From Petrachloros mirabilis ULC683 (lineage in GTDB: Bacteria; Cyanobacteriota; Cyanobacteriia; Thermosynechococcales; Thermosynechococcaceae): a DNA stretch of 59,805 nucleotides. Each line of letters opens with the position of its first letter. The first letter of the stretch is position 1. Below the pieces are notes generated by a model, which saw only the letters and a program-made list of their open reading frames with translations, was not told the DNA's origin and did no database searches. A program made the translations under genes and the position numbers. Positions 1 to 59,805 of the stretch are shown here, in pieces. The stretch lies in contig NZ_WVIC01000015.1 in assembly GCF_009939295.1 (NCBI RefSeq), forward strand, positions 1 through 59,805, given 5' to 3'.

Positions 1-838
1 GGATGTCAAACCATCCTCGCTCTGCCTGTGCGCGTCCGACTGCTATGGTCATGGAGATAAACCCTCTTGCTCAAAGCTTGAAAGTTGCAAAGTTTACAAA
101 ACGTTTAACTATACTTGCCGTTTCCTAGACAGGAATGCTAGCAAGCCGCCGAGTGTGTTGTTCTAGTTTGACATAGCTACTGTCCCATAGGGTTGGTAGC
201 GATCGCTCATCTCAATAATTTCAGATTTAGTACCCATATTGGGCTGACATGAAAAAATGAGCTCGGCAGTTGGAACATCGCTTGCAGCATTGAACTCAAA
301 GCCAGAAATCAGGATGATGCCTGAAAGCTGATCTAGGGTTAAGCGCTGCAAAGACCCCTAGTAAGGGGGATGCTCCAGTTCAAACCAATTTTGCTTGATC
401 TTTTTGATAACGGAATTTTTACGAAATATCAAGTTCCGACCCCATTCTCTCAGAAAACGGACGGCCTGACACGGCTGCGCTTCGGCAAAATCCGAGAAGC
501 CTTCTTAGGTATCAAGGTTACAAGAGGACAACGCAAAACTTCCTGTCTGGTCTTGGCTTTGGCGTTGTTGCCCAAGCCAAAAGGTGTGGCATCGAGTCGT
601 GGTGTCCCCCGTTGGCACCAGAATCATCACCGGAGAAGACATAAAGAAATGTTAAATGTTGGCGGGGCAGCCTTCCCAAAGGGATATTTGGGAATCGGCT
701 GTCTTGATTTAGTCAATTGTGTAGCCCCCTGAGTCCGGCCTCTTCCTTGGCCAGCAAATCTTGAGTCAGTCTTCAGGAGCGTAGCGGCTTATACTCAAGA
801 TTGGTGCCTTGCGGTGCTGTCGATGCTCTGGGTTTGCA
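1..838. other. Region upstream of ycf4 with no convincing gene
   Basis: I see no recognisable gene here. A 120-residue frame at 370-732 on the plus strand has no family resemblance, poor cyanobacterial codon character and no ribosome binding site, so I leave it out. A weak leftward frame (163-351) is listed separately. AT-rich sequence around 85-125 could hold a promoter, but no paired -35/-10 boxes stand out. Confidence 0.4.
163..351 (-). CDS. Possible small protein (62 aa), unknown
   Basis: A leftward frame of 62 codons would start at a TTG with an AGGGGTC stretch a few bases upstream that could act as a ribosome binding site. The product is mildly acidic, without a signal peptide or membrane segment, and I do not recognise it. 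It may be a genuine small cyanobacterial gene or chance; the TTG start and isolation keep confidence low. Confidence 0.25.
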   Translation of the reverse strand: MQRLTLDQLSGIILISGFEFNAASDVPTAELIFSCQPNMGTKSEIIEMSDRYQPYGTVAMSN

Positions 839-1420
839 ATGACAAAAGTAACTGACATGACCGTTCAATCTACAGCACAGGATCAGGTTTTGCGCTATGA
901 AGTGCTAGGGTCGCGTCGATTTAGCAACTATTGGTGGGCGACGATTGTGTCTATGGGGGGGACTGGTTTTCTCTTGGCAGGTCTCTCAAGTTACTTCCAT
1001 GCCAATTTGCTGCCGATGGGGCGAGCCATGGATTTGCCTTTTTTCCCCCAAGGGGCGGCTATGACCTTTTATGGGGTGGCCGGGGTGTTGCTGGCTACCT
1101 ACCTCTGGCTGGTCATTGCCTGGGATGTTGGCGGTGGCTACAACGAGTTTGATGCTGTCGATGAGATGGTGCGGATTTTTCGCTGGGGGTACCCAGGTAA
1201 GAATCGTCAGCTATCGGTGAACTGTCGCTTTCAAGATGTGCAGTCGGTGCGAATTTACATTCGAGAAGGGCTAAGCCCAAAGCGAACGCTGTATCTTCGC
1301 ATTAAGGGGCGTGGGGATATTCCTTTGACGCGGGTGGGTCAACCCTTACCCTTGGCTAAGCTTGAGGATCAAGCTGCGGCGATTGCCCGATTTGTGGGTG
1401 TGCCCATGGAAGGCTTCTGA
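839..1420 (+). CDS. ycf4: Photosystem I assembly protein Ycf4
   Basis: Ycf4 is a thylakoid membrane protein that helps assemble photosystem I from its subunits. The 193-residue product has the conserved opening VLGSRRFSNYWWA, two membrane segments (about residues 32-50 and 77-97), the motif WDVGGGYNEF after the second, then the soluble domain with IFRWGYPGKNR, EGLSPKRTLYLRIKGR and IPLTRVGQPLPL. Length matches the family (about 185-190) well. An ATG at 857 would give a product six residues shorter and is equally plausible. It stands alone, upstream of a cyclophilin gene, and marks the chromosome as that of an oxygenic phototroph. Confidence 0.95.
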   Translation: MTKVTDMTVQSTAQDQVLRYEVLGSRRFSNYWWATIVSMGGTGFLLAGLSSYFHANLLPMGRAMDLPFFPQGAAMTFYGVAGVLLATYLWLVIAWDVGGGYNEFDAVDEMVRIFRWGYPGKNRQLSVNCRFQDVQSVRIYIREGLSPKRTLYLRIKGRGDIPLTRVGQPLPLAKLEDQAAAIARFVGVPMEGF

Positions 1421-1539
1421 TTTTGAGTTGATGTATGCAGGTCTGGTGAGTCTCTAACATCTTCGGATCGGGGCAGTTTTGGCTGGTCTAATGGTAACTG
1501 CCCTGTCTTGTAGTAATTTGAAGTTTTTGATGTATCTCA

Positions 1540-2268
1540 ATGAAAGTACTTTCAAACTGCTTACGTGTACTCCTTTTGTCTGGCTTGGTACTGGCAGTGA
1601 TTGCCTGTAATGCCCAGACGAACGATGTAGGGGCACGGACTCCTGCCCCTGCCCCGGAGCCGCTGTCGCCTATGACTGAGGCGGCTCGTCCCCAATTGCA
1701 GGGAACGGCGACGGTGGTTTTAGAGCTGAAGGGGGAGTCCATTACACTGGAGCTGAATGGCGATCAGGCTCCCATGACAGCAGGCAATTTTGTGGACTTG
1801 GTACAGCGAGGTGTTTACGATGGCACCCTGTTTCACCGGGTGGTGCGAGAACCAGAGCCGTTTGTGGTGCAGGGGGGTGATCCCCAAAGTAAAGACCCCA
1901 ATGTGCCTGAGAATTTGCTTGGACAAGGGGGGTTTGTAGATCCCGAGTCGGGTCAAGAGCGAAATATCCCCTTGGAAATTTTGCCAGAAGGGGCTAGTGA
2001 ACCGGTTTATGGGCAGACCCTCAGCCCCGGCATGCGCCCCCAACTGGTTCACCGTCGCGGCGCAGTGGCGATGGCGCGATCGCAGGCTCTTAACTCGGCG
2101 TCTTCACAGTTTTATATCACCCTGGCTAACGTGGAGTTTCTGGATGGCAATTATGCCGTGTTTGGTTATGTTACCGACGGCATGGAGGTAGTAGACCAAA
2201 TTCAGCAGGGCGATCGTTTAGATCGAGCCACTGTTACCGAAGGCATAGAGAACCTCAGCGACTCCTAA
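1540..2268 (+). CDS. Cyclophilin-type peptidyl-prolyl cis-trans isomerase, lipoprotein
   Basis: The protein catalyses cis-trans isomerisation of proline peptide bonds. Residues 1-23 form a lipoprotein signal peptide with a lipobox ending at Cys23 (LAVIAC), so it should be anchored to the membrane outside the cytoplasm. The cyclophilin domain begins near residue 55; it shows the signatures NFVDLVQRGVYDGTLFHRVV, FVVQGGDP, a Gln-Phe-Tyr-Ile strand (SSQFYITLA) and FLDGNYAVFGYV. A proline-rich linker (PAPAPEPLSP) separates anchor and domain. Its 242 residues fit periplasmic cyanobacterial cyclophilins. The following gene starts 50 bp downstream and may be co-transcribed. Confidence 0.92.
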   Translation: MKVLSNCLRVLLLSGLVLAVIACNAQTNDVGARTPAPAPEPLSPMTEAARPQLQGTATVVLELKGESITLELNGDQAPMTAGNFVDLVQRGVYDGTLFHRVVREPEPFVVQGGDPQSKDPNVPENLLGQGGFVDPESGQERNIPLEILPEGASEPVYGQTLSPGMRPQLVHRRGAVAMARSQALNSASSQFYITLANVEFLDGNYAVFGYVTDGMEVVDQIQQGDRLDRATVTEGIENLSDS

Positions 2269-2318
2269 AGAGGTTGTTCCTGAACAGTCTGTTGAGGACA
2301 TAAGCCTCAGGCACGACC

Positions 2319-3476
2319 ATGACTGCTATCGTAGTTTCCGGCATGGGGATGGTTTCAGCCTTGGGTACGTCGCCAGCGCAGCATTGGCAACAGCTTCTGG
2401 CTCAGGTCTCTGGAATCCAAATTCAGCAGCCCTTTAAAGAGATCCCTCCCCTGCCCTTGGCGCTGGTGGGTGCTCAACCCACCTCAATTTACGCCCTCTT
2501 AGATCAAACCCTGACAGCTACCTTGGCCGATGCCCAGTTGATACCGCCGCTGGGGGACTGTGGCGTGGTCATCGGCTCCAGTCGCGGTGCCCAGGCTGGC
2601 TGGGAAAACCTAGCCGCATATTCGGCTGAGGGGCAGGACTTGGGGATGGATTTTTTGCAGCTCTATGGCCAGTCTCCTGCCAGTTGGGTGGCCCATCACA
2701 TTCACACCCAAGGGCCGGTTTTGTCTCCTCGGGCAGCCTGTGCCACAGGACTGTGGGCGATTGCCCAGGGGATGGCCTTAATTCAAATGGGGCACTGTCA
2801 GCAGGTTTTGGTGGGAGCCGTCGAAGCCCCAGTCACGCCCCTGACCCTAGCAGGCTTTTTGAAAATGGGGACATTGGCCACAACCGGTGCCTATCCCTTT
2901 GACTGCGATCGCGAAGGATTTGTCTTAGGTGAAGGGGCAACCTTCCTGCTGCTGGAGCAGCCACAATCTGCCCTAGCCCGAGGCGCTCCCATCTATGGTC
3001 AACTACTGGGATATGGCTTAACCGCAGATGGCTATCACCTCAGCACACCAGAGCAAACCCGTCGTTGGGCAACCGCTGCCGTCCAAGACTGCCTGAGGCG
3101 AAGTGGATTAACCCCTGAAACCCTAGATTACATTCACCCCCACGGCACAGCCACACACCTAAACGATCGCGCCGAAGCCCAGCTTGTCCAAAGGATTTTT
3201 CCCAACAGCGTAGCGTTGAGCACCACCAAAGGAGCCACCGGCCACACCTTAGGAGCCTCTGGCACCTTTGGGGCAGCATTTTGCCTATTGGCAATTCAGC
3301 ACCAACTGCTGCCCCCCTGTGTAGGCTTGCGCCATCCCTGCGCACCGCTCAATTTCATCCGTGACCCGACCCCTGCCCCCTGTGAAGCCGCCCTGTGTCT
3401 GAGTTTTGGGTTTGGGGGACAGAATGCTGCACTGGCTCTAGGCCGTTGGCATCCCTACCAAGGACAGAGCAGTTGA
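2319..3476 (+). CDS. Beta-ketoacyl-ACP synthase (FabF-like paralogue)
   Basis: This thiolase-fold condensing enzyme would perform decarboxylative condensation of malonyl-ACP with an acyl primer. The Cys-His-His triad is visible: Cys141 in PRAACATG, His275 in HPHGTATHLND and His309 in GATGHTLGASG, with Lys304 just before the second histidine. The C-terminal LSFGFGGQNAAL motif is typical of KAS I/II. At 385 residues it is shorter than housekeeping FabF (about 415), and its loops diverge, so it is more likely a paralogue for a specialised lipid or secondary product than the main FabF. No acyl carrier gene is adjacent. Confidence 0.85.
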   Translation: MTAIVVSGMGMVSALGTSPAQHWQQLLAQVSGIQIQQPFKEIPPLPLALVGAQPTSIYALLDQTLTATLADAQLIPPLGDCGVVIGSSRGAQAGWENLAAYSAEGQDLGMDFLQLYGQSPASWVAHHIHTQGPVLSPRAACATGLWAIAQGMALIQMGHCQQVLVGAVEAPVTPLTLAGFLKMGTLATTGAYPFDCDREGFVLGEGATFLLLEQPQSALARGAPIYGQLLGYGLTADGYHLSTPEQTRRWATAAVQDCLRRSGLTPETLDYIHPHGTATHLNDRAEAQLVQRIFPNSVALSTTKGATGHTLGASGTFGAAFCLLAIQHQLLPPCVGLRHPCAPLNFIRDPTPAPCEAALCLSFGFGGQNAALALGRWHPYQGQSS

Positions 3477-3646
3477 AAGTTTCCGGTCTTTGGGGTGAAT
3501 ACTATTCGGTATACTCAGATCTTGAAAGTTGTCGAAATCAAGGCTAGAGTCATCGACCTCTATGTCTTGATCGTCTGAGTGTAAGGGGTTAGGAATGAAA
3601 TTTATGGCAAATGTACCCCCCATTTATCGTTCACAAGAGGCTTATC

Positions 3647-4666
3647 ATGGTTGACGATTTCAGCAAATCCATGGATTCACAACCAAAGTTAGATTCATCC
3701 CTCAAACAGTCTGGCACCTCGCTCTTAGAAGCCAACGCGGCTCGCCTCATGGATGAGCTATTTCAAGAGCTAGAGCAAAACCTGGAGCAACCCCAAAAAG
3801 CCTTGCCTCCTCACGGTGCCCTAGCAGTAGCCCAGCCCCCACTGCCCAAATCGCCAGAGCGTCCCACCGACGAGCTCTTTGTTCCCTATGCACACTTAGA
3901 GTCTACGGTCGATCCCCGTACCCAGATTCCCCAAGCCCCTTATTTTTTGCCTGAATCAGAGCCAGAGTCTCCGGCTCGGTTAGTTTGGTTTGGGCTGGGC
4001 TGCCTTTGTATGATGGCTGCGGCAGGTCTTTGGGTGGGTACTCAGCTCAGTCTGCGGCAGCAGGCTCAAGCCAATCTGCCCATGGAAGCCGCCTCAACAG
4101 AAGCCCCTGTGATCAATCCCGAAAATGCTCGCTTTGCTGCCTATGTACAGCGATCCCTAGAGCGCATTGATCAAGCAGGCCAAGTCGCTTCGTCCGGCGC
4201 AGATACCCCTGGGGCTGCACCGTTACCTGGGGTACCCAAAGTAGATATTGCCAATACTGCCTCGGGGCAAGTTCCCCCTGGTGTAGAGCGGGTCTATGTG
4301 CCGCTTTATCAACCTCCCAGTCCTCAGGTTAGCCCCCAGGCTAGCCCTCAATCAACATCAGCTCCCCCCTCCTCAACGGCTCCAAACTCTCCCCAAGCCA
4401 ACACCCATCCAAATCCGGCTCAAGTCAATGTTGCGAAAGTCACCCCTCTGACCACCCCAGGCGCTTCGCAACAAACCTTGATTGGGGTTGTAGAAATGGG
4501 TGAGCAGTCTGTGGCACTTGTCTCCAACAATGGTGCCACACGTCGAGTCAGTCCAGGAGAGGTTTTGGACGAAAGTGGCCTAGTCTTGGTCAGGATTGAA
4601 GGCGATAAGGCGATGGTGCAACGGAATGGAAGCGTTCATGCACTGGCAGTTGGACAAAACTTTTAA
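3647..4666 (+). CDS. Single-pass membrane protein with PilP/GspC-like C-terminal domain
   Basis: The 339-residue protein has a cytoplasmic N-terminus (about 100 residues), one membrane segment (LVWFGLGCLCMMAAAGLWVG), a long Pro/Ser/Gln-rich spacer, and a compact last 60 residues. That last part (TLIGVVEMGEQSVALV ... RRVSPGEVL ... SGLVLVRIEGDKAMVQRNG) has the small beta-domain pattern seen in PilP and GspC, which link inner-membrane secretion or pilus machinery to the secretin. The start at 3647 follows an AAGAGG ribosome binding site. The fold match is by pattern only; cyanobacterial proteins of this design are usually annotated as hypothetical. Confidence 0.6.
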   Translation: MVDDFSKSMDSQPKLDSSLKQSGTSLLEANAARLMDELFQELEQNLEQPQKALPPHGALAVAQPPLPKSPERPTDELFVPYAHLESTVDPRTQIPQAPYFLPESEPESPARLVWFGLGCLCMMAAAGLWVGTQLSLRQQAQANLPMEAASTEAPVINPENARFAAYVQRSLERIDQAGQVASSGADTPGAAPLPGVPKVDIANTASGQVPPGVERVYVPLYQPPSPQVSPQASPQSTSAPPSSTAPNSPQANTHPNPAQVNVAKVTPLTTPGASQQTLIGVVEMGEQSVALVSNNGATRRVSPGEVLDESGLVLVRIEGDKAMVQRNGSVHALAVGQNF

Positions 4667-4754
4667 GCGGCGGCCTGCGCCTTTCACCCGTGGGGTATAG
4701 CAGTTGAGGTCGGGACAATGCCAGAATGGGTCAGGTATTCAGGATCCATGCCCC

Positions 4755-5321
4755 ATGAGCGTTTTTGACGATGTAAGTCGGTTCCTAGAGGAGCGACTCG
4801 ATGAGTTTTTGCAAGCCAACCCCCATCTAGAGCTTCAAGTTCTTGACGACAAGCTCCAAGAGCAAGAGGTCGATACCCTCCGGCTGCTCAAGAGCTTACA
4901 GGTTGAAGAGCAGCAACAGCAGGCTGCCATTTTAGCAACAGCCCAAGAAATTCAACGCTGGCATCCTCGAATTCAAAAAGCAGAGGTAGCTGGACGACCT
5001 GACTTGGCGAAAGCAGCCCGAGAACGAGAAACTGCGCTGTTGCGTCAGGGCAACCAACAATGGGGACAAATGGAAGTGTTGCGCCAGCGGATTCAGCAAA
5101 CGCAGACGCTGCATCAGGATATTCAGAAGCGGCGACAGGAGGTGGTCGCCAAGCGCCGAGCCAATCAAACTGCTGCTGGGTCTCAGACCAGCAGCCAACC
5201 CTGGACTTCGGGGTCAACCTGGACTTCAACAAGTGCTGAGCCGGATCCCCTAGAGACTCAATTTAAGCAATGGGAAATGGAGTCAGAACTTGAGGAGCTT
5301 AAGCGCAAAATGAACCGCTAG
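4755..5321 (+). CDS. TIGR04376-like coiled-coil protein
   Basis: The 188-residue protein opens with SVFDDVSRFLEERLDEFL and continues as an almost unbroken helical coiled coil rich in Gln, Glu and Arg (to about residue 140), followed by a Ser/Thr linker and a short final helix. This layout matches a cyanobacterial family (TIGR04376) distantly like PspA/Vipp1, whose function is not established. The start is chosen at the ATG that gives the family's normal N-terminus; an upstream frame extension lacks such similarity. Confidence 0.7.
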   Translation: MSVFDDVSRFLEERLDEFLQANPHLELQVLDDKLQEQEVDTLRLLKSLQVEEQQQQAAILATAQEIQRWHPRIQKAEVAGRPDLAKAARERETALLRQGNQQWGQMEVLRQRIQQTQTLHQDIQKRRQEVVAKRRANQTAAGSQTSSQPWTSGSTWTSTSAEPDPLETQFKQWEMESELEELKRKMNR

Positions 5322-5452
5322 GGGTTCACCGTAATAGATGCACTAATTTCCAGCCAGCCTACAGACAAAGCCTGAGCTACGCCTACGGCCATTGCTGTGG
5401 CCAAGTTTTAGGACATAGGCTGAACCTAACGAGCCAATCTACCAGTGGACTA

Positions 5453-5713
5453 CTATCCTCGGTACAGGGCATTCACCAGTTGCTTGTGAACCCCTGCCTC
5501 CCAGGCGCGTCTGAGAGTTTGATGCGTCACCAGATCACCGACTTCTATGATGATCTGTCCCTGGGCATCAGAAATTGTGCGCTTCACTGGATAACCTAAC
5601 CATTGTTTGACAGGGGCTGGAGTTGGCAAACGTTCAAGGGTAGTACCGGCTTTTGAGTAAGGGGCTCGTGAATTGGAGGTTGGGCGGTGGTGTTGATAAT
5701 GATGCTGATGCAT
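5453..5713 (-). CDS. Small conserved cyanobacterial protein, PRC-barrel-like C-terminus
   Basis: The likely start is the ATG at 5713, giving an 86-residue protein with a His-rich N-terminus (HQHHYQHHR), a Ser/Pro linker and a C-terminal segment GYPVKRTISDAQGQIIIEVG followed by DLVTHQTLRRAWEAGVHKQL. The pattern 'I.D..G.II..GD.(I/V)T...I..A..AG' is repeated in cyanobacterial hypothetical proteins with a PRC-barrel-like fold. A longer frame reaches 5833 but adds residues of no family character. Function unknown. Confidence 0.5.
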   Translation of the reverse strand: MHQHHYQHHRPTSNSRAPYSKAGTTLERLPTPAPVKQWLGYPVKRTISDAQGQIIIEVGDLVTHQTLRRAWEAGVHKQLVNALYRG

Positions 5714-5964
5714 AATTAAATGCTTTAATGTCTTGAGCAATTCTCTGCTTGGAAAGGTCAGCAGAAATGGACAAATGACCCTTGGCAAGGGAGGTGGGTT
5801 CCTCAACTTGAAACTCAGATCATTTTTGTACAACGCTAATAACTACAAACTTAACGCTGTGGTTGCCTACTGAATAAATCTTTTTCTATTCAAGCTTAAT
5901 TAGAGCACTCATGTAATCCGCCAACCGAATTAGATTGAAGGGGATGGTGCTATCTCTCTCGGTA

Positions 5965-6072
5965 TATAGCGGTTTACAGATCAATGGAGTAGATGGGGTG
6001 CAGGGGGCAGTGCCCCCTGCGTGGGGGTTCCACCCCCACACCCCGTACCTCACTCAGGTGAGAACCGCTATA
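5965..6072. repeat. Interspersed palindromic element with 10-bp terminal inverted repeats
   Basis: A 108-bp intergenic element is bounded by tatagcggtt (5965-5974) and its exact reverse complement aaccgctata (6063-6072). Between them lie two strong hairpins, one built on gcagggggc/gccccctgc and one on gtggggg/cccccac. It has no coding capacity. The design fits a MITE-like or REP-like dispersed element; copies elsewhere in the genome would be expected. Confidence 0.65.
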
Positions 6073-6123
6073 AGTAGAATCAAACTCTCTAGAAATTGGC
6101 CTAGCTGAGTGGGGAGCAGTTGC

Positions 6124-6930
6124 CTAAACCATTAGGCAATTAAACATGAGCGGGCGGCAGACGTTGAGCGTGTCGTGGAGCTGCACGACGGAACCAATGA
6201 CTGCGATCGCAGGTGCCTCGAACTGGACCGTCTCCATTTGGCTCAGGATAGTTTTTAGGGTGCCGATCAATTCTTCTTGCTCCGGGCGGGTGCCCCAACG
6301 AATCAGAGCAATGGGGGTTTGGGGACTCAATCCCCCCTGCTGAAGTTCGGACACAATATGGTGTAGGTTGTGAATGCCCATATAGATGACGATGGTTTCT
6401 GACCCTTGAGCCAGTGCCCGCCAGTTCACTGCAGGGCGGTACTTGCCGGCTTGTTCGTGGCCGGTGACAAAAGTTACCGAAGAACTGTGGTGACGGTGGG
6501 TGAGGGGAATACCTGCGTAGGCCGGAACGGCAATGCCAGCCGTAATACCGGGGACGATTTCGGTTGAAATCCCTGCGGTCACTAAATCTTCTAGCTCTTC
6601 ACCCCCCCGGCCAAAGACAAAGGGGTCGCCCCCCTTAAGCCGCACTACGACCGAATGAGCTTGGGCTTTTTGAATTAGTAATTGATTGATTTCGCCTTGA
6701 AACCGGGAATGCCGACCCCGCCGCTTGCCCACATGGATGCGCTCGGCCTGGGGGTTGATCAGGGCTAAAATTTCGGGACTGACGAGGGCATCAAAGAGAA
6801 CCACATCGGCACATTCCAGCAGGGTTTTCCCTTTTAGGGTCAACAGCCCTGGATCGCCTGGCCCGGCACCCACTAAATAAACTTTACCTAAACTCATGCC
6901 TTCTGGATGCGGTAATGTATCCGCCATCAT
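6124..6930 (-). CDS. cobA: Uroporphyrinogen-III C-methyltransferase
   Basis: CobA/SumT transfers two methyl groups from S-adenosylmethionine to uroporphyrinogen III, giving precorrin-2, the branch point to siroheme and cobalamin. The product is 268 residues, normal for the single-domain enzyme. It shows the signature VYLVGAGPGDPGLLTLKG, the DALVSPEIL region, VVRLKGGDPFVFGRGGEE, the GITAGIAVPAYAGIPLTHR loop and the late VIYMG and IRWGT segments. It lies directly downstream of the ferrochelatase gene on the same strand, which points to siroheme synthesis for nitrite and sulfite reductases. A second ATG follows the first. Confidence 0.95.
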   Translation of the reverse strand: MMADTLPHPEGMSLGKVYLVGAGPGDPGLLTLKGKTLLECADVVLFDALVSPEILALINPQAERIHVGKRRGRHSRFQGEINQLLIQKAQAHSVVVRLKGGDPFVFGRGGEELEDLVTAGISTEIVPGITAGIAVPAYAGIPLTHRHHSSSVTFVTGHEQAGKYRPAVNWRALAQGSETIVIYMGIHNLHHIVSELQQGGLSPQTPIALIRWGTRPEQEELIGTLKTILSQMETVQFEAPAIAVIGSVVQLHDTLNVCRPLMFNCLMV

Positions 6931-6950
6931 AACAAGCTCTATGGCAAATC

Positions 6951-7700
6951 TTAAGAAATTCTTAACTGAATCAAATCCCAGAGGAGAGAAGCGAGGGACA
7001 GATGGGTGTTAAGGGGATTGGCTAAAACGAAGTCTAAGTTGACTCCAGCTTGACATGCTTGATGTTGCCGTTCTGTTATCCAGGTGGCAATCCGATCGGT
7101 GATTTTGCCTGGAAACAAAAAGTAGGGAATCACGCCAATGCGATGATGGCCTTGAGCCAAGCACTCTTGAACTCGGTGCTCCAGAGAGGGGTCTACCGAC
7201 CAATAGGCGGTGGCTATTTGCAGTTTTGTAGCTAGATGCTCTACAGGTTGATTGCCTCCGGGCCGACGGCTGCCATGGGCCAACAGCACCCAGGTGTCAA
7301 CCTGCTCTGCCATCAGGGTTTGACCTAGGGCAGCAGCGAAGCCCGGATGTGAGCCTAGAATGGGGCTGAGCTGAAGCTTGAGGGGCGGGGGTAAGGTGTG
7401 CTGAGCTTCTGCGATCGCAGCCGGAATATCCTCGCGCACATGCACTCCATGCTGTAAAAACAAGGGCAAAATGTGCAACTGATGAATGCCTTGAGACCAT
7501 ACCTGCTGGCCAAATTGCCGTAGCTGATCGGCTAGGGGGGCAGACCCAAATTCTAGGGTGCCTGTGGCTACAGGCGGAGCCACCTCTAGAAGATTGGGCC
7601 TCAGGGTCAGGAATTGCTGTTGAAGTTGACTGAGGCTGCCGGTTAGCCTGCGATCGCGGCTACCATGGGCAACCAAAAAATAAGCGGTAGAGGGAGACAA
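6951..7700 (-). CDS. Sirohydrochlorin chelatase (CbiX/SirB family)
   Basis: The enzyme inserts ferrous iron (or cobalt) into sirohydrochlorin. Two copies of the metal-binding core are visible: TAYFLVAHGSRDRR near the N-terminus and WVLLAHGSRRPGG in the second half, with further His in FLQHGVHVREDI. The length (249 residues) fits the two-domain cyanobacterial SirB. The start is inferred as a TTG at 7700, one base after the ftsH stop; the open frame extends back into ftsH but the CbiX fold starts only here. Tight packing ftsH - sirB - cobA suggests one transcript. Confidence 0.88.
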   Translation of the reverse strand: MSPSTAYFLVAHGSRDRRLTGSLSQLQQQFLTLRPNLLEVAPPVATGTLEFGSAPLADQLRQFGQQVWSQGIHQLHILPLFLQHGVHVREDIPAAIAEAQHTLPPPLKLQLSPILGSHPGFAAALGQTLMAEQVDTWVLLAHGSRRPGGNQPVEHLATKLQIATAYWSVDPSLEHRVQECLAQGHHRIGVIPYFLFPGKITDRIATWITERQHQACQAGVNLDFVLANPLNTHLSLASLLWDLIQLRIS

Positions 7701-7701
7701 A

Positions 7702-9627
7702 TCAGGCCACCGGCAACTGAGGTAAGACAGGCTCCTTAATGGGATCTGTATAGTACTGCTTGACAACAGTGCGAAATTCATCCCCATCAATGGTTTCTTT
7801 TTCCAGCAAGACTTCCACCAACTTATCCAGCAAATCACGGTTTTCTCGAATCAGACGGCGAGCCTCTTCATAACAGTGGGTGACAATTTCTCGAATTTCT
7901 CGATCCACCTTCACCGCCATATCTTCTGAGTACTCCGAGCGAGAGTTCCAGTCCCGCCCCAAAAAGACATCACCATTGCTTTCACTTTCCAGAGCAACAT
8001 GCCCCAGATCCGACATCCCCAGCCGGGTCACCATTTCGCGGGCGAGCTTGCCCACCGCCTGCAAATCGCTGCTGGCACCAATAGTAACCTCCGCATCCCC
8101 AAAGACTTCTACCTCCGAAGCCCGTCCACCCAGGTAGATTTTTATTTGATCCATCAGCCAAGCACGGCTGTAAAGACCACTGTCTACACGCTCTTCATCA
8201 AAGACCTGTTGCGCAAACCCACCGACGCCTCCCGAGCGAGGAATAATCGTGACCTTATTGAGCGGATCTGTATTTTTGAGCAGCGTCATCAGTAGGGCAT
8301 GTCCCACCTCGTGGTAGGCAATCAACCATTTCTTCTTGGTGTCCATCAGCGGCGTCATGGACATCCCAATCGTGACTCGGTCAATGGCATCTTCAATTTC
8401 TAAGGTTGTAATCGCCTCTTTTCGTCGCCGAGCCGTCAGAATGGCAGCCTCATTGAGCAAATTAGCCAGAGCCGCCCCCGAAAACCCAGGCGTCCGCCGC
8501 GCAATGGCCTCAAGGGAAATATCTTCCCCCAGTTTTTTGTCGCGGCTGTGAACCTCTAAAATGCCTAGGCGTCCTTTATAGGTAGGCAGATCCACCATGA
8601 CTTGGCGATCAAAGCGCCCGGGACGCAGCAAGGCTGTGTCCAACACATCTGGGCGGTTGGTCGCGGCAATGACGATAATTCCCGTATTACCCTCAAACCC
8701 ATCCATTTCGGTCAAAAGCTGATTGAGGGTTTGTTCACGTTCATCATTGCCGCCGCCAATACCCGCCCCGCGCTGACGACCCACCGCATCAATTTCATCA
8801 ATAAAGACCAGGCAGGGGGCGCTTTCTTTAGCCTTTTTGAACAGATCGCGTACCCGGGACGCTCCCACCCCCACAAACATTTCTACAAACTCAGAGCCGG
8901 AAATGCTAAAAAATGGCACACCTGCTTCCCCAGCAATGGCCTTTGCCAATAGGGTTTTTCCCGTCCCCGGTGCCCCAATTAACAGCACCCCCCTGGGAAT
9001 GCGGGCCCCAATAGCCGTGAATTTTTCTGACTGCTTCAGAAAGGTCACCACTTCTTGGAGTTCTTCCTTGGCCTCTTCAATACCGGCCACATCTCCAAAA
9101 TTGACCCCCGTTGACGCCTCCATATGAAATCGGGCACGGGACTTGCCAAAATTCAAGATCTGTCCTGGCCCCCCTGGGGCGTTACTCGAACGACGCAAAA
9201 ACATCAGCAGCAGGCTGATCAAAATAAATCCCAACAGCAACTGAGTCAAAATTCCAACCCAAGGACTGCCGCCATCATTGGGCACTTGATTGAAATTCAC
9301 CCCTTGCTGCCGCAGGGCTTCGATCAATTCAGGGTCGCGCTCAAAGATCCGAACTTGTTGGGGAGCTTCATCACTGGACTGATTCTTCAGGGTATACTCG
9401 GCGATCCCCCGACTTTCATAAATATCAACCTGCTCTATATTGCCTGCCTCAATCTTAGCCAGGAAATCACTATAGGAAATTGACTCAGCAGTATTGTTCT
9501 GACCAGACCCCCATCCAGAAAATCCGCTCTGGGCCAGAGCTGAGCCACTCTGTACCAGCGCCAAGCTCATCGCCAATACGGATAGCTTTGCACCCCAGGA
9601 CTGTAGCGCTCTCAACCCCTTACTCAT
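7702..9627 (-). CDS. ftsH: ATP-dependent zinc metalloprotease FtsH
   Basis: FtsH is a membrane-bound AAA+ protease; cyanobacterial homologues degrade damaged D1 of photosystem II and regulate other membrane proteins. The 641-residue protein has an N-terminal membrane segment (about 13-33), a periplasmic/lumenal domain, a second membrane segment (about 126-145), Walker A GAPGTGKT (218-225), Walker B VFIDEID, the second region of homology ending RPGRFDRQ, and the zinc site HEVGH (439-443). The start at 9627 gives the normal hydrophobic N-terminus and is preceded by an AAGG motif; a longer frame to 9672 is less likely. Confidence 0.96.
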
Positions 9628-9672
9628 GCTGATTTGCCTTCTAAAATAACTGCGGATGCCATATCCACGCAC

Positions 9673-10155
9673 TTAGCTATAGCAGTTCTAAATGACTGTA
9701 AGTTTAGAGACCTTGCACTATTCCCCTGTAGTCTCCCTTTGGTTCTAGCGCAGCGGCGCGAAGCGCGGGGGGACGACGACAGCCAGGGGTTATGCAGGGT
9801 GCCTTTATTCAAAACTGATTTAGGATTGCCATAAGCTCCAGAGCAACACAGTGAAAAATCATGTGTATTCTCTCTTCAGCGTAATTGACCCGGATTGGAA
9901 TCAGCAACCCATTTTCTGGATAGTTAGCTTTTCGGCGGGAAGCCCCGCGCTGTACCCAAAGGGTCAGCGTTGATTGGGATAGCCAGTCTTCGGCGTATTC
10001 CGCTCAATTCGGACTAGCCGACCAAGCTTGATACAATGGTTGCAAGTGGGGTTGGGCGTCGCCTCACTACGCGAAGTCCTGGAAACGGCATGGAGAAGCC
10101 CACACCCTATGCTTGCATCGGTGTGGGGAGTAAGTCACTTGCAGCTTCGCCACCT
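9673..10155. other. Intergenic region between ftsH and the WYL gene
   Basis: This 483-bp stretch holds no convincing gene. The left part should contain the ftsH promoter and the right part the 3' flank of the leftward WYL gene. A short GC-rich dyad (gcggcgcgaagcgcgg, near 9749) and a few small open frames are present, but none has a ribosome binding site or family resemblance. Confidence 0.5.
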
Positions 10156-10995
10156 CTACCCCCTGTAGGTCTCCAACAAGGCCAAGAGTTCTTTGTGAAT
10201 CAGATCGCGCATAGCTTTGGGGTCTAAAATTTCGCAATTTGCTCCGTAACGTAATACTTCTCGCACCAACCAAAAGTCATTCACAACCAGACGCTCAACG
10301 CATAGGATGCCATTCTCAAGGTGCTGCGACAGGTCTTGAGGCTTTGGCTCGTAGGATTGAGCCAATACCCCCTTGAAGTGTAATTTCACTTTCACAGTAT
10401 CAAATTCTCCTCGCCAGGATCCTTGGGTGGATAAAACACCCTGAATGCGATCAAAGCGTAAACAGCGATTGTGCCTCAGTTCAGGCAGGTTTGCAGATTG
10501 AAGACCCTGATCACACCAGGTTTGCAAGTAAAATCGACGCTCGTAGAAGCAAATCTCCCCGTGGCGGACAGTCAGTTCTAATGCCTGTCCCTGAGCATCT
10601 TTGTAAAGAAGTAAGAAAGGCTGCTGATGCTGGATATAAGCTTCAATTTCGAGTCGCCATCCTTCTGTAGGCGAGCTAACTTGTTGAATTAATGACTGGC
10701 GCAGAGGGGGAGCTAACTGACCATAGGTCAGCAAAAGTGTAATTACACTTTTGGCAAGCTCGATTTGACCTGCATCCCGGAGATGTTTAACCGCTTGACA
10801 AAGCGCCTCACGCAACCCAGAGCTAATGATCAATGGGGCTTCTACATGGATGTCATGGGCTGCGATCGCAGCAATTAAGGCTGAGGAGCTTGGGCTTTTA
10901 CCCCAATAAAACCCCAGTTGTGCGGCAATTTCATCGAGTTTTTCCTTGGTTCCTGGCGGAACTGATAAGGTCAATGTTTCTTTTTTCCTGGGCAC
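10156..10995 (-). CDS. WYL-domain transcriptional regulator next to cas operon
   Basis: The 279-residue protein has an N-terminal ribbon-helix-helix or winged-helix-like part (VPPGTKEKLDEIAAQLG) and a C-terminal WYL-type ligand-binding region (ERRFYLQTWCD, NCRCLRFDRI-like segment, VNDFWLVREVLRYG). WYL proteins are common regulators of cyanobacterial CRISPR-Cas loci. It is transcribed divergently from cas3', with about 110 bp between starts. The GTG start at 10995 is preferred because the family-like sequence begins there; the frame stays open to 11079, encoding a hydrophobic stretch with no family support. It probably controls the adjacent operon. Confidence 0.8.
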   Translation of the reverse strand: MPRKKETLTLSVPPGTKEKLDEIAAQLGFYWGKSPSSSALIAAIAAHDIHVEAPLIISSGLREALCQAVKHLRDAGQIELAKSVITLLLTYGQLAPPLRQSLIQQVSSPTEGWRLEIEAYIQHQQPFLLLYKDAQGQALELTVRHGEICFYERRFYLQTWCDQGLQSANLPELRHNRCLRFDRIQGVLSTQGSWRGEFDTVKVKLHFKGVLAQSYEPKPQDLSQHLENGILCVERLVVNDFWLVREVLRYGANCEILDPKAMRDLIHKELLALLETYRG

Positions 10996-11040
10996 TCTCA
11001 GGCTTTCCTTAAAATTATACTTGCATTTCAAGTTTTTGTA

Positions 11041-11113
11041 TGGCAGACTCAATTTTATAAGTGTACTATAGCAAATCATAGAAAGTTACTATACAAAATG
11101 GAGACTCTGACCC
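11041..11113. promoter_or_regulatory. Divergent control region of the WYL gene and cas operon
   Basis: AT-rich sequence between the WYL gene and cas3' carries the heptamer tactata twice in direct orientation (11064-11070 and 11087-11093), 23 bp apart, so both lie on the same face of the helix. The second copy overlaps a plausible -10 box for cas3'. This is a reasonable binding site for the divergently encoded WYL protein; that assignment is inference. Confidence 0.4.
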
Positions 11114-13285
11114 ATGCCTTCAGTTGCTCTCAGTCCTGTACACTCCTGCCCTGCTGAGGAAATTCCGAGCGATGTTTGCGTGCCCGCAGGCTGGCAGCTT
11201 TCTTGGCATCAGGTTGAAACCTTGAAAGCCTTAAAGGCCCCCCACACTGATGTCGTGTTCAACACTGCTATGACGGGAGATGGCAAAAGCTTGGCCGCAT
11301 ACCTGGACGTACTGCAAGGCAATATCTTTGCTATCGGGCTGTATCCCACCAATGCCCTAGCCAGCGATCAAGCCATTCAGATCAGGGACTACATTCGGCG
11401 GTTTCAACCTCCGCTTCCCCCACGAGTGAATCAGTTGAGCGGGCCGGAGTTGGAGGTGTATGCCGAGAATGAGGGACTGCGAAAAGGAAGCGCGATCGCA
11501 TCACGAGCCGGTCAATCAGAAGTCTTGATCACCAACCCTGATATTTTCCACTATCTCCACCGGGGAGCTTATTTAACCTCTAAAGATAACCCCGATAAAC
11601 TCTGGAACCGCATCGATAAGGACTTTGGCCTCTTCATCTTCGACGAATTTCATGTCTTTGCAGCGCCCCAGATTGCCAGCGTACTCAATACAATGCTGCT
11701 GATTCAAGCCACTAACCGGGGCAAGAAGTTTCTATTTTTATCGGCCACGCCCAGCGATGCCCTATTGCAGCGGTTAGACAAGGCAGGCTTTCGGTGCCGT
11801 GTCATTAACCCGATTGAGGCAGGCAAGTATCAATTTCCAGGCACCCAAGCCGAATCGGAGCGCCTCACCGCCCAGGGTTGGCGACAGGTAGCGCATGCTA
11901 TCGACTTAAACTTTGTGCCGATGGAGCCCACATCGAAGGCGTCTGAAACCTGGCTGAAAGAGAACCAAGGATCTATTCTCAACCCGTTTCTAGAGCATCC
12001 CGGTAGCAAAGGAGCCATCATCCTCAATTCCATTGCTGCGGTAAAGCGACTGACGCCTATTTTCAAGGAGATGTTTGCCCAGCATGGCCTGATGGTGCGG
12101 GAAAACACCGGGCTATCGGGCGGCCAAGAGAAGGCCGAATCTTTGGCCGCTGACCTGGTGATTGGCACTAGCACCATTGATGTGGGAGTCGATTTCAAAA
12201 TTAACTTCCTCATTTTTGAGTCATCGGACGCGGGCAACTTCATCCAGCGGTTGGGGCGTCTAGGTCGCCACGATGGCTATGAGAAGGATGGAAAGCCTAT
12301 TACTTTTGATAGCTTCAGAGCCTATGCCTTGGTGCCTAACTTCTTTGTGGAGCGGCTATTTGCGGGAGAAGAAGCAGTTTTAGCTGATGGAGAGGTGTGC
12401 GATCGCATCCACTTTCAGACCCTGATCCGCGAAAAATATCGCCAGATCAACGACTTTGAGGGCTATTACCAACGCTGGGGCGCGGTTCAATCCTTCCGAC
12501 TGCTATTTGACCTAAAGCACCCACACATCCAACAGCAGTACGCCGGATCGTTGCAGCGATTCCAAGACAGTTGCGAGCAGGTTTTTGGCACCCGTCTCAA
12601 AAAAGTAGCTGGTCGAGCCATGGGCTGGGCCAATGACTGGCGGCAGCTTTCAGGTAAAAAGGGCAACCCCATTGCCGATGATGCCACCAGCTTTCGCGGC
12701 TCTAGCCCATTGCAATGTGGCCTGTACGATTTGACCGAGCCAGAGGAGCGCGATCGCTTCAAAACCTACGACCTCCCCGGCATCCTCAGCAACTTGGAAA
12801 TCGAAATGTGGAGTAAGACTGCCTTTCTAGACACCCTCAAGGAAACCGCCACCCGCACCAGACAACCCATTGCCAAAGGTCGCTTCGAGTACTGTCTAGG
12901 CTTTATGAAGCTGCGAGGCTATCGAGAGGAGCGGCTGAACTGGACGTTCACTTACCCCGGCGACCTTCAGCCCATTGCCGATACATACAAGGTACAGGTG
13001 TTACGCGGCTTACAGGTCTGGCAGCCAAATAATCCTTGGGTAAGTTCAATCAACCAGCGATTGCAACAGCAGGCCATGGTCTGTTACGTGCTGTGCAAGC
13101 CCGTGCGAGAGGTGCGACTGCGATTGCAGCTACCCATGCACTTCCAGCTCTACCCCATCAGCGATTCATACAGCGTCCATGACGCCGATTCACCCTACTC
13201 AGTGGCATTTGGCCAGTCAGCGTTACTGATTGACACCTTAGCCTACCGATTTAGGGGCGATGGAGGTGAGATATGGGTTGTGTAG
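11114..13285 (+). CDS. cas3: Type I-D CRISPR helicase Cas3' (HD-less)
   Basis: Cas3' is the superfamily 2 helicase recruited by the I-D Cascade complex to unwind target DNA. In this subtype the HD nuclease sits in Cas10d, and accordingly no HD domain is seen. Visible motifs are Walker A-like TAMTGDGKS (51-59), DEFH (177-180), LSATP (about 208-212), and motif VI-like QRLGRLGRH. Its 723 residues fit I-D Cas3. It is the first gene of the operon; its stop lies next to two degenerate CRISPR-like repeats and an inserted block before cas10d. Confidence 0.93.
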   Translation: MPSVALSPVHSCPAEEIPSDVCVPAGWQLSWHQVETLKALKAPHTDVVFNTAMTGDGKSLAAYLDVLQGNIFAIGLYPTNALASDQAIQIRDYIRRFQPPLPPRVNQLSGPELEVYAENEGLRKGSAIASRAGQSEVLITNPDIFHYLHRGAYLTSKDNPDKLWNRIDKDFGLFIFDEFHVFAAPQIASVLNTMLLIQATNRGKKFLFLSATPSDALLQRLDKAGFRCRVINPIEAGKYQFPGTQAESERLTAQGWRQVAHAIDLNFVPMEPTSKASETWLKENQGSILNPFLEHPGSKGAIILNSIAAVKRLTPIFKEMFAQHGLMVRENTGLSGGQEKAESLAADLVIGTSTIDVGVDFKINFLIFESSDAGNFIQRLGRLGRHDGYEKDGKPITFDSFRAYALVPNFFVERLFAGEEAVLADGEVCDRIHFQTLIREKYRQINDFEGYYQRWGAVQSFRLLFDLKHPHIQQQYAGSLQRFQDSCEQVFGTRLKKVAGRAMGWANDWRQLSGKKGNPIADDATSFRGSSPLQCGLYDLTEPEERDRFKTYDLPGILSNLEIEMWSKTAFLDTLKETATRTRQPIAKGRFEYCLGFMKLRGYREERLNWTFTYPGDLQPIADTYKVQVLRGLQVWQPNNPWVSSINQRLQQQAMVCYVLCKPVREVRLRLQLPMHFQLYPISDSYSVHDADSPYSVAFGQSALLIDTLAYRFRGDGGEIWVV

Positions 13286-13385
13286 TTGAAATCCCTATGA
13301 GGGATTTTGTACGGACTGTGAGGAAAGAGCTTACGCCAGTAAGTGCAGACGTATTTATTTCAATCCCTGAAAGGGCTTGGGAAGG
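13282..13385. CRISPR. Two degenerate CRISPR-repeat-like units
   Basis: Immediately after the cas3 stop a unit beginning gttgaaatccctatgaggg (palindrome aaatccct-atg-agggattt at 13289-13307) is followed 72 bp later by a second unit, tttcaatccctgaaaggg (from about 13357). Cyanobacterial CRISPR repeats of about 36-37 bp often carry an AATCCCT...AGGGATT stem, and 72 bp is one repeat plus one spacer. The two units are diverged and no third unit is found at the same spacing. A 90-codon frame (13273-13545) runs through them but looks fortuitous. Confidence 0.35.
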
Positions 13386-13555
13386 CGCTCCGTATAGGCT
13401 CCTCACACATCCAACATATCAGGTTCCAATAGGTTCTGACAAATTTAACTGGTTAAATAACTCTGAAACTTACTCTCTTGACAGTAAGTTTCGATTTGGC
13501 TATGGTCGAGCCATCAGGGTGAGGAATTCGTTTGTACTGATATAAGAGGCAAAAA

Positions 13556-13753
13556 ATGTATACCAAAAAGAAAACAAAAGTGGACTTACTTCTCGATATC
13601 CTTTCCGATTATCAATGGCACTGGGGTGATGAACTCGCATCCGAGGTTGGTTGGCGGTTTGGTGCCACGATCAAGGAAGCTCGCTACCAGGGACATCCGA
13701 TCAAAACCGATAACGAAGGTAAGAAGTGGAAGTACCGCCTGCTTAAAGCATAG
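13556..13753 (+). CDS. Small winged-helix-like protein (duplicate of the antitoxin N-terminus)
   Basis: This 65-residue basic protein has the pattern LLDILSDYQWHWGDELASEV then GWRFGATIKEAR. It closely matches the first 65 residues of the antitoxin two genes downstream (LTELLSDGVWHSGEDLSSRI, GWRFGATIKQAR), so one domain occurs as a free protein and again as part of a fusion. The fold is probably a small winged helix for DNA binding. It starts ten bases after the previous frame ends. It may be a leftover of duplication or a separate autoregulator. Confidence 0.65.
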   Translation: MYTKKKTKVDLLLDILSDYQWHWGDELASEVGWRFGATIKEARYQGHPIKTDNEGKKWKYRLLKA

Positions 13754-13974
13754 CGCCATGTCGAACGTAGGGTTCTTCTGCAAAACCGAGGAACCCTACC
13801 GAGAGGGAAGCGAACCAAAAAGCTTTCGGCATTAAGTTCAGGCATAGGTAGTCTCGACCCCCTTCACAAAAGGTTGGTTAAGTCACCAAGAAACCAACTG
13901 AAGCCAAAGTGTAAATTCTAGAAATGCTTCCCTCTCTCTGGCAGTTAAAACATTTCCTGTCAAGGTTTATACAA

Positions 13975-14433
13975 ATGACCCAAGATTCTCAAAAAACTAA
14001 ATTGGAGCAATTAACTGAATTGCTAAGCGATGGGGTTTGGCATTCTGGAGAGGATTTATCTAGTAGGATTGGTTGGCGGTTTGGAGCGACTATTAAACAA
14101 GCCCGTGAACAGGGAGCAAGGATTGAAACGCGCAAAGTTGGAAACCAATTTGAATACCGCCTCTCAGGAGCTTCAGCCTCTAGCGGAAATGCTGATCTAC
14201 TTACCCGCATCACGATTAATCCCCAAATCTTCAACGGCAAGCCAATCATTCGAGGGCGTCGTCTGGCAGTCGAGCATGTCCTGGGCATGTTGGCAGCAGG
14301 CGATACCATCGAGACTCTGCTAGAGGGCTACCCCTGGTTAGAGCGTGAGGATGTATTAGCCTGCATCGCCTACGCCTACCGTCTGGTTGCCCATGAGCGG
14401 GTGGAGCCGCTGCTAGTGGAGACTCAGCAGTGA
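13975..14433 (+). CDS. Winged-helix - DUF433 antitoxin
   Basis: The 152-residue protein joins an N-terminal winged-helix-like domain (1-65) to a C-terminal DUF433 domain (about 72-145: ITINPQIFNGKPIIRGRRLA, EHVLGMLAAGDTIETLLEGY, DVLACIAYAYRLVAHE). DUF433 proteins are antitoxins usually paired with DUF5615 toxins, as here: the toxin GTG start overlaps the end of this gene. The start at 13975 gives the segment matching the upstream small gene. The pair sits inside the cas operon between cas3' and cas10d, on the same strand. Confidence 0.85.
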   Translation: MTQDSQKTKLEQLTELLSDGVWHSGEDLSSRIGWRFGATIKQAREQGARIETRKVGNQFEYRLSGASASSGNADLLTRITINPQIFNGKPIIRGRRLAVEHVLGMLAAGDTIETLLEGYPWLEREDVLACIAYAYRLVAHERVEPLLVETQQ

Positions 14434-14786
14434 AAATCCTTATGGATACCTGCGTGTGGGGTGGGGTTAAATCTGCCCTGGAGACTGCCGGTCACGACGT
14501 CATTTGGTCTGGCGAATGGGAGACAGACCCAGGTGATGAGGAGATTCTAGCGATGGCCTACCGCGAGGATCGCATTCTCATTACCCTCGACAAAGATTTT
14601 GGTGAATTAGCCATTGTCAAAGGGACTCCCCACTGTGGCATTGTGCGGTTAGTCAATCTCAGCGGCAGACAACAAGGAGCCGTTTGTTTGCGGGTGCTAG
14701 AGCTTTATGGTGATGAATTGGCAACAGGTGCCATCGTTACCGCTGAGTTAAACCGAGTACGAATTCGCCCTTTCAGTCAACCTTAG
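14430..14786 (+). CDS. DUF5615 PIN-like toxin/nuclease
   Basis: The 118-residue product begins MKILMDTCVWGG and contains DKDFGELA and the acidic patch around EEILAMAYREDRILITLDKD, the usual signature of DUF5615 proteins, a PIN-like ribonuclease fold that serves as the toxin of DUF433 antitoxins. Acidic residues at Asp6, Glu/Asp near 46 and Asp62-Asp64 could bind metal. Translation from a GTG overlaps the antitoxin stop by four bases, so the two are translationally coupled. Being embedded in the cas operon, it could act as an addiction element for the locus (inference). Confidence 0.85.
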   Translation: MKILMDTCVWGGVKSALETAGHDVIWSGEWETDPGDEEILAMAYREDRILITLDKDFGELAIVKGTPHCGIVRLVNLSGRQQGAVCLRVLELYGDELATGAIVTAELNRVRIRPFSQP

Positions 14787-14792
14787 AGCATT

Positions 14793-15353
14793 ATGACTAT
14801 CCAAATTCTCCGAAAGAAATTCACGGTGGGGCAGTACCACCAGATGATCGAGTCCGGTATTCTGACCGATCGCGATCGCGTTGAACTACTTCAGGGAGAA
14901 ATTATTCAGATGTCGCCCATTGGTATGCAACATGCCGCTTGTGTTGATCGACTGACTGAATTGTTGGTTAGGGAATTGGGTAACAGGGCGATCGTGCGAG
15001 TGCAAAACCCCATCCAGTTAAGCACTCGGTCAGAACCACAACCGGACTTTGCCATTCTTCAGCGGCGGTCTGACTTTTATGCAAATGGCCATCCTCAACC
15101 CCAAGATGTTTTTGCTTTGATTGAAGTCTCTGACACCACCATTGAGTTTGACCGGACTGTGAAGGTTCCTCTCTACGCCAAGGACAATATCGCCGAAGTC
15201 TGGATTATGGATCTCAATGCAGAAGCGGTGCAGATATATCGAGACCCCAGTGAAGCAGGCTACCAGCAGTTGCAAACCTTCCATCGAGGGCAGGCGATCG
15301 CCTTTCAGGCATTTACCGACACTCAATTCACGGTTGATCAACTGCTGGGGTAG
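14793..15353 (+). CDS. Uma2-family (DUF820) endonuclease-like protein
   Basis: Uma2/DUF820 proteins are PD-(D/E)XK-fold putative nucleases greatly expanded in cyanobacteria, with mostly unknown roles. The 186-residue sequence shows FTVGQYHQMIESGILTDRDR, VELLQGEIIQMSPIG, PQPDFAILQRR (the conserved PD), LIEVSDTTIEFDR and KVPLYAKDNIAEVWIMDL. It is the last gene of the block inserted between cas3' and cas10d, six bases after the toxin stop. Such genes are often mobile passengers. Confidence 0.9.
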   Translation: MTIQILRKKFTVGQYHQMIESGILTDRDRVELLQGEIIQMSPIGMQHAACVDRLTELLVRELGNRAIVRVQNPIQLSTRSEPQPDFAILQRRSDFYANGHPQPQDVFALIEVSDTTIEFDRTVKVPLYAKDNIAEVWIMDLNAEAVQIYRDPSEAGYQQLQTFHRGQAIAFQAFTDTQFTVDQLLG

Positions 15354-15404
15354 CACAAGCAGTCAACCGCTACAAAACAGTTTTTGATCTACAGGAGATC
15401 CGGA

Positions 15405-18400
15405 ATGGAACGTCCTAATCAGTCTGGCAAGCCACAACAACTTTCATTACTAGACACCCAACACGAAGATACCGAATTTGAAGAACTCGATGACTCTTGG
15501 TTAGAAGGAGATTTCGGACTCGACGAAACAAGCGACAGAACAGTAGAAACCGCTGCCCGCGAACTCCTGACCCTCAAGCTTTTGCGGGAAGCCATTCAGG
15601 GTCAAAATCCCGGCGATGCGGTAATGCAGGATTTTGCGGAGATAGTATTGCCCAAGCTGCTGAAATACACCGTTGGTGTGACTGCCAAGGGGGGAAAATT
15701 CTTTGCTGAGTACCTAGATCGGGTCGTTAATCTTAAACGCATTGCTGAAGGCAAAGAGCCGATTCGTCGTGATAATGCGGCTGATCAGTCCCTCAACACG
15801 CATCTGCTGAATGGGTTGTTCCCAGCAAATCTGATTGAGCGCAGACTCCAGCGTCTCGATACAACGCTCAGGCGGCAGGTAAAAGAACTGGAACGTCGGT
15901 TATTGATCTCTGGCTTCATCCTGCACGATTTCGAGAAATTTAACTATGACCTGATTCCCGACATGCCGGAAGCTTTCAGAGCCATCCGGCGCGATCCAGC
16001 ACTAGACATTCGCAAGCGCTCAATTCAAGAACATCGAGACATTATTAAAGTGCTGACAAAAGCTCTTGAGCTAGGGCACTTCATCTGTCCTGAGCAGCCC
16101 AATGATTGGGAGCAGTACATCGATGACCTGTTGTTTCTGGCCTACAACGCCCAGCGACGGAACGACACTAACCTCAATTTGTCTGAGGATGGGCTAAATC
16201 CGGTGCTGCGCGATGGTCTTCGACCCGCCTTAGGCGATCGCACCTTATGCTGCCTTTCTGACCTCACCTGCTTAGCTGATCGCCTCGCTTCCGTCATCAA
16301 ACATCCTCAAGACGCCGAAAATACCAGCCTCAACGACATCATCCACGGACTTAGTGATGGGCAATTACGCTTTACCTACCACGCCATTACCGAAAACCGA
16401 GGGGTCCTAACCAACGTGGTCAACAATGCCCTCATGGATGCCCACACCAGCCTCAATACCTTAGAGCAAGAGCATTACACACCGCTGCTTTACCTACCGA
16501 CGGGGGTAATCTATCTCGCCCAGCGAGAAGCCCCTGCCATCAGCCCTGCAACCTTGCCCGATCGCGTTGTCACCAGCATCAAAGACCTCTGTGCTGGACA
16601 GCTTCGCCTCCGCCAAACTGGGTTTGGTCGGGATGGCAAAGGCATGAAATATGCCGAATATTACAACCTATTCTTTGATGATCCAGGCTTAATGGGCGTA
16701 GCCTTGGATGCCACCCTGCGAATTTTGAGCCCCAATAAGGGATCGGTCGGCAGCAAGCGTAGTGAAAACCTCATCGCTCTCCAGCAAAAAGGTGTCCTCT
16801 CTGCTGACTATGACTTCTCCTTCGGCGACGACATTCGGATCGACCAACTGGCTGAATTTGGTGACCTGATCAGCCGCAAAATCTGGGGCGAACGAGTGAA
16901 TCAGCTTGAGGCACTCATTAAAAAACGCACCCAAGAACGCAAGATACAAAAGGACTTGCCAGAACTGCCCTCCATTGATGCAGCGGTATGGCCCGACAAC
17001 ATCATTCATAAAGTAGCCGAATTTTGGCGACTTGCTGACTATTCTCTTCAGATTCGAGAAATTCAACGCATCAATGAAACACTAAAGGAGCTGAAGCTCA
17101 AGGGCAATAGCGGTGGTGTGCCCTACGAATGGTACTTCTTGGCCGCAAAATTTCTCCAACAGAACCCTGGCCTTGAAGATTTGCGCGGCACTTGTAGCCA
17201 GGTCATCGCCCACATTACCCAACTCACTCAACCCGTGGTCGCTCAATATCCAGTCTCCGACGGTTGGGGCGATGTGCGGCAGTGGGTAAGCAAGGTTGTC
17301 ATGCTGCCCAACCAGACCAAAGAACCCTCAGCCTCCGAGCAAGTGGATGTCTTCTCAAAAGAGTTGGCCTACTACAACGCCGCCAAAAAGCCAGGTCGGG
17401 GACGGCAGATGATTTGCTCCATCTCCCATTCTCCCTATTCCGTGAGCGAGCAGATGGAATCTGCTGTGCTGTTCACGCCCCAGGTCTACACCAACAAACA
17501 ACACCTAGGTGGCTCTAACGCCAAACGCAACATCTCCAGCATTGCGGGCATTGAAATGATGCTGCGGCAGATTTTGATGAATCAGACCCAGGCAGTCGGC
17601 AAACGATTTGAAGATGGCAAATACCGCTACCTCTACTTCTACCCGACCTACTACTTCACCCCTGAAACGAACTCGTTTCTACATCGGGCCTATAGCAATA
17701 TTGCTCAAACTCGCTTTGATACGAGCATTCGGAACCACTTCATCAACAAGCAGTTAGAAGCCGATTTCAGCAGAGAAAAGTATCAAACCGTTGATGCCTT
17801 TCTCATGGAAGAAGACTTGGCTCAGCGCAAGCAGTTGCCGGATGATGACCCGAACTTTAAACGAGACAGAACCTTCAAACTCTCTTACCCCGAAGATAAA
17901 CCGCTCACCTTCTACTTCATGGCCCTTCCCCCAGGTCGCGACAGCACCGATACTGAATCCTGGGTGATGCCCAGTTGGTTAGCTTTCGCCTTCCCGATGA
18001 TTCTCGATGTCAAAACCGTTGTCTCCGAATCGCCCATTCCGCCGTTTACTGATGGAGCTGAATTCGAAGAAAGCGTCTTTCTGGACAGTGCTCCCCATGC
18101 TTTCCGAACTTTGGTTGGCCGAGACCGATTTCGGCTCGACTTCATCCTCGAAGGCTGGACGGAAGAGAGCGGCATCAAACGCCCTGCTCCCCTTAACACG
18201 CTGACTGCTGCCTACGCCATCCACATGGATGTCAACGCTAAGCAGGGCAAAGGGGGTTACGACGCCAACTGGGGACGCTTTACGGAACTGGCAAAAGATA
18301 TCGAAACCAGTCCACTGTACGTCTTTTCCTATCTCGCGAAGTGGAGCCGAGGCCAAAAAGCCGAGGCCCCCAGTCCCCAGAAAATCAGGCTCTACGCTTA

Positions 18401-18941
18401 CCACTTTTACCCCTGCTTTGACCCCTATGCCACCTACAACTTTGAACAGGAGAACTGGATTTTGACCGCTAACTCACCCCTCAACCATCCTAAAAAACTG
18501 ACCGATCTCTACCGACAGTTCTACCGCGCTAACAAACGTTACAACGCCAAAGCCAACGCTATTCTAAAACCCATCGACATTGCTGCCGACACCATCCTCA
18601 AAGCTGAATCCAGCATGTTCCACGACGATGCCCTTGTCACCGTTGTAGCGGCTGAAGTTTTCAAGCTCATGGATCGGGTTCATGCGTCTACCGCTGAAGG
18701 GCGATGGGTGATCAGCGATCGCGAACAAGAGCGCCAACTCGTTCTAGCCTTTGCCCAATATTTTGTCATCGATGTCTTTGAGAAAGCCTTTGCGGGCGAT
18801 CGCGCCCGTTTGGCCGGTCGCCAGCTCAACCTCATTCGAGATACCTGCGAATTTCTCTACCGCCTAGAGCAAGACAAAGAAAATCAGGCAATCAGTGCTG
18901 ATAAGCAAGCCCAACAGAACACCAAGGAGGAAGACGAATGA
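15405..18941 (+). CDS. cas10d: Type I-D large subunit Cas10d (Csc3) with HD nuclease
   Basis: Cas10d is the signature protein of subtype I-D: a Cas10-like large subunit whose N-terminal HD domain cuts target DNA. At 1178 residues it has the expected size. The HD motif appears at His174-Asp175 (GFILHDFEKFNYD); further conserved patches include LSDLTCLADRLASVIKHP, LLYLPTGVIYLAQRE and YFTPETNSFLHRAY. The ATG at 15405 follows an AGGAG ribosome binding site; the open frame extends to a TTG at 15384. The stop overlaps the next start by four bases. Confidence 0.93.
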   Translation: MERPNQSGKPQQLSLLDTQHEDTEFEELDDSWLEGDFGLDETSDRTVETAARELLTLKLLREAIQGQNPGDAVMQDFAEIVLPKLLKYTVGVTAKGGKFFAEYLDRVVNLKRIAEGKEPIRRDNAADQSLNTHLLNGLFPANLIERRLQRLDTTLRRQVKELERRLLISGFILHDFEKFNYDLIPDMPEAFRAIRRDPALDIRKRSIQEHRDIIKVLTKALELGHFICPEQPNDWEQYIDDLLFLAYNAQRRNDTNLNLSEDGLNPVLRDGLRPALGDRTLCCLSDLTCLADRLASVIKHPQDAENTSLNDIIHGLSDGQLRFTYHAITENRGVLTNVVNNALMDAHTSLNTLEQEHYTPLLYLPTGVIYLAQREAPAISPATLPDRVVTSIKDLCAGQLRLRQTGFGRDGKGMKYAEYYNLFFDDPGLMGVALDATLRILSPNKGSVGSKRSENLIALQQKGVLSADYDFSFGDDIRIDQLAEFGDLISRKIWGERVNQLEALIKKRTQERKIQKDLPELPSIDAAVWPDNIIHKVAEFWRLADYSLQIREIQRINETLKELKLKGNSGGVPYEWYFLAAKFLQQNPGLEDLRGTCSQVIAHITQLTQPVVAQYPVSDGWGDVRQWVSKVVMLPNQTKEPSASEQVDVFSKELAYYNAAKKPGRGRQMICSISHSPYSVSEQMESAVLFTPQVYTNKQHLGGSNAKRNISSIAGIEMMLRQILMNQTQAVGKRFEDGKYRYLYFYPTYYFTPETNSFLHRAYSNIAQTRFDTSIRNHFINKQLEADFSREKYQTVDAFLMEEDLAQRKQLPDDDPNFKRDRTFKLSYPEDKPLTFYFMALPPGRDSTDTESWVMPSWLAFAFPMILDVKTVVSESPIPPFTDGAEFEESVFLDSAPHAFRTLVGRDRFRLDFILEGWTEESGIKRPAPLNTLTAAYAIHMDVNAKQGKGGYDANWGRFTELAKDIETSPLYVFSYLAKWSRGQKAEAPSPQKIRLYAYHFYPCFDPYATYNFEQENWILTANSPLNHPKKLTDLYRQFYRANKRYNAKANAILKPIDIAADTILKAESSMFHDDALVTVVAAEVFKLMDRVHASTAEGRWVISDREQERQLVLAFAQYFVIDVFEKAFAGDRARLAGRQLNLIRDTCEFLYRLEQDKENQAISADKQAQQNTKEEDE

Positions 18942-19546
18942 AGCTCTTAGAGCCTGGAGGCTCATACACCTTCAGCAAAATCTTTGAACTCAAATTGATT
19001 GCTGAAGAACTAGCCGCAGAGTTCGGCTATACCTTTGCCCGCAAGCGATTAAACCTACCTCAGTACTTAGGAGAGCTAGATCGCATTAATGATCTTCAAA
19101 ATCGCATTGAAGAAGCATTACCCTACGTCAACCTCTCGACCGAAACTGCCCGACGAGAAATCCTAATTTCTCCGATCATTCTGGATTTGATCCATTACAC
19201 CAAGGCAGAAGTGCGGATTGAATATCCCATCAAAGTTACGGAGCAACTACAAGGATATTTAGATTATTTTCTGCAAAAGCAGCACCAATTGTTGATCATT
19301 GAAGCAAAGAAAGGAGACTTAGACTTTGGATTTACCCAGCTAACCGCTCAGCTTATTGCCTTAGATCAATGGGAAGCCGAAAATCCTGTCAACTATCTTT
19401 TGGGCGCAGTAACCACTGGCAAGATCTGGGAGTTTGGCCTCCTCAATCGCCAGACGAAACATATCGATCAAGGTCTTGATAGCTATCGGGTTCCCGATGA
19501 TGTAGAGACACTGATGCGAATTCTAGTACATGCTCTGCTCAATTAG
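18938..19546 (+). CDS. PD-(D/E)XK nuclease-like protein inside the I-D operon
   Basis: This 202-residue protein is not a known I-D core component. Its central part, QGYLDYFLQKQHQLLIIEAK followed by KGDLDFGFTQLTAQLIALDQ, matches the restriction-endonuclease-like pattern D-x(n)-(D/E)XK (IEAK) followed by a helix carrying Gln, as in type I HsdR-N or Uma2-related proteins. The N-terminal 90 residues are helical. It overlaps the cas10d stop (ATGA) and is 42 bp before csc2, so it is transcribed with the effector genes. Function is unknown; it might be a passenger or an accessory nuclease. Confidence 0.6.
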   Translation: MKLLEPGGSYTFSKIFELKLIAEELAAEFGYTFARKRLNLPQYLGELDRINDLQNRIEEALPYVNLSTETARREILISPIILDLIHYTKAEVRIEYPIKVTEQLQGYLDYFLQKQHQLLIIEAKKGDLDFGFTQLTAQLIALDQWEAENPVNYLLGAVTTGKIWEFGLLNRQTKHIDQGLDSYRVPDDVETLMRILVHALLN

Positions 19547-19588
19547 CTTTTATTATCTTAATTTCTTGACCTTTACTAAGTGAACACT

Positions 19589-20599
19589 ATGCCTTTGCTA
19601 AAAACCATTGATGCCAAATTCTTCCACACTGAAATTCCATACAAGCCCATGGGTAAATACGCGCACTTTTTAACCGTTCGCGTTACCGAGTCTTATCCCC
19701 TCTTTCAAACCGATGGCGAACTTAATAAAGCCCGAGTGCGTGCAGGTATAGAAAACAAAAACACTATCAGTCGCCTCGCTATGTTCAAGCGCAAACAATC
19801 TACCCCAGAGCGCTTAGTTGGGCGCGAACTACTTCGTACCTATGATTTTGTGAAGCCGGAAGAGTGCGAATACAACGTCGAATTTGGCATGGATAACCCC
19901 GACTGCATCATCTATGGCTTTGCCATTGGCGATTCAGGTTCTGAAAAATCCAAAGTAGTAGTGGATACCGCCTTCTCCATTACCGCCTTTGACGAGTCCC
20001 ACGAAACCTTCACCCTCAACGCCCCCTTTGAAAACGGCACCATGGCATCAAAAGGAGAAAAGGGGGGCAAGCCTGGGGAAGTCACTAGCCGCATCAATCA
20101 GCAAGACCACATTCGCCCGCAGGTCTTCTTCCCTAGTATCGTTACTCTGAAAGATCCCACAGAGGCCAGTTTCCTTTACGTCTTCAACAACATTCTGCGG
20201 ACTCGCCACTATGGCGCGCAAACCACCCGTACAGGCCGAGTCCGCAACGAGATAATTGGCGTCGTGTTTGCCGACGGCGAAATTGTCAGCAACCTGCGCT
20301 GGACTCAAGCCATCTACGACCAGATGAAGACCAGCAGCACCCTAAAAGCTCCCGATCCTCTGGATGAAGACGATGTAGCTGAGGCCGCTAAAGTTGCAAT
20401 TCAATCGCTTATGGCTGAGGAATTCATTGTGCATACTGACTTCATTGGCAACGACTTCCAAGCTTTACTCGCTGATGTCAAAGCGCTAACCGCCAGTGAA
20501 GATGGGATTCGCTCCATTCTGAGCCAAGCAGATCAAGAAGCCAAAGCTTACGCCCAAAAGCACATTGGCAAGAAAAAAACCACTAAAGCTGGAGCGTAG
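19589..20599 (+). CDS. csc2: Type I-D backbone protein Csc2 (Cas7d)
   Basis: Csc2 is the Cas7-like RRM protein that polymerises along the crRNA in I-D Cascade. The 336-residue product shows the family's opening (MPLLKTIDAKFFHTEIPYKP), the glycine-rich middle ENGTMASKGEKGGKPGEV, the segment TRHYGAQTTRTGRVRNEIIG (likely RNA contact), and a charged C-terminal helix. A GTG nine bases upstream could be used instead. Next gene csc1 begins a few bases after the stop. Confidence 0.93.
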   Translation: MPLLKTIDAKFFHTEIPYKPMGKYAHFLTVRVTESYPLFQTDGELNKARVRAGIENKNTISRLAMFKRKQSTPERLVGRELLRTYDFVKPEECEYNVEFGMDNPDCIIYGFAIGDSGSEKSKVVVDTAFSITAFDESHETFTLNAPFENGTMASKGEKGGKPGEVTSRINQQDHIRPQVFFPSIVTLKDPTEASFLYVFNNILRTRHYGAQTTRTGRVRNEIIGVVFADGEIVSNLRWTQAIYDQMKTSSTLKAPDPLDEDDVAEAAKVAIQSLMAEEFIVHTDFIGNDFQALLADVKALTASEDGIRSILSQADQEAKAYAQKHIGKKKTTKAGA

Positions 20600-20603
20600 A
20601 GCC

Positions 20604-21317
20604 ATGCCCCATGTCTATCGCTACACTCTGGAACTGCACGACAGCCTCTATTACGCCACCCGGGAAATTGGCAGACTCTACGAAACAGAACCCGTATTGC
20701 ATAACTACGCCCTTTGCTACGCCCTAGGGCTAGTGGATAACGCCAGGTATGCCACGACTGTCTCAGCAGAAAGCAGCTACCGCTACTTCTGCCCCGAGCA
20801 AGTGCCCCTATACGAGACCCATCTCACAGCACTCAACCAACAGGGTATTTATGTCACGCCTGCCAGGGCAGTGCGTCATACCGCTGTCCTCAACACCTGG
20901 AAATATGCTGACAATCGTTACCACGTAGAGATGCAGAAAACTCAGAAGAACATCCCTAGCTTTGGCCGCGCCAAGGAAATAGCCCCCGAAAGCCAGTTTG
21001 AGTTTTTTGTGATCTCCCAAAAGTCCCTAACCTTTCCTCGCTGGATTCGCTTGGGTAAGTGGATGAGTAAGGCAGAGCTCACTATAAAGGAATTACCATC
21101 TCCAAGGCGTAATTCTGCTAGAGAGTTCTGGTTTCCTTACCCACTCAATCCACTGGATGTGATGTTTACAAACCAAGTATTGAGCTATGACACCATCAAT
21201 ATGCCCCCTGTCAGCCTCATCCGAAACGTGCGTATGGTCGGCGAACACTACACTTTTACAGGATTGAATGAGTCTCTGAAATTCCCGACTAATATGCAAT
21301 ACCAGTTTAGACATTGA
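20604..21317 (+). CDS. csc1: Type I-D Cascade protein Csc1 (Cas5d-like)
   Basis: Csc1 is the Cas5-like subunit that caps the crRNA 5' handle in I-D Cascade. The 237-residue protein begins with a beta strand typical for the family (VYRYTLELHDSLYYATREIG) and includes LHNYALCYALGLV, QKNIPSFGRAKEIAPESQFE and WIRLGKWMSKAELTI. The ATG at 20604 follows GGAGCG, and the csc2 stop lies directly upstream, so the two are coupled. Confidence 0.92.
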   Translation: MPHVYRYTLELHDSLYYATREIGRLYETEPVLHNYALCYALGLVDNARYATTVSAESSYRYFCPEQVPLYETHLTALNQQGIYVTPARAVRHTAVLNTWKYADNRYHVEMQKTQKNIPSFGRAKEIAPESQFEFFVISQKSLTFPRWIRLGKWMSKAELTIKELPSPRRNSAREFWFPYPLNPLDVMFTNQVLSYDTINMPPVSLIRNVRMVGEHYTFTGLNESLKFPTNMQYQFRH

Positions 21318-21403
21318 GTATAAGAAAGTCTGGGGGCATCCCAGTTTTGCAAGCTGTCCCTCAGCTCCTCCTTTTCCCTGAATAACAGCTACTCATCCAC
21401 CCC

Positions 21404-22261
21404 ATGCCCTATAGCCTCGTCCTCAACCTCATACCTACATCGCCCATTCCTCCCGGTTTCACCACCGGCAAGCATCTCCACGCCCTTTTTCTCAACCTCA
21501 TCAGCACCGTCGATGCCGAACTGGGCAACCAGCTTCACGCTAATGAAGGGAATAAAGCCTTTACACTCAGCCCCCTACAAAGGGGCGTAGTGAAGCGCAA
21601 AGATTGTCAACCCATTCACTGGAATCACTTTACCTCTATTCCAGCCCACACCCCCTGCTGGTGGAGGATTTCTTTGCTGGACGATGCGCTCTTTAGCCAC
21701 CTCACCCAGCTCTGGCTAAACCTCAATCCTGAGCACCCTTGGCATCTGGGGCCAGCCAACTTATATATCAGTAGCATTTTGGGGACACCTCAAAGTACCC
21801 AGCCCTGGGCCAATTACTGTAACTATGCTCAGCTTTACGGACAAGCGTCGGAGCATGAGCGCAAACTTACCCTTCAGTTTTATACACCCACTGCCTTTCG
21901 CCAGGGCAAGTACGACTGCGCCCTACCCACCCCTGATCGTGTTTTTGGCAGTCTGCTCCGTCGCTGGAATCACTACAGCAATCTACAATTTTCATCTGAT
22001 ATTCTGAAGGCAGTTCAGCCCAGCTATTTTAATATTCGGACTGAAGTTGCCAGCGATCCCCGCCATCAATTTCAGCACACTGGCGCAAAAATCAGTCTTA
22101 GTAATCAGTTTATGGGTTGTGTGGGAAGGGTGACATACCAAATTTTGGGATCTGTGGAATCTGACGTCATTAAACAGCTTAATGCGCTAGCAAATTTTGG
22201 ACTCTATGCTGGCGTGGGACGGAAGACGCCTATGGGAATGGGGATGTGTCGAAGGGTATGA
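21404..22261 (+). CDS. cas6: CRISPR repeat endoribonuclease Cas6
   Basis: Cas6 cuts pre-crRNA within repeats. The 285-residue product has the double ferredoxin-like layout and ends in the G-rich loop LYAGVGRKTPMGMGMCR, diagnostic for Cas6. Candidate catalytic histidines occur in the N-terminal half (KHLHAL). It follows csc1 after 86 bp, and its stop overlaps the cas4 start (ATGA). The presence of Cas6 without an array nearby implies that it acts on an array elsewhere or across the prophage. Confidence 0.92.
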   Translation: MPYSLVLNLIPTSPIPPGFTTGKHLHALFLNLISTVDAELGNQLHANEGNKAFTLSPLQRGVVKRKDCQPIHWNHFTSIPAHTPCWWRISLLDDALFSHLTQLWLNLNPEHPWHLGPANLYISSILGTPQSTQPWANYCNYAQLYGQASEHERKLTLQFYTPTAFRQGKYDCALPTPDRVFGSLLRRWNHYSNLQFSSDILKAVQPSYFNIRTEVASDPRHQFQHTGAKISLSNQFMGCVGRVTYQILGSVESDVIKQLNALANFGLYAGVGRKTPMGMGMCRRV

Positions 22262-22785
22262 ATAGCACTGATTACATCCCCATTGCTGCGCTCAATCAAT
22301 ATGCCTACTGTCCACACCGTTGCTGGCGGATGTTCTGTGCGGGTGAGTTTTTAGATAATCAATACACGATAGACGGTACAAGTTTGCATGATCGTGTCCA
22401 TACTTTGGGTACGGGTTATCGGGAGGAAACTTGGCAGGTACGGGCGGTGTGGTTGCGGAGTGAGCGATATGGCTTGATTGGTAAGTCGGATTTGGTTGAA
22501 GAAAGTGATGGGCAACTCTACCCGGTGGAGTATAAACGGGGCCGTCGAGGGGAGTTTGAAAATGATGAGCTTCAGGTCTGTGCCCAGGTTTTGTGCTTGG
22601 AGGAGATGATCGGAGAACCTATTCCCCATGGCTTTATTTACTATGGGCAATCCCATCAACGGCAGCAGGTGGAAATCACTTCTGCTTTGCGGAAGACGAC
22701 CATCTCGGTCATTGAAGCGGTACGTGACCTCTTTGTAATGGGACGTTTAGATTGGGATCTGGCTCAACCAACCGAGACTACCTGA
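22258..22785 (+). CDS. cas4: Cas4 nuclease, C-terminally truncated (iron-sulfur cysteines missing)
   Basis: Cas4 is a RecB-like nuclease that trims and selects prespacers for Cas1-Cas2. The nuclease core is intact: Cys18 in YCPHRC, His44, Asp78 (GKSDLVE), Glu91 and Lys93 (VEYKRG) and the QVCAQ helix. Family members end with a cluster of three cysteines that completes the 4Fe-4S site with the N-terminal cysteine. Here the protein stops at residue 175 (LAQPTETT) with no such cluster. In-frame sequence after the stop reads DLPELLE, which could be a relic of the lost end. cas1 and cas2 do not follow. Confidence 0.85.
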   Translation: MNSTDYIPIAALNQYAYCPHRCWRMFCAGEFLDNQYTIDGTSLHDRVHTLGTGYREETWQVRAVWLRSERYGLIGKSDLVEESDGQLYPVEYKRGRRGEFENDELQVCAQVLCLEEMIGEPIPHGFIYYGQSHQRQQVEITSALRKTTISVIEAVRDLFVMGRLDWDLAQPTETT

Positions 22786-22981
22786 GACTTGCCTGAACTA
22801 CTTGAGACACAAGCATTTCAGCCGCCGAACCCCTAAAGAGTGAGTGGATCCCACCGGGACGTTTGATTTGGGATCTGGGGAGAGTAAGTGTCCTGATTTT
22901 TGCACTTTGCAATTTTGGGGACGTTGAGAATGAGATCCGCTTTGCCCAAAGGGGCTTGACAGGGGTGGTATAATTTCCTGC
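22786..22981 (+). promoter_or_regulatory. CRISPR-leader-like noncoding segment after cas4
   Basis: No gene is seen between cas4 and the leftward fibre-like gene. The segment ends in cttgacaggggtggtataat (about 22955-22974), a juxtaposed TTGACA and TATAAT too close for a normal promoter. It resembles AT-rich leaders that precede CRISPR arrays in cyanobacteria. No repeat follows: sequence changes at once to the end of a phage-type gene. Assignment as a leader is inference from position and composition. Confidence 0.35.
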
Positions 22982-25468
22982 CTATTTTGGAACATATTGA
23001 ATGCCTATTATAGAAGGGCTTGAGCTTTGAGGGCTGAGCGCTGCCACATTCCCGACAAGAAGCTTTCGACGCCTTTGTATGGACAGGCTATTCCCTGTGG
23101 TGTTTACGTCCCAGACAATTGCGGCTGCTTTGCCATCTTTTCCATAGCTGTTAGATGTGTATTTTTTATCATAGAAAGATAAATAAGCTGTAAAAGTATC
23201 GTCTCCTGTCCGAACCATATTGAAGCTATTAGAATTTAATGCGCTGCTTGGAATGGTTTCCTCTTCTATTCTGTAAGAAAATTGACTATTCGCAGGGTTT
23301 TGCACTTTTTCTATGCTTTCTTCGGCAATAGAAACTGTAATTGAGTTCAATTGCCATACTTTTGGATGCAGCTCCGGCAACTGACTGCAAGGAAAGTTTA
23401 TTTTTCCTAATTGGAGACAAGAGCTAGTATCTTGCAATGAAATAGATACACTACTTACTTCTCCAAACCAATACTTATCAAATAACTCACCAAACGCCCT
23501 GCTGATAACCACTTTCTTCCCAATAAGCTCACTTTCTGGCGAAGGATTTTCTGTAAAAAAATACCGAAGAAGGCGGTCATTTGCTATAACATCCTGTTGA
23601 TACCTCTCTTGGACGTTTAGTTTTTCTGGACTCGGAAGACTAATAAAATTTGTATCTATATCTTTTTCTGTATTGGTTATTGAAGTCCATACATTGTTAA
23701 CAAGCGTTATGACAACATCTCTCTGTATTCCTGTCGAATCTAAGAAGCCAAAAGCCATCCTGTCCATCATTAGGTTTCTGTTGACTACAAAAGTATAAGA
23801 GCCTACAGAAAGGTCAGCATTTATGGAAGAAAAAAGTGGAAAAATATGCGGGTGGCTTTTGTGCTCTAAAATATTTTGTTTATTAGCAAAAAAGCTATTG
23901 CTTTCTTCTAAGGAAGAAAAAGAGTGTTTGTGTTTTCGTGTTAAAGTCGAAGATCCATCTGGAGCGCTGCTACCTCCTATTACAAAAGCTGGAAAAAAAA
24001 AGCCAAATAGGTGCTCCAAGGTACTGTGACTTTTCCACTGGCTTTTGCTTTCCGTAAAAAAAGCAAAGTCTTTTCTCGCAAAAGAAACGCTGTAAGTTGT
24101 AGTTTTTCTATTAAAAACTCCTTCAAAGCTGCCAGAGCTTCCATTGTCTTGCTGTACGTTTATATTAATGTCTGTACTGTATATGTTTCGATTGTAAAAA
24201 TCAAAGTCTTGATTAAACTCTAGAGCATCTTCCCACTCAAAAGGCAGTGTCAAAGATGAATGGATAGGAAATGGGTATTGCATTACTCTGCTCCAAGAGT
24301 AGTGACTTTCATTAGATACTGTGCCCTCCCAATAGTCAAAATTTGGATCCTTCGTAGTACGAGCTTCTGACCCAGAGCTGTTTTGTGATAATGACTCTGA
24401 GTAGCTGCCGATATGCTCTTGAAGTCCTTCAGGACTATAGGTATATGCTTTTACTTCACTGTTAGCTATAACGCTATAATTTAAAAGTGGAGTACCATTC
24501 ACCCTACTTACCGAGAGCCGGGGTGTTGCAGAAATAGCACTGCTTGAAGCGGTTAAAGTCGGGAAAAAGGCAGTATTGTAATTTGAACTAAGAAAAGATT
24601 CTCCAGGATGCTGAATAGTAACAGGAAATGACCGAATACTGGGGCTGGCTGGATTACTTCTTTCGGCAGATGTAAGAGTCCCTATTGCATAGTTATTCCA
24701 ATACCCAGTGCGAAGAGGAATATTGTTAATGTTTGCAAAAGTTGAATTTGTAAAAACACCAATAACAGATGGACAAAAAGTTAAGTGATTGCTGTTACCA
24801 CCATTCGATTGAAGTAAGTCATCTCCAAAGAAGCCTGTAGTAGGGTTGTGCACTATTGTCTCTGCTGACGGTTCACCGAGGGTTGATGCTAAGGCTTCTT
24901 TGCTTCGGGACGCGAGAGGAGTGGAGCTGGCGGGAAGTTCTGATAGCGAAACATATACCGCTGGAGGAGCAGAAGGAGCTGCTATTCCAAAACCCCGCAT
25001 GTGCTGCCAATCGGTGTCTGGAATGTTGAAGTCGTTTTGAACTTGGCCATTCAAGTCTATAAAAGTGATCTTTTCATTGGTGCTGTTGACGATATAGCCA
25101 TCTTTTTTGCTGTTGACGTAAAACGTTGCTTCCTGAAAAGGGGAAATTTCCTTTCTTTTCCTTGTAAATCCTCCCAGAAAGAGCCGACTGGGATTTGTTT
25201 CTTGAAAAAGAACCTTGAAGGAATAAGTCTTCACTGGCGCTATTGGTTCTTCCCTTCTGCGGGCGCTGCTTGGGCCGTCTAGTTCGGTGAGGCCGCTGGC
25301 TTGGGTTTTGATCAGCCGCTGGCCTGTGGCGGCTTCGCCGCTGGCTTGATACTGGCCTGGGCTGGGGGCAAGATCGCCTGTAATATTGCGGTTGAGGCGC
25401 TTTTGCTGTCTTGCGGTTTTCTCGCGGCCCCGCTGCCGGCCCAACCAAAGGAGGTCTTTAATGTCCAT
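22982..25468 (-). CDS. Large chimeric fibre-like phage protein
   Basis: The 828-residue product is mostly beta-rich and Ser/Thr/Asn-rich, without catalytic motifs, as in receptor-binding or adhesin-like tail proteins. The first 75 residues (LLWLGRQRGREKTARQQKRL, ITGDLAPSPGQYQASG) are encoded by GC-rich DNA like the phage core; from about 25230 leftward the DNA turns clearly AT-rich. Such a break suggests a conserved attachment part joined to an exchanged distal part. Its ATG overlaps the start of a divergent gene and has only a weak ribosome binding site (AGG). It is the first gene next to the host CRISPR locus. Confidence 0.6.
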   Translation of the reverse strand: MDIKDLLWLGRQRGREKTARQQKRLNRNITGDLAPSPGQYQASGEAATGQRLIKTQASGLTELDGPSSARRREEPIAPVKTYSFKVLFQETNPSRLFLGGFTRKRKEISPFQEATFYVNSKKDGYIVNSTNEKITFIDLNGQVQNDFNIPDTDWQHMRGFGIAAPSAPPAVYVSLSELPASSTPLASRSKEALASTLGEPSAETIVHNPTTGFFGDDLLQSNGGNSNHLTFCPSVIGVFTNSTFANINNIPLRTGYWNNYAIGTLTSAERSNPASPSIRSFPVTIQHPGESFLSSNYNTAFFPTLTASSSAISATPRLSVSRVNGTPLLNYSVIANSEVKAYTYSPEGLQEHIGSYSESLSQNSSGSEARTTKDPNFDYWEGTVSNESHYSWSRVMQYPFPIHSSLTLPFEWEDALEFNQDFDFYNRNIYSTDININVQQDNGSSGSFEGVFNRKTTTYSVSFARKDFAFFTESKSQWKSHSTLEHLFGFFFPAFVIGGSSAPDGSSTLTRKHKHSFSSLEESNSFFANKQNILEHKSHPHIFPLFSSINADLSVGSYTFVVNRNLMMDRMAFGFLDSTGIQRDVVITLVNNVWTSITNTEKDIDTNFISLPSPEKLNVQERYQQDVIANDRLLRYFFTENPSPESELIGKKVVISRAFGELFDKYWFGEVSSVSISLQDTSSCLQLGKINFPCSQLPELHPKVWQLNSITVSIAEESIEKVQNPANSQFSYRIEEETIPSSALNSNSFNMVRTGDDTFTAYLSFYDKKYTSNSYGKDGKAAAIVWDVNTTGNSLSIQRRRKLLVGNVAALSPQSSSPSIIGIQYVPK

Positions 25469-25730
25469 TGAAAGCCTGTTGAAGGAGTCTCGAAGTCGGG
25501 GCCTGCAACGCTTGGCCCGCGCTCAAGAAACCAATGTACTACGACAGTCTTATAGGGGGCGAGTAACGGGGTTTGGGCTGGGTTCTGAGGTGATCTGTGA
25601 TATTGGTGGGCAGGCGATCCGTTGCCAGAACTACGGTGGGGCGCTGGCTTTGGGGCAGATCGTGCTGGTGACGCTGCCCCAGGGGGATTGGCGGGGCATT
25701 GTGAAGGGGCAGAGCAGCTTGACCCCCTAG
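25461..25730 (+). CDS. Small phage protein (89 aa) divergent from the fibre-like gene
   Basis: A strong ribosome binding site (aaaggagg) precedes the ATG at 25461. The product starts with a helix (SIESLLKESRSRGLQRLARA) then a small beta domain (YRGRVTGFGLGSEVICDIGG, LALGQIVLVTLPQGD), the style of OB/SH3-like phage tail accessory proteins. The N-terminal helix resembles that of the divergent fibre-like protein (both follow M-I-LL-R-RG-AR-Q), suggesting a shared attachment element. The two starts overlap by eight bases. Confidence 0.65.
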   Translation: MSIESLLKESRSRGLQRLARAQETNVLRQSYRGRVTGFGLGSEVICDIGGQAIRCQNYGGALALGQIVLVTLPQGDWRGIVKGQSSLTP

Positions 25731-25772
25731 ATGTGGTGCTGCTCTGTCCCTGGACGGGCACTAGATGCGGCT

Positions 25773-26277
25773 TTAATCGACTTCGGGTTTGAAGTCGTAG
25801 CCTTCTTTGGCCAGCTCTGCCTTGAACTTCAGATCGCCGTCTGCAAGAAGTTCTTGACGCTCTCCCAGCAACCCTAACAGGTATGCAGTGAGATTCTTGA
25901 CTCATCGACTCTTAACTAGATTGAGTTGCCCCAACCCCCGTCAGACCGTCTCTGCAAGCATTTTGTTTTTACGTCCACGATGCGCCCCACCGCAGACTGG
26001 AATGAGAATCGAAATTCTCTTGTTGCACCAACTTGCGATTTCGTGGTTTACCTCCACCACGGGTTTTTTGGGTGCGCCAAACCATACCCTTAGATGTGTG
26101 AATGTGCACATCACTCGAAAGGGCTTCCAGAAAGGCTTCTGTCGCCGAGAGCCGATAGTAGGCCGCAAAATACCGCCCTGTTGCTTTACACATATCGGTG
26201 GCGCTCAGATACCCGTCTTCGGGTCGGCGACGGATTTCGGTGCCACGAAAATCCAAGGATTCGACGGGAAAAGACAT
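25773..26277 (-). pseudogene. Broken KilA-N domain gene
   Basis: The leftward frame from 26277 encodes a good KilA-N N-terminus (EIRRRPEDGYLSATDMCKAT, FLEALSSDVHIH), a DNA-binding domain of phage and viral regulators, but the sequence loses resemblance after about 65 residues and stops at 25969. A separate fragment in another frame (25773-25904) encodes YLLGLLGERQELLADGDLKF then KAELAKEGYDFKPEVD, which looks like a conserved C-terminus but has a stop just upstream and no start. I read this as one decayed gene with frameshifts, or two fragments of different genes. Confidence 0.5.
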
Positions 26278-26306
26278 AGTATGGACTCATGGATTGTGGA
26301 CAAATC

Positions 26307-26352
26307 CATGATAGCCCTGCCCCTCTGGAGCGGGGCTATTTTGATGTTTTGC
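26307..26352. terminator. Possible bidirectional terminator
   Basis: The sequence atagccc ... gggctat flanks a short GC-rich core and is followed by tttt on the plus strand. It lies between the HNH gene and the KilA-N remnant and could end transcription from the leftward genes. The stem is imperfect. Confidence 0.35.
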
Positions 26353-26438
26353 GCTGGTGGTCTGCATAAATTCTTTGCGACGCGCTGGTTTATCTAAAAG
26401 CCCCGAAACCCTTTTCTTGACTGGATTTCAGACGCCGC

Positions 26439-26783
26439 TTATTTTTTGGGTGGCTTGATCTGGCAGGCTTTTCGCTGGTTGCAGGGGCCGCAGAGCAGTT
26501 GCAGGTTACTGAGGTCGGTAGCCAGATCTGGGTGGGTTTTGAGGGGCTTGATGTGGTCGATCTGGAAGTGGGCGATGGCGGGGAGCTGGTGGCCGCAGTC
26601 GGGGCAGATGCCTTGAATTCTGTTGAATTGCTGCTGTTTCCAGGCCTGACCATCCTGTGAGTCACGCCAGCGCTCGAAACGCCTGCGGGGCCTGTATTTG
26701 TGCCTGATTTTGGCAGCTAAATCTTGATATTTCTGGAGCTGGTGAAAGCTCTGCTGGATCCAGTCGGGCTTACTTTGCTGCAT
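26439..26783 (-). CDS. HNH endonuclease
   Basis: The 114-residue basic protein ends with a typical HNH module: a CPDCG zinc knuckle half, FQIDHIKPLKTHPDLATDLS containing the catalytic His of DHI, then NLQLLCGPCNQRK with the second CxxC. Such small HNH proteins in phages are homing or packaging-associated nucleases. It overlaps the upstream gene by 14 bp, so it is co-transcribed leftward with the two preceding genes. Location away from the terminase suggests an accessory rather than packaging role. Confidence 0.85.
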   Translation of the reverse strand: MQQSKPDWIQQSFHQLQKYQDLAAKIRHKYRPRRRFERWRDSQDGQAWKQQQFNRIQGICPDCGHQLPAIAHFQIDHIKPLKTHPDLATDLSNLQLLCGPCNQRKACQIKPPKK

Positions 26784-27138
26784 GTTTGGCTCGGATTTCG
26801 GCGGCTTTGAGTTTGTGCTTGCCGTTACTGGGGCTTAAGCCTGTGTTTAAGAGGCTTTGAACGGCACTTTTGGTGGGGGTTGCGGGGGCACCGAAGGGGA
26901 TGGGGATGATGTTGGAGCCGAGGGCTAGAAGCTGTTGCTGGAGCTGGGTTAGGGTGATGCGGGTGCTGGGGCGAATGCGGGGGTTGGCGAGGCGCTGATC
27001 AATGGCAGCCAAAATGTCGGAGCGGCTGTAGGTGTTGCTGCGCCCTTGTTTGCCGACTTTGGGGCAGGCTTTGATCAGTTCGCGGGCTTGGTATTGGGTT
27101 GCACCAAGGCCGATGAGTTGCTGGGTGGTGATGTGCAT
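26770..27138 (-). CDS. Unknown phage protein with excisionase/MerR-like N-terminus
   Basis: The 122-residue product starts at an ATG two bases after the preceding gene's stop. Its first 50 residues (TTQQLIGLGATQYQARELIK, GRSNTYSRSDILAAIDQRL) fit a winged-helix pattern of the excisionase/MerR type; the C-terminus is basic. Function is unknown; a regulatory role in the leftward operon is possible. A longer frame reaches 27213 but overlaps the upstream gene more heavily. Confidence 0.55.
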   Translation of the reverse strand: MHITTQQLIGLGATQYQARELIKACPKVGKQGRSNTYSRSDILAAIDQRLANPRIRPSTRITLTQLQQQLLALGSNIIPIPFGAPATPTKSAVQSLLNTGLSPSNGKHKLKAAEIRAKHAAK

Positions 27139-27140
27139 GG

Positions 27141-27551
27141 TTAGGCGGCTTTTTGTTCGTCTGTGGCGGGTTGAAGGCGTTGGGTGTAGGTGGCTAGAAG
27201 CCCTTCTATCCAAGGGTCTCGGTAGCGCGTGAGCTTGGCAATGCTGTAGAGGACGGCGATCACTGCAATGGCTTTGCTTTGAAAGGCTGCGAATTGGCCT
27301 TCATAATCCTCGACCATGTCGGCGAATTGCAGTTCAACTTCTTCTAGGAGTCTTTTGTTATAGGTGACCTGGGCTTTCTGGGCGGCCTGAAGGTGTTGCC
27401 GCTTAAGGAGCTCGGGGCCTGCGAAGCGCACCATGGTGTTGAGGACGATAACTTCTTCGGTGGGGAGCTGCACCCCGTCTAGGGCGCGTTTGGCGTCTGC
27501 TTTGGTCCAGCCGAGTGCTGCGGCGAAGTCGATGGCCTCTTTTTTGTTCAC
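27141..27551 (-). CDS. Unknown phage protein, first gene of leftward operon
   Basis: This 136-residue, mainly helical protein (EAIDFAAALGWTKADAKRAL, LLKRQHLQAAQKAQVTYNKR) begins at a GTG. A hydrophobic helix (AIAVIAVLYSIAKL) sits near the C-terminus but is short for a membrane span. It heads a leftward group with the next two genes. I do not recognise it. The upstream 310 bp contain the palindrome and repeat array that probably control it. Confidence 0.5.
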   Translation of the reverse strand: MNKKEAIDFAAALGWTKADAKRALDGVQLPTEEVIVLNTMVRFAGPELLKRQHLQAAQKAQVTYNKRLLEEVELQFADMVEDYEGQFAAFQSKAIAVIAVLYSIAKLTRYRDPWIEGLLATYTQRLQPATDEQKAA

Positions 27552-27697
27552 GGTGCTAGGGAGAAACTGCTGATGTTTTTGAGTGTGCCCAGACCGGTGA
27601 GGGGGGTGATCAGGGGGCTGTTTTGTGAATTTTTGTGTGGGAGGGGGGGAGAGAGTGGAGTTTACAGAAGTTAATCGGTTTCTCTCATAATTGAGCT

Positions 27698-27717
27698 GTG
27701 AGTAGGTATTTACTCAC
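27698..27717. promoter_or_regulatory. Palindromic operator candidate
   Basis: The perfect inverted repeat gtgagta-ggtatt-tactcac lies immediately beside the 11-bp repeat array, in the region upstream of the leftward operon. A dyad of seven-base arms is a normal size for a dimeric phage repressor. Confidence 0.5.
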
Positions 27718-27718
27718 G

Positions 27719-27826
27719 TTGTGGATCGCTTGCGGATCGCTTGCGGATCGCTTGCGGATCGTTTGTGGATCGTTTTGCGGATCGAAAAGGCAAAAAATAA
27801 GGCTTATCTTGCCGCTTGCGGATCGT
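27719..27826. repeat. Array of seven 11-bp repeats, ttgYggatcgN
   Basis: Five copies run head to tail without gaps from 27719 to 27773 (ttgtggatcgc, ttgcggatcgc twice, ttgcggatcgt, ttgtggatcgt). A sixth follows after one base (27775-27785) and a seventh at 27816-27826. The 11-bp period keeps all copies on one helical face. Sites of this kind could bind the phage repressor or, as the left end of Mu lies next to the repressor gene, the transposase (whose sites are about 22 bp, two units). The rest of 27552-27863 holds no gene. Confidence 0.8.
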
Positions 27827-27844
27827 TTGCCCTTCTAGGGCAAA
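27826..27844. promoter_or_regulatory. Inverted repeat after the repressor gene
   Basis: The eight-base arms tttgccct and agggcaaa enclose tct, 20 bp downstream of the repressor stop. No T-run follows on the minus strand, so an operator or weak stop is more likely than a standard terminator. Its left arm overlaps the last 11-bp repeat. Confidence 0.4.
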
Positions 27845-27863
27845 TATAAGAAATACTAATCAC

Positions 27864-28259
27864 TCAGGCGGATGGAGTTGACGCTGGAGAGTCTGAGTTA
27901 ATGCTTTGAGCCCAGCGCTTACCAATGCGCTGGGTCAAAACAGGCAGATACGAGATCGGGACTTCGTCGATCATCCGCATGGCCCTATCAATGCTGAGGG
28001 GCTCCTGTGTCTTGCCTTCGATATAGGCAATCGCCTCTTCATATCTATAGCCCGCCATCGGAGCGAGGACAGTCCAGTAGTCAGGGTTGATGCGAGTAAT
28101 CTTGCCACTCTCGATGCTTTGAATCGTTGCATAAGAGATTTCAAGCTGGTGCTGGTCAGACAGGTACTCGGCAAAGCTGCGCTGGCTGTCACAGCCAGCA
28201 TTCTGCCTAGCCTTTCTTGCCAGTTCGGCCATTCGTTCGTGCCTTGACATGATTGCCAC
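27864..28259 (-). CDS. Phage repressor, XRE-type helix-turn-helix
   Basis: The 131-residue leftward gene faces away from the early operon, as the c repressor does in Mu-like phages. The N-terminal domain (RSFAEYLSDQHQLEISYATIQSIESGKITR) is a Cro/CI-type helix-turn-helix; the C-terminal part is helical and may dimerise. A GTG at 28259 and an ATG at 28250 are both possible starts, the first with AGGAG nine bases upstream. It should maintain lysogeny by acting on the palindromes at 28300-28364. Confidence 0.8.
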   Translation of the reverse strand: MAIMSRHERMAELARKARQNAGCDSQRSFAEYLSDQHQLEISYATIQSIESGKITRINPDYWTVLAPMAGYRYEEAIAYIEGKTQEPLSIDRAMRMIDEVPISYLPVLTQRIGKRWAQSINSDSPASTPSA

Positions 28260-28299
28260 CAGATGTAGCTCCTAATTGGCTTAAATATAGCACTGCTTA

Positions 28300-28312
28300 A
28301 CGGTTATACCGT
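28300..28312. promoter_or_regulatory. Short operator-like dyad upstream of the repressor
   Basis: acggt-tat-accgt is a perfect dyad located about 40 bp upstream of the repressor start, on the repressor side of the divergent control region. Confidence 0.4.
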
Positions 28313-28336
28313 GTACTGGCTTATGATGCCCATTCT

Positions 28337-28364
28337 TATCGATTGACAATCTTGTCACTCGATA
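28337..28364. promoter_or_regulatory. 28-bp palindrome between repressor and early operon
   Basis: Arms tatcgattgacaa and ttgtcactcgata (12 of 13 positions pair) are separated by two bases. The left arm contains TTGACA, a -35 box, so binding here would block early transcription toward the Ner-like gene. It is the best candidate for the main lysis-lysogeny operator. Confidence 0.7.
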
Positions 28365-28422
28365 ACTTTTGCTGTATAAACGTAAAGAGGTATTCAACCG
28401 CCTCATCAAATGAATCGAAAAA

Positions 28423-28845
28423 ATGCTTATCGGCAAAAACATGAATCCAGTCACTGTGGAGGTTCTCTGCGAGCCTAGATCCTCTCGGGAATCAATGTAT
28501 TTCACGAGAACGGATGCCAGTTATTACACCCGCGACGGCCTTAATCGTTTGGCTATGGCAATCAAGGCAACCATAAAAGCCAAAGGACTCTCGGAGCGAG
28601 GACTTGCCCGACTGGCAGGCATCTCAAATGTAACGGTCAACAAATACTCCAGGGGGAATATCTTTAAGCCTCAACAGAAAATCCTGGAAGCCTTAGCCCC
28701 GCACATTCTGAGGGTTAGAGAGATTGATCACGAAAGGGTCATTGTTGACCCAGGGCAGACGTATGAAGGGGATGCAAGCGCCCTAAACAAGCTGGCCACG
28801 AATCAATACAAAGAGCTGTTGGCAAACAATGAACCTAACAATTGA
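28423..28845 (+). CDS. Helix-turn-helix regulator at start of early operon (Ner-like position)
   Basis: The 140-residue protein contains a helix-turn-helix (ATIKAKGLSERGLARLAGIS, NVTVNKYSRGN) resembling XRE family members and sits where Mu has ner, the first rightward gene after the operator. It likely turns down early transcription during lytic growth. The N-terminal 40 residues are of unknown character; an internal ATG at 28441 could be the true start. It overlaps the next gene by 17 bp. Confidence 0.7.
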   Translation: MLIGKNMNPVTVEVLCEPRSSRESMYFTRTDASYYTRDGLNRLAMAIKATIKAKGLSERGLARLAGISNVTVNKYSRGNIFKPQQKILEALAPHILRVREIDHERVIVDPGQTYEGDASALNKLATNQYKELLANNEPNN

Positions 28846-29077
28846 AGACGCAAAAATTCTCTATGAATCCGGAGAAATTGGGGCAGCTTTTATCTGCTAC
28901 ACCTTGCCGATTTCAGAGCTGGTTAAGCATTTTCCCGAAATTTTGCCTAATTACGACCGACATTTGAAGAGCTTGGCTGAAATTGGCCTAATCCCTGGAC
29001 GGCAGCTAAAGCAAAACGAACCGTTTCTTGTTGGCAGAGACAATTCTCTGGAGCCCGAAAATGTCAAGGCATGCTGA
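28829..29077 (+). CDS. Small early phage protein, unknown
   Basis: An 82-residue acidic protein (LTIEDAKILYESGEIGAAFI, LPISELVKHFPEILPNYDRH) with no recognisable domain. It overlaps genes on both sides (17 bp on each side), a firm sign that it is translated as part of the early operon. Confidence 0.55.
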   Translation: MNLTIEDAKILYESGEIGAAFICYTLPISELVKHFPEILPNYDRHLKSLAEIGLIPGRQLKQNEPFLVGRDNSLEPENVKAC

Positions 29078-29420
29078 GATTTGGCTGATTACTGAAGGCG
29101 GGCGAAAAAAACTAGGCCAGTTCATCAGGGAAACGAGAAAGGGCTACGGCTTTTCGCAAGATGACCTGATTGAAGTTATCCATTGGCTGACTGGGCATCG
29201 AATTGGAAAAGCAACGCTGTCGGCACTTGAAAGAGGCAATGTCAAGCCGCAGTGGGACACCCTGGCCATTCTGGCGGCTTCTGGGAGATTCAAAAACGCC
29301 AGAACCTATATGCCATTTACGGCAGAAGAACTATTCGCAATTGCTTGTGAACGAATAGATCCAGGTTTGCCGCAGGAGGCAAGGGGCGAATTGTCTAAAC
29401 AGGAGCATCCAAATGGCTAA
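29061..29420 (+). CDS. Second early XRE-type regulator
   Basis: Starting at the ATG at 29061, the 119-residue product has a helix-turn-helix (LGQFIRETRKGYGFSQDDLI followed by GKATLSALERGNVKP) close to the Cro/CI type. Having two rightward HTH genes plus the leftward repressor suggests a layered lysis-lysogeny switch. It overlaps the following gene by eight bases. Confidence 0.75.
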   Translation: MSRHAEIWLITEGGRKKLGQFIRETRKGYGFSQDDLIEVIHWLTGHRIGKATLSALERGNVKPQWDTLAILAASGRFKNARTYMPFTAEELFAIACERIDPGLPQEARGELSKQEHPNG

Positions 29421-29640
29421 TGCGATCAAGGTTTCAATATATCCGAGTGAAGAGGCCGATAGGCTTGTTCGGTTTCTGTCTGCACTTGACAGGAGCAGTT
29501 ACAACCGAATCGTTTTGGAGGCGATTGACTTTTATCTCAAGGAAAGAACCAAGGACTTAAAAGCCTTGGAAATCAAAGAAGAAATTAACGCTTATGTAGA
29601 GGCATTGAACGAGAAGGATGAATTGGTACGCCGCATCTGA
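29413..29640 (+). CDS. Small ribbon-helix-helix-like protein
   Basis: The 75-residue protein opens with NAIKVSIYPSEEADRLVRFL and continues with two helices, the outline of a CopG/Arc-type ribbon-helix-helix DNA-binding protein. It overlaps the transposase start by 23 bp. It could control transposase expression; this is inferred from position. Confidence 0.5.
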   Translation: MANAIKVSIYPSEEADRLVRFLSALDRSSYNRIVLEAIDFYLKERTKDLKALEIKEEINAYVEALNEKDELVRRI

Positions 29641-31795
29641 GTTAGCAGGCTTGCCTGGCCTCCCTACGCAGAGGCGAAACGTCTTTCTAAAGGGAATCAG
29701 AGAAGGCTGGGAAAGCCGGAATGTGCCATGGCGAGGGGGCTGTCGAATAGAGTTCCACATCTCATCCCTCCCCCCCGAAACCCAGGCAGCTTTAGCCCAA
29801 AGAGAGGAATCAAATGACAACCACAACCCTAATCCTGATCATGATTTTCGGCAGCCTGCTGATTGCGGGTCTCGCGATCTCAATCTTCGCAGAGTAACCG
29901 AAATGGCCGCCACCCCCGAAACCCGCGACGCCGCCCGGCTGCAAATAACAAAAGCCTTTGAGCGGTACACCGCAGAAACAGAAAAAGCCAGCAAAATGCA
30001 GCGGCAACTCGACTTTTGCTACCGCTATAACCAGGGTGCAGACGCCGATTTGGGCCTAGAACCCTGGGTGCGCGGAATTGTTGGCGAAATCTCTCGATCT
30101 GGAGTCCTGCGCTGGCAATTCAAACTTAAAAAAGAAGGGCCAGATTTTAGGGAAAACTACCGAGGCCGGATCAGCGCCATCGAGCAGAGCCGCGCCTTGG
30201 CCGAAGCCTGCGAAGAATGCCTAGCTGCTGGCGGCAAACACTGGGGGCCGAAGCAAATTCGGCGCGTACTGCTGGCCTATTACGACTTCCCCCTAGATCA
30301 AATCCCCTCTGCCAAATCAATCCAACGCTGGCGGCAGCGCTGGATTGCTGATAACCCCCAGCGCTGGATGAAATATTGCGACCCAGAGCGCGCCCGTGGC
30401 GCTGTCGTACCCGCCTTTGGCTCTCGCAGCCAGGGCATCGAGCGACCCAATCAGCTCTGGGAGCTAGACAGCTCCCCCACCGACCTGCTGCTGCGCCATG
30501 ACGGCGGCATCAAGCGCTATACCCTCCTGGGCTGCATTGACGTTTGCACTCGCCGCGCCAAGGTCTTGGTGGCCGAAACCAGCAACGGCAAAGCCATTTT
30601 GCAGTTGCTCCGCAACGCCATCCTCGACTGGGGAATGCCCGAAAGCCTCAAGACCGACAACGGCAAAGACTATATATCAGTGCGCGTGTCGGCAGCTCTC
30701 TATCGCCTGGGCATTCGCTTTGCCGACCTGCGCTGTAACCCAGGCCAGCCCATGGAAAAACCGCACATCGAGCGCTTTTTCCGCACCCTTCAGCACCACG
30801 ACCTCACCGTGCTGCCAGGGTTTGTGGGCCACAATGTCGCCGACCGGCAGGCGCTCAGGAGTAAAAGCGGCTGGCAGCAAAACTGCATCGAGCTGGCCAT
30901 GTCGCCTGAGCAGCTCCATGAGTGGCTGCAAAAGTGGGCCAACAACTACGACTCCCGCGAGCACAGCGCCCTGGGGCACTCGCCCATTGAGCGGCTGACC
31001 GCTGCGATCGGCCAAGGGTGGCAACCCACCATGGTTGAAAACCCTCGCCACCTAGACGCGCTCATGCTGGCCTCGGTAGACCGCACTGTCAACCGTGAGG
31101 GTATCCGGCTCAACAATCGCTGGTACGTGGCTCCCGAGCTGGCCGGGCTGATTCGCAAGGGAGTTCATGTTTGCTACGACGACGATGCCCCCGAGCAGAT
31201 CTATTGCTATCGAGATGAAACCCTGCGCGACTTTATCTGTGCCGCCACCTGGCGCGAAGCCTGCGACCTAGCCGCAGTCGCCGCCCAGACCAAGGAGTCA
31301 ACCAAGATCATCAATCTGGGCACCCGCAAAATCACCAAAGGTGCCCGCACCCTGCAGCGCAAAATCGCCAAGAACCCTGAGCGGCTACTGGGCAACGGTG
31401 CTGAAGTCGTGCCTTTAACCCCCGCCGTAAAGAGCTTTGAAGCGGGGGTTGAAGAGGCCATTCAAGCAATCAAAGCCGCCATCGCTCCCGCCCAGCCCGA
31501 GACACACCAGTTTGACGAGGCCGAGCAAGCCAAATTTGAACGCTGGGCCGCCGAAGCCGAGGCCAAGGCCGCCAAGCCCAAACAGCCAGAGCTGACCATC
31601 TACAAAATCTTTGAGATTTGCTTTGACAACTGGGCCGCAGACCAAGAGTCTGCCCCAGAGCTACTGGAAAAATGCTGTCGGGGCATTGAGACCAATGGCG
31701 GCGCGCTTTCGGCGGTTTGCGGCAGCAAAACCAAAGAAAAACAGTTTATCCAGTTTGTGCGCGAGTTTGTGGCCCAGCGCCGCCAAGCAATGTAA
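29618..31795 (+). CDS. MuA-type DDE transposase
   Basis: This 725-residue protein inserts and replicates the phage genome. The N-terminus (ELAGLPGLPTQRRNVFLKGI to about residue 60) is the Mu-type winged-helix end-binding domain. A helical region follows. The catalytic core carries Asp284 (WELDSSPTD), Asp347 (LKTDNGKDY) and Glu385 (KPHIERFFRTL), with correct spacing for an RNase H-fold DDE integrase. The C-terminal third contains the beta-barrel region and basic segments, and ends in a helical part likely to contact the MuB-type ATPase encoded next. Confidence 0.95.
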   Translation: MNWYAASELAGLPGLPTQRRNVFLKGIREGWESRNVPWRGGCRIEFHISSLPPETQAALAQREESNDNHNPNPDHDFRQPADCGSRDLNLRRVTEMAATPETRDAARLQITKAFERYTAETEKASKMQRQLDFCYRYNQGADADLGLEPWVRGIVGEISRSGVLRWQFKLKKEGPDFRENYRGRISAIEQSRALAEACEECLAAGGKHWGPKQIRRVLLAYYDFPLDQIPSAKSIQRWRQRWIADNPQRWMKYCDPERARGAVVPAFGSRSQGIERPNQLWELDSSPTDLLLRHDGGIKRYTLLGCIDVCTRRAKVLVAETSNGKAILQLLRNAILDWGMPESLKTDNGKDYISVRVSAALYRLGIRFADLRCNPGQPMEKPHIERFFRTLQHHDLTVLPGFVGHNVADRQALRSKSGWQQNCIELAMSPEQLHEWLQKWANNYDSREHSALGHSPIERLTAAIGQGWQPTMVENPRHLDALMLASVDRTVNREGIRLNNRWYVAPELAGLIRKGVHVCYDDDAPEQIYCYRDETLRDFICAATWREACDLAAVAAQTKESTKIINLGTRKITKGARTLQRKIAKNPERLLGNGAEVVPLTPAVKSFEAGVEEAIQAIKAAIAPAQPETHQFDEAEQAKFERWAAEAEAKAAKPKQPELTIYKIFEICFDNWAADQESAPELLEKCCRGIETNGGALSAVCGSKTKEKQFIQFVREFVAQRRQAM

Positions 31796-31858
31796 AAAGG
31801 GGCCTTTCAGCCCCCAACTGTCACCTGTTTCCACCAGTCACCTAGCAAATTTGTACTT

Positions 31859-32584
31859 ATGAAAACCGGACTTAATCATATCGCTATTCGCCTGAAGAAT
31901 ATTTACGCCCTGGCCGACGCTTGCCGCGACCTGCTGGAGCGCGGCCCTGGGGTTCCCGGCTTTGGCCTCTGCTGGGGAGCCACCGGCATGGGCAAAACCA
32001 CCGCCGTGGCCTACCAGACCAATCAATTTAATGCCATCTACCTGACCGCCACCCCATTTTGGAGCGCCAACGCCATGCTCTCCAAGATCCTGATCGAATT
32101 AGGGGGAGTGCCCAGGGGCAGTGCCTCGCAACTGCACGATTTGATTGTGCAGCGACTGCAAGAAAATCCCCGCCTGATCTTTATTGACGAAGCGGACTTT
32201 ATTTTTGAAAACTCCGCCCGCCGCACCCTGGTCGAGGGGTTGCGCTCTCTCCACGACATGAGTGGCGCGCCCTTTGTGCTGGTAGGGATGGACAAAGTGG
32301 TTAGCAAGTTAGAGCTGTATCCCCAGTTGCACGGTCGCGTTTCGCGGTTCGTGGAGTTTCGGAACCTGGACCTGGGCGATCTGCGCCAGGTCGTCGAGGC
32401 TGCCTGCGAGATCAAGCTCTCTGACTGCCTGCTTGAGCGACTGCACGAGGCCACGCGGGGCCGTCTGCGCCAAGCCGTCACCGCCATCAGTCGCATTGAG
32501 CCAGTGGCACGGCTTAATGACTGGCAAGAGGTCACGGCTGAACTGTGGGGGGATGAACCATTTTTTCTAAAGGAGACGCCATGA
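31859..32584 (+). CDS. MuB-type AAA+ ATPase (target DNA activator)
   Basis: The 241-residue protein shows Walker A GATGMGKTT (40-48), Walker B LIFIDEAD (106-113), and a sensor region (FVLVGMDKV), the ATPase core of MuB/TniB/IstB. It would coat target DNA, choose insertion sites and stimulate the transposase. It lies 63 bp downstream of the transposase and overlaps the next gene by four bases. Confidence 0.92.
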   Translation: MKTGLNHIAIRLKNIYALADACRDLLERGPGVPGFGLCWGATGMGKTTAVAYQTNQFNAIYLTATPFWSANAMLSKILIELGGVPRGSASQLHDLIVQRLQENPRLIFIDEADFIFENSARRTLVEGLRSLHDMSGAPFVLVGMDKVVSKLELYPQLHGRVSRFVEFRNLDLGDLRQVVEAACEIKLSDCLLERLHEATRGRLRQAVTAISRIEPVARLNDWQEVTAELWGDEPFFLKETP

Positions 32585-33129
32585 AGCAGAGCATTTGGCG
32601 GCACTTGGTTTGGTGCAATTTGCGCCGCGCCCGCCAGTCGCTGACGGCTGCCGATCTAGCCAAAGGGGTCTTGATCCAACGTGCCTCGGTCTATCTCTAT
32701 TGCAGTCAGCTCGCCCGGGCAGGCTATCTGGCGGTCGAAGAGGGCGGCCCCTGCGACCCCTATGCTTACCGCTTAATCCGGGATACCGGGCCAGCCGCCC
32801 CCATGGCGAACGATCTCACCGGCGAGATCTATGACCCAAATCTGACTGGGCCAATCAGATCTGCTAAGCAGCGCTGCTGGAATGCGATCCGCGTTTTCGG
32901 GGGCTTTGAGGCTCACGACATTGCGCGAGCTGGGGAGATTGAGCCTCCCTGCGTCTATCGCTATCTCAAGCAGCTAGAGCGCCAGGGCTATGTCAATGCC
33001 ATTCGGGCAGGACGCAGAAAGATTTACCGGCTATGCCGCAACACGGGGCCGCTGGCTCCGTTTGCGGAGGGGGGGAGACTCTACGACCCAAATCTCAACT
33101 GTTTTTTGGAGGACACCGATGAAGAGTAA
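32581..33129 (+). CDS. Early phage protein with two winged-helix repeats
   Basis: The 182-residue sequence contains two similar halves: ADLAKGVLIQRASVYLYCSQ with LARAGYLAVEEGG ... YRLIRDTGPAAP, and HDIARAGEIEPPCVYRYLKQ with LERQGYVNAIRAG ... YRLCRNTGPLAP, each ending in a YDPNL motif. Each half fits a winged helix, so the protein may bind DNA as a pseudo-dimer. No homologue of known role comes to mind. Confidence 0.65.
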   Translation: MKQSIWRHLVWCNLRRARQSLTAADLAKGVLIQRASVYLYCSQLARAGYLAVEEGGPCDPYAYRLIRDTGPAAPMANDLTGEIYDPNLTGPIRSAKQRCWNAIRVFGGFEAHDIARAGEIEPPCVYRYLKQLERQGYVNAIRAGRRKIYRLCRNTGPLAPFAEGGRLYDPNLNCFLEDTDEE

Positions 33130-33352
33130 CCCTAATCAATTACCGGCTTATCTCAAGCTGGAGCTGCAACGCTTTGAGATGGCCGTGGAGCGCCAGGCCC
33201 CAGATGAGCGACTAGATGCCGCCGTGGGTATTTTTCAGGAGCTACTGTTTTTGCGCCTGGCCTATGCCAGCCTCAGTCAGGCTCACAACAATCTGCTAGA
33301 CGAACTGACCGCCGAACCCCAGCTCCCCCCATTTATTCGGAGGCAGCCATGA
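33119..33352 (+). CDS. Small early phage protein, unknown
   Basis: Start at 33119 overlaps the preceding stop and gives a 77-residue helical protein (LPAYLKLELQRFEMAVERQA). No domain is recognised. Its stop overlaps the next start by four bases (ATGA), showing tight translational coupling in the early operon. Confidence 0.55.
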   Translation: MKSNPNQLPAYLKLELQRFEMAVERQAPDERLDAAVGIFQELLFLRLAYASLSQAHNNLLDELTAEPQLPPFIRRQP

Positions 33353-33672
33353 GTATCTTCGCCGAGATTCGACCTGGCACCTTCTTTGATGCCGTAGCGC
33401 CATACTTCCCAGGTCGGCGGATTCCGGTTGTCTCACCCACTCCGGAATTGTACGTGGATGGCGATGCCTGTTATGCGATCAAGCCCGTTATGTCGGCTGA
33501 GCAAAAACACAGACTGATTGAGCTATTGCAATCCCTCACGCCAGAGATCCCCCGCAGCCAGTGGTTGGCCAGCCTCAACGCAGAGCTGCTCGGGCTGCCC
33601 ATTTGGGGGCTAAATGCCATATGGGTGGGGCCGATCCGCATTGAGATGCCCCAGGGGGATGAGGATGAGTGA
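33349..33672 (+). CDS. Early phage protein, unknown (107 aa)
   Basis: The 107-residue product has a mixed alpha/beta composition (FFDAVAPYFPGRRIPVVSPT, YAIKPVMSAEQKHRLIELLQ) and no membrane segment. I do not recognise it. It overlaps genes on both sides, and the GGGGG run near its end serves as ribosome binding site for the next gene. Confidence 0.55.
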   Translation: MSIFAEIRPGTFFDAVAPYFPGRRIPVVSPTPELYVDGDACYAIKPVMSAEQKHRLIELLQSLTPEIPRSQWLASLNAELLGLPIWGLNAIWVGPIRIEMPQGDEDE

Positions 33673-34054
33673 TCAGATACTGGATAACCCCGCCATTCGA
33701 GAAGTCTACTGCCACCTCGAACGCACCTACGGCCAAAAGGTAGCGCGCCGCTACCTGCAGATTATGCGCACCCCAGAGCCCGCAAGCGTTGGCATAAAAA
33801 TTAGGGGACGAGTAGATGAAGGTGCCGTGCGACTGCGCTGGAGGGGGCAAGTCATAGCCCTGTTAGGGCAAAGGCGAAAATTATCAAGCGCAAAAATCAA
33901 GGAATGTTTGTCAGTCCCCCCTCAGGAATCTCGCCGATTCTCGTCACTACTGCAGTGGTTGGTGCGGACGGGCGAGATCTGCTCTGAGCCGCACCCCACC
34001 CACCGTTCCTGGAACCTCTATTTTCTGCCAGAGGAGGCCGCCGATGAACGCTGA
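33665..34054 (+). CDS. Early phage protein with winged-helix-like C-terminus
   Basis: The ATG at 33665, seven bases after AGGGGG, gives 129 residues; an ATG at 33659 is possible. The C-terminal half (LGQRRKLSSAKIKECLSVPP, SLLQWLVRTGEICSEP) fits a winged helix. Function unknown. It overlaps the next gene by 11 bp. Confidence 0.5.
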   Translation: MSDQILDNPAIREVYCHLERTYGQKVARRYLQIMRTPEPASVGIKIRGRVDEGAVRLRWRGQVIALLGQRRKLSSAKIKECLSVPPQESRRFSSLLQWLVRTGEICSEPHPTHRSWNLYFLPEEAADER

Positions 34055-34385
34055 ATGGGTCGAAGTTCTGCGGTCTGCCTGCCAGAAGTCGAGCCAGGGG
34101 CGCGTGGCGAAGCGCCTAAATATTTCTGCCAGTGCAGTGTCCTTGATCCTCAAGGGGGCCTATCCCGCCGATTCTTCAAAAATCGAGGCCCGTGTGCGCG
34201 GGGAGTATATGGCGGAGCGAGTGGATTGCCCGGTCGTGGGCGATCTCTCGCGACGACAGTGCTGCGATTATCAGCAGCTCCCCTTTGCGGCCACGAACCC
34301 TCAACGGGTGGCGCTCTGGCGCGCCTGCCGGCATTGTCCACATTCGTTTATTCAGGAGGAACCCGATGCCGACCCAATTCTTTAG
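34044..34385 (+). CDS. HTH protein with cysteine-rich C-terminus (Mu-like phage early regulator)
   Basis: The 113-residue protein has a LacI/Cro-like helix-turn-helix (QGRVAKRLNISASAVSLILK) followed by a Cys-rich segment (CPVVGDLSRRQCC and WRACRHCPH) that may bind zinc. Proteins of this two-part design recur in the early region of Mu-like phages, where they are annotated as transcriptional regulators of unknown target. Confidence 0.65.
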   Translation: MNAEWVEVLRSACQKSSQGRVAKRLNISASAVSLILKGAYPADSSKIEARVRGEYMAERVDCPVVGDLSRRQCCDYQQLPFAATNPQRVALWRACRHCPHSFIQEEPDADPIL

Positions 34386-34881
34386 CCCGAATCCTGCCGA
34401 AATCCCCAGCTATGCCCGTGTTGAGCGCCCTAGGGGGGTTGTCTATGCCGGTGCCCCTCGCCAGTATCGGTTTAATGGCAAAGACGGATGCTTTTACCAG
34501 GGAGGTGAACTGGTCGATCAAGAGCTTCAGATCCAGCCCTTTGAGGTTCGCTGGGATTACGGCGAGCGCTGGGGCCGGCCAGCCCAATCCTGGCTGGATG
34601 TGGCCTTTGCCGATGCTGGCTCTGTTATTTCGATCATTTCCTTCAAAAAAGACTCGGCGCTGAACTTGTTTGAGGCATTCTTGGCCCTGCACGAGGCAGG
34701 ACTTGTCCCAGATGCGGTCAGGCTGTATCTGACCTCAGACCTACGGGAGACCGAGGACGGCGGGTTTTGGGTGGTCGATATTGCAGGCTACGAAATCTTG
34801 CCAGAGCAGCAGTATCGGGATCTGCTGGAGTTTAAAGAGTCCCGTCGTTTCGAGTGGATCTTGATTGGGGAGGCAGCGTAA
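34366..34881 (+). CDS. Early phage protein, unknown (171 aa)
   Basis: A good AGGAGGA ribosome binding site precedes the ATG at 34366. The product is 171 residues, with aromatic and acidic content (RGVVYAGAPRQYRFNGKDGC, WLDVAFADAGSVISIISFKK). No known domain is seen. Its stop TAA overlaps the start of the GemA fusion gene by one base (TAATG). Confidence 0.55.
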   Translation: MPTQFFSPNPAEIPSYARVERPRGVVYAGAPRQYRFNGKDGCFYQGGELVDQELQIQPFEVRWDYGERWGRPAQSWLDVAFADAGSVISIISFKKDSALNLFEAFLALHEAGLVPDAVRLYLTSDLRETEDGGFWVVDIAGYEILPEQQYRDLLEFKESRRFEWILIGEAA

Positions 34882-35669
34882 TGATTGACCCCCAAACCCA
34901 CACCCAAGGAGACGTCCTGGGCAACATCGGCGACTTATTGAGAGAAGAGCAGGTGATTTATGAGAACCGGCAAATTCTCAATCAAGCCTTCCAAGAAATA
35001 GGTTCCGCGCTGCGACGGATTCGAGATCTGAAGCTCTATAAACTCAAGCCCTATAGCAACTTCGAGGACTACTGTGAGGCCGAGTTTAAAATGTCGCGGT
35101 CTCGGGCCTATCAGCTTATCGATTCTGCCAAGGTCATTCAAAATGTCTACAGCTGTAGACAAATTCCTGCCAATGAGGCTCAAACCCGTCCTCTGGCCCA
35201 GTTGCCCCCATGTGAGCAGAAAGAGGTAGCCATGCAACAAATCCCCAAAGACCAACGTACCCGACTCCTCAAGCTGATCCACATCGGCAAAAAGCAGCTT
35301 GGCCTCGACGACGACACCTACCGCGAATTTTTGGATAGTGTCACAGGGCACCGCTCAGCCGCCGACTGCACCATGAGCCAGCTCAACCTAGTGCTGCGTC
35401 GCATGGAGTCTGCAGGCTTTAAGCGTGGGGGCGGCAAGTACAGCCCCCGCACCCGCGACAAGTCTCTGAAGACACCCATCGACAAAATCCGGGCGATTTG
35501 GATCGACCTCGCCAAGCAGGGCAAGATCAAGGATCGCACTGAGGCGGGTTTGCGGAAATTCATCAAACGACAAACCGGCTTAGACAAAATCGACTGGCTG
35601 CTGCCTGAGCAGAGCCAGAAGGTGATTGAAGCCCTCAAAATCATCCAAGCTCGGGAGACCCGCGAATGA
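34881..35669 (+). CDS. GemA (DUF1018) protein fused to a plasmid/ICE-type helical domain
   Basis: The last 145 residues (about 118-262) are the Mu gp16/GemA family: QIPKDQRTRLLKLIHIGKKQ, LGLDDDTYREFLDSVTGHRS, then the late MDKIDWL-type ending (GLDKIDWLLPEQSQKVIEAL). GemA modulates host gene expression and DNA topology in Mu. The first 115 residues (YSNFEDYCEAEFKMSRSRAY, QTRPLAQLPPCEQ) are a separate helical domain familiar from plasmid and integrative-element proteins. An internal ATG at 35232 with AAGAGGT before it could also yield GemA alone. Confidence 0.8.
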   Translation: MIDPQTHTQGDVLGNIGDLLREEQVIYENRQILNQAFQEIGSALRRIRDLKLYKLKPYSNFEDYCEAEFKMSRSRAYQLIDSAKVIQNVYSCRQIPANEAQTRPLAQLPPCEQKEVAMQQIPKDQRTRLLKLIHIGKKQLGLDDDTYREFLDSVTGHRSAADCTMSQLNLVLRRMESAGFKRGGGKYSPRTRDKSLKTPIDKIRAIWIDLAKQGKIKDRTEAGLRKFIKRQTGLDKIDWLLPEQSQKVIEALKIIQARETRE

Positions 35670-36145
35670 ATCCCTACATCCACCCCATCAAAAAAACCGA
35701 AGCCCACTTCCGCCAGAGTTACCCTTGGCGGGCTGCAGAGCCTGACCAGCGCAAATGTTTTTATGAGTGGCTAGGCAGGCGCCTTGAGGCCGCCCTTAAA
35801 GCGGGTTTTAGCGCCTATGAAGCTGGATTTCGACATGCCTTGAATTGCGAAAAAACCGAACTCGATTTGGAGAAATTATTCATGAGCTGGGACGTATTTA
35901 CTGAGGCCGAGGCCGAGCGCCGCCAGGCCGAGGAACTGTATCAGACTCGCTTGGCGGCGCTGAGCGACGAACTCCCCCCCGTCGCCGACGGCGAGGCGGA
36001 GGGCGCGCCGAGCGCCCACCAGCACCTAGTGCGCCTGCGCGCCCTCTGGAAACACCCCAAAATGCACCAATTTGTCCGCCAGCGCATCAAGGATAACCCC
36101 AACTGGGGGATCGAAATTGGCTCCAATGGCCCGGAGGTAAAATAA
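35666..36145 (+). CDS. Early phage protein, unknown (159 aa)
   Basis: The 159-residue product starts within the GemA stop (ATGA). The N-terminal half is helical and aromatic (HFRQSYPWRAAEPDQRKCFY, LEAALKAGFSAYEAGFRHAL); the C-terminus is basic. No domain is recognised. Its stop overlaps the next start (TAATG). Confidence 0.55.
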   Translation: MNPYIHPIKKTEAHFRQSYPWRAAEPDQRKCFYEWLGRRLEAALKAGFSAYEAGFRHALNCEKTELDLEKLFMSWDVFTEAEAERRQAEELYQTRLAALSDELPPVADGEAEGAPSAHQHLVRLRALWKHPKMHQFVRQRIKDNPNWGIEIGSNGPEVK

Positions 36146-36342
36146 TGCGAGAGATGCCTGCCTTTCGCCCCTTCCAGGGGCAGATCTTTGAATTAATAGA
36201 CGATCGCCGCCCAGCTCCACCCTCTCGGGCCGACTATCGCCACTTGCGAAGCAGCGGTCTTTACTCCAAGTTTCGATCAGTCCCTACCCCCTATGGATTT
36301 TGGGCGCTGTACGGCTTGCCCAGGGAGGAACCGGATGTCTGA
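36145..36342 (+). CDS. Small early phage protein directly upstream of nblA
   Basis: This 65-residue basic protein (MPAFRPFQGQIFELIDDRRP, FRSVPTPYGFWALYGLPREE) is translated from an ATG overlapping the previous stop and ends eight bases inside the nblA-like gene. No domain is recognised. Its tight coupling to nblA makes a related role conceivable but unproven. Confidence 0.5.
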   Translation: MREMPAFRPFQGQIFELIDDRRPAPPSRADYRHLRSSGLYSKFRSVPTPYGFWALYGLPREEPDV

Positions 36343-36520
36343 TTTTAAGCTCAGTGTTGAGCAGGAATTTGAGTTGGCGGCCTACCGTCAACGCATCCAG
36401 CACCTCAGCCTTGAGCAATCTCATCTGGCCTTGGTCGGCCTCTACGCGCTGATGCTGGAGCGCGATGCCTATTATCAGGGGTTGTTGCGCGTTAAGTGGG
36501 GGATTGGCGATGCCCATTGA
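36335..36520 (+). CDS. nblA: Phage-encoded NblA-like phycobilisome degradation protein
   Basis: The 61-residue product keeps the layout of cyanobacterial NblA: FKLSVEQEFELAAYRQRIQH then LSLEQSHLALVGLYALMLER then AYYQGLLRVKWGIG. The LS.EQ.F, (L/M)S.(E/D)Q, LY..M..R and YQ.LL...WG positions correspond one to one with NblA of Anabaena and others (about 60-65 aa). NblA is an adaptor that brings phycobilisomes to Clp protease for breakdown. It sits in the early/middle phage operon between small genes that overlap it on both sides, so it belongs to the phage, not to a host insertion. Expression would dismantle the host antenna during infection. Confidence 0.88.
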   Translation: MSDFKLSVEQEFELAAYRQRIQHLSLEQSHLALVGLYALMLERDAYYQGLLRVKWGIGDAH

Positions 36521-37016
36521 TCCGCAGGCGCAGCTCCGCCTTGAGATCCGGGCCGAGCTCAAGAGGCTGGGGGTGGATGAATCTCATCCCCGCGTAGTGA
36601 CTTTTTTGCGCCTGGCTGGCTACACCTCTCTCGATGAGGCCAGCCACGAGGCTCTGGCGGCTCTTAGGGAAAAGATCCGCTCTCGACACCCAGATGCCCC
36701 TCGTGATCTAAGCGATCAAGTCGCAGCCTGCGAGTGCGAATTGAAGCGCCTAGGACTGGGCAAGCACGATTTTTCTGTGCTGCAATGGCTGCGCAGCAAC
36801 GGCTACGAGCGCTGGGAGGCGCTGGATGCCGCAGGGCTGTACACGCTCACCCGTGAGCTGCGCCGATGCGACGCTCCTGGGCACACTCGTACTATCCTGG
36901 AGGTAATTGAGGTGCTTTTGCGACATTTGAGTGCAGGAGACAAGCAAAATATCATCACCGAGCTAGAGCGCCTAAGGTACAGACTAGGAGGAAGCGATGC
37001 AACAACTCGGCCTTGA
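36510..37016 (+). CDS. Early phage protein with internal duplication
   Basis: The 168-residue protein starts at 36510 inside the nblA end, behind GGGGGAT. It consists of two similar repeats: AELKRLGVDESHPRVVTFLR followed by LAGYTSLDEA, and CELKRLGLGKHDFSVLQWLR followed by SNGYERWEALDA. Function unknown. It overlaps the Mor gene by 20 bp. Confidence 0.6.
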   Translation: MPIDPQAQLRLEIRAELKRLGVDESHPRVVTFLRLAGYTSLDEASHEALAALREKIRSRHPDAPRDLSDQVAACECELKRLGLGKHDFSVLQWLRSNGYERWEALDAAGLYTLTRELRRCDAPGHTRTILEVIEVLLRHLSAGDKQNIITELERLRYRLGGSDATTRP

Positions 37017-37428
37017 ATTTTTTGCGGAGCAGGCAGAGGAATTGCCGCCAGTCGCCGACCGCGATCCCCCGATCGTCCAGCATCTCAGACGGCTGCTGAC
37101 CGATGCTGAGCTGCTGCTTTTTTTACAGAACTATGGCGGCCAGCGCATTTATATCCCCAAGTGCGAAAGTGCCCTCACCTCGGATCACCCCCTGGTCCAG
37201 GCCATTGGCCTCAAGGGCGCTCAGCGCCTGGTCGGCGCTTATCGAGGTGATACTCTGGTCGTCCCCAGGGGACAGGCAATGTTTCGGCGTCTGCGCGATA
37301 AGCGGATCTGCGAAGAATATCTCTGCACTACTGCTGCTGAGCTGGCCAGTCGGTACAACCTCTCCGTCTTGCATGTCTACGCGATCGTGGGTAAGCATGG
37401 GGTGAAGAAGGGCACAACGCGGCGCTAA
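36997..37428 (+). CDS. Mor-family transcription activator
   Basis: Mor switches on middle transcription in Mu-like phages. The 143-residue product has the Mor/C signature: GGQRIYIPKC in the dimerisation part and, at the C-terminus, a helix-turn-helix (AAELASRYNLSVLHVYAIVG). It is the last gene of the early block; the lysis and head genes follow after a 65-82 bp gap that contains a strong dyad. It should activate a promoter in that gap or just upstream of late genes. Confidence 0.88.
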   Translation: MQQLGLEFFAEQAEELPPVADRDPPIVQHLRRLLTDAELLLFLQNYGGQRIYIPKCESALTSDHPLVQAIGLKGAQRLVGAYRGDTLVVPRGQAMFRRLRDKRICEEYLCTTAAELASRYNLSVLHVYAIVGKHGVKKGTTRR

Positions 37429-37463
37429 GGACTGCCAGCCTAGCTTCTTCCTGATTCCCCTTC

Positions 37464-37497
37464 GACAATGGCGGCAGTATTGGGGTCGGCCATTGTC
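37464..37497. promoter_or_regulatory. Inverted repeat between mor and the lysis genes
   Basis: Perfect nine-base arms gacaatggc (37464-37472) and gccattgtc (37489-37497) are separated by 16 bp. The site is in the only sizeable gap between the early and late blocks. It may be the binding site of the Mor dimer or, as RNA, a hairpin controlling the first lysis gene. Confidence 0.5.
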
Positions 37498-37510
37498 AGA
37501 CGAGCAGCCC

Positions 37511-37906
37511 ATGGAAATATCGGTACCTGTGCCGCCAGCGATTCAGCCGTATGTCACTCCGGGGCTGAGTACGCTGGCGGCATTTATCTTGGTCTTTGTT
37601 TGGCAGCGTTGGCGGCGGGGACTATCTTCGGCGGAGGCGCTGCGAATGGCCATTCTGTTTGCCCGCCAGATCTGGGATGTCAGCGATTTCGATGCCCCTA
37701 GAGCATTGGGTGCGGGGACGCTCTCGATGAAGCAGCTCCGCGAGGCCGGGGCTGTTTTACTCGATCAGGTGGTGTCCCACTCAACTTATTTCGATCGGCT
37801 GCCGCCAGAGGTGGCTAAGCCCCACCCAGAGCTGAGAGAGGTAGATCCCGTGGAGCTGGCACGAGGGGTCTATATGCAAGTGCGAGGTGATTCCAATGGC
37901 ATTTGA
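37511..37906 (+). CDS. Putative holin or membrane lysis protein
   Basis: From the ATG at 37511 the 131-residue protein has a single membrane segment near the N-terminus (LSTLAAFILVFVWQRW) followed by a soluble helical domain. A TTG at 37493 in the same frame is an alternative start. Its place directly before a cell-wall peptidase suggests a role in lysis. No close holin family is recognised. Confidence 0.5.
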   Translation: MEISVPVPPAIQPYVTPGLSTLAAFILVFVWQRWRRGLSSAEALRMAILFARQIWDVSDFDAPRALGAGTLSMKQLREAGAVLLDQVVSHSTYFDRLPPEVAKPHPELREVDPVELARGVYMQVRGDSNGI

Positions 37907-38543
37907 TGATCAGAAATTCCAGGATTTTTTCAGGTTCTACGACCACCACAATCCCCGGCACCAGAATGCCGTACTGGAGCTGGCCAAGCATATTCCGGCT
38001 GAGCAGCTTGCTGACGAGGCCAACTGGGTGCGAATTTTTCGGACTGCGCCGCCCACCCCTGAGCTAGAGCAGCGCAAGCCGCCCACCGAGTCGGTGCGCC
38101 TCCCCTACGAGCCGGGGAGAATTGATTGGCACGATAATAATTTCCGTGTCTCCAGGCACTTCACAGTGGGAGAGGTCACCCGCTTTGACCCCCGACGCAT
38201 CCCACCCATAGGGAGCGCCGTGGAGCGAGCCGTCCTGGCTCTGGCGACAGATTTGGATAAATTGCGAGAGGATTGGAATCGCCCCATTGGTGTTACGAGC
38301 TGGAATCGCCCCCCCGCGATCAATCAAGCGGTGGGTGGGGTTTCAAATTCTCAGCACATCTTGGGGTCTGCCGTGGATTTATATGATCTGGGGGGAAATG
38401 ACCGCCAGTTCGAGGATTTTTTGGATCGCCATTGGGGGGGAGCCCTGGGGTACGGAATCCGCTCTGGAAGAGGTTTTACACATCTGGACATGAGAGGAGG
38501 TGGATTTAAGCGTGGTTCGGGCAGTATCCGCTGGAATTATTAG
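37896..38543 (+). CDS. Endolysin, M15-type peptidase
   Basis: The 215-residue protein belongs to the zinc D-Ala-D-Ala carboxypeptidase/M15 family used by phages to cut peptidoglycan cross-links. Zinc ligands fit His154 and Asp161 (SQHILGSAVDLY) and His196 (FTHLDMRG); GVTSWNRPPAINQAVGG is the typical preceding strand. The start is preceded by GAGGTG. The N-terminal 75 residues may bind cell wall. No signal peptide, so it needs a holin. Confidence 0.88.
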   Translation: MAFDDQKFQDFFRFYDHHNPRHQNAVLELAKHIPAEQLADEANWVRIFRTAPPTPELEQRKPPTESVRLPYEPGRIDWHDNNFRVSRHFTVGEVTRFDPRRIPPIGSAVERAVLALATDLDKLREDWNRPIGVTSWNRPPAINQAVGGVSNSQHILGSAVDLYDLGGNDRQFEDFLDRHWGGALGYGIRSGRGFTHLDMRGGGFKRGSGSIRWNY

Positions 38544-38551
38544 AGGGCGAT

Positions 38552-38884
38552 ATGCTAGTAGAGGTAGTTGTCCCGGTGGCGGTGGCTTACACAGTCGGAG
38601 TTGTGGGTCTCTGCCGCTGGCTTGTGGATCGTAATTTGGTGGCGGCAGATCGGCGGGTAATGTTGCTAGAGCAGCGCCAGCAGGAGCTGGCCTCAAGTCA
38701 GCACGATGCTCAGCGAGACCTCTTTAAGTTGAGAGCAGATCTCCCTGAGCAATATGTGCGACACGAAGATTTTGTTAGATTCGGCCTCTCGCTGGATGCC
38801 AAGATCGACAGACTCAATCAGTCGTTTAAGGAATCCTTCGATCGGATGGACGACAAGCTGGAAACGATTCGCCTGCAACGGTAG
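38552..38884 (+). CDS. Membrane-anchored coiled-coil protein of lysis cassette
   Basis: The 110-residue product begins with a hydrophobic stretch (LVEVVVPVAVAYTVGVVGLC) and continues as a coiled coil (LLEQRQQELASSQHDAQRDL). This shape suits a spanin-like or antiholin role. It starts eight bases after the endolysin stop. Confidence 0.55.
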   Translation: MLVEVVVPVAVAYTVGVVGLCRWLVDRNLVAADRRVMLLEQRQQELASSQHDAQRDLFKLRADLPEQYVRHEDFVRFGLSLDAKIDRLNQSFKESFDRMDDKLETIRLQR

Positions 38885-38946
38885 GGGATGCGTCATTCGC
38901 GCCCAAAATGGGGGCTCTAGAGATGAGGTGTTGTCAAGATCGGGCA

Positions 38947-39258
38947 ATGAATAGCGACTATCTGGATCTGGAGCAGGCATTCCGCGCCGATGTGCGCTGG
39001 CGGATTTTGAGAGCTGCCTACATCTCTCGCCCCACTCCGCTCACTGAGCGGATTTTGCTGATCGCGCTCCGGAGCGCCGATTTGTCCGTTACGCCCCTGG
39101 AGCTTCAGCGCCAGTCGGCGTATTTGAGGGACAAGGGGCTGATTGAGGTTGAGCACACCCCAGCCGGGGTGCGCCTATCACCAACCTCTGTCGGGATTGA
39201 CGTTGTTGAGGGAATTCTGCCCTGTCCACCTGGGGTTCACTGTTCGCCAGTTAATTAG
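38947..39258 (+). CDS. Winged-helix phage protein, copy 1
   Basis: The 103-residue protein (DVRWRILRAAYISRPTPLTE, LQRQSAYLRDKGLIEVEHT, IDVVEGILPCPPGV) resembles the wHTH protein often found before terminase genes of Mu-like phages (VpaChn25_0724 type). The next gene is a paralogue sharing the LRWRIL and GIDVVEG segments. The family is not functionally defined. Confidence 0.7.
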   Translation: MNSDYLDLEQAFRADVRWRILRAAYISRPTPLTERILLIALRSADLSVTPLELQRQSAYLRDKGLIEVEHTPAGVRLSPTSVGIDVVEGILPCPPGVHCSPVN

Positions 39259-39267
39259 GAGGCTATT

Positions 39268-39573
39268 TTGGAAATTTCTCAAGAGCTCAGAGCCGAGCTG
39301 CGCTGGCGAATCCTCCAAAGCTTGGAGGCTGGCGGCAGTATTGGCTGTTCGATCGAGGTGCTGGCGCAGATGCTGCGCCGCTTTGCGCCCAATCGCAGCA
39401 CTTTGCTCATGCAGCTTTACTACCTGCAAGAGAAGGGCCTGCTGGAAATAGGTGAGGATAAATTTACTCAATTCGCCAAACTTACTGCCGGGGGCATTGA
39501 CGTAGTGGAGGGGGCTGTGCCCTGCCCCGCTGGAATTGGTCGCCCGGAGGATCTCGATGGGACCTCGATCTAA
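39268..39573 (+). CDS. Winged-helix phage protein, copy 2
   Basis: This 101-residue paralogue of the preceding gene (ELRWRILQSLEAGGSIGCSI, LMQLYYLQEKGLLEIGE, GIDVVEGAVPCPAGI) starts at a TTG with a good TAGGAGG ribosome binding site. The pair arose by tandem duplication and now share about a third of positions. Confidence 0.7.
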   Translation: MEISQELRAELRWRILQSLEAGGSIGCSIEVLAQMLRRFAPNRSTLLMQLYYLQEKGLLEIGEDKFTQFAKLTAGGIDVVEGAVPCPAGIGRPEDLDGTSI

Positions 39574-40087
39574 AATCAATCAGCTCCCGCCCCATATCAA
39601 GGCCGAAGTGGATCAGCGGCTGATTACGGGCGGCTTTGCCAACTACCGCGACCTGGTGGACTGGATTAATGAGCGGTTGGCTGGCGAGGGACGGGTATTG
39701 CGGTTGTCGCTGGCAGGGGTGCATCGCTACGGCCAGGGCTTGGAGGAGGAGGTGGCCGCGCTCCGGCTGGCGACAGAGCAGGCCAAGGCGATTGTGGAGG
39801 CTACCCCAGACGAAGAAGGGGCGATGGCCGAGGCTTTGCTGCGGCTCAATCAGCAGAAATTGTTCAAGGCGCTGCTTAACTACAGCGGCGGAGAGGAGAT
39901 GGATTTAAGTAAGTTGACGAGGGCGATCGCCGACCTCAACCGCAGCGCCATCTCAGTGAAGAAGTACGCCGCTGAGGTCAAGGAAAAACTGAGTGCCAAA
40001 TTCGCCGCCCTAGAAAAGCAGCAGGGCCAAGGATTTGACCAGGCAACCCTCCAGCGGGTGCGACAGGAGATCTACGGGATTTTTTGA
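39557..40087 (+). CDS. Small terminase-type protein (Mu gp27, DUF3486)
   Basis: The 176-residue protein begins GPRSKINQLPPHIKAEVDQR, the standard start of DUF3486, whose members act beside the large terminase and probably recognise phage DNA for packaging. A helical coiled region follows. It starts behind GGAGG and overlaps the large terminase start (TGATG). Confidence 0.85.
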   Translation: MGPRSKINQLPPHIKAEVDQRLITGGFANYRDLVDWINERLAGEGRVLRLSLAGVHRYGQGLEEEVAALRLATEQAKAIVEATPDEEGAMAEALLRLNQQKLFKALLNYSGGEEMDLSKLTRAIADLNRSAISVKKYAAEVKEKLSAKFAALEKQQGQGFDQATLQRVRQEIYGIF

Positions 40088-41448
40088 TGAGCGCTATCAC
40101 TCTCTACCCCTACCAAAAGCGCTGGCTCCAGGACGACTCCCGGTTCAAAATTGGCATGTTCGCCCGGCAGACCGGCAAGACTTTCACTAACACCTTGGAA
40201 ATCGTCGATCGCTGTATCCGTGCAGAGATAGAAGGACGGCGTGAGCGCTGGGTGATTTTGTCTCGGGGGGAACGGCAAGCCAAAGAGGCCATAGAAGAGG
40301 GAGTTAAACGCCACTTAAAAGCGTTTGAAATAGCCTTCGAGGCGCTGGAATATGAGTATGAGGGCACCTACAAGGCGATGGATGTCGTGCTGCCCAGGGG
40401 GTCGGTGATTTCGGCTTTGCCTGCAAACCCTGACACCGCTCGTGGGTACAGCGCCAATGTGCTGCTCGACGAATTTGCCTTTCACCGCGACTCACGCAAA
40501 ATCTGGATGGCTTTGTTCCCCGTGATTTCGGCAGGGCACTTGCTGCGGGTGGTGTCCACGCCAAATGGTAAGGGCAACAAGTTTTACGATCTTATGACCT
40601 CCCCAGATCCCACCTGGAGCCGCCACCAAGTTGACATCCATCAGGCCGTAGCCGAGGGGCTACCCCGCGATGTTGAGGAGCTGCGCCGCGCCCTTAATGA
40701 CCCTGATGCCTGGAGTCAAGAGTTTTTGTTGCAGTGGCTGGACGAAGCCAGTGCTTGGCTCAGCTACGATCTCATTAACACCTGCGAGGCCGCCGAGGCA
40801 GGCCAACCCGACGCCTATACAGGTGGGGATGTGTATGTTGGCAACGATGTGGGTCTCCGGGGCGACCTCTGGGTGGCCTGGGTTGTAGAGCGGCTGGGCG
40901 ACGTTTTTTGGACTCGCGAAATTCGCACCCTGCGCCGATCCACTTTTGCTGAGCATGATGCCGTCATCGCCGAGCTATTTGATCGCTATAAAGTGCGCCG
41001 CCTGTGCGTAGACCAGACCGGCCTGGGCGAGCGCACCACCGAGGAGTACCAGCGCCGCTACGGCAGCACTCGCGTGGAGGGGGTGCTATTTACCAGCGCC
41101 AATAAGCAAGCCCTGGCCACTCTGGGCAAACAATGTTTTGAGGATCGACGCATCCGCATCCCTGAGGGCGATAGCGCCCTGCGCAACGATCTGCACAAAC
41201 TTAAAAAAATCACCACCGCCACCGGCGGCGTGCGCTTTGATGCCGATCGCGATAGCAGCGGCCACGCCGATCGCGCCTGGAGCTGCTTTTTGGCTCTCAA
41301 TGCTGCCATCACCCCCACCGTGCCCATCGAGTATCAGGCGGCTGGAGCGCGGCTGAACTTGGCGGCCTTTGCGGGAGCCACCCCCCACCTAGAGCAGCGA
41401 GGCTTCGGGGCGGTGGCTGGAGCCGTAGATATGGAGGGCTGGGCGTGA
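40087..41448 (+). CDS. Large terminase subunit (Mu gp28 type)
   Basis: This 453-residue motor packages DNA into the head. The ATPase has Walker A FARQTGKT (25-32) and Walker B VLLDEF (125-130) with the following motif VVSTPNGKGNKF. The RNase H-like nuclease shows acidic residues in YVGNDVGLRGDLWVAW, RLCVDQTGLGER and the late RFDADRDSSGHADR. Size and order are normal for Mu-like phages. Overlaps the portal gene (TGATG). Confidence 0.93.
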   Translation: MSAITLYPYQKRWLQDDSRFKIGMFARQTGKTFTNTLEIVDRCIRAEIEGRRERWVILSRGERQAKEAIEEGVKRHLKAFEIAFEALEYEYEGTYKAMDVVLPRGSVISALPANPDTARGYSANVLLDEFAFHRDSRKIWMALFPVISAGHLLRVVSTPNGKGNKFYDLMTSPDPTWSRHQVDIHQAVAEGLPRDVEELRRALNDPDAWSQEFLLQWLDEASAWLSYDLINTCEAAEAGQPDAYTGGDVYVGNDVGLRGDLWVAWVVERLGDVFWTREIRTLRRSTFAEHDAVIAELFDRYKVRRLCVDQTGLGERTTEEYQRRYGSTRVEGVLFTSANKQALATLGKQCFEDRRIRIPEGDSALRNDLHKLKKITTATGGVRFDADRDSSGHADRAWSCFLALNAAITPTVPIEYQAAGARLNLAAFAGATPHLEQRGFGAVAGAVDMEGWA

Positions 41449-43679
41449 TGGTAAAGCGACCGGAAGTCCGCGAGATTGCCACCACTGGGGACGGGCGTGA
41501 TATTACTCGCCCTTTTATTGGCCCGCTCCTAGAGAGCCAGGACAAGATCCTCTGGAGCAAGGGCGGCGGCAATCTGGAGGTCTACGAGAAAGTCTTGCAA
41601 GACGACCAGGTCTACGCTGTCTTTCAGCAGCGGCGTCTGGCTGTGGTTTCGACCGAATGGGATGTGCTGCCGGGGGGCGACAAACGGCTGGATATTAAGG
41701 CGGCTGATGCCCTGCGGGATAATCTCAAGGCGCTATATTTTGATGCAATTTGCGATCGCATGCTTTACGGCATTTTCTACGGTTACGCCGTGGGCGAGTG
41801 CCTGTGGGGGTTGACAGATGGCAAGGTGGAGCTGGTCGATGTCAAAGTGCGGAAGCAGCGCCGATTCAAGTTTGGCCGGGAGGGCGACCTGCGACTCCTG
41901 ACCATGCAGCAGCCGGTGGGCGAAACCCTGCCGCCGCGTAAGTTTTGGTATTTTGCGACGGGAGCCGACAACAGCGACGACCCCTACGGGATTGGCCTGG
42001 GTCACTGGCTATACTGGCCGGTTTTTTTCAAGCGCAATGGCATCAAGTTTTGGCTGATTTTTCTGGATAAATTCGGCATGCCCACCGGGGTGGGCAAGTA
42101 CCAGCCAGGGGCGACCGAGGACGAAAAGCGCAAGCTTTTGCAGGCCGTGCAAGCCCTGCAAACCGATAGCGGCATCATTCTGCCCGAGGGGATGCTGATT
42201 GAGCTCCTAGAAGCCAGTCGCAGCGGCACCACAGATTACGCTGAGCTGCTCGACAAGATGGATAAGGCGATCAGCAAGGTGGTTCTGGGGCAAACGATGA
42301 CCACTGACGAGGGCGGCAGCCTGGCTCAGTCTCAGACTCACCTGACTGTGCGCCAAGACATCGTGAAGGCGGACAGCGACCTGCTCTGCCAGTCGTTCAA
42401 CGCGGGGCCTGCGCGGTGGCTGACGGACTGGAATTTCCCTGGCGCAGCTTACCCACAAGTCTGGCGGCGACTGAATGAGGAAGAGGATCTCAATGAGCGG
42501 GTGCAGCGCGACCAGGCGCTGTACGCAATGGGTTGGCAGATTCGAGAGGAGGCGCTACCCGAAATCTACGGCGATGATTATGAGCGCAAGCCCGAGGAGG
42601 TAATGCCGCAGCCTGGAGCTGAGGCCGGTGCTCAGCCCTCAGCAGAGGAGGAAGGGGAGTATAACCCCGACCCTTTTGAGCCTCAGGATTTTTCTGAGTG
42701 GTGGAATCCCGACCCCTTTGCGCCGGAGTTTGCCCAGGCGAAGGGGCCAAAGATGCCCAGATGCACCCGTGGCTACCCATGTGGAGCGAGCTGCCAGCGC
42801 ACGGGAAATAAGTGCCGAAATCCGCTGGATGACCAGGCTGGAGATTACGCAAGCTGGCTGAGCCAGCAGGTGGCGGCTGGGGCGAGCTTGTCGCCAGCGC
42901 ATCAGGCGGATGCTGATACCCTGGGGACGGCGGGGGGGGATGGCGAGCCGCCAGCGCAGGCTCAGGCCGTAAAGCTCCCTCAGGGCCACAGTGTTTCGCT
43001 GCACGGAGCTGCAAGCCAGACCGAGATTGAGCAAGCACTCAATGATCTGACGACGGACGACAATCGTCAAAACCTGAGGCGGCTTAGCAATTTTATTGAG
43101 GCAGAGGGAATCCAGGCGATTGTTTACGGCGATCGCGAGTTAATGACCGCAGACGATCTAAAAGCTGTTTATGCGATCGTCGATAAAACAGTTGGGCTGC
43201 CAGAAAACCCGACGGCTTTTGGTGCTGGCGGGTACACAAACGTCATGGGCAATTACATTGTCGTGAGCCACGATTCAGGCGGGTTTACGGCTCATCGAAG
43301 CAACCCACTAGGGGCGGTTGATCGGGTCAAGTCGGGTCTCTTCGAGGCGACAGAAGTCAATTCTGGCGGGATTTTGCAGCGCACCATTGGCCGACCAGGG
43401 ACCGGAGAGGTGGTCTACCTGCACGAAATGGGGCACCAGATCCATTACATGACAGTACCGATCGACGACAAAGGCAATAGGCTGCCAAAGGCCAAAGGAG
43501 GACGCCTTTCTAACGCTCAGCCCTGGCGGGGCAAACAGGTAAGCGAATATAGCAAAACGGATTACCTCGAATCATTCGCCGAGGCATTTGTGGCCTACAC
43601 TCTGGCTCCTTCGGATTACAGGGCTTTCGACCGAAAAGGATATGATCAAATTGATAAAATCATGAGTCGCTATGACTAA
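41448..43679 (+). CDS. Portal protein (DUF935) fused to a zinc metallopeptidase domain
   Basis: Residues 1-400 are the Mu gp29/DUF935 portal (DDQVYAVFQQRRLAVVSTEW, GIGLGHWLYWPVFFKRNGIK, VVLGQTMTTDEGGSLAQSQT). After an acidic linker comes a cysteine knuckle (CTRGYPCGASCQRTGNKC, about 436-453) and then a C-terminal domain with HEMGH at 659-663 and YLESFAEAFVAY, which supplies a third zinc ligand: a gluzincin-like protease. Normal DUF935 portals are about 500 residues and end with a helical tail; here that tail is found on a separate gene at 43924. The metallopeptidase is probably carried in the virion. Confidence 0.88.
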   Translation: MVKRPEVREIATTGDGRDITRPFIGPLLESQDKILWSKGGGNLEVYEKVLQDDQVYAVFQQRRLAVVSTEWDVLPGGDKRLDIKAADALRDNLKALYFDAICDRMLYGIFYGYAVGECLWGLTDGKVELVDVKVRKQRRFKFGREGDLRLLTMQQPVGETLPPRKFWYFATGADNSDDPYGIGLGHWLYWPVFFKRNGIKFWLIFLDKFGMPTGVGKYQPGATEDEKRKLLQAVQALQTDSGIILPEGMLIELLEASRSGTTDYAELLDKMDKAISKVVLGQTMTTDEGGSLAQSQTHLTVRQDIVKADSDLLCQSFNAGPARWLTDWNFPGAAYPQVWRRLNEEEDLNERVQRDQALYAMGWQIREEALPEIYGDDYERKPEEVMPQPGAEAGAQPSAEEEGEYNPDPFEPQDFSEWWNPDPFAPEFAQAKGPKMPRCTRGYPCGASCQRTGNKCRNPLDDQAGDYASWLSQQVAAGASLSPAHQADADTLGTAGGDGEPPAQAQAVKLPQGHSVSLHGAASQTEIEQALNDLTTDDNRQNLRRLSNFIEAEGIQAIVYGDRELMTADDLKAVYAIVDKTVGLPENPTAFGAGGYTNVMGNYIVVSHDSGGFTAHRSNPLGAVDRVKSGLFEATEVNSGGILQRTIGRPGTGEVVYLHEMGHQIHYMTVPIDDKGNRLPKAKGGRLSNAQPWRGKQVSEYSKTDYLESFAEAFVAYTLAPSDYRAFDRKGYDQIDKIMSRYD

Positions 43680-43905
43680 AACTGCCGCAGAAGCCAAGGA
43701 CGAGATGGTCACCCTGATTCGATCTGGGGGGAGATCGCGAGAGGATTGGCTGAGATTGCAGGCTGCGATCTCAGAATACGGAGATCAGGAGCCACTCCTA
43801 AAGGAGTTGCCAGAGGCGTTTATCGCCAGTTCCCTGGGCATGGATTTTTTGCGGGCAGACGAACCCGCAACAGACGCCAAGCCGGGCAAGAGATCGCGAT
43901 CCTGA
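43672..43905 (+). CDS. Small protein coupled to the portal-protease gene
   Basis: The 77-residue acidic/helical protein (TAAEAKDEMVTLIRSGGRSR, LLKELPEAFIASSLGMDFLR) starts inside the portal stop. Position directly behind the protease domain suggests a cognate inhibitor or immunity protein, but there is no homology evidence. Confidence 0.5.
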   Translation: MTKTAAEAKDEMVTLIRSGGRSREDWLRLQAAISEYGDQEPLLKELPEAFIASSLGMDFLRADEPATDAKPGKRSRS

Positions 43906-43923
43906 TAGCAGAGAGATTCCAAG

Positions 43924-44445
43924 GTGCTCAAAACCCTCCCAGATAAGGCTACCCCCGAGCAAATCACTGGCGTTGCCCGTTATCTCATTCAGCTCTACTA
44001 TCGACAACCTCAAGGCGTGGTTGTCGATAGTATCGAACCCTTTAATGGGGGCATTAAGGGCCAATTCAAAGACGCAGGCACCCCCAGCAAGATCTTCCGC
44101 TACGAAATGACCCAGGTCGTCGGCAAATGGGTCCTTGAGTATTGGCCGATCGCAGGCGTTGAAGACGAGGAACCCGAAGACTCCGGCGACTTCGCCGAAC
44201 CCGACGAACCCGACATCATTGACCAATACACCGAGCAAGTCCGCCACCAAGCAGGCCCCATCATCGCTCGCTGGACAGAGCAGATCCGCGCCCTGGCCGA
44301 AGGAGCGCCCGACCTCCCCAGCTTCGCCGAGCAGCTCTACGATCTTTATCCCGAGTTACAAGGCGCTGAGCTGCAAGAAATCATGGAGCGAGCCATGCTG
44401 GCCGCCAGTCTCGCCGGAGCATACGAAGCCCAGGAGGGCGAGTAA
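43924..44445 (+). CDS. Separated portal C-terminus joined to an unrelated N-terminal domain
   Basis: The last 65 residues (GPIIARWTEQIRALAEGAPD, SFAEQLYDLYPELQGAELQE, RAMLAASLAGAYEA) match the helical end of DUF935 portal proteins, which normally precedes MuF directly, as here. The first 80 residues (ITGVARYLIQLYYRQPQGVV, FKDAGTPSKIFRYEMTQVVG) are a different small domain. Together with the upstream fusion this indicates that the portal gene was interrupted. Start is a GTG. Confidence 0.7.
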   Translation: MLKTLPDKATPEQITGVARYLIQLYYRQPQGVVVDSIEPFNGGIKGQFKDAGTPSKIFRYEMTQVVGKWVLEYWPIAGVEDEEPEDSGDFAEPDEPDIIDQYTEQVRHQAGPIIARWTEQIRALAEGAPDLPSFAEQLYDLYPELQGAELQEIMERAMLAASLAGAYEAQEGE

Positions 44446-45974
44446 TGCCTGTCGATGAGACCTTTCGCCGCTTGCCCTTTGATCAAGCCATTGATTTTTT
44501 TGCCGACAAAATCAACGTCGATACCGAGGGTTGGCGCGACATCTGGCAAGAGGAGCATGACGTGGCCTTTATGGTGGCCGGAGCCAAGGGTCAGGTGCTG
44601 GCCGACTTTCGTGATGCCGTGGACCGGGTAATTGCCGAGGGCGGAACCCGGAAGGAATTTTTGGATGACTTTGACCGCATCGTCGCCAACCACGGCTGGG
44701 ACTATCATGGCGGGCGAGAGTGGCGCGCGAATTTAATTTATGGGACTAACTTGAGAACTTCTTACGCTGCGGCTCGGTATGGGCAGATGAGCAGCCCAGC
44801 CATGATCAAAGCGCGACCCTACTGGCAGTGGCGACATGGCGACTCACGAGCGCCCCGCCCGCTGCACCTGGCGCTGGATCAGCAGGTGTTTCCGGCCACC
44901 TCCGAATTTTGGCGCTCCATGTACCCTCCTAGTGGGTGGGGCTGTAAGTGCCGCGTGGTAAGCCTTTCGAGCCGTGATCTCGACAGAATGGGTCTCAAGG
45001 TCGAGGAGCCCCCGCAAATGGACAGCTTGATGACGGTTAAGGACGATCGCAACCAAGATGCTCAGGTGCGAGTACAGGCTGAAGAGGGCTGGGGCTATGC
45101 GCCTGGGGCAGCTCCAGAGCCCACCCGCCAGCGGGCGCGCCAAAAAATCTTTGACCGCTTCCCGCAGCCCCTGCAAGGGAAGATCTTGGCCGATCTAGTT
45201 AAGCAGGGCAAAAAATTTGATGCGGGATTTTCGCAGCGGGTCGGCGAACCCTTTGATCGCTTCTTGGCTGCCAAGGCCGAATTCGATCAAGCTGAGCTTG
45301 GGGCAGACTCGGCAAGACTGGCAGCCGCCACAACTGCCCTAGAAGCGCTGCGAGATGAATCCCTGGAACTGGGCCAGTCCTTTCGCTCAGAGCTGCTGGG
45401 CCGCTCCAAAGTCTCGCGAGCTCAGGCTTTGTTGCAGGCTCGACAATCTCTCAAGGGCGTCCTCGGCCTGCCCAAGCAGGCGCTGCAAGATCTCGCAGAT
45501 ATAATCCAGTTGACTCAAGGTCAAATTCAGCCCCCGCCGCAAATCCGCCGCACGGCGGATGAGAGGTCCTATACCAGCGGGAACGCAATTTTCTTGGGGC
45601 AAGACATCCGCAGACTTTCTGACGGTGAGTATGACCCGACGACCATCTACCACGAAATGGGGCACTTTTTGGAGGATGGTATTAACGCTCAGCGAAATAA
45701 GGCCGCGACGCTGGAGTTTCTCAAAACCAAGGCAACTGGGGAGACTGCCTCTTTGCGGTCAATCACCGGATCGAAGCACTACGAGGATACAGAGCAGGCT
45801 TACCCGGATCATTATCTCGATCCGTATGTGGGAAGATTTTATCCAGATGGCTCAACTGAAGTAACCAGTGTTGGGCTTGAGCAATTTGCCTATCCGGGGC
45901 GGATCGTTCAGTTTGCGGCAATGCAACCACAACACTTTCAGTTGATGCTGGCAATTTTGGAGGGCTCACCGTGA
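44445..45974 (+). CDS. MuF head morphogenesis protein fused to a zinc metallopeptidase
   Basis: Residues 1-200 are a Mu gpF/gp30-like domain: RANLIYGTNLRTSYAAARYG, RPLHLALDQQVFPATSEFW and PPSGWGCKCRVVSL. MuF proteins are packaged in the head and can carry toxin domains into the next host. The C-terminal domain has HEMGH at 403-407 and, later, DPYVGRFYPDGSTEVTSVGL, giving a third acidic ligand. This arrangement (HExxH ... (S/T)E) differs from the protease on the portal. Likely role: cleavage of a host protein after injection, or virion maturation. Confidence 0.88.
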   Translation: MPVDETFRRLPFDQAIDFFADKINVDTEGWRDIWQEEHDVAFMVAGAKGQVLADFRDAVDRVIAEGGTRKEFLDDFDRIVANHGWDYHGGREWRANLIYGTNLRTSYAAARYGQMSSPAMIKARPYWQWRHGDSRAPRPLHLALDQQVFPATSEFWRSMYPPSGWGCKCRVVSLSSRDLDRMGLKVEEPPQMDSLMTVKDDRNQDAQVRVQAEEGWGYAPGAAPEPTRQRARQKIFDRFPQPLQGKILADLVKQGKKFDAGFSQRVGEPFDRFLAAKAEFDQAELGADSARLAAATTALEALRDESLELGQSFRSELLGRSKVSRAQALLQARQSLKGVLGLPKQALQDLADIIQLTQGQIQPPPQIRRTADERSYTSGNAIFLGQDIRRLSDGEYDPTTIYHEMGHFLEDGINAQRNKAATLEFLKTKATGETASLRSITGSKHYEDTEQAYPDHYLDPYVGRFYPDGSTEVTSVGLEQFAYPGRIVQFAAMQPQHFQLMLAILEGSP

Positions 45975-46285
45975 TTGTGATTGAATTAGGAGCCAGCCAG
46001 GTGCGACTGCTCGGCACGAGCGCCCCGCTGGAGCGTGGAAAAATGGAGTGGGGCGATCTCGCCCTGGAGCGGCGCTTTCGCTCTGTCCCTCGTTTCGATC
46101 CGTGGGGGCGCAATTTTTACAGCCCCCTCGACGACGGCAACAACCCTATATACTGCGATGGTGTTTCGTTTGCCCATGCCCTCGGAGTTTTTGCCCGCGA
46201 GCAAGGACTGAGCCTGCGAATAATTGAGGGTGAGTCGCTGACCCGCAGGCCACCCAATCGCCCTGGAGCAAAATACGATGGCTAG
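45971..46285 (+). CDS. Unknown protein coupled to MuF-protease
   Basis: The 104-residue product begins at a GTG overlapping the MuF stop. It is beta-rich and aromatic (MIVIELGASQVRLLGTSAPL, RFDPWGRNFYSPLDDGNNPI). No domain is recognised. Its place right after a toxin-like MuF suggests an immunity or accessory protein; that remains conjecture. Confidence 0.5.
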   Translation: MIVIELGASQVRLLGTSAPLERGKMEWGDLALERRFRSVPRFDPWGRNFYSPLDDGNNPIYCDGVSFAHALGVFAREQGLSLRIIEGESLTRRPPNRPGAKYDG

Positions 46286-46733
46286 CATCACCATCACCCT
46301 TGACGCCGACCAGGCTCAGGCCGCCTTGGACGCACTACAGGCCGCCAATCTGAACCTGAGCGACGCCATGGATCAGATTGGCGAGTATATGCTCCTGCAA
46401 ACTGAGGAGCGCTTTAAGCGCCAAATTGACCCCGAGGGCAACCCCTGGGCACCGCTCAGCCCAGAGTGGCTCAAGTACAAAGAGCGCAAAAATAAGATCT
46501 TGAAGATCTTGCAGATGAACGGCGATCTGCTGCGCACTATTATTTATCAGTCTTCGCCCCGATCGGTTGAGATTGGCACCAATCGGATCTACGGCAATGT
46601 GCATCAGTTCGGCTACCAAGACTCAGCACGGGGAATCAACATCCCCGCCAGGCCATACCTAGGAGTGAGCCCCGAAGACGAAATCGAGATCGCGGCCATC
46701 CTCGAAGACTACCTGCGGGCCACGCTGCCCTAG
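46278..46733 (+). CDS. Phage virion morphogenesis protein (Mu gpG)
   Basis: The 151-residue product matches the Mu gpG/gp31 family: LNLSDAMDQIGEYMLLQTEE, RFKRQIDPEGNPWAPLSPEW, LLRTIIYQSSPRSVEIGTN, YGNVHQFGYQ and PARPYLGVSPEDE. gpG is thought to act in head-tail joining. It overlaps the previous gene by eight bases and is the last gene before the accessory unit. Confidence 0.9.
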   Translation: MASITITLDADQAQAALDALQAANLNLSDAMDQIGEYMLLQTEERFKRQIDPEGNPWAPLSPEWLKYKERKNKILKILQMNGDLLRTIIYQSSPRSVEIGTNRIYGNVHQFGYQDSARGINIPARPYLGVSPEDEIEIAAILEDYLRATLP

Positions 46734-46820
46734 CCCCTCGAAAATGCCCTGTAAGCCCCCTGAAAATTCTTCAGGCATCAGAGGGCGGCAAGAGGGGGTT
46801 CCGCGATTTTTAAACACCCC

Positions 46821-47102
46821 CTAAACACCGCTCCTGCGCAATCGATGCAGTGCCTCCAAGTGGCGCTCCAGGACCCGCACTTGTTTCCCGCGATCCAGAA
46901 GCGCCCTCAGCTCTCGATATTCCTCAAGGCCAAGGCGAGCGCACTCGCGTTTTGCCCCGTTCCACCAGCGCTTGCGATAGTGCCGCCTGCCACTGGTGCT
47001 TGTGCAGGAATCCACAGAGAAATCAGGGCGCGGAATCGCCCCTTCCGCCTTTAGGCGCTCGATGGCCGCCTCCGCCGATTTGATCTGTCGCTCAATGCTC
47101 AT
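46821..47102 (-). CDS. Leftward accessory gene in the head region, unknown
   Basis: A 93-residue, strongly basic, helical protein on the opposite strand to the structural genes: IERQIKSAEAAIERLKAEG, a basic middle (GRRHYRKRWWNGAKRECARL) and a C-terminal coiled coil. The only leftward gene in 30 kb of late DNA, it diverges from the accessory promoter at 47136. It may bind nucleic acid. No family recognised. Confidence 0.6.
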   Translation of the reverse strand: MSIERQIKSAEAAIERLKAEGAIPRPDFSVDSCTSTSGRRHYRKRWWNGAKRECARLGLEEYRELRALLDRGKQVRVLERHLEALHRLRRSGV

Positions 47103-47135
47103 GGCATCCCTCTCAAAATAAGTCTAAAAAATATC

Positions 47136-47164
47136 TTGACACATTCCGAAGGAGATGCCATATT
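47136..47164 (+). promoter_or_regulatory. Sigma-70-type promoter of the accessory unit
   Basis: TTGACA at 47136-47141, a 17-bp gap, and CATATT at 47159-47164 give a near-consensus promoter pointing right, in the middle of the head genes. Such independent promoters mark moron-type insertions expressed from the prophage. Expected start near 47171. Confidence 0.65.
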
Positions 47165-47170
47165 AGATTC

Positions 47171-47290
47171 ATCGGCCAAGCGCCGGGGGAGACAACCCGA
47201 CCGCTTGAGCTAAGTCCCAGAGGGACATGCGGGGTTGCACAAGCCCCTCGATACCGGAGGCAGACCGGGTAGGGTGAAAGGCCCAAAAAA
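47171..47290 (+). ncRNA. Putative structured leader or small RNA
   Basis: Directly after the promoter, about 120 bases without a frame can fold into consecutive hairpins: caagcg...cgcttg (47177-47207) enclosing cggg...cccg; gtccc-aga-gggac (47214-47226); gggg...cccc (47231-47247); ccgg...ccgg (47254-47268). ggcc at 47174 and 47280 could close the whole. No match to a known RNA class is recognised. It ends before the first copy of the repeated leader element. Confidence 0.45.
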
Positions 47291-47312
47291 TTTCTCGCTC
47301 ATGCTGAGCCAT

Positions 47313-47353
47313 CCAGCCGGGGGAAGATGCAAAAAGCTCCCGCCCCTTCACCT
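47313..47353 (+). repeat. Repeated leader element, copy A
   Basis: The 41-bp element (ccagccgggggaagatgc then aaaaagctcccgcccc and ttcacct) ends nine bases before the first small gene of the accessory unit. It is the most diverged of three copies. Each copy stands just upstream of a small gene and ends in a C-rich stretch, unlike a ribosome binding site. Confidence 0.7.
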
Positions 47354-47361
47354 CTACAGCC

Positions 47362-47508
47362 ATGAACGACAAGATTCCAGACGCCGCTGACATCATTTAC
47401 TGGACTCAAAAGATTTTCGAGGTAGACGAAATCACCGCAATTCAATGGCTCGACCAAGCCATTCTCCAGGGCGAGCTTGAAGCCTTGCTCTACGAATTGG
47501 GCTACTGA
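47362..47508 (+). CDS. Small acidic protein (48 aa), first gene of accessory unit
   Basis: The ATG at 47362 opens a 48-residue acidic protein, NDKIPDAADIIYWTQKIFEV then DEITAIQWLDQAILQGELEA. It is soluble and helical and has no family I know. Codon use is normal for the phage, and it lies between two copies of the repeated leader, so it is likely real despite its size. Confidence 0.6.
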   Translation: MNDKIPDAADIIYWTQKIFEVDEITAIQWLDQAILQGELEALLYELGY

Positions 47509-47520
47509 TTTCCCTCGCGT

Positions 47521-47560
47521 CCAACCGGGTGACGACGCAAAAAAAACTCCCCGCCTCCAC
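47521..47560 (+). repeat. Repeated leader element, copy B
   Basis: The first half (ccaaccgggtgacgacgc followed by A-run) is identical to copy C; the second half is a variant of the C-rich part (ctccccgcctccac). It lies 26 bp before the next small gene. Confidence 0.75.
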
Positions 47561-47585
47561 AGTTTCGCTATCCAAAATTTTGCAA

Positions 47586-47711
47586 ATGAAATTCAATCTC
47601 CTGCTCGCCGTTGTGGCGTTGCTAGGGATACTTGCCGCAGCTACAGGCGATTATCCCGCGCCCGCCCACGGACTGTACCTAATGCCCCACTCGCTTCACG
47701 GGACAAAATAA
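47586..47711 (+). CDS. Small exported or membrane protein (41 aa)
   Basis: From the ATG at 47586: KFNLLLAVVALLGILAAATG then a short polar tail. The N-terminus is a membrane anchor or signal peptide. Its stop overlaps the next start (TAATG). Similar tiny membrane proteins are common in phage morons. Unknown function. Confidence 0.5.
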   Translation: MKFNLLLAVVALLGILAAATGDYPAPAHGLYLMPHSLHGTK

Positions 47712-47866
47712 TGTCAATCAAAACCTTTGTTATCATGTTCGCCGTTCAGGCGGGGCTGCTCACCGCAATCGTCGCCCCCCTGTGCCACGAGTATCTCAAA
47801 GCCGCCGCCAGCCGCGATGCCGCCGCTGAGCGCGTTCAGGAAATCAAAGATCAGCTTAATAAATAA
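47711..47866 (+). CDS. Small membrane protein (51 aa)
   Basis: A 51-residue protein with one N-terminal membrane span (FVIMFAVQAGLLTAIVAPLC) and a charged helix (SRDAAAERVQEIKDQLNK). It is coupled by TAATG to the preceding tiny gene, suggesting the two act as a pair, for example as membrane toxin or holin/antiholin partners (inference). Confidence 0.55.
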   Translation: MSIKTFVIMFAVQAGLLTAIVAPLCHEYLKAAASRDAAAERVQEIKDQLNK

Positions 47867-47876
47867 TCTCCAACGT

Positions 47877-47916
47877 CCAACCGGGTGACGACGCAAAAGC
47901 CCCCGCCCCTTCACCT
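47877..47916 (+). repeat. Repeated leader element, copy C
   Basis: This 40-bp copy (ccaaccgggtgacgacgc then aaaagcccccgcccc and ttcacct) lies 20 bp before the next gene. Within it gggtga can pair with tcacct to form a hairpin. Confidence 0.75.
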
Positions 47917-47936
47917 ATCGCTAAACGGGAAAAATT

Positions 47937-48440
47937 ATGCTTCAAGCCGCCTTTCCAGCTCCCGCCTGGACGCTCTACGTCTTTCAGGCTTACGTCTTTG
48001 CCATCGCCTTCGTTCGCGCCTTTAGCCGCACCTACGCCCCTTTCGTCGCTGCAACCTTCATCGCAATCTGCGCCGCTACGATTGACTTCGGCTACGAAAC
48101 TGCTGATTGCTTCTACGGCCATTACGAAGTCTGGATGGCTGCCACTACCCCCCCCATACCCGTCGAGTGCACTGCTCAGCCCCTCGCCATCGCTGCCGCC
48201 CCCTGCGCTGGCTATCTTCCCGCCACCTCCAGCGCCCCCCGTCGTCCAGTCGCCACACCCGCTTCCCAGGCTGCCCCTCGCACCCTCGTCACACCCGCTC
48301 CCAGCTCTGCTGCCCCGCAGTTCGCCAGCCTCTCCGTTCGCGCCCTGAAGCGCTTGGCCCGAGCCGCCAAGATTCCCAATTATGGCCGCATGGCCAAAGC
48401 CGATCTGATTGTCAAGTTGTCAAGTTGGAAAGCGCCATGA
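47937..48440 (+). CDS. Membrane protein with C-terminal SAP/Rho-N-like domain
   Basis: The 167-residue product has one or two N-terminal membrane segments (AWTLYVFQAYVFAIAFVRAF, PFVAATFIAICAATI), a Pro/Ala/Ser-rich linker, and a last 35-residue domain (LSVRALKRLARAAKIPNYGR MAKADLIVKL with a break added here) typical of SAP or Rho-N motifs that bind nucleic acids. A membrane-tethered nucleic-acid-binding tail is unusual; superinfection exclusion or DNA entry control would fit but is unproven. Confidence 0.6.
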   Translation: MLQAAFPAPAWTLYVFQAYVFAIAFVRAFSRTYAPFVAATFIAICAATIDFGYETADCFYGHYEVWMAATTPPIPVECTAQPLAIAAAPCAGYLPATSSAPRRPVATPASQAAPRTLVTPAPSSAAPQFASLSVRALKRLARAAKIPNYGRMAKADLIVKLSSWKAP

Positions 48441-48931
48441 ACACAGCAACCTACAAGAACGACTTCCGCCAGTTCTGGATGGAGTCCGGGGTTTTGCAAT
48501 CGGCAGACACGGCCTCGCAAGTACCCGACGAGGTATGGGATAAGGCTTGCACCATTAGCGAGGCCGTGTCCTTCGTCCAACGCCTGGGATGTGCTGGTCG
48601 CTCGCAGCACGTCGTAGGTAGTGATTACCACGAGACGGTGTTGGCCGTCCTTCGGTTCGCGGTGGAGTGCTACGGCGAGGAGTTTCCCGAGCTGCTGCGG
48701 GGTGCCCGATCCGAGCGCCCCGATGCGGAGTGCAAGATTCTATTTGGATCCACAGATCGAGCTGTGGCCGAGCAGTACGGACCCGTGCGCAGCTACCGCA
48801 ATGTTCGCGGGCTGCGCACGGCGAGCCTGGTACTGAGCGTCGTTATGGGCGATTACAGCCAGGCCGACGAAGAGATTATTTTTTTCCCTGAAAACCGATT
48901 GGCGTGCAACAATAATTGCACCCGCGAATAA
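48437..48931 (+). CDS. Unknown soluble protein closing the accessory unit
   Basis: The 164-residue protein overlaps the previous gene by four bases. It is a mixed alpha/beta protein (FRQFWMESGVLQSADTASQV, TVLAVLRFAVECYGEEFPEL, LRTASLVLSVVMGDYSQADE) with no recognised domain or membrane span. A strong terminator follows 40 bp downstream. Confidence 0.55.
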   Translation: MNTATYKNDFRQFWMESGVLQSADTASQVPDEVWDKACTISEAVSFVQRLGCAGRSQHVVGSDYHETVLAVLRFAVECYGEEFPELLRGARSERPDAECKILFGSTDRAVAEQYGPVRSYRNVRGLRTASLVLSVVMGDYSQADEEIIFFPENRLACNNNCTRE

Positions 48932-48970
48932 ACCCCAACGCTAGCCCCTCCTAGCCTTCCAGCCTTTCCC

Positions 48971-49004
48971 AAAAGCCAGGATTCTGATAAAGATCCTGGC
49001 TTTT
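48971..49004 (+). terminator. Rho-independent terminator of the accessory unit
   Basis: A perfect 12-bp stem, aaaagccaggat and atcctggctttt, with a 10-base loop, ends in a T-run. It separates the accessory genes from the protease/scaffold gene that begins eight bases later, and is symmetric enough to act both ways. Confidence 0.85.
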
Positions 49005-49011
49005 GTGGCGT

Positions 49012-49947
49012 ATGCAAGAAATCGAAATCCTGAGGGCAGGCACCTTCCCCGACAATTCGGGCCAGCTCCACACCTTTGCCGCTTCGCATCTTGACGAGGT
49101 GGTGAGCAGCTACAACCCCGCCAACTTCCGAGCGCCTTTAATCGTCACCCACGAAGTAGATGGCAACGACAAAGGGCTAGCCGATCACAAAGAACTGGCC
49201 TTTGGCGCTCCCAAGCTCCTCAAGCGAGTGGGAGATCGCGTCAAGGCCGTTTTTGAAAGTATTTCTCCCAAGTTTGTGAGCTGGGTGCGAGAGGGCAACC
49301 TCTTGAGCATTTCCCCTAGCTTCTACCTCCCCGATTCCCCCAATAACCCCAGCCCAGGAAAGCTCGCCCTGCGGCACATCGCCGCATTGGGCAAGACCCC
49401 GCCAGCCATCAAAGGTTTGGCTCCCCTCTCTCTCTCCGAGCCAGAGTATGGCGAGGCCGAGGAGGGGACGATTTCGTTTGCCCAACCTGTAATCCATTTG
49501 GACAACGCCATGACCACAGACTTTGCCCAGCGCCAAAGCGACCTAGAGCAGCGAGAAGCAGAAATCGCCGCCCGAGAGGCCAAGCTGCGACAGAAAGAGC
49601 TGGCCGATTTTGCCGAAGGGCTGATCAAGGCCGGGAAGCTGCTGCCCGCCCAGAAGCCCCAGGTCGTCGCCTTTATGTCCAGCCTTAGCGCCGATACCAC
49701 TGTTGATTTTGGCGAAGAGGGCCAGCAGCCCACCCAATTGGCTGCCTACCAAAAGCTGCTCACTGATGCCCCCAAGCTGGTTGAGTTTGGTGAAGTGGCT
49801 GGCAAAGAAAAGACCGCGCCCACCCAGGGCAACCCGGTCGAGCTTGCCAAGCAGGCCACAGCCTACCGCAACGAGATGCTGAAACAAGGCATCGAAATCA
49901 GCTTCGCCGAGGCTGTCAGCCACATCACGGGTCAAGGAGACGACTAA
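49012..49947 (+). CDS. Head maturation protease with internal scaffold (Mu gpI/Z type)
   Basis: The 311-residue protein starts with the protease domain (QEIEILRAGTFPDNSGQLHT, FRAPLIVTHEVDGNDKGLAD, EGNLLSISPSFYLPD), followed from residue 167 by a coiled-coil scaffold (FAQRQSDLEQREAEIAAREA). An in-frame ATG at 49510 begins this scaffold, as the Z protein of Mu starts inside gene I. The protease would remove the scaffold during head maturation. An upstream TTG at 49003 lies inside the terminator and is unlikely as start. Confidence 0.88.
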   Translation: MQEIEILRAGTFPDNSGQLHTFAASHLDEVVSSYNPANFRAPLIVTHEVDGNDKGLADHKELAFGAPKLLKRVGDRVKAVFESISPKFVSWVREGNLLSISPSFYLPDSPNNPSPGKLALRHIAALGKTPPAIKGLAPLSLSEPEYGEAEEGTISFAQPVIHLDNAMTTDFAQRQSDLEQREAEIAAREAKLRQKELADFAEGLIKAGKLLPAQKPQVVAFMSSLSADTTVDFGEEGQQPTQLAAYQKLLTDAPKLVEFGEVAGKEKTAPTQGNPVELAKQATAYRNEMLKQGIEISFAEAVSHITGQGDD

Positions 49948-50321
49948 TGCGCAACCCCTTACTGCTCAAGAATTTTGCCGCAGGGGCGGACATCGCCCCC
50001 TTTCGGATTGTCAAATTTTCCACAACCGATGACCTAGTCGTCCAGGCCGCTGCGGCCACCGATGCCCTGCTAGGAGTCGTTGAGCTGGGAGCTGCCACTG
50101 GCGAGCGCGTTGATGTCATCACCCACGGTATCGCCGAAGTCGAATACGGCGGCACCGTTACCCGAGGAGCCTTGCTCACCAGCGATACTTCTGGGCGGGC
50201 CGTAGCGGCAGCCCCAGCGACGGGAGTCAACAATCGCATTATCGGCATTGCTGGCGTCAGTGGCGTGTCTGGTGATGTGGGTAGTGTCATTCTGTACCCC
50301 GGCTCGATCCAAGGAGCTTAG
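49947..50321 (+). CDS. DUF2190-type head decoration protein
   Basis: The 124-residue beta-rich protein (FAAGADIAPFRIVKFSTTDD, LGVVELGAATGERVDVITHG, EVEYGGTVTRGALLTSDTSG) matches capsid-decoration or fibre-like DUF2190 proteins that sit between scaffold and capsid genes. It likely stabilises the shell. Confidence 0.75.
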   Translation: MRNPLLLKNFAAGADIAPFRIVKFSTTDDLVVQAAAATDALLGVVELGAATGERVDVITHGIAEVEYGGTVTRGALLTSDTSGRAVAAAPATGVNNRIIGIAGVSGVSGDVGSVILYPGSIQGA

Positions 50322-50327
50322 TAATCA

Positions 50328-51269
50328 ATGGCCTCTAATACCCCCTTTCCTATTAACGAGCAGCAAACGGCGATCGCCATTGCATATCGCAATGAGTCGT
50401 ACATTGCCGATATGGTGCTGCCCAAAATCCCGCCTGTCCAGGTGGAGGAGTTTACGTGGCTCAAGTTTAAGTTTGACGAATCGTTTACGATTCCCGATAC
50501 CCGCGTGGGTCGCAAGAGCCGCCCCAACGAGGTCGAAATGACCGTGGAGGAGCAAACCAGCCGCACCCAGGACTACGGGCTCGACGATGTGATTCCCCAA
50601 AACGACATCGACAACGCCAGCACTCAACCGGGTTACGACCCGGTGAGTCGAGCAACCGAGTGGCTAACTGACTTAATCCAGTTAGATCGTGAAAAGCGCG
50701 TGTCAGACCTCGTTTTCAACCTCAACACTTACCCCAGTGGTCAGCGTGATACCCTGAGCGGCTCCAGCCAGTTCAGTCATGCCGATAGCGACCCCATTGG
50801 CGTGATCATGAATGCCCTGGATGCGGTGGTGATGCGCCCGAATTTTATGGTAATTGGCCGCGCTGCCTTTTCTGCCCTGGTGCGAAATCCCAAGATCGTC
50901 AAGGCTTTTCACGGCAACGAGGGTGACTCGGGAGTTGCAACTCGACAGCTTCTCGCCGATCTCTTTGAGCTGAGTCGTGGGGTCGCCGTTGGCGAGGCGT
51001 GGAGTAATACGGCCAAAAAAGGTCAGACCCCCAGCGTCACTCGACTCTGGGGTAAGCATATTGCCCTGCTGCACATCAATCCACTCGCCGATAATCAGCG
51101 CGGCTCCTCTTTCGGTTACACCGTACCCAAAGGCACCATGGTAGCCGGACAAATGCCCGAACCCCATGCTGGGCTGCGAGGCGGCGTCCGCGTGCGCGTG
51201 GGCGAGAGCTGCAAAGAGATTGTGGCTGCCCCCGACTTTGGCTACTACCTGCAAAATGCAGCCGCATAA
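50328..51269 (+). CDS. Major capsid protein
   Basis: The 313-residue product sits immediately after protease/scaffold and decoration genes, where Mu-like phages encode the HK97-fold shell protein. It has AYRNESYIADMVLPKIPPVQ, DREKRVSDLVFNLNTYPSGQ, VVMRPNFMVIGRAAFSALVR and, near the end, a glycine-rich strand region. Size and order are typical. Confidence 0.88.
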   Translation: MASNTPFPINEQQTAIAIAYRNESYIADMVLPKIPPVQVEEFTWLKFKFDESFTIPDTRVGRKSRPNEVEMTVEEQTSRTQDYGLDDVIPQNDIDNASTQPGYDPVSRATEWLTDLIQLDREKRVSDLVFNLNTYPSGQRDTLSGSSQFSHADSDPIGVIMNALDAVVMRPNFMVIGRAAFSALVRNPKIVKAFHGNEGDSGVATRQLLADLFELSRGVAVGEAWSNTAKKGQTPSVTRLWGKHIALLHINPLADNQRGSSFGYTVPKGTMVAGQMPEPHAGLRGGVRVRVGESCKEIVAAPDFGYYLQNAAA

Positions 51270-51277
51270 GGAGCGCT

Positions 51278-51475
51278 ATGGAATACCCCGTTAAAAGCCG
51301 TTTAATCCACGATGGCAAGTCACATCCTCCCGGTGATTTAGTAGCCCTGACCGAGGAGCAGGCCGAAGGGTTAATCGCTCTAGGCGTCCTTGGCCCAGCC
51401 CAAAAGCCTCCAGATCCACCCAAGCCCGCAGCCCGCAGCCGCAAGGCAGCCGAACCCGCAGAAGCTGACAAATAA
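51278..51475 (+). CDS. Small head-region protein (gp35-like)
   Basis: The 65-residue protein begins with a short beta motif (VKSRLIHDGKSHPPGDLVAL TEEQAEGL as two pieces) common in phage genes placed between capsid and connector genes, then a Pro/Ala/Lys tail. Its stop overlaps the next start. Confidence 0.6.
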   Translation: MEYPVKSRLIHDGKSHPPGDLVALTEEQAEGLIALGVLGPAQKPPDPPKPAARSRKAAEPAEADK

Positions 51476-51903
51476 TGTCCTACGCCACTCCCCAGGAATT
51501 CATTGATCAGTTCGGGCAGGAAGAAAGCCTCCAGCTCACGAACCTCGACGACCCCACCGCTGAGGACGTGGATGAAGAGCTGCTGGAGCGCACTCTGGCT
51601 GATGCCACTGACGAGATCAATGGCTACCTGGAGGGTCGCTACCCGCTGCCCTTTACCTCGGTGCCCCGAGTGCTGCGGCGGGTGGCGCTAGACATTGCCC
51701 GTTACCGCCTGGATCGCTACCTCGCTCGCGACGATGCCCGTCAGCGCTACGAGGATGCCATCAAGTTCCTGGAGTCGGTGGCCAAGGGGATGATCCGACT
51801 GGGCCTTAATCAGGAGGCCGCGCTGGTCGAGGCCAAAATTGACTCCCCTCAGGTGGCCGCCCCAGGTCGTACCTTCACCCGTGAGTCACTGGGGGATTTC
51901 TGA
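51475..51903 (+). CDS. Head-tail connector protein (Mu gp36, DUF1320)
   Basis: The 142-residue protein starts SYATPQEFIDQFGQEESLQL and includes LADATDEINGYLEGRYPLPF and RVALDIARYRLDRYLARDDA, the standard DUF1320 pattern. It forms part of the head-tail joining ring. It overlaps genes on both sides. Confidence 0.9.
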   Translation: MSYATPQEFIDQFGQEESLQLTNLDDPTAEDVDEELLERTLADATDEINGYLEGRYPLPFTSVPRVLRRVALDIARYRLDRYLARDDARQRYEDAIKFLESVAKGMIRLGLNQEAALVEAKIDSPQVAAPGRTFTRESLGDF

Positions 51904-52325
51904 TGGATCCGATCGAAAAAGCGATCGTAGAGCGTCTCCAGCCCCTGAACGCCATCGGCATTGCCGTCGAGGCGTTTCCAAATGACCCCAAGCGCCTGGA
52001 GCGAGCCACTCCCAATCGCCTGGTGCTGGTGCGCTACCAGGGCAGCGAATCCAATCGCCCCGCAGGCAATAGCCCCGGCACCCAAGCACCCATCATTCAG
52101 CGCCGCTTAGTGCGCTATGAGATCTTGCTCTTAATCAAGGATCTTCGCACTCACGAAAATGTCTATCCCGTTCGGGATGAGGTGATTAACCGCATGGTGG
52201 GGTATGTGCCCCCTGGCCAAAAGTGGGCCTTTTATCATCTCAAGGATGGCTGGATGGCTCAATCTGAGGGAATTTGGTTCTACTCGCAGCTCTTTGAGCT
52301 ACCCACTGTTCTGCAATCTGCTTAG
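51903..52325 (+). CDS. Mu gp37-like protein
   Basis: The 140-residue product (PIEKAIVERLQPLNAIGIAV, RRLVRYEILLLIKDLRTHEN) follows gp36 and has the pattern of gp37/DUF1834-like tail-completion proteins in Mu-like phages. It probably helps join head and tail. Confidence 0.7.
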   Translation: MDPIEKAIVERLQPLNAIGIAVEAFPNDPKRLERATPNRLVLVRYQGSESNRPAGNSPGTQAPIIQRRLVRYEILLLIKDLRTHENVYPVRDEVINRMVGYVPPGQKWAFYHLKDGWMAQSEGIWFYSQLFELPTVLQSA

Positions 52326-52333
52326 GAGTTCTT

Positions 52334-53086
52334 ATGGCAATTCTCTACGGCTTCGGCGACCTGGAGCTAACCACCACCGATTTGACCACCAATGTGCTGC
52401 TACCCATCCCCGGCATTGAGTTTGAGATAAATGCCGATTCCGACAAAAAAGTCGCCCGATTTTACAATAAAGGCGAGATCCAGGTGGCTGGCTCCAAAGT
52501 CGTTGAGCGCACGTATTCCATTAAATTGGGCATTGAGGCGATTAACTGGCTGCAAATGCAGCTTGCCTTTGGGGAGCTGGCTCAAACAGTGGCCAGCGTC
52601 GCCCTCCCGGAACTGCGCTATGCCACGGTGCCCAGTGCATCGCCCTACGAAATCGAGGATGCCGATATTTCTACGACTGATGTGCTTTGCACCATCACCA
52701 CCCGTGGAGCCTGGGGGGAGGCAGGGCCGCTGGCGCGCGTAACAGAGGCTCCGGCCACGCGCCAGTTTCAAGTCAACACCGCCGATGACAAGCTGATTTT
52801 CAACGCCGCCCAAGCCGGGGCGATTTTCGCCTATCGCCTCTTTAAAACCCACAGCAACCTCCAGGCCATCGGGGCGGGGCAGGTGGCTGACGTGCTTGAT
52901 AATTTTTCCTTTTCTGGCATTGGCTACGGCGACGAATTCCAGGCTGGGGCCAAGATTGTGGTGCCCAAGCTGGCCAGGGCCAGCGAGCCAACCCTGAACA
53001 TTCAAGACGTGACCAAATTGGAAATTGAGTTTGACTTGCTGACCCCTCCGGGCAAGCGCAAGCCCTACGAAATCTACGCAATCTGA
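52334..53086 (+). CDS. Major tail (tube) protein
   Basis: The 250-residue beta-rich protein (LELTTTDLTTNVLLPIPGIE, KVVERTYSIKLGIEAINWLQ, LEIEFDLLTPPGKRKPYEIY) is placed between connector genes and the chaperone/tape measure pair, so it should be the tube subunit. No sheath gene precedes it, which indicates a non-contractile tail. Confidence 0.7.
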   Translation: MAILYGFGDLELTTTDLTTNVLLPIPGIEFEINADSDKKVARFYNKGEIQVAGSKVVERTYSIKLGIEAINWLQMQLAFGELAQTVASVALPELRYATVPSASPYEIEDADISTTDVLCTITTRGAWGEAGPLARVTEAPATRQFQVNTADDKLIFNAAQAGAIFAYRLFKTHSNLQAIGAGQVADVLDNFSFSGIGYGDEFQAGAKIVVPKLARASEPTLNIQDVTKLEIEFDLLTPPGKRKPYEIYAI

Positions 53087-53090
53087 TGCA

Positions 53091-53660
53091 ATGCTCGTTG
53101 AGTTTGATCGCTTTGAATTTGAGGATGTCTCGGGGCAGATCCGCAGTGTGCGGGGCTGCTCACTGATGGCGCGGGAGGAGCTGCGCCAGCGATTAACTCA
53201 GCTCTCAGAATTGCTGGCAGACGCCAAAGACGACGAAACCCTAGAGCAGCTGTATGATCGGCACAACTACTTTCGCTGGGTGTGCCATCGCTGCTTGGAG
53301 CTGTGCAATATCCGCCCAGAGTGGGTGAGCGTGGCCATGCTGCGCCCTTTGCTGTTTCACCGCAAGATAGGCACAGAATATCAGCCCGGTGATTTACTTC
53401 GGCTTAACTTCCCCCAGAAGCCCGCCGCAGAGGGCAAGAGCGCCAACTACTCCGAGGTGCTAGCCGCCCTCTGGACGCAGATTGGCGATCTGCAAAAAGC
53501 CCTTACCGTGGCTGCGGATGGGCGCATCAGCGCCGAGGAGCTGCTCAATACCATGGAGGCCAAGGCACTCCAGTCGCCTGAAGCTCGCGAGGAGGCGCGC
53601 AAGGCCGAGTACAAGGCCAAAGCCAAAGCCAAAAGGCAAGAGCGGGGGGTCGCCGCATGA
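53091..53660 (+). CDS. Putative tail assembly chaperone
   Basis: The 189-residue helical protein (LLADAKDDETLEQLYDRHNY, LQKALTVAADGRISAEELLN, Lys/Ala-rich tail) lies between tail tube and tape measure genes, the usual place of tail assembly chaperones. No frameshift product is evident. Assignment by position and composition. Confidence 0.55.
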   Translation: MLVEFDRFEFEDVSGQIRSVRGCSLMAREELRQRLTQLSELLADAKDDETLEQLYDRHNYFRWVCHRCLELCNIRPEWVSVAMLRPLLFHRKIGTEYQPGDLLRLNFPQKPAAEGKSANYSEVLAALWTQIGDLQKALTVAADGRISAEELLNTMEAKALQSPEAREEARKAEYKAKAKAKRQERGVAA

Positions 53661-56600
53661 CTTTGGTTACCCGGTTAGTATTTCAGGCCGATGGAGCGGG
53701 CGACGTGGCTCGCGACGTAGGCAAAATTAATGACAGCCTAGACAAGGCAGGCAAGTCATCCAAGGATTTTGAGCAGGCCAATCGGGGGCTGCCCAAGATT
53801 GGCAATACCGTGACTCAAATTGCCTTTGCCTACAATCAGGCAACCTTGGCCTTAGGGAGCCTGGTGGCTATTGCCAAGCAGGGCTACAGCGCGTTGCTGG
53901 CGCAAAACGAGCAGTTGAGGCAGTCACTCTTAGCGACCCAGGCCAGCCTGGTGGCCACCAATAAGGTCTTGGCAGGCGGCGTCGAAATTACCGATCCCAC
54001 CGAAGCCATCCAGGCTTTGGAGGAGCCAGTCAATCGAGCCATCGACAAGATTCGTAAGGAGTCCCTGGAGTTAGTTGGACTGACATCCTTTGAGATCAAA
54101 GAGGTGTTTCGTTTGGTCGCGGCTCAGTCCGCTGAGGTCGGCATCAATTTGGAGCAATCAGCCGACCTGGCCTTGGATTTCACCGCTGCGCTTGGAACCC
54201 TGGGCGTCCCCTTGGCACAGGCGCGGCAAGAGGTCAACTCGATCTTGCAGGGCACGATCGACCAAAACTCTCAACTTGCTCGCAGCCTCAACATCACCAA
54301 TGACCAAGTAAAGCGCCTTAAAGAACAGGGCAAGCTTTACGATTTCCTGCGCGATAAATTAGAGGCGTTTCGAGCGGGAAATGCTCTGGCCGCCCAAACC
54401 ATTGGCGGGGTGAGCAGCAACATCCAAGAGCTGTTCGATCAAATCACCCTAGCGGCTGGAGAGCCTCTATTTGAGCCATTTTTGGCAGTTCTCAATGACA
54501 TTTTTGAGTTCCTGGATAAAAACAAGGACGCGATTACTGAGTTCCTCCAGGGCGCGGTTGAGCGTTTTGTGGCGTTCATGGCCATTCTCCGCGAGGCTGG
54601 AGAGGTGGCGCTCAAAAACTTGCAGCCGATTATTCAGGATCTGGCCAATATCTTTGATGAAGACTTTGGCCGCGCCCTGGAAAATGTCGTGAGTGGGCTG
54701 GGTCGATTTTTGATACTCCTCTCCCAACTCATCGACAACCCTGGCGTGCGAGGGATGCTAAAGACTGTGGATGTCCTGGTCACTGCAACGGCGGCCATCA
54801 CCAGCCTGAATGGAGAGTTTGCCGATGCCACCGAGGCAGCCCAGATCTACGCGCAACAGTCTCAGGCTGTGGCCAACTCGGTCATTCCTGTGCTTGAGAA
54901 AATCCGCAATGCGGAGGAGGGCGCTGATACGGCTCGCAAGCTGGCGATTGAGCGCATCGACAATCAGATCCAGTCCCTCAAAGAGAGCAATCTGGTTGGG
55001 GCGGAAAACCGAGAAAATATTCGCGCTCAGATTACCGTCCTAGAGTCGTGGCGAGAAAAATTGAGCGACACCAATGGCTCTATTGAACTGGTGAGCGATT
55101 CTACGGCGCAGCATACTGCTCGGATCAAGGAGGCCGCTAAGGCATACCAGGAGCTAGTGGCTCAGGCCGATATCGATGCCCTGAGGACCCAAGTTTTTAT
55201 TCAAGAGGATTTGGTTGAGGGCATCATCGCCCAGAAAGAGGCCACCACCCAGCTCTCTGCGGCCACCCGCCGCCAGCGCCTAGAGGAGCTGGCCCGACTG
55301 GAGGCCAGAGCCCGTGAGTTGCGACAGTTCCAACGCGATGCGACCGACCAGGACGCTGAGGAGATTGGCAAGCAACTCTTGGAGGTTGAAAAGCAGGTTC
55401 AGCAGGCGCGACTGGCGCTGGCCAATGAGACCCTGGCCGAGCGCAATCGCCTGGAGCGCGAGGCGCTCTCTGACCTAGAGAAGGCTATCTCTACAGCGCA
55501 GGACAGAATCTCTGAGATCGAGCAAGACCGGGCGATTGAGATCCAAAGGCTTTTGAATCAGCGGGTGATTGACCAGCGCCAGGCCGACGACCTGCGCCTA
55601 GGCTCGACTCGCAACCGCATTCAAAACGAGATTGCCCAGGAAGAATTTCGCTTGGAGCAGATCACGGCGCTGCAATTTGAGGACGAAGAGGAGCGGGCGA
55701 GGCTGGTTCGCCAAGCGCAGCTCCGCCTGGGCCGCTTGACCCTGGATCTTCTGGATAATGAGCGTCGCACCCAGGAGGGCTTTGCTGCTGAGCGCATCCG
55801 GCGAATTAGAGAGGCCGCCGAGGCCGAAAGAGATCGCTCACAGATTGCTCTGGGGGGGCTCAAGCGAGAGCAGGCCGAGCTCACCGATTTAGTGCGCCTT
55901 TCCGAGCAGCGCCTGCGCCTCGAAGAAGCCCGCCAGGGGCTGATCAACGCCCAGCGCAATTTGCTGATCGTGAATGGCCAGGTCGAAATTGATCGTCTCA
56001 ACACCGCCCTGGAGCTGCGCCGTCGCCTCAACGACGAAGCCCTAGACCCCAATGTCCGTAGGGAGATTGAGCGACAGTTGCGCGATATTGTCGGTTCTGG
56101 CCGGACTACGGAGGAGCGGATTATCAGGCTGCGGGTGGCCGCCGAGGATCAGATCGCCGCCATGCGGCGCAAACAAATCGAAGCAGATCAGCAGGCCGAA
56201 ATTGCCCGCAATGAGTTAGCCCTGCAACGGTTGCGAATCGAGGCGCAGATTGCAGATGTCCGCGCACAACAAGGTGTGGTGGAATCTGCACAGCAGCTTT
56301 TTGAGGCCGAGCGGCGCTTGGCTGAGCTGCGCGAAGACCCCGGCGCTACACCGCAGCAGCTCGCCTCTGCCGAGGTGGCCATCCAATTGGCCCGCGAGAA
56401 TGCGGAGCTGGCGACACGAGCCGCCAATCAGGCCAAGGAGGTGCTGGCATCTCAGGATGAGCTAGAGCAACTGAGCCGCGAAACTCTGGCTGTGCAGCAA
56501 GAAGCTCAGTTGGCCCAGCTCCAGGCCGCCGAGGCCGCCCAACGGCAGGCCAATGCCCTGGCCGTGGTAGAGGCTCGCGCCCGAGGCGTGGCCGACGAAA

Positions 56601-56989
56601 TGGAGCGTGCTGCTCGCGCATCGGATCGGATTGGGGCGAAGGGTCGCCCCCTGCAAGCTCGCCGCCAGGGCGGACCAGTAGAGCCAGGCCAGCCCTACCT
56701 AGTGGGCGAAGAGGGGCCCGAGATCGTCTTCCCCAGTGGGCGGGGCAAGGTCTTAACAGCCCAGCAAACGGCTAATTTAATGGCCAATATTCAGCCTTTA
56801 ATGGGCATTTCAACCTCGCCACCCCCCGATCAGCAGCAGCTCTTGCGGCGAGTGGATCGCCTGGTCGAAATCAATCAGTCGCTCTCGGGGCAAATTCTGG
56901 CTCTGGCCAGCCGTTCGCCACTGACCCAAAATATTTACAACACAAAAGGACAGCGTGAGCGAGGGAACACCCTAGGGGGGCTGATATGA
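53657..56989 (+). CDS. Tail tape measure protein
   Basis: The 1110-residue protein sets tail length. The N-terminus (LVTRLVFQADGAGDVARDVG) is the usual TMP start; hydrophobic segments occur around residues 45-75 and 355-380; residues 480-990 form a very long Glu/Arg/Gln coiled coil. Near the C-terminus is PVEPGQPYLVGEEGPEIVF, a motif found at the end of many TMPs. At about 1.5 angstroms per residue the tail should be close to 165 nm. Confidence 0.92.
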   Translation: MTLVTRLVFQADGAGDVARDVGKINDSLDKAGKSSKDFEQANRGLPKIGNTVTQIAFAYNQATLALGSLVAIAKQGYSALLAQNEQLRQSLLATQASLVATNKVLAGGVEITDPTEAIQALEEPVNRAIDKIRKESLELVGLTSFEIKEVFRLVAAQSAEVGINLEQSADLALDFTAALGTLGVPLAQARQEVNSILQGTIDQNSQLARSLNITNDQVKRLKEQGKLYDFLRDKLEAFRAGNALAAQTIGGVSSNIQELFDQITLAAGEPLFEPFLAVLNDIFEFLDKNKDAITEFLQGAVERFVAFMAILREAGEVALKNLQPIIQDLANIFDEDFGRALENVVSGLGRFLILLSQLIDNPGVRGMLKTVDVLVTATAAITSLNGEFADATEAAQIYAQQSQAVANSVIPVLEKIRNAEEGADTARKLAIERIDNQIQSLKESNLVGAENRENIRAQITVLESWREKLSDTNGSIELVSDSTAQHTARIKEAAKAYQELVAQADIDALRTQVFIQEDLVEGIIAQKEATTQLSAATRRQRLEELARLEARARELRQFQRDATDQDAEEIGKQLLEVEKQVQQARLALANETLAERNRLEREALSDLEKAISTAQDRISEIEQDRAIEIQRLLNQRVIDQRQADDLRLGSTRNRIQNEIAQEEFRLEQITALQFEDEEERARLVRQAQLRLGRLTLDLLDNERRTQEGFAAERIRRIREAAEAERDRSQIALGGLKREQAELTDLVRLSEQRLRLEEARQGLINAQRNLLIVNGQVEIDRLNTALELRRRLNDEALDPNVRREIERQLRDIVGSGRTTEERIIRLRVAAEDQIAAMRRKQIEADQQAEIARNELALQRLRIEAQIADVRAQQGVVESAQQLFEAERRLAELREDPGATPQQLASAEVAIQLARENAELATRAANQAKEVLASQDELEQLSRETLAVQQEAQLAQLQAAEAAQRQANALAVVEARARGVADEMERAARASDRIGAKGRPLQARRQGGPVEPGQPYLVGEEGPEIVFPSGRGKVLTAQQTANLMANIQPLMGISTSPPPDQQQLLRRVDRLVEINQSLSGQILALASRSPLTQNIYNTKGQRERGNTLGGLI

Positions 56990-57531
56990 GCTTCCCCTTT
57001 GGCGAGAGTCAGACTTTTGTTTACGGCCAGGGCGGTGGCCAGATTAGCGTCGTGCTAAGCGAGCAGAATTTTGCTGCCGGAGCCGGGGAGGGCTACTTGG
57101 CCCTACTGGGCTACGATCGCCAAACCGACCCCACTTATCAGACCCAGAATATCTACAACGCCCGCAACCAGAGCTTCTGGGTCAGCCCCCAGGCTGACCC
57201 CCAAGTCTTTGCCTGGAGCCTGCAAGAGCTGTCGGCGGCTCAATACTTCGGCCTCTGGGGCATGTATTTACGTCAGCAAGTTGAGCTTCAGCCCGTCACG
57301 CTACTGGATCAGCGGCTGGCCATGCAGGTGCCCAGCCCTCGGGCGCGAGCCAAGGTAGGGGCGCTCACGGGCGCACCCGCAATTTCGGGCTGCGAATTTA
57401 TTTGGCCTATATATAAGGTGTGGCTGGATTTTTCTGGTTCGCCCAGGCAGGCTGTGGGCGATCACTACACACTACAATTCCAGGCCAAGGAAATTTTGCC
57501 AGCGCCGGGGGTCGCCGATGATCAACCTTAG
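56986..57531 (+). CDS. Distal tail protein
   Basis: The 181-residue product (FPFGESQTFVYGQGGGQISV, YLALLGYDRQTDPTYQTQNI) follows the tape measure with a four-base overlap. Position fits a distal tail or hub-attachment protein. No catalytic motif is seen. Confidence 0.55.
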   Translation: MSFPFGESQTFVYGQGGGQISVVLSEQNFAAGAGEGYLALLGYDRQTDPTYQTQNIYNARNQSFWVSPQADPQVFAWSLQELSAAQYFGLWGMYLRQQVELQPVTLLDQRLAMQVPSPRARAKVGALTGAPAISGCEFIWPIYKVWLDFSGSPRQAVGDHYTLQFQAKEILPAPGVADDQP

Positions 57532-59341
57532 TGCGGTTGATTTGCGGGTGATTGTGGCGGGCGTTGATGTCTCAGAAGCCGTGGATCGCCGTGCCCCGCT
57601 GTGGGTGCGCCGAGACCCGGTGCAGTTTGAGTCCTATCCCCAGGTGACTGGGCAGCTCTCACTGGTGGGTGGAATTCTGGCGCAGAGCATTGATCCTCGT
57701 GTTAATCGGGCGCTGTGGCGACCTGGCAATGAGGTCGATATTCAGATGGCCACCCCTGGCCAGTCCTGGGCACCGCTGCCCTTCGGGGGGCGACTGGTGA
57801 TCAAGGATCGGGATTATGAGTCAGGCTTGGGCGAGCTGGGAGATGCCGCCCAGCCCGAGCGATTGATTCTGTTCTTGGTTGACTCCCTGGGCTACGCCGA
57901 GCAGCCCGAATCGGTGCTGTCCGTAGGCGGACAGCTAGGGCAGCAAACAGGAATCGGCCAGGTACTGCCGACGCTGACCTACGGCATTGGCTACGATCCT
58001 CAGCCCGCCGACCCCACCCCCACACGAGATTTTCAGCTCGAATTTGCCGTACAGCCCCAGGGGGAGTCGGCGGCAGCCTACGCCCACCGGCTGCTCTGGG
58101 CCTCGCCAGATACCGACGATCAAGTCTACGGGGTTTGGGTTGACTCAGAGGGTCGCCTGCGCCCGTTTGCCGCCGACCTGGCTCCTGCGGAGGCTTGGGC
58201 GGCCTTCGCCGAGGCAGAGTTGGTGGCGCTATTCCCAGTTCGGGAGGAGCGGGAGCAGTTGCCTGGTCGAGTCGCGGCTCGGGGGCTGGGCTATTGGGTG
58301 CGCCCGATTCCGCAGCCGCCTACCCGCTGGTCTGAGGTGCGCGATGAGGCGGGGCGAATAATTCGCCGGGATATTTATCAGAATTTCCCGGCGGTATTTA
58401 ATTTCCCCGCTCGATTTGTGACCACGACCTACGAACAAGAAAAGACTATATATAAGGATCCGGAACTCAGTTCAGCACTAAAGTTCTCGGAGCGGGTCAC
58501 CCAATCAACGTTCTATGACCCCGGGGGTCGAGTGGAGCGGGTGCGCACGACCAGTGAGCAGCCCAAGGACGTAATCGATCCAGATGTCGATTCTTCTTTG
58601 CCGACGGTGGCGCAGGTCAGCGAGACGGCCTACGAATTTGGCCGCCGTGGCGTCGTGGAGAAGCGTCGCACCCTCCAGCAAAAAGCCTGGGGGTTGATCC
58701 GTGAGGCGAATCCCCCAGAGGATGCCAGCCCCCTCGACTTGGCCACCGAAAAGGCTGAGGTCGAGCAGTGGCAGCGAATTACGGATGATTACTACCACTA
58801 CATCCGTCATGTGTTTCACGAAACCCTGGGGGATCTTTATCGAGGCGAAGAGCTAGAGTCAGGCGGGGCTGGTGGTCAGCCACCCAGGGTCGATCGGCGT
58901 CCTCCCTCTTTTGAGGTAGAGCAGTACGAGCTCCTGGAGATCTACGATCTCAGCTATGCGGGCGGGCAGCCAGGCCGCACCCGTCGCCTCGATTTCGGTA
59001 ATCTGGTGCAAGACAATTACTCCCTCAAGCGCTTGGCGGCAGTTGAGGCGCGGCTGATCAATGGCCGCTTTGAGGCGTGCCAGCTCCAGTTTGGGCTGAG
59101 TCAAATCCCGGCAGAGTGGCCGCCTGGTCGGGTGGTATTTGTGGAGTCAGAGGTGTATCTGCTCAGCGGCGAGGTCGTCATCTTTGAGCGCGATCGGACA
59201 ATCTGTGGCGCTACCGGGCTTTGGCTCGGCTCCCGTGATGGCGAGGATTTTACGTCAGCGGTGCAGGTGATCGCCCAAGCGCTCAAAGACGCCGAGGGTG
59301 CGCTGATAACGGACGAATTTGGGGGGGGGATTAATGCCTGA
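57518..59341 (+). CDS. Tail hub/baseplate-like protein
   Basis: The 607-residue product starts [20 protein letters not shown] and includes [20 protein letters not shown] and [20 protein letters not shown], a beta-rich pattern of hub (gp27-like) proteins. The second half is rich in charged and aromatic residues. It overlaps the distal tail gene and the fibre gene, so the three are translated together. Confidence 0.6.
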
Positions 59342-59805
59342 GATCAGAGATTTTGGCCAGTCTGTTGAGACTATCGCCCCCGAGGTCAGAATCCCTTTTC
59401 AGGATTCGGTCACGGGGCAGAGCGGTAATTTCCCGGTGAGTGCGATCGTCGCCTTGGCGGGAGAGGGTGCGGATATTGTGGTCGCCCTAGTCACTACTTT
59501 TAGGGGTGATTACAGCTCCACGGCGGAGTACGCGCAGTTGGATAGTGTGCGCTGGGCTAGTGGGGATGGGGGCACCTACCTTCGCTGGTCGCAAGGGTCG
59601 CCCATTGAGGGTGTGGCTCCGGATGATGAGGAGCACTGGTTGGCATTGAGTGGGCCGCCGGGTTCACCTGGGCCGGAGGGGCCACAAGGGCCTGAGGGTG
59701 AGCAGGGTATCCAGGGGGAGACGGGGCCACCTGGGCCGGAGGGGCCACCTGGGCCTGAGGGTGAGCAGGGTATCCAGGGGGAGACGGGGCCACCTGGGCC
59801 GGAGG
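59334..59805 (+). CDS. Collagen-like tail fibre (partial at right edge)
   Basis: The gene starts at 59334 inside the hub stop and is open to the window end (157 codons). After a 100-residue N-terminal domain it turns into Gly-X-Y triplets ([37 protein letters not shown]), encoded by a near-perfect 63-bp DNA repeat. Such collagen-like stalks trimerise and carry receptor-binding tips. The remaining part lies outside the window. Confidence 0.85.

Follow-up and report, generated by a model that had tools for sequence, protein, structure and literature searches.

A probable phage-borne NblA in the early region of Mu-like prophages of Petrachloros mirabilis

We analyzed a 59,805-nt stretch of the Petrachloros mirabilis ULC683 genome (hereafter the window) and found that a 61-aa open reading frame within it very probably encodes a true phage-borne NblA, one that is selectively maintained in Mu-like cyanophages and would act early as a ClpC adaptor against phycobilisomes. 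NblA is a proteolysis adaptor that carries phycobilisome proteins to ClpC (review PMC7966870). The gene lies in the following setting.

22734-59805: part of the Mu-like prophage in the window (whole element 38,983 bp), from Pfam, PHROG and end repeats
22734-22940: left prophage end, carrying the TGTA..GGGACGTTT terminal repeat plus two more copies
27864-28259, - strand: leftward gene at the place of the Mu repressor, assigned by position only, with no family match
29618-31795, + strand: MuA-type transposase (PHROG 310, E 3e-89; Mu-transpos_C)
31859-32584, + strand: MuB-type transposition ATPase (PHROG 296, E 3e-47)
34854-35669, + strand: protein with a C-terminal GemA domain (Pfam GemA, 1e-33)
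35666-36145, + strand: early gene, by comparison with a second prophage (C4), where its homologue directly precedes nblA
36145-36342, + strand: 65-aa ORF without a family match that runs into the start of nblA
36335-36520, + strand: phage nblA, 61 aa (Pfam NblA, non-phage NblA profile, PDB 1OJH)
36510-37016, + strand: conserved early gene right after nblA, 168 aa, no assigned function; prophages C4 and G009 have homologues
36997-37428, + strand: Mor-type middle/late transcription activator (Pfam Mor, 3e-14; PHROG 836)
37887-38543, + strand: endolysin (PHROG 894)
40084-41448, + strand: terminase large subunit (PHROG 5909 and PHROG 2)
41445-43679, + strand: portal protein (PHROG 113)
from 44445: Mu-F-like protein
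from 49003: protease
50328-51269, + strand: major head protein (PHROG 1005)

The identity of the ORF was assessed with several profiles and libraries. Against the Pfam NblA model (PF04485, cut-off 25 bits), it scores 45.5 bits (E 1e-11), with residues 5-52 aligned to profile positions 1-48 of 50; for calibration, the NblAs of phages Ma-LMM01 and PaV-LD, both reported to be active, reach 51.8 and 46.8 bits on this model. A profile built from 73 non-phage NblAs recovers the window protein at 55.8 bits (E 2e-14). Using phmmer against solved structures, we matched residues 4-58 to Anabaena NblA (1OJH, E 2e-8), and S. elongatus NblA (3CS5) was matched as well. The initial annotation, which had called the ORF an NblA from its letters and proposed the Pfam search, is upheld by these scores. 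The NCBIfam NblA equivalog NF045916 (at least 100 bits) was not reached by the window NblA (23.3 bits); the tested host NblA (32.9 bits), Ma-LMM01 (14.4 bits) and PaV-LD (21.5 bits) miss it too, suggesting that this model is narrow. VIA gave no usable match.

Both functional blocks of the family are retained. The N-terminal LSxEQxF block is kept at L6, S7, E9, Q10 and F12, and the C-terminal YxxLL(K/R)xxWG(I/L) block at Y47, L50, L51, R52, W55 and G56; the EQ.F and YYQGLL...WG motifs singled out initially are indeed among the most conserved NblA columns. The initial annotation had placed ClpC binding at the C-terminus, which reverses the published assignment of the N-terminal motif to ClpC and the C-terminal motif to phycobiliprotein binding (PMC4103541). 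In helix 2, the window NblA departs from the consensus at L31, A32, L39 and E42, as does the copy in the C4 prophage; in most NblAs, these positions hold E/D, F, Q and a hydrophobic amino acid. From the sequence, these substitutions may have changed the partners or the affinity of the window NblA. Consistent with the ~60-aa helix-loop-helix proteins of the family, which pair as four-helix-bundle homodimers, a single-chain model of the window NblA gives the anticipated helix-turn-helix (H8-22 and H26-55; mean pLDDT 84, pTM 0.50). Foldseek returned no PDB match for this 61-aa hairpin, a very short query for such a search.

The gene is tightly packed among its neighbors, as the initial annotation had noted. 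Its ATG at 36335 follows a GGAGG-type ribosome site and lies before the end of the preceding ORF (36145-36342); on the other side, the next ORF begins at 36510, before nblA has ended.

The prophage spans window position 22734 to C25:61716 and, at 38,983 bp, is about the size of Mu; it appears complete. Three copies of GGGACGTTT..ATTG.GATC lie at the left end, near 22734-22940, and two inverted copies of the end repeat lie beyond the window at C25:61664-61716. The terminal repeat starts with TGTA, and the terminal transposase-type sites begin 5'-TG, with TGTANNGGGACGTTT.. at 22734 and the inverted counterpart ending at C25:61716. The Mu gene order is kept, running from MuA and MuB through GemA, Mor, endolysin, terminase, portal, Mu-F-like protein and protease to the major head protein, with a MuA DDE transposase paired with a MuB ATPase and with GemA and Mor ahead of the lysis and head genes. 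The Mu-like setting described initially, with nblA in the early region ahead of Mor, therefore stands: nblA is located between MuA/MuB and Mor, and no terminator-like site was found on the + strand between 34117 and 37768.

The 5-bp target duplication is absent at the prophage ends (flanks CTCTT versus TTGTG). The prophage lies within a type I-D CRISPR locus: on its left (19580-22785) are Csc2, Cas6 and a truncated Cas4, and immediately beyond its right end is a CRISPR array (L196:4740-5330, equivalent to C25:61739-62329). No cas1 was found on this contig; several are present elsewhere in the genome. As the left end interrupts cas4 and the duplication is missing, a later deletion or rearrangement next to the prophage, within the CRISPR locus, is likely. 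Between the left end and the repressor-position gene, a leftward cargo of ~4 kb (22982-27213, - strand) includes an 828-aa ORF without a Pfam, PADLOC or NCBIfam match, a gene encoding 147 aa and, at 26439-26783, an HNH nuclease similar to the Septu protein PtuB.

The same genome carries a second, strongly diverged Mu-like prophage with nblA, on contig C4 (~72-95 kb), where nblA sits between homologues of the genes at 35666 and 36510. The two NblAs are 65% identical; the other compared genes are 29-48% identical, except for the terminase (67%). In a tree with host and phage NblAs, an analysis also proposed initially, the window and C4 copies form one clade with support of 100/80. Between the two nblA genes, pS is 0.785 and pN 0.216 (pN/pS 0.28, bootstrap 0.17-0.44). 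The near-saturated synonymous sites point to an old divergence, and the low pN compared to pS indicates that selection keeps the NblA protein. GemA precedes nblA in the window prophage and follows it in C4, suggesting that local gene order was shuffled while nblA stayed.

NblA was found in further Mu-like prophages. One from another genus of the same family (G009:C1) encodes a clear NblA scoring 53.4 bits, 0.6 kb before GemA, with a start that overlaps the preceding gene. The fourth is IMG/VR locus L104, an element that is also present in genome G461. Its NblA-like ORF overlaps the end of GemA and scores 21 bits, below the Pfam cut-off; judged by sequence, it is a probable NblA. Because three related Mu-type prophages (one of them weakly) carry NblA at the same place, nblA appears to be a tool that these viruses maintain, not a host gene picked up by accident. 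A single origin is one possibility for the Mu-phage NblAs: the AU test did not reject it, with p 0.185 for all four and p 0.455 for three.

Mu-like prophages in G345 and G510 and the Mu-like isolates Mwe-Yong1 and Lsp-JY19 have no NblA, indicating that nblA is optional in Mu-like cyanophages. None was detected at 79 other IMG/VR and 35 non-cyanobacterial (by title) Mu-like terminase loci, about a third of which do not extend far enough to cover the early region (53/80 IMG/VR and 27/35 genome loci have at least 5 kb upstream). Terminase similarity alone was rejected as proof of kinship, as 60-70% identity reaches Mu-like prophages of many phyla. In 386 genomes of the cyanobacterial phylum, no other NblA came near the two phage copies, the next scoring 59.6 bits versus 131-140 bits.

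Searching IMG/VR with the window NblA alone gave no match, and the window-C4 alignment recovered three further phage contigs (L070, L071 and L072). Compared with the window prophage, none of the three is Mu-like; L070 and L071 fall near host NblA in the tree. On L072 (IMG/VR UViG_2509601037_000001), positions 9980-10168 encode an unambiguous NblA of 70 bits next to a gene resembling ribonucleotide reductase, and the contig also encodes a serine-recombinase-like protein; it is possibly another temperate phage with nblA. Gene 2AV2_141 of Nodularia phage vB_NpeS-2AV2 (L269:2980-3156), annotated as hypothetical, is NblA-like at 22.2 bits, just under the cut-off, and Nodularia phages kac65 and kac68 have the same NblA-like protein (E 5e-4 with a host NblA as query). 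A further NblA-like gene (L265:8955-9134, in G051:C1; 29 bits) lies at a contig end without Mu-like neighbors and is 64% identical to the weak L104 NblA; the two form a divergent NblA subgroup common to one cyanobacterial family and its phage.

The host genome has 13 phycobilisome-domain matches, three genes with paired Clp_N domains (ClpC/ClpB-type) and two NblAs outside the two prophages. From the gene order, we infer that nblA would be translated from the MuB-Mor early region after derepression or new infection; in Mu, the corresponding stretch before Mor belongs to the early transcript. By analogy with the family, an NblA dimer would use its C-terminal block to dock on phycobilisome rods and its N-terminal block to dock on host ClpC, and ClpCP would degrade the antenna during transpositional replication of the phage. 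Amino acids and reduced light capture, with less photodamage, are the likely gains. The pre-Mor position and the lack of a terminator-like site between 34117 and 37768 point to an order in which early NblA synthesis would lead to antenna breakdown and then to late gene expression.

Other explanations have to be weighed against this one. That a small helical ORF resembles NblA by chance would fit a short protein without a Foldseek match, but the agreement of Pfam, the solved structures and the non-phage profile, the overlapping gene layout with its ribosome site and the conservation between copies (pN/pS 0.28) make it extremely improbable; the profile scores and the conservation contradict it outright. 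It is also very unlikely that a host nblA was captured recently as neutral cargo of one prophage. In favor of it, genomes of the host's family hold one to six nblA copies each; however, the window copy shares 36% identity with the closest NblA that its own host encodes outside the prophages, groups with the C4 prophage copy (100/80) and is under purifying selection, and the matching place of the gene in two diverged prophages with near-saturated synonymous sites contradicts a recent arrival.

The helix-2 differences at L31, A32, L39 and E42, common to the C4 copy, keep two functional alternatives alive at low probability. The phage NblA might pair with host NblA, or occupy ClpC or phycobilisomes unproductively, sparing the antenna and the energy supply during replication. 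Besides the shared substitutions, the essential NblA1/NblA2 heterodimer reported for Synechocystis (in a study cited by PMC7966870) suggests that a host NblA could be poisoned by a partner. Yet the window NblA retains both functional blocks, and the phage NblAs assayed to date lead to a loss of phycobilins (PMC9602691); we consider this reading unlikely. Alternatively, the protein might still bind ClpC and deliver another substrate, such as a repressor, a defense protein or a phage protein. Its very early position among regulatory genes, the adaptor logic of NblA and the several phage-specific substitutions agree with such a redirected role, which the kept phycobiliprotein-binding block (Y47, L50, L51, R52, W55, G56) renders quite improbable. 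We favor early antenna breakdown through ClpC.

Most work on cyanophages describes phages that keep photosynthesis running; phages with NblA act the other way. An nblA among the early genes of temperate, transposable prophages ties the loss of the antenna to lysogeny and to prophage induction, and a genome with two nblA-bearing prophages is a place to test that tie. The early-gene position predicts bleaching before virion production after induction. More broadly, and with somewhat better than even confidence, we propose that early NblA is a standard takeover gene of Mu-like temperate cyanophages, gained at least once in this lineage and possibly more often, and that antenna dismantling belongs to the program of induction and infection in transposable prophages and not just to lytic phages.

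Among known phage NblAs, that of the Microcystis phage Ma-LMM01 (also in MaMV-DC) resembles the window copy in being a phage-borne Pfam NblA (51.8 versus 45.5 bits) from a phycobilisome-bearing host lineage. It is, however, only 28% identical to the window copy, and its 162-kb phage, in which nblA is beside a ribonucleotide reductase, is not Mu-like. PaV-LD of Planktothrix likewise has a protein of the NblA family (46.8 bits), reported to make Synechocystis lose its phycobilisomes (PMC4103541), but this is a 95-kb phage with nblA beside a thymidine kinase, and it is of the integrase type, not of Mu-type transposition. The NblAs of marine cyanophages (podoviruses, S-TIM5 and S-SCSM1; Nadel et al. 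2019) are phage NblAs too, but from T7/T4-like and not transposable phages. The initial view that phage nblA is limited to a few lytic freshwater phages does not hold, since marine podo- and myoviruses carry it; activity is reported for several phage NblAs, and a metagenomic marine phage NblA is reported to be active in S. elongatus (PMC9602691). Microcystis phage Mwe-Yong1, a Mu-like isolate, has MuA, MuB, GemA and Mor arranged as in the window prophage but differs in having no detected NblA, including between GemA and Mor. A marine phage described in a 2019 paper reportedly carries nblA with an integrase; its lysogeny is of the integrase type, unlike Mu-type transposition. The initial annotation knew of no nblA in transposable, lysogenic phages. 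For transposable phages this stands, as no earlier report of NblA in Mu-like phages was found in searches of open-licence papers; for lysogeny genes it does not, since PaV-LD has an annotated integrase ~1.9 kb from nblA. What is new here is the transposable (Mu-like) setting only; phage NblA, also in the company of lysogeny genes, was already known.
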